This document shows positions 1 through 37,154 of a DNA stretch of 37,154 nt, piece by piece. The stretch's first letter is position 1; the number at the start of each line of letters is the position of its first letter. This stretch comes from a virus. The notes beneath the pieces were generated by a model. It was not told the DNA's origin. It did no database searches and saw only the letters and a list, made by a program, of their open reading frames with translations. Where the stretch lies: IMG/VR virus record IMGVR_UViG_3300046742_000121, positions 1 through 37,154 of that record. One strand, written 5' to 3'. The translations under genes were made by a program, and so were the position numbers.

Positions 1-2
1 CA

Positions 3-3000
3 CAAGGCGAACTACCCCCATTGTTGGTAGGTGATATTGTAATAAGCGATTTACTTGATGCTGACCTCAACGAGAAAGGTCAGTACGATAAAAGTAAGTT
101 TACAGGAATCAGAAGGAACAGGAAGACAGCAAGTGGTGAAGGAAATAAGTTACTACTTGTACTGACAAAGGTAAAAGAGGGAGGAGATAACTTACCTCTT
201 GGCTCAGTCAGAGTGTCAGAAGCTCGCGAAGGAGAGACAGGCAAGCGAGGTGAAGCAAAGAATAAAGTTTTAAAGATATGGAATAGCATCGGAACGCCAA
301 AGGCGGGTTGGCAGATGCTAAGAGGAGGTTCTGCAAGGTCTGGGGAGGTGCTAGATGGTTATCAAATAATTGGGACACTGACCACTCCACAGCAAGTTGC
401 GAACTATTCTGAAAACAAAATTGATGCATACTTCAAAACGCTACAGGACTTTCAAAGCACATCTGTATTTAAAGGCAGTCAGTTACATAATGAATACTCT
501 TCTGCTCGTAAAAAGCAGGACGGTGCATACTTGGAGGCAAAGCAAGCAGCAGAATGGATAGAGCAAAATAGAGAAACTGCTGTTACTAACTTTAAGAAGG
601 CACTCAAGAAGCTCCGCGTAGAAACAAATAATCAGGGAGGAATCAAGCTAGGCGACAGATTCTTGTCTGAGTTTGCTCCCGCATCAGAAAATTTCAGACA
701 ATTACTAGAGCAGAGCGGAGAGTACGACCAGCAAACTATTACAGATATTCTTGGTGCATTCCAAGGGGACATGGCAACCTATGCCAAGGCTGCTAATGCC
801 GCACAAAGGATGTTTAGTAAAACATTCACATACAATAAAAAGAAGTACAATTTACTCGAGGTTTTAGAGCGTGCATCTGACCCAACTGATAATACTCTGA
901 CTATGGACTCAGAGATTGCAAGGGCAGCGTTGAGGGCACTAGAAAGGATGACCACAATTAGTGATTCGGGTGGTAATTTCTTTGATGAAGTAACAGGTGC
1001 ATCCGGAGGAAACGACCAGGTAATAAGAGTCACAAGGCCATCCCTTCAAGGATTGGATGCGAAACTTATTACATTCGGGCAGTTCCAAGAGATGATTGCA
1101 TTTTTAACCAAAAGCTCTACTGGGGTGTATGAAGGCAGGCAGTTAGCGTTGGAGTTACAAAAACTAGCAGGTCTAGACTTAAAGAATCCCGATAAAGATA
1201 CATTGCTCGACATGGGATTGAGTACAAAAGCTACAGAGGAGGAGTTAAAAAATTCCGTGGAGGCTGAGCTAGATAATATTGTGCAAAAACTTTATTATGT
1301 AACATCAGTCAGAGACGCTAAACTTACTCAGAAGCGAGAAAGGTTTAGGAAGTCAGATGGCAAGGAGGCTGAGAGATTAGTCGACGATATTGAAGCAGGT
1401 AAGAACATAGCTAAACCATACACGGAAACTGTGTACGGCGAGAATAAGGTTAAGTTAAAGGTCGGGAGAACTGTAAAAAATAAGCCATGGAAGACTAAAG
1501 CAGAGAAGCAAAAGGTTATAGGTAAAATTCTCAAAAAGATAGAGAAGAAAGGGTATTCATCCCTCGATAAAACCGAGAAGACTATTGTAAGTAAAAGCAC
1601 TCGCATACTTAGGGATGTCCCCGCTGACCGGCTACAGCAAATAAAAGACCTGATAAAAAGTCACTTACCCCAATATCACCAGCAAGTAGAGTCGTTACGA
1701 GAGCAAAGCTACCAAGCAGGAGACCCTCCAACAATTGGTCACCATAGGAACATTGTAAGAAACAGGCTTGGTATAAAACAACTAGGGTTGCGAAAAGAAA
1801 AGCAGAGGAATCGAGGCAGAGAAGTTGAAGATGGATTGGTTACTGCCTTGCACGATGATTTCAAGAGGGACATATCAGACGCAATGACTTCTTCAGGGTT
1901 TTCCCCTGAGGACATAGACACATTCTTTGAAAGGGTTGAGTGGAAGATATCAGGCATTCGCGAGCCAAAGACTTTAGATAATGAAGTATATTTATCCAAA
2001 GACAGAACTAAGCGTGTGCGGGCTGATGGAAGCGATTTCCCAAGCGGTTACCTAGAGTCAAGGGAGGCTAAGGCACTTGAGAATTATGTGGAACGCATTT
2101 GGGAGCATATCGGGCAGAACTTGCCACAATACGGTATATCTTCAGACCAAGAGCAAATGTGGACCAACACGGTCGAAAGACTGAATGCAGTCTGGATACC
2201 AACTGAGTACAAGTTTGTTAATTATCCAAAGGCAAAAGATGTGCCAAAGCCTGTTGAGGATAAGTCTCCATCTGCCATGCAGAGGTTTCAGTTGCAAAGA
2301 ATGCTTAAGGATAACGAAGCCAAGATTCAGCGACTACAGAAGACAATACAAGACATTGAAAGGCAGAACCCTGCTTCGGGTGTAGTCAAGGTAGGTGGGA
2401 CTAATATGCGAAGGACACAAGCACTAGGTGAGAGGCAGAAGAGAATGGCCGACCTAGAAAAGCAAAATGAGTTTTTCCAATCCGAGCTAAAGAAGAATCC
2501 ACCAACCCAGCAAGAAATAGAACAGGCCCCAGAAAAGCTCGAGCCGGTTGTCGAGTATGTGGTGGAGAACAAACTTTTGCTATCCGAGTATGCTCAGCAA
2601 CTCAGGGAGTTCTTCACGACAGAAGGTGCGTATAACTTGCCTTACCTTGAAGACCAATCCTACTACACTCAGTTCAGCGAGAAGAAGTCGGATGAAGAGC
2701 AAATAGATGACCAACATGTGGCAAGATTGGACAAGCGTGTGCCATTCAGAAATATGTTTAGTCCTGTTACTGGACAGATAGAATTAGGTGCACCACTTGT
2801 TGTAGACGATAAGTCGTCTAAGCTCGCAGACAGGGTTGCCCGTCAGCAATTGGCAAACTCAGTGCGCTCAGGAGAAAATCCATTAGTGGCACAGGGAAGG
2901 GATAAAGAACTTGCTGACAACCGTATTGCTATAAGTACATTTATTGGGAAAGGGGATGTCACCAAACCATTCTCTGTTAAGTCAGCGATGTCTCGTGTCC

Positions 3001-6000
3001 TTGATATTCTAGCTGAAAATAATGATTTCAGGGAAGCAGAAGCATTAGGTCACAGTGCGAGAAAAGTGATGGGTAGCAAAATGCTACAGGGTGTTAATGT
3101 GCAATTCGTAGATTGGGAGGCATATTCGAGAATAGCGTCTGCTAATGAGAACGGATACTCAGCGGCAACTTATATTCCTCGGGATAAAACAATTTATGTA
3201 AGTGATGTATTTGGGGATATTGATGGCACACCAATGGAGAACCTGGTGGCCTCGATTGTACACGAGGGCATTCATGTTCCGACAAAAGCATTTCTCGATG
3301 TAGGCTATGCATACTATACTAATAATGCGAAAGCTATTGAGCTACTACCTGACCGTACTGCCGGAAAAGAAATGGGGCAGATGTTTGGAAAGCTCAACGA
3401 TGTCCTCTTGCCACTGCTTAGAAAAAAGGCAGGACCTGAGCATTTTTATGGATTATCATCAGTTGATGAGTTGTTGTCCGAGGTTGGAAGTGATGCCTCT
3501 TTGCGTGATTTTCTCCGTGGCGTAAAGCTGACAAAGGAAGACAGGAAAAGACTTGGCATACACAAGTCTGCCATAAGGACTGCGTTCGATTGGATAGTTG
3601 ACTTGCTTGCAAAGTTACTAGGTATAGGCAGTAACCAAAAGCCCGAGCTTTTGGAGTACACCGATAGGCAACTCAAAAAAGTTATAGAGCTTGCAGACGG
3701 ACTGAGCCTTATGGGTCGCGTTATACACGAAACGAACGTACGAGGAATAGATAGGCTTGATATATTCGCCTCTGTTAAAGCCACGAACTATGGAGACATG
3801 GAGAGAGGCAAGACAACATTTAAGTGGATAGATGGCACCACAAGATTCCATATTTCGGACCGACAAAAGAAAGTTGAGATAATAGACCCAAATACAGGCG
3901 AGTTTCGTCCTCTTAGGGAGATGGTGACGAAAGGCACATATGAGTTAAGTGAGGAAAAGAAGCTCGGCGAAATACTCAAGCACCCTGAGCTATTTCAAGC
4001 GTACCCACAACTAGAAAGCATTAGTGTAAAGCCAATTGACGAGAGCCAAGCGGGCGAGTGGGACAGTAAGACTAATACAATCGGGCTAAACCCAAAAACT
4101 GCAGATGTTTCCGTCTTAATACATGAAATACAACATGCAGTAGACACAATAGAGGGTTATGACTCAGGCACGAACACATTTATGGCAGATATGCTTTTTG
4201 AGTTAGTCACTGAATTGGTAAGACCGCCTATTGATTTTAAGGCAACTGCTGAAGGATTCAATGATTGGAAGGCTAAAACCGTACAGGGTTTAAGGGATTT
4301 ATCAAAACAAGCACAGGAACTTGCAAGGAGCAGGAATCTTGGTGTTTTGCCTGAAGCGCGAGATGACCAAAGTGGCAAGAAGTTGGGTAAAATAATAGCA
4401 CCACAATTTTCCATGTCATCTTTAATGGGGCAAATGCCATCTGCAGAGCTACATACAGTATTTCTAGTTGTAAGAATGTTCGATACATTTGCCGATGTAT
4501 TTGAGCAGTCTACTCTGCCAGACAATATTGACCCATTTATGTTGAGAGCTATTGGTTACTTCGACTACATGAAGTTCAAGGGTAAATCTTTGGGTAATGT
4601 TATATACAGATATAACTTCGGGGAGATAACCGCACGCACACAACAAAAATTAGTCAAAGGAGCTGACCCAACTGCACTAATCGGTGATGCTGGTGTAGGT
4701 GTTATTGAGGCAATGGCACCTGGTCCTGGTAAAGCTTCGATTGCAAGTGACGGAAGTGGCTACTCAGATAAGTCCAAGCTTGTAGATTTAATTACAGCGA
4801 AGAAATTTGGTGATTCTTGGGGGGTGCCAAGTAAAAAGCACTTAAGCAAACTAAGGCAATCACTTGTCGAAGTCGAAGGGCCAGTTGATGCATTAACTAC
4901 TTACAAGGACGGATTCGATACCCTAGGTAAAGCACTTAAAAGATTAGAAAATTATGCCGAACAGAAATCTAGCAGTTCAAGCATCGCTAGGCCACGCCCA
5001 GATGACGGGGCAAGGGTATACCATGAGGCACAGTCAATTGGACTAAATGAACTAATCGCAGGAATGACTTCTGCCTACAGAGAGGCACAGCAGTATCTGC
5101 CTTCTGACATGAACCTTAATGGATTCATAGAAGAGTACGGCAAGTTGGATTTAGGGTGGGGCCGTAAAAAGGTAGGAGATGCAGTCAAAGCTCAGGACAA
5201 GAATTTATCTCCATATGGATTAAAGAGCGGAATGATAAGACTGACAGATGTTGGTCGTAATAGTGTCGCAAAAAACTTTGGTGCGCGGGCTGCTGTTGCT
5301 TTTATCGAGGCAACTAGACTAAGTGCTAGAAACGAAATCTCGACCTTGGTAGACCTGATTGAACAAGCTGAGAAGAAGTCCAAAAGCATTAAGGTTTTAT
5401 TCAAGGCACTAGAGGACAATCGCTTAGCCGCCAATGAAGACTTGGTCGATGCATTTAAACAGAAGCTAGTAAATATTTCAGAGCAAAGGCTTGAGAAATA
5501 CTTGGAGTATCTACCAAATGAGATTCTGAATCAAGATGACCTCAATATGCTTCAGAAAATATCCAAGGATGAGATACTTGGAGCACTAGAAGCAATCATT
5601 GAGGCAGATGGTTCGGTGGAGAATTTAGGCAAAGAAGAGATGAATGATGCCCTTCGAGATATGAACCTGCGGTGGTTCTCAGGAAGTTCTACTCAAGCCT
5701 CTCTTGCTAGGGTTGCCCTCATGGAGACGATAAGAAGCAGTAAGGATATAATATCCCTCATGAGGATGTCACGGAATAAGTTGGGTGACGACCAGATAGA
5801 GTTCTTTAATGCAGTCAAGGATATGCTTAGCCAAGCAACTGTTGAAGGTGTAGAGTCAGTATCTTTGAAAGCTCCCCAACGAGTTGCTACTAAATTCAAA
5901 GAGCTAAAAGAAGCAAGAATCCAGCAATTAGAGATGGAAGAAATAAGACCCGTCTATAATAAAAAGCTAGAGGCTTTAAGGACTCTCGATGACATGCTTA

Positions 6001-9000
6001 AGCTGCGCTCTGATAAGTATCGGTTCGCCTTAGGTGAGCTTGAGAACTTTGACATAAGGGACGGAGTAAAGATAAAAGCAATCATGACGGATGATTCCGG
6101 CAGAGAGTATGTCGGTTCATATGAAGTTAAATTTAAAAATGGTGAAATCGAGAACAGAAAAGAGTTCATCAAGGTAAACAGGAAGACGCTAGAATTTCTC
6201 AGGAATAACAAGGAGACATATCAAACGGAACCATGGTACGACCTTATGAGGGAGCAAGCCGAAGCAGCACTCGCTTTGCCTGTGACTCAGCAATGGTCTG
6301 CAGTTAGGCGTTCCGCATGGATGGCAGGACTAGAAAGTGTTAACCAAAGGTTCTCACGACTAGGATACGAGGGTAAAAAGCTTGCAGGAATGACTGCAAG
6401 AACGGTGGCTTTATATCGTGACTTAATATCCAAGGCACAGTTCCACGCAAAAGAGTTCAATCGTGCATACGAAAATGTTCTTTCTGCATTGGATGTTGAT
6501 GGTCAAACATTTTACACTGGCATGTACCAGGAGATATTCTGGTGGTTTGATAATAATCCTCAGTATGCAGGCAATGAAGACTTAGCATTTTCTGAAATGT
6601 GGAAAGCGGTAAGGAAAAAAGCAAACTTACCTGACCGCTCTTCATTAGATGACAAGGCAAGAAGAGCAGTTCGCACCTTGGTTGAAAAAGTTATTGCCGC
6701 CCGAGACTACGAGGCACGCACGAATCGTGACCTTGGTAATCGTATCAAGGATGACGAGGTAAAGGTTCAGTCATATCTTGATGGCGAGAAAATGGTAGAC
6801 TTCTACAGAATGCCATTAGATATGGGTTACGCAACCATACCAAGGGCTGTCAACGACTCTAAGGTTCTATCGTTAGTGGAGTACATGACTCACGAAGATA
6901 GGGGTGAGTACCGATGGGACGGTTCTGCAGGATCGATGCCCGTAGACGAAATGATTCGCGCTCTACAAAGACAGGGCGAAAGGGAGGAGATAGGTAATGA
7001 ACTAACTAAACTCTTCAGCGAAGAAGTAGTAATTAGATTCATGGAGCCTTTTATTAATGCAGGAAGCAGGAAGAGTCAGTTCTATGGCCCTGCAGATGCA
7101 GATGGATGGGGTGCCGAACTAAGTAATGAATTTGTAGCGTCCCAATGGGAGGCATCAGGCAGGAAGTTAGTGCCATTTCTTGATAGACTCTACAATAGCC
7201 TGTCGACTACCGCAGAGCGTGGGGATGATAAAAAGCGGGGCGACTGGTATGTATCTTTTTACTCACAAATGCACGCCCGATTTAGGGAACTCAATAGAAC
7301 TGCCCGACACATAAACTCAAAGGCAGAGGGAGAGACAAGGGAGTCGGAAGCAATGAAGCACACTCCTCGTTCGCTTGATGGCAGGCAAGTAGAAGCAAGG
7401 TTGCCCAAAGAGTTTTTCCTCTACGACATGTATGATGAGACAAGCACTAGCATTCGGATGGCAATGTTTGCAGGTGCATCCGTATTCGGCCGGGACGGAA
7501 CAAAGGCAACAGAAGCATTTGCCGAAGGCAGGAAGTCATTAAGGAAATCCTTCGACCTCCTAGCGTCTGTTATATCAACTGTTACTGGACAACCGCCAAG
7601 TAAACCTGAGGGCAGTTACCCAAATGCTATTAAAAGAAAAGCATACGCCGAGCTTAAGCGACTTGGGCATAGTAACCCAGCAGAGAAGTTTAAGAAAATA
7701 CACAATGAAGCTGTGGCGTACGGAGAACTTCGCACGACTTTTCAGCATCTGCGTAAATATTATGGCAGTAACAATGAGGCTGGACCATACAAGGATGCTC
7801 GCTTTTTGCTCGAGCTACTTGGAACGCAATCTCTTGCAGTGCTAAACAATCCTAAGTCTTCATTCATGCAAGGCATGTCCTTGTTTGAGTTTCCATTGGC
7901 ATTCCGCGGAGCAAACAAAATGGCACTCAAGGGTACGGCGAAAGCATTAGGCAACTTCGTGAACCAAACATTTGGTGGAATGGCAGAAGCGATGGGCATA
8001 CAAATGGACAGGGTTGGTAATCATGCCGCCAATCTTAATAGCACACATTTTCGTATCGAGGAGATGGCGCTTCCATTGCGTGACTATATTACGCAAGTAG
8101 GTTCAGGCGGAGAGTTGACAGACAAAACAAACATGAAGCGATACCTCCGTATCCTTCAGGATATTTCCACCCACCATAAAGCAAGAGGGACAAGAGCACC
8201 CATTGATTTGTCCACCCTTGTTACTGGAATCTTTCCTTATGTAAATAATGTGGTCAACCACTCGGTAGGTGTTGGTGCAATGTATGTTTACCAGGACTTA
8301 GTCCTTAAGGTTGCTAAGCACATAGAGAACAACGGACTGACTGACGCAGAGTTTACTGAGATAACTGCGGAAGATATGGGGTTAGGTCAGAGCTCAATGG
8401 AGTGGATTGTTGGAGAGAAAGATGGATATACAAATGCAAACAACATGCTTATTGAAGCAGGTGCTCCATCAATTACGCGACTTGCTTACGATTATATCGA
8501 CCGCAAAGCAAGTAACCCAAAGGCCGAGGTCATTAAGTACGACACTGGTCTTTTGATAAACCAAGTAGCCATGAACAATATGGCTGGTGAAGGATTTAAT
8601 TCCAAGCCTGCCTGGTTGTACACGAATCCAATAATGAAGTACTTTGCTTTCTTCTTGGGTTGGCCGTTGGGTAAAGTAGCTAGGGATAACAGATTTATAT
8701 TCCGAGGGGATACAGATTCAGTAAATACATATGCAGCGTTCATTAAGTATCTGGGTTTGATGTCAGCGATTTATCTTCCTGTTGGTTTATCTTTCGCCTT
8801 TATGATTGATTGGTATGACGAGGAAGTGTTGGGCAAACCTAACAATCTCCCGCCAATCACACCATGGGCTGCTATTCCTGTAGTGGGTCCATTCGTCGCT
8901 GCCTCTGATAAGAACTTTTCTTTGTACGGACTAACTTCACGAATGGCAAAAGCGGGTACTCCATACGGAATGGGTTTTGACCTCATGAACTCAATCATGG

Positions 9001-9704
9001 CAAAGGGTGACCCATATAGTGCTGCAAGAGAGTTTAGCTTGGATAGTAGAATATTTGCCTTTTCTATTTTCAAAAACATCTACGACGCCATGGGCAACTG
9101 GATGCATCAGGGTGAGTTTGATTGGGGCAATGTAGGCAGACCTTTAGTTTACGCAATGGGTGGTAATTCCATCATACAGATGACAGATGCTACGAATCAG
9201 TTTTTCCAATTCGACAATGAAGAGGCTAGGGTAGCAGACTATATAGGTGTAAGGAATTATATTAAATCAACTGCCTATCTCATGGGGATGGAACTTAGAG
9301 CACCCGGCAAAGGGTATAGTAGACCAAGTCCAGTATCAGTAAATGTAAAGCAAATGGAACGAGCTGCTTATGCGGGCGATGCACAAGATTTCGCCAAGCA
9401 GTACGCAGAAGCAATTGAAGCCGCTCGAGAAGAAATCGAGCGTACTGGAAGAACGGAAACACCCGAGCAGATAGTCAGGTCTAGGTTTGCTCAGCGCGGT
9501 TTACGGACAGGAGTAACACGGGGCAAAATACCTGACAATGACTGGATGGCCCTGCTCCAAATATTGCCTGAAGATATTAGGGAAAAGGTGCAGCGCTATG
9601 AGGCGAACCATAAATACTTTCTTGATGAAATTAGTATAAGAAGAAAGAACCCATACTCCCTGAATCAAATGAGGGCTCTTATGGCGAACGGAATGATGCC
9701 ATGA
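3..9704 (+). CDS. Giant phage polyvalent / internal virion protein, 5'-truncated
   Basis: The reading frame is open to the left edge (codons before the TTG at 21 read QGELPP), so the N-terminus lies outside the window and at least 3,230 residues are visible. Two zinc-metallopeptidase motifs are seen: HEGIH at nt 3261-3275 and HEIQH at nt 4122-4136, the latter followed by AVDTIEG, a pattern typical of large polyvalent phage proteins. A hydrophobic segment around nt 8745-8810 (IYLPVGLSFAFMI) is followed by DWYDEE, like the C-terminal membrane region of ejected polyvalent proteins. Much of the rest is charged and helical. Known family role: packaged multi-domain proteins injected with the DNA. 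Inference: a late virion protein that processes or protects DNA or proteins at entry. The stop overlaps the next start (ATGA). Phage gene: sure. Exact role: not. Confidence 0.85.
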   Translation, partial: QGELPPLLVGDIVISDLLDADLNEKGQYDKSKFTGIRRNRKTASGEGNKLLLVLTKVKEGGDNLPLGSVRVSEAREGETGKRGEAKNKVLKIWNSIGTPKAGWQMLRGGSARSGEVLDGYQIIGTLTTPQQVANYSENKIDAYFKTLQDFQSTSVFKGSQLHNEYSSARKKQDGAYLEAKQAAEWIEQNRETAVTNFKKALKKLRVETNNQGGIKLGDRFLSEFAPASENFRQLLEQSGEYDQQTITDILGAFQGDMATYAKAANAAQRMFSKTFTYNKKKYNLLEVLERASDPTDNTLTMDSEIARAALRALERMTTISDSGGNFFDEVTGASGGNDQVIRVTRPSLQGLDAKLITFGQFQEMIAFLTKSSTGVYEGRQLALELQKLAGLDLKNPDKDTLLDMGLSTKATEEELKNSVEAELDNIVQKLYYVTSVRDAKLTQKRERFRKSDGKEAERLVDDIEAGKNIAKPYTETVYGENKVKLKVGRTVKNKPWKTKAEKQKVIGKILKKIEKKGYSSLDKTEKTIVSKSTRILRDVPADRLQQIKDLIKSHLPQYHQQVESLREQSYQAGDPPTIGHHRNIVRNRLGIKQLGLRKEKQRNRGREVEDGLVTALHDDFKRDISDAMTSSGFSPEDIDTFFERVEWKISGIREPKTLDNEVYLSKDRTKRVRADGSDFPSGYLESREAKALENYVERIWEHIGQNLPQYGISSDQEQMWTNTVERLNAVWIPTEYKFVNYPKAKDVPKPVEDKSPSAMQRFQLQRMLKDNEAKIQRLQKTIQDIERQNPASGVVKVGGTNMRRTQALGERQKRMADLEKQNEFFQSELKKNPPTQQEIEQAPEKLEPVVEYVVENKLLLSEYAQQLREFFTTEGAYNLPYLEDQSYYTQFSEKKSDEEQIDDQHVARLDKRVPFRNMFSPVTGQIELGAPLVVDDKSSKLADRVARQQLANSVRSGENPLVAQGRDKELADNRIAISTFIGKGDVTKPFSVKSAMSRVLDILAENNDFREAEALGHSARKVMGSKMLQGVNVQFVDWEAYSRIASANENGYSAATYIPRDKTIYVSDVFGDIDGTPMENLVASIVHEGIHVPTKAFLDVGYAYYTNNAKAIELLPDRTAGKEMGQMFGKLNDVLLPLLRKKAGPEHFYGLSSVDELLSEVGSDASLRDFLRGVKLTKEDRKRLGIHKSAIRTAFDWIVDLLAKLLGIGSNQKPELLEYTDRQLKKVIELADGLSLMGRVIHETNVRGIDRLDIFASVKATNYGDMERGKTTFKWIDGTTRFHISDRQKKVEIIDPNTGEFRPLREMVTKGTYELSEEKKLGEILKHPELFQAYPQLESISVKPIDESQAGEWDSKTNTIGLNPKTADVSVLIHEIQHAVDTIEGYDSGTNTFMADMLFELVTELVRPPIDFKATAEGFNDWKAKTVQGLRDLSKQAQELARSRNLGVLPEARDDQSGKKLGKIIAPQFSMSSLMGQMPSAELHTVFLVVRMFDTFADVFEQSTLPDNIDPFMLRAIGYFDYMKFKGKSLGNVIYRYNFGEITARTQQKLVKGADPTALIGDAGVGVIEAMAPGPGKASIASDGSGYSDKSKLVDLITAKKFGDSWGVPSKKHLSKLRQSLVEVEGPVDALTTYKDGFDTLGKALKRLENYAEQKSSSSSIARPRPDDGARVYHEAQSIGLNELIAGMTSAYREAQQYLPSDMNLNGFIEEYGKLDLGWGRKKVGDAVKAQDKNLSPYGLKSGMIRLTDVGRNSVAKNFGARAAVAFIEATRLSARNEISTLVDLIEQAEKKSKSIKVLFKALEDNRLAANEDLVDAFKQKLVNISEQRLEKYLEYLPNEILNQDDLNMLQKISKDEILGALEAIIEADGSVENLGKEEMNDALRDMNLRWFSGSSTQASLARVALMETIRSSKDIISLMRMSRNKLGDDQIEFFNAVKDMLSQATVEGVESVSLKAPQRVATKFKELKEARIQQLEMEEIRPVYNKKLEALRTLDDMLKLRSDKYRFALGELENFDIRDGVKIKAIMTDDSGREYVGSYEVKFKNGEIENRKEFIKVNRKTLEFLRNNKETYQTEPWYDLMREQAEAALALPVTQQWSAVRRSAWMAGLESVNQRFSRLGYEGKKLAGMTARTVALYRDLISKAQFHAKEFNRAYENVLSALDVDGQTFYTGMYQEIFWWFDNNPQYAGNEDLAFSEMWKAVRKKANLPDRSSLDDKARRAVRTLVEKVIAARDYEARTNRDLGNRIKDDEVKVQSYLDGEKMVDFYRMPLDMGYATIPRAVNDSKVLSLVEYMTHEDRGEYRWDGSAGSMPVDEMIRALQRQGEREEIGNELTKLFSEEVVIRFMEPFINAGSRKSQFYGPADADGWGAELSNEFVASQWEASGRKLVPFLDRLYNSLSTTAERGDDKKRGDWYVSFYSQMHARFRELNRTARHINSKAEGETRESEAMKHTPRSLDGRQVEARLPKEFFLYDMYDETSTSIRMAMFAGASVFGRDGTKATEAFAEGRKSLRKSFDLLASVISTVTGQPPSKPEGSYPNAIKRKAYAELKRLGHSNPAEKFKKIHNEAVAYGELRTTFQHLRKYYGSNNEAGPYKDARFLLELLGTQSLAVLNNPKSSFMQGMSLFEFPLAFRGANKMALKGTAKALGNFVNQTFGGMAEAMGIQMDRVGNHAANLNSTHFRIEEMALPLRDYITQVGSGGELTDKTNMKRYLRILQDISTHHKARGTRAPIDLSTLVTGIFPYVNNVVNHSVGVGAMYVYQDLVLKVAKHIENNGLTDAEFTEITAEDMGLGQSSMEWIVGEKDGYTNANNMLIEAGAPSITRLAYDYIDRKASNPKAEVIKYDTGLLINQVAMNNMAGEGFNSKPAWLYTNPIMKYFAFFLGWPLGKVARDNRFIFRGDTDSVNTYAAFIKYLGLMSAIYLPVGLSFAFMIDWYDEEVLGKPNNLPPITPWAAIPVVGPFVAASDKNFSLYGLTSRMAKAGTPYGMGFDLMNSIMAKGDPYSAAREFSLDSRIFAFSIFKNIYDAMGNWMHQGEFDWGNVGRPLVYAMGGNSIIQMTDATNQFFQFDNEEARVADYIGVRNYIKSTAYLMGMELRAPGKGYSRPSPVSVNVKQMERAAYAGDAQDFAKQYAEAIEAAREEIERTGRTETPEQIVRSRFAQRGLRTGVTRGKIPDNDWMALLQILPEDIREKVQRYEANHKYFLDEISIRRKNPYSLNQMRALMANGMMP

Positions 9705-10117
9705 GTCACAACAAGAAACTGGGCACGGTATACGAGGTGGCATTCAAACTAGAGGCATTAAATCATGGACTCGATGTATGTCCGGCCGAGGGAGACTACC
9801 TGCCTTATGACCTTATCGTAGACAACAAGAAACGACTATACCGCGTTCAGGTGAAAGGCACAGGTGCAAAACAACCTGGTAAAAAGTGTGAGTATCAAGT
9901 CACTACCGCAATGGGCGCAAAGACATCACAGAAGAATAGATATGCCGAAAACGCATACGACATTCTTGCGTGTTGCGTAGATACGGGAAATGCTAGGATA
10001 TGGTATCTGATTCCCAAGGTAGAGATAGGTACAAGATTGAGTATAAAGTTGTTCCCAAACCCTACAAGTAAAGGGCAGTGGGAGAAATATAGGCACGGAT
10101 GGGATTTAATTTGCTAG
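9701..10117 (+). CDS. PD-(D/E)XK endonuclease-like protein
   Basis: A 138-aa protein whose ATG overlaps the stop of the giant gene (ATGA), so it is translationally coupled to it. The N-terminal third carries the PD-(D/E)XK signature in order: a conserved Glu in GTVYEVAF, an Asp in LPYDLIV, and QVKGTG supplying the catalytic Gln-x-Lys. The spacing fits the small PD-(D/E)XK family that includes group I intron endonucleases and phage resolvase-like nucleases. The C-terminal part (ARIWYLIPK, then GWDLIC) continues the core. Possible jobs are a resolvase, a homing-type enzyme or a DNA-trimming nuclease near packaging. The fold call is fairly sure, the substrate unknown. Confidence 0.7.
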   Translation: MSHNKKLGTVYEVAFKLEALNHGLDVCPAEGDYLPYDLIVDNKKRLYRVQVKGTGAKQPGKKCEYQVTTAMGAKTSQKNRYAENAYDILACCVDTGNARIWYLIPKVEIGTRLSIKLFPNPTSKGQWEKYRHGWDLIC

Positions 10118-10147
10118 TTGTTACTGCATAAAATAAGTTACTATAAT
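10118..10147 (+). promoter_or_regulatory. Putative sigma70 promoter before the small basic-protein cassette
   Basis: TTGTTA at 10118-10123 is separated by 18 bases from a perfect TATAAT at 10142-10147. It sits directly after the stop of the nuclease gene, at the only real gap in this + strand array. Initiation would fall near 10154. That could drive the genes from 10258 onward, but not the ORF whose ATG overlaps the -10 box. Confidence 0.45.
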
Positions 10148-10265
10148 GCACATTCATGTACTGTCATATGAAGGTTTTGAGATTACAATTATTAGTCCGT
10201 ACGACACTGTCGATTGGAACGAAATTATTAACGATTTTATTGGGGAGGTTGCGACAAGTGGGTAA
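10146..10265 (+). CDS. Possible 39-aa small protein
   Basis: An ATG at 10146 opens a 39-codon frame (MHIHVLSYEG... to ...GEVATSG) ending 8 bases into the next gene, in the overlapping style used throughout this genome. The product is acidic and hydrophobic, unlike its Lys-rich neighbours. Against it: the ATG lies inside a good -10 box, so it could only be read from transcripts starting upstream. No homolog is recognised. Confidence 0.35.
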   Translation: MHIHVLSYEGFEITIISPYDTVDWNEIINDFIGEVATSG

Positions 10266-10527
10266 AAAAGGAGTATACAGTAAGTCTGCTAAACCACGGA
10301 GTAAGTACCAAAGAAAGTACAATTCCACACCTGAGCAGAACAAGAGAAGGTCAAACCGAAACAAGGCTAGGCGGGCGAAGAAATGCCCTGCGGGAAAGGA
10401 TGTCCACCACAAGGATGGCAATCCAATGAATAACAAGAAGTCTAACTTAACTTGTCAGTCCCCAAGCAAGAATAGGTCTAACAACAAAAGGAAGAAAAGT
10501 GGCACGAAAAGCAAAGTCCAAAAGTAA
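10258..10527 (+). CDS. Small Lys-rich HNH-like protein
   Basis: The GTG at 10258 is preferred over an upstream ATG because GGGGAGG lies 9 bases before it and the upstream in-frame stretch (LLVRTTLSIG...) is unlike the rest. The 89-aa product is strongly basic. It contains VHHKDGNPMNNKKSNL, which matches the His-His-x-D-G-N-x-x-N-N core of HNH/HNH-like phage proteins. The upstream Cys pair that binds zinc in many HNH enzymes is not obvious (one Cys in KKCPAG, one in LTCQSP), so it may be a nuclease or an inactive DNA-binding relative. It is the first of a run of basic proteins that could package or condense DNA (inference). Confidence 0.65.
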   Translation: MGKKGVYSKSAKPRSKYQRKYNSTPEQNKRRSNRNKARRAKKCPAGKDVHHKDGNPMNNKKSNLTCQSPSKNRSNNKRKKSGTKSKVQK

Positions 10528-10645
10528 ATCCAAGAAGGATGCTTGTTATCATAAAGTAAAGAGAAGCTACAAAGTATTTCCCTCTGCTTATGCTAGTGGG
10601 GCGATTGCTAAATGTAGAAAGAAAAGGGGCGGCAAGAAGAAATGA
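10499..10645 (+). CDS. 48-aa conserved-type basic phage protein
   Basis: A GTG start at 10499, five bases after an AAGGAAG ribosome-binding site and overlapping the previous gene, gives a 48-aa Lys-rich protein. Its core, DACYHKVKRSYKVFPSAY followed by ASGAIAKCRK, is a pattern I recognise from many aquatic phage genomes, where it lies beside other tiny basic proteins. The function is unknown. The two Cys and one His could bind metal. Confidence 0.7.
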   Translation: MARKAKSKSKSKKDACYHKVKRSYKVFPSAYASGAIAKCRKKRGGKKK

Positions 10646-10725
10646 CCATGGTCGAGGTATTTGTTTGCTCCATGCTAATCATCATAGGGATAGGCGTCAT
10701 CTTCGTAGATAAGATATGGCGGTAA
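10642..10725 (+). CDS. 27-aa single-pass membrane peptide
   Basis: The ATG overlaps the previous stop (ATGA at 10642). The 27-aa product is almost entirely one hydrophobic helix (VFVCSMLIIIGIGVIFV) ending in DKIWR, a positively charged cytoplasmic-type tail. The next gene starts inside its last codons (ATGGCGG at 10716). Coupling on both sides and an intact transmembrane segment argue that it is translated. It may assist lysis or membrane association, but nothing identifies it further. Confidence 0.5.
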   Translation: MTMVEVFVCSMLIIIGIGVIFVDKIWR

Positions 10726-10955
10726 GAAAGACAGCAAAGGGAGCAGCCCTCAAGCGTTGGTTTAAGGAGAAATGGAAGGACCAAAATGGCAAGCCATGCG
10801 GGAGCAAGAAGACCAAGGGTATTAAGAAGTGCAGACCTAGTAAGAGAATTTCTAAGAAAACTCCTAAGACTTGGAAGCAAGTTGGGAAAAAGAAAAAGGC
10901 ACTTGTAGCTGAAAAGCGAAGAGTGGGTATGGGTAAAAGAACAAAAAAGGCATAA
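10716..10955 (+). CDS. Basic phage protein with KPCGSKK...CRPSKR core
   Basis: A 79-aa protein, about one third Lys/Arg. It contains KPCGSKKTKGIKKCRPSKR and then KKTPKTW, a motif set I recognise from small conserved phage proteins with two spaced Cys. The start overlaps the membrane peptide by ten bases. No enzymatic motif is visible. The charge and the neighbourhood suggest nucleic acid binding or DNA condensation in the capsid (inference). Confidence 0.75.
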   Translation: MAVRKTAKGAALKRWFKEKWKDQNGKPCGSKKTKGIKKCRPSKRISKKTPKTWKQVGKKKKALVAEKRRVGMGKRTKKA

Positions 10956-10957
10956 CG

Positions 10958-11071
10958 ATGGCAAAGGCATGTTGTATGAAATGTAGTATGAAAGGTAAGA
11001 AAAATGGCGGTAAAAAAAAGAAGGTCAGCAAAACCAAGCAAAGGAAAACGGTTCGCAAAGGTAGTTACTAA
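10958..11071 (+). CDS. Possible 37-aa Cys/Lys-rich peptide
   Basis: An ATG three bases after the previous stop opens a 37-codon frame beginning MAKACCMKCSMKGKK. It has a CCxxC cluster like a zinc knuckle, then a Lys-rich tail. It overlaps the start of the next gene by 68 bases in a different frame. Composition and position match the cassette, but the only ribosome-binding site is a weak AAAAGG. Confidence 0.4.
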   Translation: MAKACCMKCSMKGKKNGGKKKKVSKTKQRKTVRKGSY

Positions 11072-11276
11072 TCGCAAAACCGGAAGGAAGCGAAAGGTTT
11101 CCTATGGTCAAGCAGGTAAGGCTAAGAGCGGTGGTGACAGGATTCGTCCTGGTACTAAGAAAGGTGATGCTTATTGTGCACGCTCAGCAGGGATAAAGAA
11201 GTGTAAGAATCCCCCTTGTGCTAATGACCTCTCTCGTAAGAAATGGAAGTGTCGCGGTAAGAAATCAATGCGATGA
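11004..11276 (+). CDS. Conserved-type basic phage protein (KGDAYCARS family)
   Basis: A 90-aa, strongly basic protein. Its core RIRPGTKKGDAYCARSAGIK followed by NDLSRKKWKCRGKKS is a motif series I recognise from small proteins in cyanophage- and pelagiphage-like genomes. Conserved Cys are in DAYCARS, IKKCKNPPC and KWKC, suggesting a metal-binding knuckle. No function is established to my knowledge. Its stop overlaps the next start (ATGA). It belongs with the flanking basic proteins and may be a virion DNA-binding component (inference). Confidence 0.8.
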   Translation: MAVKKRRSAKPSKGKRFAKVVTNRKTGRKRKVSYGQAGKAKSGGDRIRPGTKKGDAYCARSAGIKKCKNPPCANDLSRKKWKCRGKKSMR

Positions 11277-11599
11277 CCGACCATGAATTAAATGAGCAGG
11301 CAACTGCCAAAGTACAGCTTGCCTTTGCTGCGAAAGTAATTGGTCTAGTCGGTACATTGGTGTGGGGTTATAGTGCGATTGTAAATCGACTGAATACAAT
11401 AGAGAACGACATTGTAAGGATGCACCATGAGCTCGAACTTAATTCGGAATTTCGGATAAAGTGGCCTCGTGGGGAGATAGGAGCATTACCTGCCGACGCG
11501 ACCCAAGACATGAACATCGAGCATTTAAAAGGCAGAGTCAATAAGTTGGATGAACATGTTGACAAGTTGCGACATGGTAGTAATGGGAATGGTCACTAG
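11273..11599 (+). CDS. Holin-like single-pass membrane protein with coiled coil
   Basis: A 108-aa protein coupled to the gene before it (ATGA). A hydrophobic helix spans about residues 16-38 (AFAAKVIGLVGTLVWGYSAI). It is followed by a charged heptad-like segment (NRLNTIENDIVRMHHELEL) and a second helical stretch near the C-terminus. The plan matches phage proteins annotated as holins or virion membrane proteins downstream of structural genes. No endolysin is visible in the window, so a lysis role is inference. A spanin subunit is an alternative. Confidence 0.55.
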   Translation: MTDHELNEQATAKVQLAFAAKVIGLVGTLVWGYSAIVNRLNTIENDIVRMHHELELNSEFRIKWPRGEIGALPADATQDMNIEHLKGRVNKLDEHVDKLRHGSNGNGH

Positions 11600-11812
11600 G
11601 TGAGCAAGAAGGCAAAACCCAAAAAAGAGGAGCCTCCTGCCCAGAAATTCGCAAATGAAATAGTTGCGGTTTGCACAAGATGGTGGGAAGAGTCCGACCT
11701 AGACGAAGAAACGATGTATGCATTTGGAGAGGCTGCCCTGAAAGCCTTCACCGAAGCTCAAGTCGAATTTGATTCAGACATTGAGTTAGATGAAGAGGGC
11801 ACGGAAGAATAA
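11600..11812 (+). CDS. Small acidic protein of unknown function
   Basis: GTG directly follows the previous stop. The 70-aa product has a Lys-rich start (SKKAKPKKEEPP), a helical middle with ICTRWW-type aromatic content (VCTRWWEESDLDEETMYAF), and a very acidic end (DSDIELDEEGTEE). No family is recognised. Gene order and the overlap with the next start support it as real. Confidence 0.6.
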   Translation: MSKKAKPKKEEPPAQKFANEIVAVCTRWWEESDLDEETMYAFGEAALKAFTEAQVEFDSDIELDEEGTEE

Positions 11813-11957
11813 GAAGTCGGAAGACGCATACTGGAGAGACCTCAAGAAATCAATTGACGAGGGACATAAGTACTTTTGGAAAAAAAGAGGTCTTATGTCT
11901 CCTCCCTCAACTTCATACAATACAGATTTCAGGAAGATTGGTCGTAAATCTCAGTAG
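11790..11957 (+). CDS. 55-aa basic protein, convergent with the integrase
   Basis: An ATG at 11790 overlaps the end of the acidic protein and opens a 55-codon frame (MKRARKNKKSEDAYWRDLKK... to ...KIGRKSQ). It has the tiny, Lys-rich character of this block. Its 3' end overlaps the 3' end of the integrase on the other strand by 29 bases, so the + strand array and the - strand array meet tail to tail with no room for a terminator between them. No homolog recognised. Confidence 0.55.
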   Translation: MKRARKNKKSEDAYWRDLKKSIDEGHKYFWKKRGLMSPPSTSYNTDFRKIGRKSQ

Positions 11958-12978
11958 TCTTTGTATCTGAGTGACCCACCCAAGTCGCAATATCCTCGAG
12001 CGATTTGCCTGACTTCTTGCATCTTGTAACAAACGCTCTTCTGAATGAATGGAATCGCTTGCCGTCTTCGAATGCTTTCGGATGCTTTCGTTTTAATTCA
12101 CGAGCAAAATAGGTAGGGAGTGTTGCTCTAGCCTTTTCATCATTGCTCAGCCAATTCCACTTAGGGAAGCAATACTTCTCATCATCTGGTTCGATACGGG
12201 CGATTGTGTCTCTGAGTATTCCTCCACCAATTAGTGGGTCATCATAGGGTAGGGCAACCCTAGTGTCAGTTTTCACGGTGTGTACGATTAGGTTGTCTTC
12301 CGAGAATGAATCCCACTCCATCTGTGCAATATCCGACATCCTGAGACCTGTCCACCACGCGAAGTCTGCCGCTATACTCCAGAAGTAAGAGCAGTTCTTC
12401 CTGATTATATCATAGTCTTCTTCCGTGAAAGGAACCTTTTTCTTGGGCTCTTTCTGTTTAACACTGAGCTTTGATTTATCTACGACAATACCATAGGTCG
12501 GGTCCTTCATTATGTATCCGTTGGCAATTGCGAAACTTATTACCCCTCTGATTGCAGTTATTTGTTTCCTCTTGTGGTTTAATGATGCCTTATTGTCTTT
12601 GTTTACCGTAGCAAATATCTGCTCCTTCGTAATGTCATCTACATTTGCATCTAGGAGATTATTCTCTTCCAGGAAAGAATTTACTATAGTTTCCTCCGAA
12701 TATATCGAGTGTACCGAATGAGACTTTAGCTCCCTGAATCTTTTATACTCCGCTTGCACATCTGCGATAGACATAATCCCCCCCGTGACAAGTGCGATTG
12801 TATCTTTCGTGAGCGCATTTGCCTTGGCGGCCATCTCTATTTTCTCAATCTTAGCCTCCTTTACGAGGACTGACGCTTCTGCCTTTGACTTTGTCTTTAG
12901 GGAGCGCGTGATAGTTTTGCCCTCCCTGCCCACAAAGCTTACTGAGTAGAAGCCTGCTTTTGTTTTGAATAACTTCAT
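11929..12978 (-). CDS. int: Tyrosine recombinase (phage integrase)
   Basis: A 349-aa protein with the full catalytic set: Arg213 in TGLRMSDI, Lys236 in HTVKTDTR, His310 and Arg313 in FHSFRRAF, His336 in WVGHSDTKTT and Tyr345 in EIYDQ. The N-terminal 170 residues hold an arm-binding-like region and a SAM-like core-binding domain. Known role: site-specific integration and excision. It ends four residues after the nucleophile, unusually close to its C-terminus. It is the last gene of the long - strand array. No attachment core could be recognised beside it; the only tRNA lies 19 kb away. Enzyme family very sure; activity and site unknown. Confidence 0.93.
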   Translation of the reverse strand: MKLFKTKAGFYSVSFVGREGKTITRSLKTKSKAEASVLVKEAKIEKIEMAAKANALTKDTIALVTGGIMSIADVQAEYKRFRELKSHSVHSIYSEETIVNSFLEENNLLDANVDDITKEQIFATVNKDNKASLNHKRKQITAIRGVISFAIANGYIMKDPTYGIVVDKSKLSVKQKEPKKKVPFTEEDYDIIRKNCSYFWSIAADFAWWTGLRMSDIAQMEWDSFSEDNLIVHTVKTDTRVALPYDDPLIGGGILRDTIARIEPDDEKYCFPKWNWLSNDEKARATLPTYFARELKRKHPKAFEDGKRFHSFRRAFVTRCKKSGKSLEDIATWVGHSDTKTTEIYDQSS

Positions 12979-13002
12979 GTTACTTATCGTTATTAGTTAC
13001 TT
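12979..13002. repeat. GTTACTT direct repeat upstream of the integrase
   Basis: GTTACTT occurs at 12979-12985 and again at 12996-13002, immediately before the integrase start on the - strand. A similar string precedes the gene starting at 25420, but there it is part of the coding start. It could be an operator or arm-type site for the integrase. Short length makes chance likely. Confidence 0.25.
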
Positions 13003-13006
13003 AAAA

Positions 13007-15487
13007 TCACACTGCCATTGGGTCAAGTAACTTCTCTTGCATGGCAAGCCATGAGTCCTCCATGTCTAACTCAAATGGTTCACCACGGTCGTAGTCTTCC
13101 ATGTTGGCAATATGCTCAGCAAGTAGCTCGTTGGTGTCCATAGATACCACATCTCGCTCAACCCTCTCGCCGCGCAGGCATACAGTAGCTGCATCCTCCT
13201 TGTTGGCAAGCTTATCAAACATGAACTCCTCAATTGAGTCTTTGTGCAGGATGACATAGATACTGACAGGCTTAGGACTATTGAGCCTCCATACTCGACC
13301 CTTAGCTTGCGAGAATGTTCCATACGACCACTCAAGACTTCCGATAACTAGATTGGAGCACTGCTGGAAGCTGTATGATTGAGCACACTTGATGCCCATT
13401 AGCATGACCTGCGTTTTCTCTTGCTTGAACTGAGTTGACTCAGTTGCATGCTCCTTGACTGTACCGTCAATGCGACTGTATGTGATGCCACATTCTTCTA
13501 GCCTGTTAGCTATTTCATTCGTCATGTTTATCCGAGATGATACATGAACAACTTGCTCGCCCTCCCTTACGCACTTCATGATTGTGTCCATGATAGCAAT
13601 GAGCTTTGGGTTGCAGTTGGTGGACACATAAGGTCTGTTCTCATCCTCATACTGCACGGTTGCAGGCTCAGCACAAATCCCTCGCAAGTAGCTCATTTGC
13701 ACGCCGTACCGGAACCTTGGGTCAGCGCATGGTATGCGAGCTACATCAAGATAGTAGGTGTACAAGCTGCGTTGCTCAGCACCCATCGGGACACGAACAT
13801 CAATTACATCACATGGCTGGAGGTCGGGATTGCACATCTCCTTACTGATGTATGCCACACAAGGACGAAGCAACTTGAGCAAAGCAGCAGCTTCTGAAAT
13901 TAGAGGTGATGGTCGTGGTGGGGGCGGCTCCTTGCTGTTCTGTCTGTTGATTAGCTCTTGAGTGAGGTCACGCTCTTTGGATACAAACTTGCGTCTGAAT
14001 CGTCCAATGTCATCACGAGTGAATGGCCAACGAGGGTTGGACTTGCCACCTTGATACCAATCGGGAACACACAACCAGCCCATAAGGGAGAAGATGTTCC
14101 ACACCATATTTGGTATTGGTGTTGCAGTAAGTGCGAACTTATATCGAGGTTGCATTCTAATTAGTGCATTAGTCACCTGACTGTCCAAGTTGCAGATAAG
14201 ATGAGCTTCGTCTAGGATTACCATATCGAAGTAATCAGGACCAATTAGGGTAGACATGCTAGGCTCGACCACGCATTTGATGCCGTTATAGACACAACCT
14301 ACACCAGATGATATGAGAGTATTGTATGGGTCTCGGCTCTTTCTTACGGGGAAGTTAGAACCTATTAGTTTGGCAAACCGCTTGCGAAACTTGTCCTCAA
14401 TCTTGTCATGATTCTCTACGCCCCATGATTTTGGCAATTGCTCGAATGCACGAGTCTTAAACATTGCATGGTCATAGCTGACAAACACGCCATAAGGTAG
14501 CTCGCCATCTTCGTCGACCAATTCATTGTAGTCACTTATCGAGAACAACTTGAACACGGGAATGTCAGGAGCGAACTCCTGTAGTTCCTTGACCCACTGG
14601 GCGGGGTCATGGTTAGACTCAACACCATTCTCATCCTTCACGGTACCCTTGGGAGCAATGACCAAGACACGCTCGGCATTCTTGGCAACCATCAAGGATA
14701 TAGCAATAAGCGTCTTACCGCATCCCGTGTCAGCAGAAACAAGAGCAGAGTCGGTACATGCGACAGATGAGATGTAAGGCAACTGGCCAGGATAAAAGTC
14801 AAAGTCATGCACCAACTGATGCATTTCAAGTCTCTGAATGTTATCCGCATACACATCAGGCATACGCTCAGATATAGGAAGAACCTCAGGTTTCTCGAAG
14901 TGCTCCCATATTTGGCTAGCCTTAATCTCATTCATGCCTTCCTCGTGAGCATGGTCACGAAACATTACCATGCGATTGTGGTCGTCTCGAAGAGAGAAGG
15001 CATCATCTTTACCGATTAGCATCATCTCATGCTTCCTCGTGTATCCTGTTCTTGTCTCCTCACTGAAGTGCTGTTTGTTCCTAGTAAAAGGAACATTGAA
15101 CTCAGGGGCAGAGCGCCTGAACTTGTATGTCTTGCCCTCGGATAGCCATATCTTTGGACCTTGCACGCTCTTGATTGCCTTTAGCTCTTGCACCTCGTCA
15201 ATGTACGCAATTAGCTCATAATCGGTGGGCTTCATGAGCGGAGGAGGTATCGTCTTAGATTCCTCGAGTGCGTTCATTATTAGCCTCCTAGCCTCCGGTT
15301 GTATCAACACCCTGCGGTGATTGACCAATTGGATAAGCCTGTCTCTGTCATCAACACTCGTAGTGAGTGTCATCGGTGTGCTACCTGCCACAAGGTCGAG
15401 AGCAAGCTCTACCTTGTCGCCTAGCCACCCTGAGGTATCAACGCTTAGTGTGCCCCTAGCGTTGACCCATAGGTCATACTGATGCAT
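13007..15487 (-). CDS. SNF2-like superfamily 2 helicase/ATPase
   Basis: An 826-aa protein. About 210 N-terminal residues are of unknown type. The helicase core follows: Walker A TGCGKT near residue 255, LVIAPKGTV (motif Ia), ILDEAH near residue 425 (Walker B), FALTATPIPN (motif III), and in the second lobe VVHVSSRI and QAKGRVWRLNSPKPVSI (motifs V-VI). The RxWRxxSPKP arrangement is the SNF2/RapA style, so DNA translocation or remodelling is more likely than strand unwinding. It lies immediately downstream of the ubiquitin-like cassette, its start next to the stop of a 66-aa gene. Known phage SNF2 proteins help early replication or transcription; which applies here is unknown. Confidence 0.88.
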   Translation of the reverse strand: MHQYDLWVNARGTLSVDTSGWLGDKVELALDLVAGSTPMTLTTSVDDRDRLIQLVNHRRVLIQPEARRLIMNALEESKTIPPPLMKPTDYELIAYIDEVQELKAIKSVQGPKIWLSEGKTYKFRRSAPEFNVPFTRNKQHFSEETRTGYTRKHEMMLIGKDDAFSLRDDHNRMVMFRDHAHEEGMNEIKASQIWEHFEKPEVLPISERMPDVYADNIQRLEMHQLVHDFDFYPGQLPYISSVACTDSALVSADTGCGKTLIAISLMVAKNAERVLVIAPKGTVKDENGVESNHDPAQWVKELQEFAPDIPVFKLFSISDYNELVDEDGELPYGVFVSYDHAMFKTRAFEQLPKSWGVENHDKIEDKFRKRFAKLIGSNFPVRKSRDPYNTLISSGVGCVYNGIKCVVEPSMSTLIGPDYFDMVILDEAHLICNLDSQVTNALIRMQPRYKFALTATPIPNMVWNIFSLMGWLCVPDWYQGGKSNPRWPFTRDDIGRFRRKFVSKERDLTQELINRQNSKEPPPPRPSPLISEAAALLKLLRPCVAYISKEMCNPDLQPCDVIDVRVPMGAEQRSLYTYYLDVARIPCADPRFRYGVQMSYLRGICAEPATVQYEDENRPYVSTNCNPKLIAIMDTIMKCVREGEQVVHVSSRINMTNEIANRLEECGITYSRIDGTVKEHATESTQFKQEKTQVMLMGIKCAQSYSFQQCSNLVIGSLEWSYGTFSQAKGRVWRLNSPKPVSIYVILHKDSIEEFMFDKLANKEDAATVCLRGERVERDVVSMDTNELLAEHIANMEDYDRGEPFELDMEDSWLAMQEKLLDPMAV

Positions 15488-15688
15488 TTATTTTTTGGTA
15501 CGCAGTTCAAGTACAAGTGTACTCAATTCAGCAACTGCTTTCTTCATGCCTTCTTTTACTTTTTCTTTTATAAGGAAGTTCACTGCTTCTTGTGCATCTT
15601 CCTTTCTCTCGAATACTGCAGTCCGTTTATCATCTTCATGATAAAGCAAACTAAATTCATCGAGAACGATGTAGCTTGTAGTTAACAT
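15488..15688 (-). CDS. Small helical protein between ThiF-like and SNF2 genes
   Basis: A 66-aa protein whose ATG overlaps the ThiF stop (ATGTTAA), with its own stop directly before the helicase ATG. It has a short beta-rich start (YIVLDEFSLLYHEDD) and a long charged helix (EAVNFLIKEKVKEGMKK). Tight coupling on both sides supports it. It matches none of the named PRTRC proteins I know, so it may be a phage-specific addition. Confidence 0.6.
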   Translation of the reverse strand: MLTTSYIVLDEFSLLYHEDDKRTAVFERKEDAQEAVNFLIKEKVKEGMKKAVAELSTLVLELRTKK

Positions 15689-16353
15689 CTGATTGGGTTT
15701 GTAATTCCTGTTTCGAGATTGAGGAACACTCCTCTAATGTCAAGCGAGGTGCGTCGGAATAATGTCCACACCAAGTGCAGAGCATGCCCTGCAATCATAG
15801 AATTTATATATAAGTCCTGCCTGTAGTATTGGTCTACACATGTTGGCTCATCAGGTTCATCACCCTCGATAAGAGCTTTATCCTCATATGGGGATGGCAG
15901 GTCACCATCGTATTGCCCAAGTATTACTTGGCCTGATGCTCGTGCATTCCCACAGTCAATTAGATAGGCTCCTTTTTTGTATCTGCCTTTACTTATTTTT
16001 TTACGTGATGCTTTTGTATCTACACATGAGATACAGATGTCCGCAGGGGATGAGCTTGGAGCTTTGCCTTTTACGGCACGCCATCTTTGCCAATAGTACA
16101 GATTGATTCGGTCAATTAGAACCTTAGACTTTGCTTGCCCTACATCCGCATCAAAGAACGCTTGTCTGCCTACATTGTCATGAGTGACGACATCTGGGTC
16201 GTATGCAGATACATGGATACCATAGTGCCCAAGGTCAGACAATGCCTTCGACATTCTTGCTAGACCGTTAAGCACATGGCTTCCAGTACCGCCGCATCCG
16301 TAGACATCAATCTTAACGATGTCTTCAGATAGATTAGATATAATATGAGTCAT
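15682..16353 (-). CDS. PRTRC-type ThiF/E1-like adenylating enzyme
   Basis: A 223-aa protein with the E1/ThiF fold landmarks in order: Rossmann loop GCGGTGS at residues 19-25, acidic YDPD at 51-54, NVGRQAF with Arg63, QAKSKVL with the conserved Lys, and CVD at 110-112. A candidate thioester Cys is Cys172 in EPTC, followed by RQDLYINS, as in PRTRC ThiF proteins. The CxxC zinc pairs of MoeB/ThiF are absent, as usual for this family. Known role of E1-like enzymes: adenylate the C-terminal glycine of a ubiquitin-like protein and take it as a thioester. The candidate substrate (protein C) and E2-like partner (protein B) are encoded just upstream. No conjugation activity has been shown from this sequence. 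Confidence 0.82.
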   Translation of the reverse strand: MTHIISNLSEDIVKIDVYGCGGTGSHVLNGLARMSKALSDLGHYGIHVSAYDPDVVTHDNVGRQAFFDADVGQAKSKVLIDRINLYYWQRWRAVKGKAPSSSPADICISCVDTKASRKKISKGRYKKGAYLIDCGNARASGQVILGQYDGDLPSPYEDKALIEGDEPDEPTCVDQYYRQDLYINSMIAGHALHLVWTLFRRTSLDIRGVFLNLETGITNPIRC

Positions 16354-16379
16354 AATAATAAAAATTTGGGTGGGGCAGG

Positions 16380-16514
16380 TTATTGGTCATCATGTGGATT
16401 TGCCGCCCACACTCGCATTATCCCTTCAATCCTTGCCCGAAGGCACGGCAATGAAGACCAACTGAACATGCATTGGTCTCCATACTTAACTCGGCCGCAT
16501 AAAAGAATTGTCAT
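16380..16514 (-). CDS. Possible 44-aa protein in the PRTRC cassette gap
   Basis: The roughly 200 bases between the E2-like and E1-like genes hold a 44-codon - strand frame (MTILLCGRVKYGDQ... to ...VWAANPHDDQ) preceded by GGGTGGGG six bases before its ATG. A 65-codon frame on the opposite strand covers the same DNA, so coding is unproven. GGGTGGGG at 16368-16375 and CCCCACCC at 16521-16528 form a spaced inverted repeat around it. In canonical PRTRC operons the JAB-domain protein A occupies about this position; this frame is far too short to be one. Confidence 0.35.
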   Translation of the reverse strand: MTILLCGRVKYGDQCMFSWSSLPCLRARIEGIMRVWAANPHDDQ

Positions 16515-16554
16515 AACGAACCCCACCCGTGTAATCCAATGATACACACAAAAA

Positions 16555-17148
16555 TTAGTAACAAAATATAAAGTCAGATAGTGTCTTATTCAAGGATTGT
16601 ATCTTTCTAATATCTGGCTCCTGGTTGAACTTGGACATGAAGAATGCATTCTCCCATTCATCTCGGTCGGACATGGATTGACCAGTTGGCTTGACCACAT
16701 GGCACGCACCCATAGTGTTACCATGCACATCAATCCCTCTGAATGGAGTGGATAATAGTTCAGTATCATCACGGGGTTCACCCTTGAAGCTGGCAACGAA
16801 TAACTTGCCTCGCTCGACCTTGAATAACATGCGGGGCAACTTGTACCTCTTGTCTCTTCGCTTACCAACAATGTCCAAGTAACGCATGCCTCCCTTCACC
16901 CACCACACCATTCTATGGTCGCTGTAGTAAAGTGTGTTCTTGAGGTATACCTCCCTGCCACTATTGTCCTCGGGCAGTAGGTCTTGCACTTGCTCTTTTG
17001 ATAATGGTTGCGGGTCTTGCATTTCTTTATCGAACAAGACGGCAAGATTCTGAGAGGTAGCTTCGTTCTTGTAGAAGAACAATGATTTCTGAAGTTTGAA
17101 GTCAAACTTACTAGAAGTTGGTGTAGAACCCAATCGAGTTTTTTTCAT
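16555..17148 (-). CDS. PRTRC protein B (prokaryotic E2-like family D)
   Basis: A 197-aa protein. The C-terminal half carries the family's ordered features: LPRMLFKVERGKLFVASF (residues 104-121), STPFRGIDV, then GACH with Cys149, and WENAFFMSKF near 165-174. This is the layout I know for PRTRC protein B, which Pfam groups as a prokaryotic E2 (UBC-fold) family whose conserved Cys is the proposed thioester acceptor. It overlaps protein F by 38 bases, so the two are co-translated. Expected role by family: receive the ubiquitin-like protein C from the E1-like enzyme. Biochemistry for this family is thin, and the E2 role is prediction. Confidence 0.75.
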   Translation of the reverse strand: MKKTRLGSTPTSSKFDFKLQKSLFFYKNEATSQNLAVLFDKEMQDPQPLSKEQVQDLLPEDNSGREVYLKNTLYYSDHRMVWWVKGGMRYLDIVGKRRDKRYKLPRMLFKVERGKLFVASFKGEPRDDTELLSTPFRGIDVHGNTMGACHVVKPTGQSMSDRDEWENAFFMSKFNQEPDIRKIQSLNKTLSDFIFCY

Positions 17149-18037
17149 GTGATAAGTATTTGAATAGTCGTATGAATGGTTTGGTTTTATTGAGTAGCTC
17201 CGTCAGCTCAGCCACGGAGTGAATTAGTGGACAGCATGCTCCGTATGCACCTGTCTCTGTGTTGTACATCGCCATATCATCTAATGCTATCCATGATATG
17301 TCGGAACCCTTCTCGGGACCAAAGTTTCGCTGGCTCTTGGTGCTTTTGTTTTGATAAGGGATAAGGTCATCCCACAAAGCTAGACCTATTGGAAATGAGA
17401 CCATCTCTTCGTTGTGTGGTATGTTAAGGCTTTGTAACGATGGCTCAACTCCCACGGCTAGGCAGTCATCCACAATCTCATTTAGCTTTGGTGGCAGATT
17501 GTCAGGTTTTTCTTCGGTGTTCCCTGTGGGCAAATCACCCCATGTGGGTAGTTTGTGCCCGCTAATGTTCTCGGCATACATGCAGTGACTTGCCTGCTCC
17601 ATAACAGACTGGGGATTCCAGACATTAAGTGGGCAACGCTCAATCAATTGAAAAAGAAAGTTGCCTGCACCAAAGTATTTGTCGAGAAGCCGAACACGAC
17701 CGCCGATTGGGAATGTTGTAACCCCTGAATCATGCGGATTAATGAATGCAATATTGGCATCCGTTGCATTCACCGTCCCCACAACTACCTCAAGATTAAA
17801 GAAGTCACCTAGCGTCTCGGTTGCTAGTGCAGACAACTCTTCATCAATTTCAACATTGGAGTACCTCAACTCATAATCAATCAACTGCGGGAAGTCATGA
17901 ATAGACACCTCCAAGGAAACTACCTTGGGGTAGTATCTCGGTGTACTTAGAAAAGGGGCGGCAGGACACGGGGTGGTAAGACCCCGTTGCCCTGTGCCGG
18001 CAGATTCTTTCGGATACTCGAAGAGGAGCTTAACCAT
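17111..18037 (-). CDS. PRTRC protein F-like
   Basis: A 308-aa protein between proteins C and B, the place protein F holds in plasmid PRTRC operons. Visible features are a Pro-rich start, a mixed alpha/beta middle (NLEVVVGTVNATDANIAF, FPIGGRVRLLDKYFGAGNFL) and a C-terminal stretch (GACCPLIHSVAELTELL). No catalytic motif is recognisable. The assignment rests on size, order and the general look of the C-terminus, so it is weaker than for B, C or ThiF. Its role in the system is unknown. Confidence 0.55.
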   Translation of the reverse strand: MVKLLFEYPKESAGTGQRGLTTPCPAAPFLSTPRYYPKVVSLEVSIHDFPQLIDYELRYSNVEIDEELSALATETLGDFFNLEVVVGTVNATDANIAFINPHDSGVTTFPIGGRVRLLDKYFGAGNFLFQLIERCPLNVWNPQSVMEQASHCMYAENISGHKLPTWGDLPTGNTEEKPDNLPPKLNEIVDDCLAVGVEPSLQSLNIPHNEEMVSFPIGLALWDDLIPYQNKSTKSQRNFGPEKGSDISWIALDDMAMYNTETGAYGACCPLIHSVAELTELLNKTKPFIRLFKYLSHEKNSIGFYTNF

Positions 18038-18046
18038 TTCCTAAGC

Positions 18047-18280
18047 TTATCCTTTCGTACCGTAATTACCTGACAGTGCGTACCCTTTTTTGCCTTCGAG
18101 TTTCCAGCTTTGCTTGTCGCCATCATAGAATGGTCCTGCAATTTCTCCATTAGTTAGTGATGGATACTGCTTTGAGAGCAACTCCATAACTTCTTTGGCA
18201 CTCATCTCAGGGTCAGGGTCAGTTATCTCCCTGCCGTTAAACATGAATACCCTCTCTAGTTCACTTTCTTCAATACTCAT
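18047..18280 (-). CDS. PRTRC protein C (prokaryotic ubiquitin-like protein)
   Basis: A 77-aa protein with the protein C pattern: LERVFMFNGREITDPDPEMS at the start (beta-hairpin plus DPDP turn), EVMELLSKQYPSLTNGEIAGP in the middle, and a glycine-containing C-terminus ending GTKG. Protein C of PRTRC systems is classed as a prokaryotic ubiquitin-like beta-grasp family, and a Gly C-terminus is what an E1-like enzyme would activate. The E1-like and E2-like genes lie within 2.4 kb on the same strand. Its stop is ten bases before the protein F start, and its own start overlaps the preceding gene. Family call fairly sure; conjugation to a target is inference. Confidence 0.82.
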   Translation of the reverse strand: MSIEESELERVFMFNGREITDPDPEMSAKEVMELLSKQYPSLTNGEIAGPFYDGDKQSWKLEGKKGYALSGNYGTKG

Positions 18281-18930
18281 TTCGCTCGTCCTGTCTTACT
18301 TGCAATAGCAAAAGGGACTGGTAGTAACTCCTGCATTCTTAGCATTTTGTCGTTATCCATACAGAATTGGTTGGAGTAGAAGGAGTCGGTCTTAGCCTTG
18401 CGCTCCTTCGTTACCACCACCAATGTAGGTTGAGCCTTGGATGGCTTCCATTGCTCCCCGTACACGATTTTATTGAGACCCATCAAGTATCTACCAACTT
18501 CTCCTTGCTTGTCTTCAGGAATAGAACCCCATTTGACACTAATGCCTGTTGTCACCTTGATGTGGTCCTTTATGCTTTCATCAATCTTGACAAGGTCATC
18601 AACCATACCTGCGGTCATCACTCCATAACCATTAGGTCGAGTGTTTATCCATGCGGTATATGTTTCAGTAGCGAACGCAAACTGCTTTGGGAGTTCTTTT
18701 TCAGTGCCACGCAACTTGTTCAGTTCCTCACGGGCTCTATTAGATAGCACTTCCTTCGCGTTTTTAATCATTCGCTCACCTTCATCCTTGTATGACTTGC
18801 CAGTCTCCATTTCAAAGACTGCGTCCATAAGCTCATGGTTTTCAGACGCCTGTATGCGCATGATTTCCTCTGAGCTTTCTTCACTCTCGCCTGACTCGGC
18901 TTGAGCCTGTTCTAGTTCTGCTATACTCAT
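18277..18930 (-). CDS. Unknown protein inserted between PRTRC E and C
   Basis: A 217-aa protein coupled by ATGA on both sides. It has an acidic, Glu/Ser-rich N-terminus (ESGESEESSEEI), a charged helical region, then an alpha/beta part (TYTAWINTRPNGYGVMTAGM, VKWGSIPEDKQGEVGRYLMG, PTLVVVTKERK). It is not one of the PRTRC proteins I recognise, and plasmid operons as I recall them place C directly after E. It may be a phage-specific partner or target of the pathway (inference from position only). Confidence 0.7.
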   Translation of the reverse strand: MSIAELEQAQAESGESEESSEEIMRIQASENHELMDAVFEMETGKSYKDEGERMIKNAKEVLSNRAREELNKLRGTEKELPKQFAFATETYTAWINTRPNGYGVMTAGMVDDLVKIDESIKDHIKVTTGISVKWGSIPEDKQGEVGRYLMGLNKIVYGEQWKPSKAQPTLVVVTKERKAKTDSFYSNQFCMDNDKMLRMQELLPVPFAIASKTGRAK

Positions 18931-19451
18931 ATTCCTAGTTCTGCTATGTCATCCTCTAGTGACTTCTCTGTTGCCTTCTCGGCAGCAGTCTTGAGTGGCT
19001 CGCCCTTCGACTCGGCAAGTCTATTGCCGGAAGAGAACAAGTCACCTTGTCCTTCAGCCTCCTTCGCCTGTGCCTCTCGAGCCTCTGCCTTCTTTTCAGC
19101 AGCAGTCTTGCATGGTGGAGCTTTCTTCTTTGCAGGTGCCTTCTTCTTGTTGGTAGCCTTCTTGGCCTCCGCAGCTTTGTTCAGCTCCTTCTCAATCTGC
19201 TCAAGGTTGTCTTTGCCCTCCTTCAGTTTGGACACCCACTCAATAATCTTTGCGGGTGCTTCTTCGTCTAGCTCCTCAGGTTTACCCTTCAGTATGAAAG
19301 GGTTTTGAAGTGCTGTCCTGTCTGCTTCTGGCATCTTCTCATCCAATACTTTGGGGAGGAATACCATTCTTACTCTGCCGTCATCCATTTTCGAGACGAC
19401 ACACTCCACTTGATAATCATCAAGTAGATGTTGTATTTCTTTAATCTTCAA
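18927..19451 (-). CDS. PRTRC protein E-like
   Basis: A 174-aa protein. The N-terminal 85 residues form a small alpha/beta region ([20 protein letters not shown], then [17 protein letters not shown]) typical of PRTRC protein E: a strand pair, a variable loop, and a 'G.PEELD' turn. A Lys/Ala-rich coil follows ([16 protein letters not shown]), with the repeated motif KTAAEK at two places, then an acidic end ([11 protein letters not shown]). It precedes C in plasmid operons, as here. Function unknown; the basic linker suggests DNA or protein scaffolding. Its start overlaps the sigma-like gene by 11 bases. Confidence 0.65.
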
Positions 19452-19698
19452 GTTGTTTAATCCTACTTGGATGTCTTAGTTTTCTCAGGGCTCTATCTTC
19501 TATCTGCCTCACTCGCTCTCGCGTGACACCAATAGATTTACCTATTTCTTCTAGGGTTAAAGCATATCCATCGGGCAAATTCTCAATCGCCCACATTACT
19601 AGCTTATTGAGCCTGATGTCTGAGTTATGACCAGCCATGACGGGGATGCTTTTACGCATCCCCCCACGACTGTTTTCTCCTGTATATACGCCACCCAT
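19441..19698 (-). CDS. Stand-alone sigma70 region 4 protein
   Basis: An 85-aa protein. Residues about 47-79 ([20 protein letters not shown], then [14 protein letters not shown]) are nearly identical in pattern to RpoD region 4.2, the helix-turn-helix that reads the -35 element and touches the RNA polymerase beta flap. Regions 2 and 3 are absent, so it cannot act as a full sigma factor. By analogy with other region-4-only phage and cellular regulators, it may compete for the beta flap or recruit polymerase to phage promoters (inference). It heads the PRTRC cassette and overlaps protein E. Fold call very sure. Confidence 0.85.
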
Positions 19699-19701
19699 AA
19701 T

Positions 19702-20481
19702 CTATTCGTCGCGTAATGCGTTGAAGAGTTGCCCTACCTTTTTCTTCAGCTTGGCATTCTCTTCCTCAAGGCTAGCGACTCGTCCCTTGATTCCTTCAAC
19801 AGTAGACTCGACAAGTTTCTCCACGAAGTCTGTGCTGAACGAAGGTGTGTCCTCTGGAGGTGAATCATTCGCCACCGCAGTACGAGTGACAAAGTCAGAG
19901 AGTGCATCAAGCAGACGCATCTCCGAATGAGCGTGGCTCTCAACCTTCGTCTCCTTCGGAAGCTCATCCTCATGAGGCTCACACTCCTTGCCATTAGGGC
20001 AGGGCTCCCCATTGCATGTCTCCATGCAATCCTCCTCATCATCAGGCTCATTGACCATTGCAACGGAAGGCTCATCTTTCTTCTCCTTCTCCTTGCGGGC
20101 AAGCTCTGCCATGTCAATCTCACCGCCAGTATCTTCCGACACTCCTTCCTCGGGTGGGTCTTCTCCAATGTGAAGCTTCTTATCTCCGTCAAACTCACCT
20201 GCCTCAAGTCGCTTCAACCACTGAGTGTAATATCTGTCCTTAGTGGCAGCGATGAACTCCTGTTCTTCAGGTGAACCCTTGTCAGGTGCGTCATCAGGTT
20301 TTGGAAGGAACTTCCATTCTTTATCATTGGCGATGTTCATAATGTTCATCACCTTTGGGTTTACTCTCTGCAGGCAATTTTTAGTGAAGTTGACTGCAAC
20401 TGCACTGCCTTTTCCTGCTCTTCTCTTTTTAAACGCGTCAATCAATTTGAGAAACGCCTCGGTTTGGTATGTCTGTGACAT
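19702..20481 (-). CDS. Acidic Cys-rich coiled-coil protein, unknown
   Basis: A 259-aa protein, very acidic overall. Residues 1-70 are an ordered, mildly basic region (KLIDAFKKRRAGKGSAVAVN). The centre is disordered and acidic with a Cys cluster (CMETCNGEPCPNGKEC), possibly a metal site. The C-terminus is a coiled coil (VEGIKGRVASLEEENAKLKK) suited to oligomerisation. It lies between the AAA+ ATPase and the sigma-like gene. No family recognised. A structural scaffold or DNA mimic is possible, but that is inference. Confidence 0.7.
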   Translation of the reverse strand: MSQTYQTEAFLKLIDAFKKRRAGKGSAVAVNFTKNCLQRVNPKVMNIMNIANDKEWKFLPKPDDAPDKGSPEEQEFIAATKDRYYTQWLKRLEAGEFDGDKKLHIGEDPPEEGVSEDTGGEIDMAELARKEKEKKDEPSVAMVNEPDDEEDCMETCNGEPCPNGKECEPHEDELPKETKVESHAHSEMRLLDALSDFVTRTAVANDSPPEDTPSFSTDFVEKLVESTVEGIKGRVASLEEENAKLKKKVGQLFNALRDE

Positions 20482-20487
20482 AAAATT

Positions 20488-21177
20488 TTATGTAATTAAT
20501 TCTGCTTGGAATATTTGTAGTTCTTTGAATGCTTGTCTTAGGTCGCCTGCCGATGCTTTAGCTGCAAACATAGCAACCTGCTCGGAGCATCCTGTTATGC
20601 GTGATAGTCCTGCGGCTATTTCCTCCTTTGGTGGATACTCGAGGTGATACTTGGTAAGGCGTGACATGAACTTGGTGGATAGATACTCATCCTTGTCAGT
20701 CTTCGACAACTTGAGAGATGCCTGTCTGCCCTCGGTAGCAACCTTAGCGTTGGTTGTACACATGACTAAGTAACCCTCAGGTAGTTCATCTTCCAACCAA
20801 TCAAGCATTAAGTCTTGAGCAGCCGGTTGTACTCTGTCTGCCTCATTGATAACCAGGGCACGAAACTTACCCCACATTGAACCTAGCTTAGATTCATAGA
20901 TAAGGTCTTGTATCAACTCTTTGGATACCTCACGACCTTTCCAAGTAGTAACAGCAATAGGTTGCTCAACCCATTTGTTACTAAGCAATCGTGCGATGGT
21001 AGTCTTACCACAACCGGGAGGACCCGATAGTACATACCTGCCTGAACACGCACGCCCCGTCTCCTGTGCAAAAGCATCTAGTTGCGTTTCGATATTACGA
21101 TACGCTTGTATAGCTTTTGTACCTATAAGCTCAGCACCCGAACTAGGCTGCCAAGTTGACCAATTTTTCATAGACAT
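20488..21177 (-). CDS. AAA+ ATPase, clamp-loader small-subunit type
   Basis: A 229-aa protein with Walker A GPPGCGKT at residues 52-59, Walker B ALVINEAD at 107-114, a sensor-1 Asn in MCTTNAK, and an arginine-containing SRLTKYHLEYP segment. The C-terminal helices (AAKASAGDLRQAFKELQ) carry the sensor-2-like 'GDLRQA' of clamp loaders and RuvB. This fits phage clamp-loader ATPases like T4 gp44, though it is shorter and no sliding clamp is in view. It overlaps the UDG-like gene by 35 bases. Role in replication likely; exact partner unknown. Confidence 0.8.
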   Translation of the reverse strand: MSMKNWSTWQPSSGAELIGTKAIQAYRNIETQLDAFAQETGRACSGRYVLSGPPGCGKTTIARLLSNKWVEQPIAVTTWKGREVSKELIQDLIYESKLGSMWGKFRALVINEADRVQPAAQDLMLDWLEDELPEGYLVMCTTNAKVATEGRQASLKLSKTDKDEYLSTKFMSRLTKYHLEYPPKEEIAAGLSRITGCSEQVAMFAAKASAGDLRQAFKELQIFQAELIT

Positions 21178-21517
21178 GTTTTATATAATTTTCCTTTTTT
21201 CTGATTTTCCCACGCGCTGCAGGATGCACTAATGGTATAAATTCTATACCTTCTTTACGCATGGCGTTTTGTACTTTCCTTCCCATCGCAACCACCTTAG
21301 GGTCACCAAGTTCTTTCACCCACCCTCTGAAATTGCCATAGTTGTGATTGTATGGCTCAAACCAGTTCTCGAAGGAGCAATCCTTGAAGTCGATTCCGCA
21401 AGCATTAAGTGCGTCAAGTAACTGCTTGGCAGCAAGCCTCCCGCTTTCCCATGTAACTCCCATGGATTCTGCAAGTTTGCTCCTGCGTTCACCAACAAAC
21501 AGAAATTTTATTCTCAT
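21143..21517 (-). CDS. Uracil-DNA glycosylase superfamily-like protein
   Basis: A 124-aa protein with an early strand-loop (FLFVGERRSKLAESMGVTWE), a middle FENWFEPYNHNYGN, a strand VVAMGRKV, and a late HPAARGKIRK. The order (GE loop, aromatic N-F segment, G-x-x-V strand, HPA/HPS loop) resembles the short UDG-superfamily fold found in some phages. The catalytic water-activating residue cannot be fixed by eye. If correct it would remove or sense modified bases; loss of activity is possible. Confidence 0.5.
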   Translation of the reverse strand: MRIKFLFVGERRSKLAESMGVTWESGRLAAKQLLDALNACGIDFKDCSFENWFEPYNHNYGNFRGWVKELGDPKVVAMGRKVQNAMRKEGIEFIPLVHPAARGKIRKKENYIKHVYEKLVNLAA

Positions 21518-21828
21518 AATTGATTTGGTGACTTAATGCCACGCTCCTTAAACTTCTTTTGCATAATAGGTTTAGTCTCATTGTTCCACTTAGCTACTGG
21601 TAGATTGTAGTCAGTTGACCTAATCACCCTAGACACATTCGCAGACCATGCTTCTTCCTTTTCACAAAGCTCATTGTATCGACTATGTGCATCAGGCAGA
21701 TGGTCAAACACCTCGTAATGGTCGGTGTAGGTAAACGATGGACTGCCATCAGGACCCGTTCGTCCTGTTGGGTGCTGCTTGACATATGTTACAAGGAATG
21801 TCCTTTTCCAGAAGTCTCTTAATCCCAT
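21514..21828 (-). CDS. Unknown 104-aa protein
   Basis: The ATGA overlap with the UDG-like gene and a 10-base overlap with the gene before it place it in the array. The sequence begins MGLRDFWKRTFLVTYVKQ, contains PDGSPSFTYTDHYEVFD and ends with a basic tail (MQKKFKERGIKSPNQL). No domain recognised. Confidence 0.65.
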   Translation of the reverse strand: MGLRDFWKRTFLVTYVKQHPTGRTGPDGSPSFTYTDHYEVFDHLPDAHSRYNELCEKEEAWSANVSRVIRSTDYNLPVAKWNNETKPIMQKKFKERGIKSPNQL

Positions 21829-22001
21829 TGCTCCTCCTTAACTATTTTAATTTCGTATGGTATAGGCATTGTTTGCTCAGAGCCTGATACCCTAATGGTT
21901 ATGGGAAGATTCCCATTCCATTTCACATGCTTGCGTGCATCATAGAGTAGTTCTTCTAGCTCTTGAACACACAGCTGTACTGTTATCTCTGTAGTCTTCA
22001 T
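21819..22001 (-). CDS. Unknown 60-aa protein
   Basis: A small gene coupled at both ends: its start overlaps the DpdA-like stop (ATGA) and its end overlaps the next start. The product has a helix (VQELEELLYDARKHVK) and strands (PITIRVSG, IPYEIKIV). It could be a small partner of either neighbour. No family recognised. Confidence 0.6.
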   Translation of the reverse strand: MKTTEITVQLCVQELEELLYDARKHVKWNGNLPITIRVSGSEQTMPIPYEIKIVKEEQWD

Positions 22002-22870
22002 AATAAATTTGTTTGTACATTATTGTGGATGATTGAATGCCCGAACCTACGGGCTGACTTAATCCTTCTGCGAGATGTACGCTTCTTGCCTGCCATGCGG
22101 TCAGCAAAATCATAAGCAAACGAGTCAGCAGAATAGATTCTGTCTTTGATGTTAGCCTGTGCTAACCCTGTCTTCTTGAATCCAAACAGATGTATCTTTG
22201 CATTGCTCGGTAGGAGTGAGATGACTGCATCTAGTATCTGAGACACAACCTCTGGATTCGTGTTGCGCTTGCAAGTAGAACCAATGCCTATCCATGGGCG
22301 ATTCACTGCAATAGGCGAACCATCTGCGATACGATGATGAAACGCATGAGGCCATAAATTATGATTAGGTATACCAGTGCTTGTGTAGAATGTACGCCTT
22401 TGCTGCTCAAAGTGTAGCATGCTTCTGTACATATAGAAGTGGTCGACATAGTCATCGACCTCCCAACCTTGCAGGACGGGCATGACCGGAACCTTGAGAC
22501 CCTGCTTTATGCCTTCGTCTACTATTTGTATATACCGCTTAACTGTCTTGCGTTGATGGATACGGACAGATGCTTGCCTGCCTTGTGACTGCAGTTCTGC
22601 AATAACACTAGGCTCACACATATAGTCCTGCGTGGCGATACAAGCTAACATCCCTGCATCTTGAAAGCGTACGGCTAAGCGTACGTAATCGGCAGGGGAT
22701 TGCACGAAATCACCGAACTTTGTTACTTGTGTGAATGCACCACTATCCAACATCCACCTCCCAACACTAGGGGGAGATTTCCTCCCCCGTAGTGCATAAG
22801 CGGATAGCATGGCTCCATCTAATTGATGTGCCTCGCTGAATCGGTCAGTACCTGTGAAGTATTCCTTCAT
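21998..22870 (-). CDS. DpdA-like DNA deazaguanine transglycosylase (TGT fold)
   Basis: A 290-aa protein with the TGT/DpdA barrel motifs in order: LDSGAF at residues 41-46 (catalytic Asp region), QDYMCEP at 81-87, RIHQRKTV, VMPVLQGW at 130-136, WIGIGSTCKR at 193-202, IHLFGFKKTG near 226-235, and SADSFAYD. Known role of DpdA: exchange guanine in DNA for a 7-deazaguanine base, protecting phage or genomic-island DNA from restriction. No preQ0 synthesis genes (queC, queD, queE, folE) are in the window, so the base would come from the host or from genes elsewhere. The C-terminal tail is basic (KKRTSRRRIKSARR), suitable for DNA contact. Family call fairly sure; the base made is unknown. Confidence 0.75.
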   Translation of the reverse strand: MKEYFTGTDRFSEAHQLDGAMLSAYALRGRKSPPSVGRWMLDSGAFTQVTKFGDFVQSPADYVRLAVRFQDAGMLACIATQDYMCEPSVIAELQSQGRQASVRIHQRKTVKRYIQIVDEGIKQGLKVPVMPVLQGWEVDDYVDHFYMYRSMLHFEQQRRTFYTSTGIPNHNLWPHAFHHRIADGSPIAVNRPWIGIGSTCKRNTNPEVVSQILDAVISLLPSNAKIHLFGFKKTGLAQANIKDRIYSADSFAYDFADRMAGKKRTSRRRIKSARRFGHSIIHNNVQTNLL

Positions 22871-23121
22871 GGTTCAGGGAATGTCCTGGTTGAATCATCA
22901 TTGAGCATGTACTTCAGTGCAGTTGTTACTGCACGGAACTCCTTGATTTGTCCTATGTCATCCTCATACCACTCAACCAACCCTCCTTTTTGCCATCTTG
23001 CACATTCGTAGATGTGGTCATACCACTCCTGTGCACCATGTATCAGAGCCGCAAGGATTTGTTTGGGTACAGTCCTATTGAGATTGAACTGGGTCTCCCA
23101 TTTAAATGGTGAGTCTGTCAT
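22867..23121 (-). CDS. Unknown 84-aa protein
   Basis: Coupled to the DpdA-like gene (ATGA). The sequence is aromatic-rich (KWETQFNLNRTVPKQ, GAQEWYDHIYECARWQ, GLVEWYEDD) and probably all helical. The C-terminus is acidic. No family recognised; position suggests a partner of the neighbouring DNA-modification gene, but this is weak. Confidence 0.6.
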   Translation of the reverse strand: MTDSPFKWETQFNLNRTVPKQILAALIHGAQEWYDHIYECARWQKGGLVEWYEDDIGQIKEFRAVTTALKYMLNDDSTRTFPEP

Positions 23122-23693
23122 CAGTATTCACTTGGGAGCATCAGAGTATATCCTTCGGCCATGTTGGGGTAGCCTTTATCTGCAAGCTCCATACACCCCT
23201 CTAATGTTATTAATCCCGACTTGATGTAGAATTTCCAATGCCCTTTGGGATGTGAGCAAATGAAATACTTCTGGTGATGATAAGGAGTGGTGCCGGTATC
23301 GTTTCGTATAGTAAGTAACCCATCGTACTTGTATACATCATCACGATTATCGAACTCTACTCCCTCCCACATAACCCTCTCATCTACTGTTGTTATTTGC
23401 CTAGTAGAGGGAGACATGACACGCTTGCCTGAGCCACGGATAGTTTTTATATCTCTCCCCGCAGGATTGACCCAAAGCTCAACAAGGCAGAATCTTTTCT
23501 GCTCAGGTGTAAGCTTGGTTGCCATTACTGCAAGTATGTCGGTTAATAGAAAGAAGGAATCTGCGGTCTCGATATGTGCCTTAACTCCCTCTGTATATAT
23601 GTTTCTCTTTCCTCCAATGAGCGTTTCTCTGTAGAGTTGCTCACTGCCGATGCAATGTCCGCGCACCGCTTCTAGTTCTGCTGTTGTTGTCAT
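23121..23693 (-). CDS. Unknown 190-aa protein
   Basis: The ATG at 23693 is preferred to the upstream one because it overlaps the previous stop as ATGA, the rule in this array. The product starts MTTTAELEAVRGHCIGSEQL, has a mixed alpha/beta middle (KRFCLVELWVNPAGRDIKT) and ends with VTLEGCM/GYTLMLPSEY-type strands. One His-rich turn (PYHHQKYFICSHP) could bind metal. No family recognised. Confidence 0.65.
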   Translation of the reverse strand: MTTTAELEAVRGHCIGSEQLYRETLIGGKRNIYTEGVKAHIETADSFFLLTDILAVMATKLTPEQKRFCLVELWVNPAGRDIKTIRGSGKRVMSPSTRQITTVDERVMWEGVEFDNRDDVYKYDGLLTIRNDTGTTPYHHQKYFICSHPKGHWKFYIKSGLITLEGCMELADKGYPNMAEGYTLMLPSEY

Positions 23694-23935
23694 TGTATAT
23701 GTGCTAACTCCCAAGTGTTTGTTGCTTGGTCGTAACCTTCCCACACAATCCCGCGGGTAAGACCCTTGATAATCATACGGGGTTGTTGCTTCCTGTTGTG
23801 AGTATGGAAGCCTCCATCAGACTTGATACTCTTGACGAATCTGCATTCGTTTTTGAAATGCACCGTCATTATATCAATGCCCGTTCTTTGATGCATGGGC
23901 TTGTTGTAATGAGCCCACCATGTAAGTAACTTCAT
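23690..23935 (-). CDS. Unknown 81-aa protein
   Basis: Coupled at both ends by ATGA overlaps. It is basic and aromatic (MKLLTWWAHYNKPMHQRTG), with one Cys and several His (GGFHTHNRKQQPR) and beta-type C-terminal strands (GIVWEGYDQATNTWEL). No family recognised. Confidence 0.6.
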   Translation of the reverse strand: MKLLTWWAHYNKPMHQRTGIDIMTVHFKNECRFVKSIKSDGGFHTHNRKQQPRMIIKGLTRGIVWEGYDQATNTWELAHIQ

Positions 23936-24288
23936 GCCGCTTTCTCTTGTTGCTCCTTCAGGTCTTGTTGCTCCTTCAGGTCATCAACAAATTCCTTCGC
24001 TCGCTCTTCGTCAGTCATGACGCATAGCTTGTCCAGGTACTTGTTGTAGTTAGGCATGGATGGTTTATATCCTTTGAGTAGGGGCAACCCTGCCTTGGCT
24101 CGTGCAGTTGAGATATTCATCATGAATGCCTCGTAGGAACCCCTTGTTCTCCCTTCGTTCATCTGCAGGTGTACATTTCTGTACGCCGTTTTGGAGTACT
24201 TTTCTTTTCTGTCTTGGAGACAGAGCATCTCGAGATAAGTCTGCCATAGGCGAATCATCTCGGTCTTTTCGTATTTCTTTTTATTCAT
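23932..24288 (-). CDS. Unknown 118-aa helical protein
   Basis: Coupled to its downstream neighbour by ATGA and overlapping the upstream one by eight bases. It is Lys-rich and helical with a repeated end (DLKEQQDLKEQQEKAA) encoded by a short direct repeat at about 23950-23985. The middle (GRTRGSYEAFMMNISTARAK) may form a basic helix pair. No family recognised. Confidence 0.6.
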   Translation of the reverse strand: MNKKKYEKTEMIRLWQTYLEMLCLQDRKEKYSKTAYRNVHLQMNEGRTRGSYEAFMMNISTARAKAGLPLLKGYKPSMPNYNKYLDKLCVMTDEERAKEFVDDLKEQQDLKEQQEKAA

Positions 24289-24571
24289 AGGTCGATTTGC
24301 AATGATTAATTGCGTGCTCGACGAGTGACTCTTTCGATATTGTTTCAGTAGGTTTTACTACCGTATTTATGAATCGTGTGAGTCTGGTTATTATTACCGC
24401 ACATGCTTCAATCGCATATGCCTTGTCCATTTCTTCCATGTTATCTGAGAGCATCCCAATCGGGTCATTCTCAACCATCTGTCCCTCGGCTACATACTCC
24501 TGAAGTGCGTATCGCATCACTTCATTCGGTAAGCCCTCAAGGGATTGAGCGAGTTCAGTTATCTCGGTCAT
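24281..24571 (-). CDS. Unknown 96-aa acidic protein
   Basis: Acidic and helical (MTEITELAQSLEGLPNEVMR; NDPIGMLSDNMEEMDKAYAI), with a hydrophobic stretch (EACAVIITRLTRFINTVV) that looks more like a buried helix than a membrane segment. Coupled at its start by ATGA. No family recognised. Confidence 0.6.
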   Translation of the reverse strand: MTEITELAQSLEGLPNEVMRYALQEYVAEGQMVENDPIGMLSDNMEEMDKAYAIEACAVIITRLTRFINTVVKPTETISKESLVEHAINHCKSTYE

Positions 24572-25008
24572 TGGTATAGATGTTTCTCGCGAATGTATCG
24601 CGGAATCTTATTATTTGTTTCCACTTCTTCTTGGATGAGCGTCATAAACCTGCGTATTGTTTCTCGCTCCCATTCGCCCGATAGGTTGCGAGAAATAGAC
24701 TGACCCTCAGGCATTAGATTCTTGTCGATGTATTTGTAGGCTGCCGACAAAGCTTCAATGGCCAAGTTGCGATTGTATCCCACATATCCAACAAAGACTA
24801 TATCTCCGTCCTCGTCGTTGTGTACCTCTTCTAGAAGAACTTTCGTTTCCTCTCGTCCTTCGCCGCTTGGTCCATACTCATCAATGAGCTTGATGTATGC
24901 TTTACCGCTGACATTTCCCTTACCAGTAGTAACAGAGCCATTCTTTGAGTACATTGGCATATTTGTTACTTCTGACGAGCTTATCCCTTGCTTGTCGCTA
25001 AGAATCAT
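24568..25008 (-). CDS. Unknown 146-aa protein
   Basis: Its start overlaps the previous stop as TAATG. The N-terminal part is Gly/Ser-rich and strand-like (SKNGSVTTGKGNVSGKAYIK). The second half is helical and acidic (LAIEALSAAYKYIDKNLMP; RETIRRFMTLIQEEVE). A short segment DGDIVFVGYVGYNRN may be a beta-hairpin. No family recognised. Confidence 0.62.
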   Translation of the reverse strand: MILSDKQGISSSEVTNMPMYSKNGSVTTGKGNVSGKAYIKLIDEYGPSGEGREETKVLLEEVHNDEDGDIVFVGYVGYNRNLAIEALSAAYKYIDKNLMPEGQSISRNLSGEWERETIRRFMTLIQEEVETNNKIPRYIREKHLYQ

Positions 25009-25232
25009 TAATCAAGTAGGATATTGTATTCACTCTCAAGGTACTCTTTGGCATCTTTCATAGTAGCCTCGCATTCCTTGATTGTTTCAAGGCATCCGTC
25101 TCGGTCTGCTTTTGCATTATTGTAACGCTTGGTATGCTCCAAGATGTCGCTACGCATTGCATTAGCAGTTGGTTCCGGTGGCGTGTCACCCATGGGATGA
25201 GCAATGGGCCCAGTATAGCTTCCTAGCTTCAA
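25008..25232 (-). CDS. Unknown 74-aa protein
   Basis: Begins with a Gly/Pro-rich stretch (MKLGSYTGPIAHPMGDTPPE) and continues as a charged helix with two Cys (GCLETIKECEATMKDAKEYL). TAATG and ATGA-type overlaps at its two ends support it. No family recognised. Confidence 0.55.
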   Translation of the reverse strand: MKLGSYTGPIAHPMGDTPPEPTANAMRSDILEHTKRYNNAKADRDGCLETIKECEATMKDAKEYLESEYNILLD

Positions 25233-25420
25233 TGCACTTCCTCCGCGTGATAGATGTCATCATCTTTATCCGTTGGCCATTCGTATTGCTTGTCCACATT
25301 GGGACCACTTGGACCATTCTGTTCTTTATTTATTTGCTGACACACCTCGTTGTGGGTGAGTTCAGCAATCTCCTCCTCCGATTTACTCGGAAGAGGGATG
25401 TACTTATCGTTATTATTCAC
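25229..25420 (-). CDS. Unknown 63-aa hydrophilic protein
   Basis: A very polar, probably disordered protein (MNNNDKYIPLPSKSEEEIAE; NGPSGPNVDKQYEWPTDKDD). It is coupled to the DnaA-like gene before it by ATGA. No family recognised. Confidence 0.5.
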   Translation of the reverse strand: MNNNDKYIPLPSKSEEEIAELTHNEVCQQINKEQNGPSGPNVDKQYEWPTDKDDDIYHAEEVH

Positions 25421-25755
25421 TGACAGTTACCATAGGGCATATATGCCGATGGAATTTCTTTAGTAGGTATTGCTGCGAGTTTATCTTCGAGGTAGTCAAT
25501 AGACTCTTCAACCTGCTTATAGACATCAATCAGTCCTGAAATGACATTGTGTCCATGAATTATTGATGTGTAGTGCCGCGCGAACTTTTCGCCAATTTCC
25601 TCAAGGGACAAATCGGGTAGCATTTCTCGCGAGAGATACATTGCAACCATCCTAGGAAACGCAATTCGAGCATGTCGTTTCCTGCTTAGCATATCAGTCA
25701 CTTTACATCCGTAGTAGTCGCCTACAATTTGTTGGATATCTTCTATTTTATTTAT
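25417..25755 (-). CDS. Stand-alone DnaA domain IV protein, probable AUA start
   Basis: The frame matches the C-terminal DNA-binding domain of DnaA throughout: IEDIQQIVGDYYGCKVTDML, SRKRHARIAFPRMVAMYLSR, then LSLEEIGEKF and RHYTSIIHG, the last corresponding to the DHTTVLHA recognition helix. This homology begins upstream of the first usual start (GTG at 25701). The frame opens right after the ligase stop at 25777-25779 and has no ATG, GTG or TTG before 25701. An ATA at 25755-25753 lies eight bases after AAAGG, so AUA initiation giving about 112 aa is my best model. The AAA+ domain of DnaA is absent. It could bind phage origin boxes or compete with host DnaA (inference). The altered recognition helix suggests a changed site. 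Confidence 0.8.
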   Translation of the reverse strand: MNKIEDIQQIVGDYYGCKVTDMLSRKRHARIAFPRMVAMYLSREMLPDLSLEEIGEKFARHYTSIIHGHNVISGLIDVYKQVEESIDYLEDKLAAIPTKEIPSAYMPYGNCQ

Positions 25756-25776
25756 GAGACCCGCCTTTCTATTATT

Positions 25777-26442
25777 CTATTCGTACCTAACCTTCACCCA
25801 GTGTGGGGTGTCTTTATTATTCCAGAGGTAGGTGTGATTTACTTTTTTGAGAACTACACCTTCAAAAGGGTAGTCGTCCGTGGTTTCGTTTATTATCTTC
25901 ATGTCACGATACAGTTCCCCGTATGTCCTGACGCCTGCTTGTGAGGGCAGGGCACAAATGTCATACTCGAAGTGCGACATGTGTGCGGGCTGACATGGCA
26001 AGGTCGACTTGATAATCAAGTGCCTTAGTCCATACGGGGTTGGTGTCTCGCCGAAGCTACGAGTTTCATTGTTCGCATCTCTGTATGTACCTAGGTCTCG
26101 TCGTCCCATTGTGTACATATTGGGCACATCTAGCAGAGCACATTTGCCTGCGTTTGGCCCTGTGGGAAGATATTCTATATCAAACACCCTCTCACCAAAG
26201 AGGAACCTTAGTTCTTTATATATATCTCCAAGCTTTTCTTGGAAATCTCTTTGATATATTTTACCGTGGCGATTGAACGCCATACCATGTGAAAGAATCA
26301 CACGGTCACCATCGAGCTTAGCTTGCTCAATCCAATCACCCTTCAGGTTTTTGAATGTAAGCTCCGACCCCGCCACTGGACGCTCAGGCGTGCCAGGGCA
26401 AAGGTTGTGCTGCTCAATGTCTAGTTCTGACATTTTACTCAT
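25777..26442 (-). CDS. Minimal ATP-dependent DNA/RNA ligase (nucleotidyltransferase domain only)
   Basis: A 221-aa protein with the covalent nucleotidyltransferase motifs: I AKLDGDR with Lys42, Ia AFNRHGKI, III VFDIE with Glu90, IV FEGVVLKK at 193-200, and V HWVKVR at 214-219. It ends straight after motif V, so the OB-fold domain that normally completes a DNA ligase is missing. A separate OB-fold partner or an RNA-ligase-like role is possible. Known role: seal nicks via an enzyme-AMP intermediate. It is followed in the same frame by the DnaA-IV gene. The catalytic domain call is sure, the substrate open. Confidence 0.82.
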   Translation of the reverse strand: MSKMSELDIEQHNLCPGTPERPVAGSELTFKNLKGDWIEQAKLDGDRVILSHGMAFNRHGKIYQRDFQEKLGDIYKELRFLFGERVFDIEYLPTGPNAGKCALLDVPNMYTMGRRDLGTYRDANNETRSFGETPTPYGLRHLIIKSTLPCQPAHMSHFEYDICALPSQAGVRTYGELYRDMKIINETTDDYPFEGVVLKKVNHTYLWNNKDTPHWVKVRYE

Positions 26443-26900
26443 TTGAATAACTTACGGAAGAACTTGATAATTCTTTTCCATAGGTTGGGTTTCTTTCTAG
26501 CCTTAGTCGTACACTTGCGTGCACTTTGCCATCCTGGTTGATTGACCTTGAGGTCAAACTTTGGGTGACTCAGGAATAGTTCCCTGACTTGGTGCGGGTT
26601 AACGCAGTATGTAACTGCAGGCTTCTCAGCAGGGACACCAAGAGTGGGCACCTTTATACTTTTTGACTCGAGGATACCTCTCTTCCTCCATCTGTATATA
26701 AAGTTACTAATGGATGCCATAGTTGGCTCCCTGTAGTAACCCTCAGCTCTTGACTTCATGTAGCAGAACTCAACTTTTATTCTGCGCACGACTTTCTCAA
26801 TGGACATGAAATCAACCTCATGTCCTCCGATTGGCTCAGCTCCAATTATTTGCCGAGCCAATCTGTCAGCTCTTTCTTTTTCTTTAATAACCTGTACCAT
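26439..26900 (-). CDS. Possible DNA-binding protein, unknown
   Basis: A 153-aa basic protein coupled to the ligase by ATGA. A helix-rich centre (MSIEKVVRRIKVEFCYMKS; TMASISNFIYRWRKRGILES) looks like a winged-helix or HTH region, with 'SNFIYRWRKRGILE' as the likely recognition helix and wing. The C-terminus is very basic and aromatic (NLWKRIIKFFRKLFK), amphipathic and possibly membrane- or DNA-associated. Its function is unknown. Confidence 0.6.
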   Translation of the reverse strand: MVQVIKEKERADRLARQIIGAEPIGGHEVDFMSIEKVVRRIKVEFCYMKSRAEGYYREPTMASISNFIYRWRKRGILESKSIKVPTLGVPAEKPAVTYCVNPHQVRELFLSHPKFDLKVNQPGWQSARKCTTKARKKPNLWKRIIKFFRKLFK

Positions 26901-27252
26901 TTTTAATCATTTCCCTTCTTTTCCTTAGTGGTCCGTAGTTCTCGTCCACTTTCTTGGCCATCTCTTCATCCGTATAGGTATAGAGAGCACGATGCTTGTG
27001 ATATTGTGCAGGCCAATGGATTCCGAAGATTTCCTCATCCTCGTCAGCACGCTTATTGCAGTTAATTGCATCAGTATCCTCAACTCTCTTGATGAATGGT
27101 TTACCACCATCTACGCCCTCAAGTCCAAGCTTCAGTAGCTCATCTGCATTAGCCTCGAAGTTGAAGTCCATGACATGCATGGCATGGAACTCTTCCTTAG
27201 TGAAGGTTCCTTTCATTACGCCCGAAAATGGCGGTAGACAATACTTACTCAT
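26884..27252 (-). CDS. Unknown 122-aa protein
   Basis: Overlaps both neighbours (17 bases and ATGA). It is acidic in the middle (KRADEDEEIFGIHWPAQYHK) and helical and basic at the end (YGPLRKRREMIKNGTGY). Several His and Cys residues are scattered without a clear metal motif. No family recognised. Confidence 0.6.
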   Translation of the reverse strand: MSKYCLPPFSGVMKGTFTKEEFHAMHVMDFNFEANADELLKLGLEGVDGGKPFIKRVEDTDAINCNKRADEDEEIFGIHWPAQYHKHRALYTYTDEEMAKKVDENYGPLRKRREMIKNGTGY

Positions 27253-27851
27253 TGAATCCTCTCCAAGTCATAGGTGATACTGCCTTTATCCCAGTTAGGT
27301 CTGTCGCTAACTGATACTTTGCAGTACTTGTACTCAGTAGACTCCTTGGGAGCTAACCGAATGAGAGTGTGGATAGACTGCCAGTCCTCTATTAACAAGA
27401 GGTCACGCTCATCTACACCCTCGGGAAAGGTGTCGTGATGAAAGAACATATGCTCGCTTACCCATTTATGTCCTGGACGATACCCGACTTCAAGCTTGGC
27501 AAGGTACTCCTTACCCTTGGCGGTCAGTTCCCATCCTCGGACATCTGCCTTCCATCCGTAGACGAAGTCATTGGATATGAGTTCGTTGGACACAGGAGGC
27601 ATATTTTCCCACTCTGGCAAAAACTCATATTTCGCATGGTTTGTTTGCACATCTTGCAATTGCTTCATGCGGTCGATGAGCATTACCGGTATCCTGTGCG
27701 GACTACACGCATCGAGTGTGTGTGCGTCCGACGGCACGGTAACCGTGTGAAGGTCACCGTTAATCCTGCTGACCATGTGGTCAGGCAGGTCCTTGTGGTA
27801 GTAAGGGTTTGTTTGTGCCTTACTGCTTTCTTCAGTAGTCATCATTTCCAT
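27249..27851 (-). CDS. Unknown 200-aa protein, winged-helix-like middle
   Basis: The first ATG in frame is at 27863, but GAGGAG lies four bases before the ATG at 27851 (and ten before one at 27845), so the later start is preferred. The middle (SNDFVYGWKADVRGWELTAK, then KGKEYLAKLEVGYRPG) has the 'W.LT.KG..YL' turn seen in phage winged-helix proteins. The C-terminus is beta-rich (YKYCKVSVSDRPNWDKG). A DNA-binding role is a guess. Confidence 0.6.
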   Translation of the reverse strand: MEMMTTEESSKAQTNPYYHKDLPDHMVSRINGDLHTVTVPSDAHTLDACSPHRIPVMLIDRMKQLQDVQTNHAKYEFLPEWENMPPVSNELISNDFVYGWKADVRGWELTAKGKEYLAKLEVGYRPGHKWVSEHMFFHHDTFPEGVDERDLLLIEDWQSIHTLIRLAPKESTEYKYCKVSVSDRPNWDKGSITYDLERIQ

Positions 27852-28071
27852 ATAACTCCTCATCTACTAGGTCCTGAACCATCTCTGATGCGTCAGTCCC
27901 ATTATCCCTAATGATTGGCAGAATGTCTGCTGCCGTTACTCTGCCCTCGTCTAGTATTGAGTCGGATAGTCTTTTCATTTCTCGGAGATGTCCGAGCATT
28001 GAGTCCGCAGGTGCAGACTCAATCACCTGAGCCATAGTTTTAGGCTCAGTATTGTCATTTTGTATACTCAT
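27832..28071 (-). CDS. Unknown 79-aa acidic protein
   Basis: Acidic and helical throughout (ADSMLGHLREMKRLSDSILD; ASEMVQDLVDEELYGND). It overlaps its upstream neighbour by 17 bases and the next gene by about 20. Size and charge resemble small phage inhibitors of host enzymes, but no specific match is recognised. Confidence 0.55.
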   Translation of the reverse strand: MSIQNDNTEPKTMAQVIESAPADSMLGHLREMKRLSDSILDEGRVTAADILPIIRDNGTDASEMVQDLVDEELYGNDDY

Positions 28072-28411
28072 TTTCGTACTGGTAGTAGTTTTGTAGCCTG
28101 AGGTACTTAGCTGTCTCTACCCAGGTTTCGTTTGATATTGCATTGTAAACGCCATCCTTTTGTTGCTTTTTCTCATTAGCAATAAGCTCATCCCCTTTTT
28201 TAATGGTAGCTTCGCATAGCTCATTGATGGCTTGAATGATGAACGGGCCAACCATTGGGTTACTGAATTGGCAGAGATACTTGAGGTACTCACCGTTGCT
28301 CATTCTCCGCTTAAACTCATGCACGCCTCCATCATGGTCAGACTTCATGAGCGGTTTTGTTTCCACATGGCTCAAGCCTGCGAAACCTTTAAGTTTTATT
28401 TTATCCTTCAT
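28055..28411 (-). CDS. Unknown 118-aa protein
   Basis: The ATG at 28411 (MKDKIKLKGFAGLSHVETKP) is chosen because the upstream in-frame stretch (LLIIIS) lies in AT-rich spacer DNA. The rest is mixed, with a helical middle (VGPFIIQAINELCEATIKK) and an aromatic end (LRLQNYYQYENEYTK). Spacer DNA at 28412-28448 holds TTGTTA/TATAAG-like boxes with poor spacing, so no promoter is claimed. No family recognised. Confidence 0.58.
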   Translation of the reverse strand: MKDKIKLKGFAGLSHVETKPLMKSDHDGGVHEFKRRMSNGEYLKYLCQFSNPMVGPFIIQAINELCEATIKKGDELIANEKKQQKDGVYNAISNETWVETAKYLRLQNYYQYENEYTK

Positions 28412-28448
28412 GATACTTATAATAATTAGTAACAATATTGTTATTAGT

Positions 28449-29033
28449 TTAGCAATAACCGATTTTCACAAGATGATAACCAAGGTTTTGCTCGGGTGCG
28501 AATGGAGTGTTGAATCTAAGCTGTGCAACATCATACACCTTGTTAGAATCAACACCCTTGAGTACTGTGGTACTCACCGTAGGCGTAGAGTCATCCACAT
28601 TGATTGGCCGCTGCTTAACTGACCCGTCACGGGCGGTGTACTTTAGGATGGCACCATTTTTCGTGCGCGTGATAGTTGCAGGCACTGGGTTGTGCGTGCG
28701 TACATCATCTGCCTTTGCGAGCACTCTGTTCGCACGCTCGAGCTTGTTTTGCATGTGCACTCTGCCTCCTTGGCGTTCGGCAATCCTTTTCTTTTTGTTC
28801 TTGTATATGACCCGTCCTTTGTTGTCACGAACAACGAAACCATGTTCGAAGTTGTGGGTGGCTTGTTCGCGCATCCATCGGACGCCATCGACCACCGGTC
28901 TGCTTGCCTTGCCAAGCATCTGCAGTAGCCATTTAGTAGGCTGAAACCGCACTTTGTCCCCCTTTATGGGCGTTAATGTGAATGCAAGTTGAGCACGGCT
29001 CGACCTGCGTGATGTGTTGTATGTATTTTTCAT
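28449..29033 (-). CDS. Unknown 194-aa basic protein
   Basis: Arg/Lys-rich throughout (SRRSSRAQLAFTLTPIKG; VIYKNKKKRIAERQGGRVHM) with beta-type segments in the second half (ATITRTKNGAILKYTARDG; DSTPTVSTTVLKGVDSNK). It looks like a nucleic acid-binding protein and is one of the first - strand genes after the structured RNA. No family recognised. Confidence 0.6.
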   Translation of the reverse strand: MKNTYNTSRRSSRAQLAFTLTPIKGDKVRFQPTKWLLQMLGKASRPVVDGVRWMREQATHNFEHGFVVRDNKGRVIYKNKKKRIAERQGGRVHMQNKLERANRVLAKADDVRTHNPVPATITRTKNGAILKYTARDGSVKQRPINVDDSTPTVSTTVLKGVDSNKVYDVAQLRFNTPFAPEQNLGYHLVKIGYC

Positions 29034-29039
29034 TTTATA

Positions 29040-29189
29040 TTAGTACCTCACTTTAGTGCGAGGTAAGTGAAATCGTTGTAGTTGTGGAGGGCGTGGTATG
29101 TAGTTTTGCTTAATCTCATTCCATGTCCTGTTTCTTTCGCCTAGCTCAATGATTATCCAGGCGATGTAATGGTCTAATTTGTTCATCAT
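29040..29189 (-). CDS. Unknown 49-aa protein
   Basis: The ATG at 29189 overlaps the previous stop as ATGA and is preferred over an upstream in-frame start. The product begins MMNKLDHYIAWIIIELGERN, helical and amphipathic, and ends basic (PRPPQLQRFHLPRTKVRY). Weakly supported on its own, but it fits the coupled array. Confidence 0.5.
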   Translation of the reverse strand: MMNKLDHYIAWIIIELGERNRTWNEIKQNYIPRPPQLQRFHLPRTKVRY

Positions 29190-29560
29190 CGTTGTATCCC
29201 TAAGAACTCGTATGGGCATCCGCTGGACCAATCCCATGTAGCTAGTAGAATATTTGCCTCACGACGCTTATTGCGTGGCTTGCGACCGCCATTGCGAAAG
29301 CCACGATTGTTGAAAACTCGACGCCGGTTCCACTCCGCGCCTAGCTGTACTCCCCACTCTTTGTTGCGGTTGGCAGGTATTCCATAGTATCTGCCCGTTG
29401 CATACTTGCATGGGCGAGGTCGTTCCATTGGTTCAGTGACGGGCATGTCATCAAACCTGTCGAGTTTGGGTTCAAGGCTGGCGATAACATCACCATATCT
29501 TTCTTCCACGAATTTTAGTGTGCGTCCCGTGATAACGCGTTCTTTCTTTGTTATTTTCAT
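29186..29560 (-). CDS. Unknown 124-aa basic protein
   Basis: A basic protein with an Arg/Asn-rich centre (WNRRRVFNNRGFRNGGRKP) that looks disordered and RNA- or DNA-binding, flanked by ordered ends (RTLKFVEERYGDVIASLEP; LLATWDWSSGCPYEFLG). It lies two genes downstream of the large structured RNA. No family recognised; an RNA-binding partner is speculation. Confidence 0.58.
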   Translation of the reverse strand: MKITKKERVITGRTLKFVEERYGDVIASLEPKLDRFDDMPVTEPMERPRPCKYATGRYYGIPANRNKEWGVQLGAEWNRRRVFNNRGFRNGGRKPRNKRREANILLATWDWSSGCPYEFLGIQR

Positions 29561-29561
29561 A

Positions 29562-29756
29562 TTAGCATCCTGTGGGCATCCCTTGGCGGTTATGAGCCGA
29601 TTTCAGCGCCACATCCTTACTTGTTGGTGGTCGATGGGATAGCACAGTCTTGTATGTTGGACTATGCTTCCCGTTAGGTACTAGGACGGTTGTCCTGTAC
29701 TTCGGTAGTGGACCATTGAGAATGTCTGCAACGGTCGCTTTGTCTTTCCGTTTCAT
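29562..29756 (-). CDS. Unknown 64-aa protein, first gene after the structured RNA
   Basis: The ATG at 29756 (MKRKDKATVADILNGPLPKY) is preferred. A GTG 21 bases upstream lies inside a long hairpin belonging to the structured RNA. No good ribosome-binding site is seen. The sequence is basic with a Pro/Ser-rich second half (KTVLSHRPPTSKDVALKSA). The short distance (7 bases) from the RNA's last hairpin to this start suggests that the RNA and mRNA share a transcript or are separated by processing. Confidence 0.5.
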   Translation of the reverse strand: MKRKDKATVADILNGPLPKYRTTVLVPNGKHSPTYKTVLSHRPPTSKDVALKSAHNRQGMPTGC

Positions 29757-29763
29757 AAATATT

Positions 29764-29796
29764 GCCACATCGTACACCGAATGGCGTACGTGTGGC
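29764..29796 (-). ncRNA. Long terminal hairpin of the structured RNA
   Basis: On the - strand GCCACA pairs with TGTGGC and, inside a one-base bulge, CGTACGCC pairs with GGTGTACG around an ATTC loop: 14 pairs including one G-U. It is followed by AATATTT rather than a strong T-run, so it is a better 3' boundary or processing stem than an intrinsic terminator. It ends seven bases before the next gene's ATG. Confidence 0.65.
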
Positions 29797-29899
29797 GCAC
29801 CTCAACCATGACCTCGGCCATGGCACTAAGTGAGGAGAGTAAGAAACTGTTAGCTCATTATCTTTTAACATAGGTCAACCAGTAGTCTCTGGCATCATG

Positions 29900-30072
29900 T
29901 CTGGGTGGTATTTCACTGACGGCTCGTTCCAACAGGACCATTACGGCCTGTAACACAACCTGAATTGTGCCTTCATTGCCTCCCACCTATTCTACGCATA
30001 CGACATCCCATCTAAGGGAGTTGAGTGAGTCTCATCATACTCACGGGCTAGAATTGACCTATGGGGTCTACC
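29900..30072 (-). ncRNA. 23S rRNA L1-stalk-like module (domain V, about helices 74-79)
   Basis: Read from the - strand, three segments occur in 23S order. First, GGTAGACCCCATAGGTC at the 5' end (complement of 30056-30072), like GGAAAGACCCCGTGAACC just before the stalk. Second, GCGTAGAATAGGTGGGAGGC (complement of 29978-29997), like GTGTAGGATAGGTGGGAGGC. Third, GAGCCGTCAGTGAAATACC then ACCC (complement of 29903-29925), like GAGCCGACCTTGAAATACC then ACCC. By eye against the E. coli sequence I remember, the second segment with its flanks agrees at about 25 of 30 positions and the third at about 23 of 31. GGUGG and CCACC, and GGC and GCC, can pair as in the stalk. The stalk tip is replaced by two hairpins (CACAA/TTGTG and ACAGG/CCTGT). 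In ribosomes this region binds protein uL1. Confidence 0.8.
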
Positions 30073-31083
30073 GAATGGTGCATGAGCATACACCAATGGG
30101 TAGAGTTACCCTTACATGCTTCAACTCATACGATAATATGAGCAGGTTTTGTTTATATACCTTGAGCGATTCATCCTAACTAAAGGACAAGGTGTGACTA
30201 ATGTCGGTCATTACCAAGATACGCGAGTTTTATGCCGATATACAGGCAGGTCAGTTTCGTACCCAAGGATACTTGGTAAATTCCAGTAACATTCCGCTTA
30301 GCATGCTAGCGGTACACCTTCGCAAGACTGTGGCGTTCCTTCATCAAGGCTTCCAAGTTATTAGAATAACTATGCTCGTCACCAAAAGCGGTGAGTCGTG
30401 AAGGTATTTCACCTGGACGGCGCGGAGTTTATGCTCCTACGGGCTCGTCTTGCGTTTTTGTATAGCGATTGGCTCCCACATTGCAGGGATTTCACACCTT
30501 GGTATGGTGCTACGTACGTTGGTAAACCCTGACCAACCGCTCGAAAACAACCGAAACATTTCCTCTGGGGAAGACATACAAACATCCACTAAGCCAATAC
30601 CCTATACAGCTATATACAGAAGTAATGCTAACCCATAATACCTAGAACATGGTAAGGTAAGAGAGAAACAAACAATAATAACACGTCTTATCAACATACC
30701 ACTGATGTATCTGCATATGTACCAAAGTAACTCCAACGGGTCATCCCAAGGAGCTAAGCGTCAACCAAACGACACAAGAACACAATAGGGTCCACCCAAT
30801 TACATCATTACATATGCACAGTGATAGCAAGGCACTTTACGCAATGCCAAAGCGAATAAAGATTGCTTGGTAGGTCAAAGCACAACCCATACATAAATGC
30901 ATGGCATCGAACAATGACAACGCAACCAAAACGCGCGTTCAAGCTAGAATCATGAATGACACCGATTCGCAGGCGTCACCCCAAGAGGCATGAAACGATT
31001 GACAATTCTCAAAAGCAAATAATCACATACTACTTTGATACTTACGCGCCAATTCCACCGTGATAGCAGACAGCGAGTGAATC

Positions 31084-31118
31084 CTTGACGCGCGAAAAAA
31101 AAGTTTCGTTTCGTCAAG
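31084..31118. repeat. Inverted repeat CTTGACG...CGTCAAG
   Basis: CTTGACG (31084-31090) and CGTCAAG (31112-31118) are perfect complements. Inside them CGAAA and TTTCG also pair around an A-rich loop, forming a long cruciform-capable hairpin. Neither strand has a terminator-like T-run after the stem. Confidence 0.6.
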
Positions 31119-31133
31119 TGAGTATTCGCAACC

Positions 31134-31156
31134 CTTACAAGCAAAAAACTTGTAAG
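31134..31156. repeat. Inverted repeat CTTACAAG...CTTGTAAG
   Basis: CTTACAAG (31134-31141) and CTTGTAAG (31149-31156) are perfect eight-base complements around CAAAAAA. The stem is AT-rich and lacks a following T-run on either strand, so a protein-binding or origin element is more likely than a terminator. Confidence 0.6.
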
Positions 31157-31195
31157 ATTGAGAAAGTCTAAACTCTATAGATAGATGACTCATTG

Positions 31196-31212
31196 CAAGC
31201 TTTGCAAGCTTG
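31196..31212. repeat. Palindrome CAAGCTT-TGC-AAGCTTG
   Basis: CAAGCTT (31196-31202) and AAGCTTG (31206-31212) are perfect complements around a three-base centre. The size and spacing suit a dimeric repressor operator. Confidence 0.5.
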
Positions 31213-31260
31213 TCTGATTGCATCTATAGCAAGTTATATATGGTAGACATTTGAAAGGGT

Positions 31261-31361
31261 TTGTTTACATTTCTATTGCATCGCAACCGCCAATAATTGG
31301 CGCGTCGAAATCAATTTACTTTGTCAAATATTGTTTACGCATCGCAACGCATCGCAACCGC
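31261..31361. repeat. Iteron-like repeats TTGTTTAC and GCATCGCAAC(CGC)
   Basis: On the + strand TTGTTTAC occurs at 31261-31268 and 31331-31338. GCATCGCAAC occurs at 31278-31287, 31339-31348 and 31349-31358, the first and last extended to GCATCGCAACCGC. A related TGTTTAC lies at 31821-31827 in front of the 31791 gene. TTGTTTACA shares six of nine positions with the DnaA box TTATCCACA, so these may be sites for the phage DnaA domain IV protein. Operators are an alternative. Confidence 0.5.
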
Positions 31362-31417
31362 TTGCAATATTCCAAATTATCAAATGTCCTTTGAAAGAAC
31401 ATAAATTGATTTAACCC

Positions 31418-31453
31418 AAAAAAAACCCTACCGCTCGAAATTGAGCGGTAGGG
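31418..31453 (-). terminator. Rho-independent terminator of the 31468-31791 gene
   Basis: A perfect 11-bp stem (CCCTACCGCTC/GAGCGGTAGGG, 31426-31436 and 31443-31453) with a six-base loop is followed on the - strand by eight Ts (31418-31425). It lies 15 bases after the stop of the upstream gene and separates that gene's transcript from the structured-RNA region. Confidence 0.92.
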
Positions 31454-31467
31454 CATAAGACCAAAAT

Positions 31468-31791
31468 TTAGCGGTAGGTATCGGAACCAAGAGAAGATTT
31501 AACTTTCACTCTTCCCGCCCGATTTCTCAATTCAACGATTTGAGTCTCCTTGACTGAAATAATACCATTGGAAGTATTACCATTTTTAGACTCGCCAATG
31601 AGATTATTTAACAATGAAGATTTAACTTCTTTGTTCTTTTCCATATCGGCAATCATTTCGAGTGCTTTCATTGGCACTTTACCATTGTCTAGTAAACCGC
31701 TGATTTTACGCTCTCCTTGTGCATTGACTGACAAAGTGAGCGTAAGGGTTTGGGATACCGCTTTTGGTGTTTCTTGTATTACTTGTGGCAT
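31468..31791 (-). CDS. Unknown 107-aa protein in its own transcription unit
   Basis: The ATG at 31791 is chosen because AAGGAG lies nine bases upstream. A longer in-frame version starting at 31851 would run through the leader. The product (MPQVIQETPKAVSQTLTLTL; GERKISGLLDNGKVPMKALE; ELRNRAGRVKVKSSLGSDTY) is Ser/Thr/Lys-rich with short strands and helices. No family recognised. A strong ribosome-binding site, its own intrinsic terminator and isolation from other genes suggest a highly expressed early or regulatory protein. The leader contains one copy of the TGTTTAC motif found in the neighbouring repeat region, perhaps an operator. Confidence 0.7.
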   Translation of the reverse strand: MPQVIQETPKAVSQTLTLTLSVNAQGERKISGLLDNGKVPMKALEMIADMEKNKEVKSSLLNNLIGESKNGNTSNGIISVKETQIVELRNRAGRVKVKSSLGSDTYR

Positions 31792-31883
31792 AATATTGTA
31801 CTCCTTATTTTTTGGGTTAATGTTTACACCATAGCAAACCCTTACAAACAAGCGGTTTGTTACTAACTAGGGATGCAGTAACA

Positions 31884-31900
31884 CCCCCCCCTTTGGGGGG
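31884..31900. repeat. C8-TTT-G6 hairpin in divergent spacer
   Basis: Eight Cs (31884-31891), TTT and six Gs (31895-31900) form a very GC-rich hairpin between the 31791 gene and the tRNA. No T-run follows. It might be a structural element or transcription barrier; nothing identifies it. Confidence 0.45.
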
Positions 31901-31979
31901 AACGGGATTATCGCCATCCACCATAATATACACCTTTTCTCAAGTTTCCATGGATTTGGAAATTGCCTAAACTACAAAA

Positions 31980-32007
31980 TTGCGGTGGGAATATGATTTT
32001 GTACAAA
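31980..32007 (+). promoter_or_regulatory. Putative promoter of the tRNA gene
   Basis: TTGCGG (31980-31985), a 16-base spacer and TACAAA (32002-32007) lie directly before the tRNA, placing initiation close to its first base. Both boxes are imperfect, so confidence is modest. Confidence 0.35.
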
Positions 32008-32012
32008 AAAAT

Positions 32013-32088
32013 GCCATCGTAGCTCAGTTGGTAGAGCATTCCACTCGTAATGGAAAGGTCACCGGTTCGATTCCGGTCGATGGCTCCA
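32013..32088 (+). tRNA. tRNA-Thr (anticodon CGU)
   Basis: A full cloverleaf: acceptor GCCATCG/CGATGGC, D-arm GCTC/GAGC with AGTTGGTA loop, anticodon arm TTCCA/TGGAA with loop CTCGTAA (anticodon CGT, reading ACG), variable AGGTC, and T-arm ACCGG/CCGGT with TTCGATT. Discriminator T and an encoded CCA end at 32088. It looks functional. It may adjust codon supply for the phage. Its distance from the integrase makes it an unlikely attachment site in this map. Confidence 0.95.
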
Positions 32089-32154
32089 TTGAAAAACTAA
32101 AGTTGTGCTTTAGATTTGCAAGGTGTGATACTAGAATTAAGTAGTAACAACTCA

Positions 32155-32183
32155 TTGACTATTGGTTTTTAAGGACTTAGAAT
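32155..32183 (+). promoter_or_regulatory. Putative sigma70 promoter for the 32193 operon
   Basis: TTGACT (32155-32160), a 17-base spacer and TAGAAT (32178-32183) are close to consensus. Initiation would fall near 32190, only about three bases before the GTG of the cupin-like gene, so the first gene would be leaderless or start further in. Confidence 0.55.
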
Positions 32184-32192
32184 GTAAATAGT

Positions 32193-32699
32193 GTGGCTGA
32201 GCTAGCAGAGAAACCTAGATATTCACTTCAGGGGAGACCTGAGGTCAGAGAAGCTATGTCTCAACTGGAAAAGCACTGGGAGCAGGGGGAGCATGTGAAG
32301 GGTGACGAGTGGGTGCAGGTTGTGGATGGAGGCTTAGAGCATCAATTTATCAACGGGCTGTATGTGCGAATGGTAAGATTGCCCGCTGGAATGACCTTCA
32401 CAACAAAGATACATAAGAAGAAACATCCATTTTTTTTGATGTCGGGAAGATGTCGTGTAATCACGGATAAAGGATTCGAGATAATGGAGGGTCCGATGAT
32501 GGGAGTTACGGAACCAGGCACAAAAAGGCTTATGTATATTGAGGAGGAGGTTGTGTGGTACACAGTTCACCGGACAGATAAGACGAATCCGCAGGATGTG
32601 GAGGAAGAAGTCATAGCAAAAAATTTTTTAGAAGTGGAAGAAGGGGGCATAATGCATGAACCCACCCACCATATAACAGAAAGAACAGGAGAAAAGTAA
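32193..32699 (+). CDS. Cupin-like phage protein
   Basis: A 168-aa protein from GTG. The middle (GLYVRMVRLPAGMTFTTKIH, KKKHPFFLMSGRCRVIT, then GTKRLMYIEEEVVWYTVH) is a small beta-barrel of cupin type: the 'LPAG..FTTKIHKKKHPFFLMSG' hairpin and the later 'E...WYTVH' provide possible metal-binding His and Glu. Such cupin proteins are frequent in tailed-phage morphogenesis regions with unknown roles. No ribosome-binding site precedes the GTG. An in-frame ATG 21 codons later is an alternative start. Its stop overlaps the next start (TAATG). Confidence 0.65.
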   Translation: MAELAEKPRYSLQGRPEVREAMSQLEKHWEQGEHVKGDEWVQVVDGGLEHQFINGLYVRMVRLPAGMTFTTKIHKKKHPFFLMSGRCRVITDKGFEIMEGPMMGVTEPGTKRLMYIEEEVVWYTVHRTDKTNPQDVEEEVIAKNFLEVEEGGIMHEPTHHITERTGEK

Positions 32700-33640
32700 T
32701 GGCATTTGTAGCAGTATTACCAACAGCAGGAACGATTTTAGGCGGATTAGGGGCAGCAGCCTCTGCAATACCAGTAATTGGTAGTGTCGCAGCACCCGTA
32801 TTGGGTGGGTTAGGTGGAGCAGCCACCGCACTTGGTGCGGGAAACCTCATGGGTGCAGCATCTTCTCTTGGGAGTGGTATACTTGGTGGTGGTGCTGGAC
32901 TACTCGCAGGTGCAGATAAGTTAGTTGGAGGATTCCTTCCTAATGTAGTAGGGGGAATGATTACTCCACAACAAGGATTTTTAGGACATGGAGATAAAGC
33001 ATTACTAGGCGGGGCAGGGTTAGGTCTACTTGGTGGCCCTGGACAATTTCTCGGTGGACCCGCCGTGGCAGGAGCAGTACCCGCAGGTATAGCTGGAGCA
33101 GTTGGTGGAGGAGTGCCAGTCGCAGGGGGAGTTCCAGGTGCAGTACCTGTTGGAGTTGCCGGAGCAGTTGGTGGTGGAATACCCGCTAACATTGCTGAGC
33201 CTGCTGGTGGAATAGAAGGATTTTTAGGAAATGTGAAACAGAAGGTAGACCCAATACTTGACCCAGTCACAAAGGTAGGGGTAGGAGCAGGGCAAGTAAT
33301 GGATGTTTATAATAAGATAACAGGTAATGATGGTGGTCCAATGCCAGGAACCAATCAAACACCTGCTCAAGCAGCACAGAATCCACAGTATAATCCATAT
33401 GTCCCCACAACTAAGGCACAACCTGTTGCAATCCCTGTTAATGTAGGAGCAGCCGCAGGGGGTGGCCCAACAAGTATGGCAGTGCCCACTCAGCAAGTTG
33501 GTGGGGTTCCCGTGGCTTCTTATGTGCCTATGCAGGTCGAAAAAACCGAGGATGAGAAGGAAGAGGAGATTGAAGAGCTAAAGAATATGTTAGCTATGCA
33601 AGGAAACTTCCTTTCCGGTGTAGTAAATCGTACGGCATGA
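32699..33640 (+). CDS. Gly/Ala/Pro-rich hydrophobic protein, likely virion or membrane-active
   Basis: A 313-aa protein. Residues 1-170 are low-complexity Gly/Ala/Val/Pro (GGLGAAASAIPVIGSVAAPV; AVGGGVPVAGGVPGAVPVG), with repeated blocks 'VAGAVGGG(V/I)P' near the middle encoded by imperfect DNA repeats. A charged middle (VKQKVDPILDPVTKVGVGAG), a Pro/Gln-rich part and a C-terminal acidic coil (KTEDEKEEEIEELKNML) follow. This resembles membrane-penetrating or tail-channel-associated phage proteins, as inference only. Coupled on both sides by TAATG and ATGA. Confidence 0.65.
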   Translation: MAFVAVLPTAGTILGGLGAAASAIPVIGSVAAPVLGGLGGAATALGAGNLMGAASSLGSGILGGGAGLLAGADKLVGGFLPNVVGGMITPQQGFLGHGDKALLGGAGLGLLGGPGQFLGGPAVAGAVPAGIAGAVGGGVPVAGGVPGAVPVGVAGAVGGGIPANIAEPAGGIEGFLGNVKQKVDPILDPVTKVGVGAGQVMDVYNKITGNDGGPMPGTNQTPAQAAQNPQYNPYVPTTKAQPVAIPVNVGAAAGGGPTSMAVPTQQVGGVPVASYVPMQVEKTEDEKEEEIEELKNMLAMQGNFLSGVVNRTA

Positions 33641-33951
33641 TTTCACGAAAAAGATTCTCTCAGTGGATAAAGATATTGTATGGTGGCAATGTTCGCCTAC
33701 CTGAATGGATAAAAATAATTCGAGCAAGCTTACGCTTGCTCATTAATGGACAGGTAACTCGTCCTATTTGGAGGGCGAGGATGAAAGCATGTATGGCGTG
33801 CCCAATATATGATGTGACGAGTAAACGATGTCGCCCGCAGGAAAATTTATCAATGGGGTGTGGATGCTATGCTCCGTACCTTGCTTTGGTTAAAGAAAAC
33901 AACTGCTGGGGAAAAAAAGAATTTGGAGATAACTTCGGATGGAAAATATAA
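33637..33951 (+). CDS. Small Cys-rich, probably zinc-binding protein
   Basis: A 104-aa basic protein. Cys occur as CMACPIYDVTSKRC and GCGCYAPY, then NCWG, a spacing suited to one or two zinc sites. The first half is basic and amphipathic (EWIKIIRASLRLLINGQV). This CxxCP...C...CGC pattern is common in small phage proteins near virion genes, of unknown role. Starts inside the previous stop (ATGA). Confidence 0.7.
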   Translation: MISRKRFSQWIKILYGGNVRLPEWIKIIRASLRLLINGQVTRPIWRARMKACMACPIYDVTSKRCRPQENLSMGCGCYAPYLALVKENNCWGKKEFGDNFGWKI

Positions 33952-34112
33952 GTAATAACAATCGCCTCAAAAAGGAACTGCAAGCAGAGCAGAATATACT
34001 CAAAGCAGACTACGAGTATCTTCTGAACCGCGAAAAGAAGCTAGTGAGCGAGAAGCAACTCTTGCTCGACAAGCTACTTAAGCTTAAAGCAGTTCTCTCT
34101 GAAGCGAAATAA
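33939..34112 (+). CDS. 57-aa coiled-coil protein
   Basis: An ATG overlapping the Cys-rich gene by 13 bases opens a 57-codon frame whose product is an almost continuous charged helix (NNRLKKELQAEQNILKADYE; KLVSEKQLLLDKLLKLKAVL) with clear Leu heptads. Its stop is directly before the next GTG. It could be a small oligomeric partner or an Rz-like spacer; nothing further can be said. Confidence 0.65.
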   Translation: MENISNNNRLKKELQAEQNILKADYEYLLNREKKLVSEKQLLLDKLLKLKAVLSEAK

Positions 34113-34385
34113 GTGAATATAGAGCACTTAGAAGCTCGCCGCTATTTAGTGACGAGTCTAAGCAACTCTGACAATATTCATTTAGCTGACCTCGACGAAT
34201 ATGATGGTTTCGGGGAGTGTAGCTGTGAATATTGGCACTTTAATCTTGGTCCTAAGCTGAAGCTTGGTCAGCGTCCTTTTCGCTCTTGTCGTCACCTTCG
34301 GGCTGCTCGGGACTTTGAGAGGCGAATCGAGAGGCAAAATAAATCTCAAGACCAGCAAAGCAAAGAGCACCAAGTGCGTCACTAA
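34113..34385 (+). CDS. SWIM-type zinc finger-like protein
   Basis: GTG directly follows the coiled-coil stop. The 90-aa product has GECSCEYWHFNLGPKL, then FRSCRHLRAARD: the CxC...CxH arrangement of SWIM-type zinc fingers. The C-terminus is basic and polar (QNKSQDQQSKEHQVRH). Its last 134 bases overlap a coding frame on the opposite strand (34252-34485), so the C-terminal tail may be constrained by that gene. Confidence 0.6.
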   Translation: MNIEHLEARRYLVTSLSNSDNIHLADLDEYDGFGECSCEYWHFNLGPKLKLGQRPFRSCRHLRAARDFERRIERQNKSQDQQSKEHQVRH

Positions 34386-34485
34386 GCTTTACTTTCTCAT
34401 CTTTGTCCCCGTGCTGAAGGACTGTGCGGAGAATTTCATCCGCAAGTGCGTTATCGTTTTTGGTGGGTTTTGTTTTTTCTGTCAT
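34252..34485 (-). CDS. Unknown 77-aa acidic protein
   Basis: Coupled to the HNH gene by ATGA. The product has a helical, alanine-rich centre (KLSDALGALCFAGLEIYFAS) and a disordered acidic tail (PEQPEGDDKSEKDADQASA). It is the last gene of the right-hand - strand block and overlaps the + strand SWIM-like gene tail to tail by 134 bases. No family recognised. Confidence 0.55.
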   Translation of the reverse strand: MTEKTKPTKNDNALADEILRTVLQHGDKDEKVKLSDALGALCFAGLEIYFASRFASQSPEQPEGDDKSEKDADQASA

Positions 34486-34763
34486 ATTAAATAATTGTTT
34501 GCTCTAGCCCATGATGGGTTTTCGTGAATATTTGTGTGGCATTTGCGACACACACTTAACCAGGTATCTACCTCTAAATAGTTCTTTCCTCTCTTGTCCT
34601 TATGGTGAACATCGGTTGCTTTTCTCTTGGTACACACTTCACAGATTGGGAGCTTCTCGAGAAACTCCTTTCTTAGCTTCATGTATTCCTTTGCCTCCTT
34701 TGCTCTTTTTTGACTTACCCTTCGCAAGGGAGTCTTCCTCTTCAATGGTTGCCGCCTTTTCAT
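34482..34763 (-). CDS. HNH endonuclease
   Basis: A 93-aa protein with the small-phage HNH plan: basic start (MKRRQPLKRKTPLRRVSQKR), LPICEVCTKRKATDVHHKDK with the first zinc Cys pair and catalytic HH, then WLSVCRKCHTNIHENPSWAR with the second Cys pair and the last His. Known relatives nick DNA near cos sites or act with terminase, or are homing nucleases. Its start lies 125 bases inside the 3' part of the dNMP kinase gene, in another frame, which is unusual. Confidence 0.8.
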   Translation of the reverse strand: MKRRQPLKRKTPLRRVSQKRAKEAKEYMKLRKEFLEKLPICEVCTKRKATDVHHKDKRGKNYLEVDTWLSVCRKCHTNIHENPSWARANNYLI

Positions 34764-35259
34764 TCAAGTTTACCTCCTTGGTAATTAGTTCTTTGCTTAT
34801 CCCTGCTTCTGATATGTGACCATCCTGACCACCAACACCATCCCGAGAAAGGTTCCACACCTCACCGCCTAGGTCTAAAATCATTTTTGCTTCGTTATCG
34901 AACCTTACGTCATCAATGATGAAAATCTGAGAATCTGATTCTTCTATCCTATGCCTAGCTAGATTTACCCATATATCATTGGAAATAGTATTTCTTCCCC
35001 ACTCCGTACCCAATGTCTGGAGGCAGTGTCTAGCAGACACCCCTAAGTGTGGGATTATTCTTTCCTTATCATGCTTGATATAGTCTTCGTGAACGATGCA
35101 CCCGAGCATCTCTTTGAGTGGGGTAGCAAAACTCATTACCCGCACGATTGAATCTAATCCCTCTTGGTAGTATTCAAAGACCAATTGATTAGCAAAAGTT
35201 GATTTCCCCACACCCTTGGGACCCGCCAATCCTACTATTCGCTTATGCACAGAACTCAT
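34639..35259 (-). CDS. Deoxynucleoside monophosphate kinase
   Basis: A 206-aa P-loop kinase: GPKGVGKST at residues 13-21, SFATPLKEML (the dNMP-binding lid region), LQTLGTEWGRNTISNDIWV, IIDDVRFDNEA (Walker B and base recognition) and QDGHISEAG. This order is that of T4 gp1-type phage dNMP kinases, which supply dNDPs for phage DNA synthesis. The last 40 residues (SLAKGKSKKSKGGKGIHEAK) are low-complexity and encoded over the HNH gene's start, suggesting a C-terminal extension created by the overlap. Confidence 0.82.
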   Translation of the reverse strand: MSSVHKRIVGLAGPKGVGKSTFANQLVFEYYQEGLDSIVRVMSFATPLKEMLGCIVHEDYIKHDKERIIPHLGVSARHCLQTLGTEWGRNTISNDIWVNLARHRIEESDSQIFIIDDVRFDNEAKMILDLGGEVWNLSRDGVGGQDGHISEAGISKELITKEVNLNEKAATIEEEDSLAKGKSKKSKGGKGIHEAKKGVSREAPNL

Positions 35260-35809
35260 ACTTTAATATGTTATGTACTTCTAGCTCATCCTTTGCCGAG
35301 AAGTCCTCTTCCATGAATTGCCTTCTCCTCCTTGCGATGTTCCTGTCGACCTCGTAGTCGAATAGTTTTGTTTCACACAAGCAATCGAGTGGTACGCATA
35401 TCATTCGCGTCCTACCGCCATCTCCTCCACCAACAACCCATGCCCTGCCTTGAGCAAGCAAATGCATCAGCATAAACCTGAGTTGTTCAACAGGCCAAAT
35501 CCTCATGCCCTGTGTTCGCCACTTTGTTCTTACTGGCTCATCAGGGTCACTTATCACACATTCTTTAGTCAGAACATTACACCACCAAGTAGCCTTAGTG
35601 ATTAGTAATCCTGTCCTTATGAACCCATCGGGAGAGCTAGGGTCAACTCGCATATATTCAAATACCAAATTGCCCTTCTTGCTCCACATCCTATCCGCCT
35701 TGACTTCCACGGACCCCTCTCCCTCGAAGATGCGACATAACTGTTTTTCAAGTTCGCCACCAAATTCGAGGTCGAGGTCGAAATTCGACTTTTCAGGGGT
35801 CCTTGGCAT
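35243..35809 (-). CDS. PD-(D/E)XK nuclease-like protein
   Basis: A 188-aa protein. Glu residues in FGGELEKQL, then VEVKADRMW followed by KKGNLVFEY give the 'E...D/EVK.D...GN...E' signature of small phage PD-(D/E)XK proteins. A WWCNVL strand pair and a basic C-terminal helix (RNIARRRRQFMEEDF) follow. It lies between SSB and the dNMP kinase, where phage recombination exonucleases or Holliday resolvases are often found. Start and stop overlap the neighbours. Activity and substrate unknown. Confidence 0.6.
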   Translation of the reverse strand: MPRTPEKSNFDLDLEFGGELEKQLCRIFEGEGSVEVKADRMWSKKGNLVFEYMRVDPSSPDGFIRTGLLITKATWWCNVLTKECVISDPDEPVRTKWRTQGMRIWPVEQLRFMLMHLLAQGRAWVVGGGDGGRTRMICVPLDCLCETKLFDYEVDRNIARRRRQFMEEDFSAKDELEVHNILKYEFCA

Positions 35810-36150
35810 CAGTAAGGTTCTTCCTCGGATGAATCCTTAGAACCACCCACAAAACGGAATTTCTCCATTCTTAAGCGAGTGGCGGTAATTTTGTCTCCGC
35901 TCTTTCCTTCGTACTGCTCAGTACTCATGGATGCGAAGATAAGCAAGGGTTCCCCCTTTTTTACCTTAGATAGTGCTGCTTGGTTTTTCTCATTCCAAAC
36001 ATCCACATTATAGAAGGACGCGTGCTCCCCGTTCTTCCGGCGTTCATTTACTGCAACTCGGAGTTTCATCACTTGTCCACCTGAGGTATTGGTTACCTCT
36101 GGGTCAGCGACTACTCGTCCGAGGATGGTTACTTCGGCTGTTCCTAGCAT
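35809..36150 (-). CDS. ssb: Single-stranded DNA-binding protein
   Basis: The ATG at 36150 (MLGTAEVTILGRVVADPEVT) is chosen because AGGATA lies just upstream and the SSB homology begins there; a longer frame would overlap DnaB by over 100 bases. The OB-fold features are clear: NTSGGQVMKLRVAVNERR, FYNVDVWNEKNQAALSKVKK, GEPLLIFASM and GDKITATRLRMEKFRFV. The tail is short and acidic and ends SEEEPY, like the protein-interaction tip of bacterial SSBs (Pro then an aromatic). It protects ssDNA and likely contacts DnaB or the clamp loader. Adjacent to DnaB. Confidence 0.92.
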   Translation of the reverse strand: MLGTAEVTILGRVVADPEVTNTSGGQVMKLRVAVNERRKNGEHASFYNVDVWNEKNQAALSKVKKGEPLLIFASMSTEQYEGKSGDKITATRLRMEKFRFVGGSKDSSEEEPY

Positions 36151-36154
36151 ATCG

Positions 36155-37153
36155 TTATATCCTGTTTTGAGTTTTCTCAATGAAGTCGGATTGTGTTGCA
36201 GGTTTTGCATCACCCCCATTGAGTCTTGGTTGAACCTGCTCAACAAATCGCTGAGTCTTACGGTCAAATTTTATCTTGTCCCGAGAGTGTCCTGAGCGTC
36301 CGAATCTATTCTTCGCTACAATGACTGCACATTTCTCAGGGTCATCTCCTAGTATTTCTCTATGAAGTAGAATTACAGAATCTGCATCCTGCTCAATCGC
36401 ACCCGATTCACGAAGGTTGTGCATTCCTGGTTCTGTCTTGGACTTCTCAGATTCACGATTTAACTGACAGACAAGAAAGACTACGCATTCTAATTCTTTG
36501 GCGATTATCTTACATGTACGAGATATGTGAGCTACCTGTTGCTCTCTTGGCATCCCTTTGTCATCAGGAGTTAGCAATCCAACATAATCAACTACTACTG
36601 CATCAAGGGAGCCTCGACGCTTTATTAGCTTACATGCTGACCTGACTCTTGCGATGCTTTGGGAGGAGTCATCATCCACATAGATTGGCAACTTAGCTAT
36701 ATTGCTTAGTCCACTCTTTAGAAGCTCCCTGTCTGCCTCAGTGTCGAATCCTGATGCAAACTTAGATAAGTCTACTCCTGAATCTATGGCTGCGATTTTT
36801 TTCCATAACTGGTCAGCAGACATCTCAAGTGAAAAGATGGCGGTTGTTTTACCCTTTTTCCCTGCATGATATGCAAAGTTCATTGCTAGGGTTGTTTTCC
36901 CCACCGATGGACGGGCTGCCACAATTACCAATTGTCCGGCACGGAACCCACCATCCAACACTCCATTTAGCCAAGGCAAATGTGTTACAATGGATGCCCC
37001 TCCTTGCTTTCTTTCTTCCTCAATTCGCAGGGCGGTGTATTCGGTGAGTTCCTGTGCCGAACGCATGGTGCGCTCCTTCAAGTCCATCAGCTGATTGATT
37101 TTATTATCAATCATGATGCAGATTTGCTTCGGGTCGGTAGCACCATTTGCATC
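36155..37153 (-). CDS. dnaB: DnaB-type replicative helicase, N-terminus outside window
   Basis: The frame is open to the right edge (residues DANGATDPKQICI precede the Met at 37114), so only the linker and C-terminal RecA-like domain are seen. Counting from that Met: ARPSVGKTT at 67-75 (Walker A), FSLEMSA, VVVDYVGLL (Walker B), VVFLVCQLNRESE (motif H3), and RESGAIEQDADSVILLHRE with the arginine finger region after it. Known role: 5'-3' replicative helicase at the fork. A short low-complexity tail (QPRLNGGDAKPATQSDFIEK) ends it. SSB follows. Very sure. Confidence 0.92.
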   Translation of the reverse strand, partial: DANGATDPKQICIMIDNKINQLMDLKERTMRSAQELTEYTALRIEEERKQGGASIVTHLPWLNGVLDGGFRAGQLVIVAARPSVGKTTLAMNFAYHAGKKGKTTAIFSLEMSADQLWKKIAAIDSGVDLSKFASGFDTEADRELLKSGLSNIAKLPIYVDDDSSQSIARVRSACKLIKRRGSLDAVVVDYVGLLTPDDKGMPREQQVAHISRTCKIIAKELECVVFLVCQLNRESEKSKTEPGMHNLRESGAIEQDADSVILLHREILGDDPEKCAVIVAKNRFGRSGHSRDKIKFDRKTQRFVEQVQPRLNGGDAKPATQSDFIEKTQNRI

Positions 37154-37154
37154 C

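Follow-up and report, generated by a model that had tools for sequence, protein, structure and literature searches.

Where does the translation of a gene begin if its only conserved domain opens upstream of any canonical start codon? This question is raised by a DnaA domain IV (DnaA-IV) gene in the virus record IMGVR_UViG_3300046742_000121, a single metagenomic contig of 37,154 bases, called the window here. On the minus strand, an uninterrupted frame of 119 codons runs from 25,776 to 25,417; it is the same frame as that of a ligase-like gene upstream. The first-pass annotation had given the gene as 25417-25779; its frame was right, but 25,777-25,779 is the stop codon of the ligase-like gene, so that the gene would span 25,417-25,755 if the AUA at 25,755 (AUA25755) is used. 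The features of the locus are listed below.

25777 to 26442, minus strand: ligase-like gene upstream of and in frame with the DnaA-IV gene, stop codon TAG at 25777-25779; possible source of coupled ribosomes
25761 to 25767, minus strand: Shine-Dalgarno (SD)-like AAGGCGG, six of the seven bases of AAGGAGG, 5-nt spacer to AUA25755
25753 to 25755, minus strand: AUA, putative start codon, from SD ΔG, MFE and its location three codons ahead of the domain
25417 to 25755, minus strand: proposed DnaA-IV coding sequence, 112 aa (MNKIEDIQQIV...), from AUA25755 to TGA at 25417-25419
25744 to 25746, minus strand: second in-frame AUA, alternative start with a long SD spacing of 14 nt
25702 to 25746, minus strand: helix 1 segment of domain IV (IEDIQQIVGDYYGCK), coding, 5' of the first canonical start
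25699 to 25701, minus strand: GTG, first canonical start (GTG25701); its product would be 94 aa without helix 1
25229 to 25420, minus strand: downstream 63-aa open reading frame (ORF), whose start overlaps the stop of the DnaA-IV gene in GTGA

The ligase-like gene is 61% identical to L080/L081, and its C-terminal match to PF01068 scored 21.9 bits, under the cut-off of 26.2. Its TAG is directly followed by the codons AAT AAT AGA AAG GCG GGT CTC ATA(25,755), and the frame continues with AAT AAA ATA(25,746) GAA GAT ATC CAA CAA ATT GTA GGC GAC TAC TAC GGA TGT AAA GTG(25,701). Indeed, no ATG, GTG or TTG precedes GTG25701 in this frame, and the 8-base spacing described before (AAAGG CGGGTCTC ATA) was found as well. 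The full frame matched the Pfam family Bac_DnaA_C (PF08299) with 77.2 bits (curated cut-off, 31.5) across the whole domain, from codon 11 onwards and over positions 1-68 of the 69 in the profile (77.4 bits for the proposed coding sequence). The GTG-started protein scored 57.8 bits and matched positions 17-68. The upstream codons therefore contribute 19.4 bits, in line with the earlier claim that the homology extends 18 codons 5' of the GTG, though 15 of these 18 codons belong to the homology proper. The alignment of homologs that the first-pass annotation had proposed as a check was also made. The closest phage homolog, L083/L079, whose virus has a DnaB 88% identical to that of the window, contains the upstream segment with an ATG 5 to 6 codons before the domain, and both this homolog and Verrucomicrobial DnaA align through the segment. 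Homologs without the upstream residues, which would have spoken against the first-pass reading, were thus not what the alignment showed. A canonical start lies ahead of the domain in 34 of 35 aligned loci, the window being the sole exception. Helix 1 of the window is 47 to 53% identical to L083 and Verrucomicrobial DnaA, compared with 49 to 56% for the rest of the domain. Helix 1 is thus about as well conserved as the other parts of the domain despite the long branch of the window (1.23, versus 0.66 for L083), so that its translation has probably persisted along most of this branch; a very recent loss of the start is possible. As judged from the sequence comparisons, the upstream helix is coding.

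The other two frames were inspected at the start region, and their stops were found close together with no start codon between them; thus, neither a frameshift from an upstream start nor a single-indel error rescues a start, and the frameshift was ruled out. Reassignment of TAG was ruled out, too, because other genes in the window end in TAG.

The gene product is a complete stand-alone DnaA domain IV with a short tail. An AlphaFold model started at the AUA reached a pLDDT of 93.1 and a pTM of 0.87, compared with 87.0 and 0.76 for the GTG-truncated protein. In a Foldseek comparison, the best structural match of the predicted model was E. coli DnaA-IV bound to DnaA-box DNA (1j1v; rmsd, 0.7; TM, 0.80/0.95). 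When tested as a full-length DnaA, the protein scored 78.6 bits against the NCBIfam DnaA cut-off of 343.9, and neither the AAA+ domain III nor domain I of an initiator was found in the open frame of 119 codons. Without an AAA+ domain, the product cannot serve as an initiator or unwind an origin alone. Stand-alone DnaA-IV proteins had been considered rare, but they are common in viral contigs: of the 58 DnaA-IV loci retrieved from such contigs, most are of the stand-alone kind, and the fold also occurs in GafA-type regulators. Phage records gave no nucleotide match, and their protein matches were mostly full-length DnaA, apparently bacterial sequence; few publications on phage DnaA-IV were found in the literature.

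Where, then, do ribosomes start? AUA25755 stood up as the best candidate with respect to SD strength, spacing, absence of structure and position. Its AAGGCGG has a predicted SD energy of -7.6 kcal/mol, compared with -3.5 kcal/mol at GTG25701 and -2.3 kcal/mol for the median gene of the window, and about 6% of background positions reach this value. The 16S 3' end in the probable host group, GGATCACCTCCTTTC, has the canonical anti-SD. Taken alone, the SD is modest evidence for the AUA start, several near-cognate codons being in reach. Several confident-looking genes of the phage have no SD at all. The region from -25 to +15 of AUA25755 has an MFE of 0.0 kcal/mol, to which 2.8% of background positions get, and the GTG25701 start region is more structured (-4.1 kcal/mol). 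Moreover, the position of AUA25755 matches the starts of the homologs. In searches with the gene, its alignments and the ligase as queries, no close strain and no contig other than the window was found to cover the DnaA-IV start, so that the AUA is seen in the window alone. Because of this single contig, and because a lost start and a long branch would also fit a decaying gene, we put the probability that translation initiates at AUA25755 at about one half. AUA-driven expression of the gene would probably be weak.

The fact that ATA is one change from ATG, together with the single metagenomic contig, the ATG of the close phage homolog and the canonical starts in all 34 comparison homologs, could mean that AUA25755 stands in place of an ATG, through a sequence error, a rare variant or a very recent mutation, and that the gene is normally AUG started. 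There is no direct sign of an error, the start-less alternative frames leave nothing for a single indel to restore, and the start regions of the window and the relative cannot be aligned; we consider this unlikely. If GTG25701, the sole canonical start codon, were used instead, a 94-aa domain IV would be made from a weak SD-like GGAT at a usable spacing, and GTG and TTG starts are indeed seen in neighboring genes. However, this product would lose a helix of the fold that is conserved like the rest of the domain, and the lower model confidence and the more structured start region also speak against the GTG, which makes its use as the start rather improbable. Three further near-cognate codons in the frame, AUA25746, AUC25737 and AUU25728, lie before or inside helix 1 and might be used alone or together with AUA25755; with SD spacings of at least 14 nt, and with the later ones cutting into the helix, their use is very doubtful.

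The gene could also have lost its start on arriving behind the ligase-like gene and be decaying, either untranslated or non-functional. The missing canonical start, the long branch, contact residues that depart from a nearly invariant pattern (see below), a gene order unlike that of the relative and a related contig (G054) without a domain IV match would fit such a decay. In contrast, the frame is intact up to its GTGA overlap with the next gene, the core is intact, and substitutions in conserved columns are confined to the DNA contacts, so that we regard decay as quite unlikely. Last, readthrough of the UAG would yield a ligase-DnaA-IV fusion, as the two genes share a frame with 25 sense codons between the stop and GTG25701. 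Yet the ligase has a conserved end (VRYE/VRYK), 2 kb separate the two genes in the relative, and the phage uses TAG as the stop codon of other genes; a fusion is hardly credible.

Verrucomicrobial DnaA, the DnaA of the host group, is the likely source of the domain. In the tree, the window and L083 form a clade (97/88) that is sister to the Verrucomicrobial DnaA of the host family (90/77); since the tree comprises 97 columns and its bootstrap was not settled, a host origin can be called likely but not proven. The phage itself probably infects marine Verrucomicrobia, as suggested by its tRNA-Thr(CGT) at 32013-32088, which is identical in two marine Verrucomicrobia single-cell genomes (L084 and L085), the only genomes that contain the 30-base tRNA search string. 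A tyrosine integrase is encoded at 11929-12978; together with the tRNA-Thr, it provides a probable host link and a possible attachment site. The window protein shares the whole fold with Verrucomicrobial and other bacterial DnaA-IV (1j1v, 3pvp and 8btg) and is 43 to 46% identical to host-family DnaA, but unlike bacterial DnaA, it has no domains I to III, no canonical start and one residue fewer before the recognition helix. It resembles the stand-alone DnaA-IV proteins of phages and prophages (L009-L066 and L083) in being a single domain of about 110 to 250 aa on a viral contig. However, the 34 aligned members have an ATG, GTG or TTG ahead of the domain and an H at position 434, and the window has neither.

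Among 23 well-conserved columns, the window is substituted at four, Q408M, D433H, H434Y and T436S, the H at 434 being present in 34 of 34 other sequences. All four are at or beside DNA contacts, and the hydrophobic core is intact; for Q408 and T436, the assignment as contact or neighboring positions follows the general background on the E. coli structure. The window and bacterial DnaA-IV have R399, T435 and H439 in common. The residues known to contact the bases of the DnaA box are R399, P423, D433, H434, T435 and H439 (PMC7561715); of these, the window changes the other three (P423E, D433H and H434Y), and the host group has Q at position 423. Such an altered recognition helix fits a new specificity or a relaxed constraint. 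With D433H and H434Y, binding to ordinary DnaA boxes is unlikely, and by the same residues, competition for the DnaA boxes of the host is less likely. In host-family Verrucomicrobial DnaA (L087 and L090), the recognition helix has RDHGT in place of RDHTT.

Does the window contain a DNA target for the protein? DnaA boxes are not enriched in it (TTWTNCACA, 3 found versus 4.1 expected). Repeats of GCATCGCAAC at 31,278, 31,339 and 31,349 exceed chance. They were not found clustered in the loci of the relatives checked, and a similar CATCACAACGCA in L074 sits within a gene; the 31.3-kb repeats were therefore dropped as a conserved target. The first-pass annotation had suggested an in vitro binding assay with the repeats at 31,261-31,361; we found no support for such binding, since these repeats are not common to the relatives checked. 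That a host DnaA domain was turned into a regulator with a new specificity for the origin-like GCATCGCAAC repeats of the phage at 31.3 kb, at a dose kept low and sensitive to initiation factors by the AUA, is a long shot. The surrounding region, 29560-31468, spans about 1.9 kb next to the early gene cluster, has no long ORFs and is origin-like; its AT-rich part at 31,001-31,450 contains three GCATCGCAAC and two TTGCAAGCT, and a terminator-like hairpin lies at 31,426-31,453.

Taking initiation at AUA25755 as the preferred reading, we propose that in this phage lineage, the DnaA-IV gene lies directly behind the ligase-like gene without the canonical start of the relative and is most likely translated from the AUA at a reduced level. 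Initiation would be aided by the strong SD and the unstructured AU-rich mRNA and also by ribosomes that terminate 22 nt away, on the ligase-like gene. At a low dose, the protein would most likely regulate phage DNA by sequence-specific binding, and the sequence it recognizes would be a changed one.

AUA starts had been regarded as rarer still than stand-alone DnaA-IV proteins, but precedents exist: infC, ccpN and citZ of S. aureus start with AUA behind an extended SD, ccpN encodes an HTH repressor, and AUA reporters gave roughly 10 to 30% of AUG expression (PMC13009471). The window resembles these genes in combining an AUA with a strong SD; their starts were mapped experimentally, whereas that of the window is predicted and lies in a phage. 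Regulation of phage DNA at a low dose is the best-fitting role by analogy with GafA, whose DnaA-like domain is the DNA-binding domain of a transcription activator among the regulators of phage-derived gene transfer agents; in Hyphomicrobiales, gafA is split, with a separate small DnaA-like gene (PMC9638019). By description, the N-terminal domain of GafA and the small gene before split gafA are DnaA-IV-like domains used apart from DnaA, as in the window. We found no sigma-like or omega-binding partner in the window protein, and none was identified beside its gene, where the uncharacterized ORFs gave no Pfam match. The REP-associated transposases of subclass 2.1, with a C-terminal Bac_DnaA_C, are a further case of reuse of domain IV by a mobile element, apparently without DnaA-box targets (PMC6006769). 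There, domain IV is fused to a HuH nuclease, but the window gene has no nuclease.

Both features thus have precedents, and it is the pairing of a DnaA-IV gene with a probable AUA start that is unusual. The probable Verrucomicrobia host, the grouping of the DnaA-IV with Verrucomicrobial DnaA and the changed recognition helix are new. Gene callers that accept only ATG, GTG and TTG would truncate or miss the protein, dropping a helix of its sole domain. If AUA initiation is real, the gene would be a phage counterpart of infC and ccpN, for which this strategy is otherwise documented. The altered recognition helix offers a defined test of the viral repurposing of DnaA domain IV.

Some further observations were made in the window. 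Other contigs are 95% identical to it across 31,877-37,154 and diverge abruptly at 31,877 (L067 13904), which is a module or recombination boundary. An ORF at 21-9704 encodes 3,227 aa and takes up a quarter of the contig, and a queuine tRNA-ribosyltransferase-like gene (phrog_1279) at 21998-22870 is also present in the relative L079. Finally, an SSB ORF that begins with TTG shares more than 100 bases with the end of the DnaB gene (35809-36267 and 36155-37114); since the SSB match starts at residue 45, the true SSB start may be internal.
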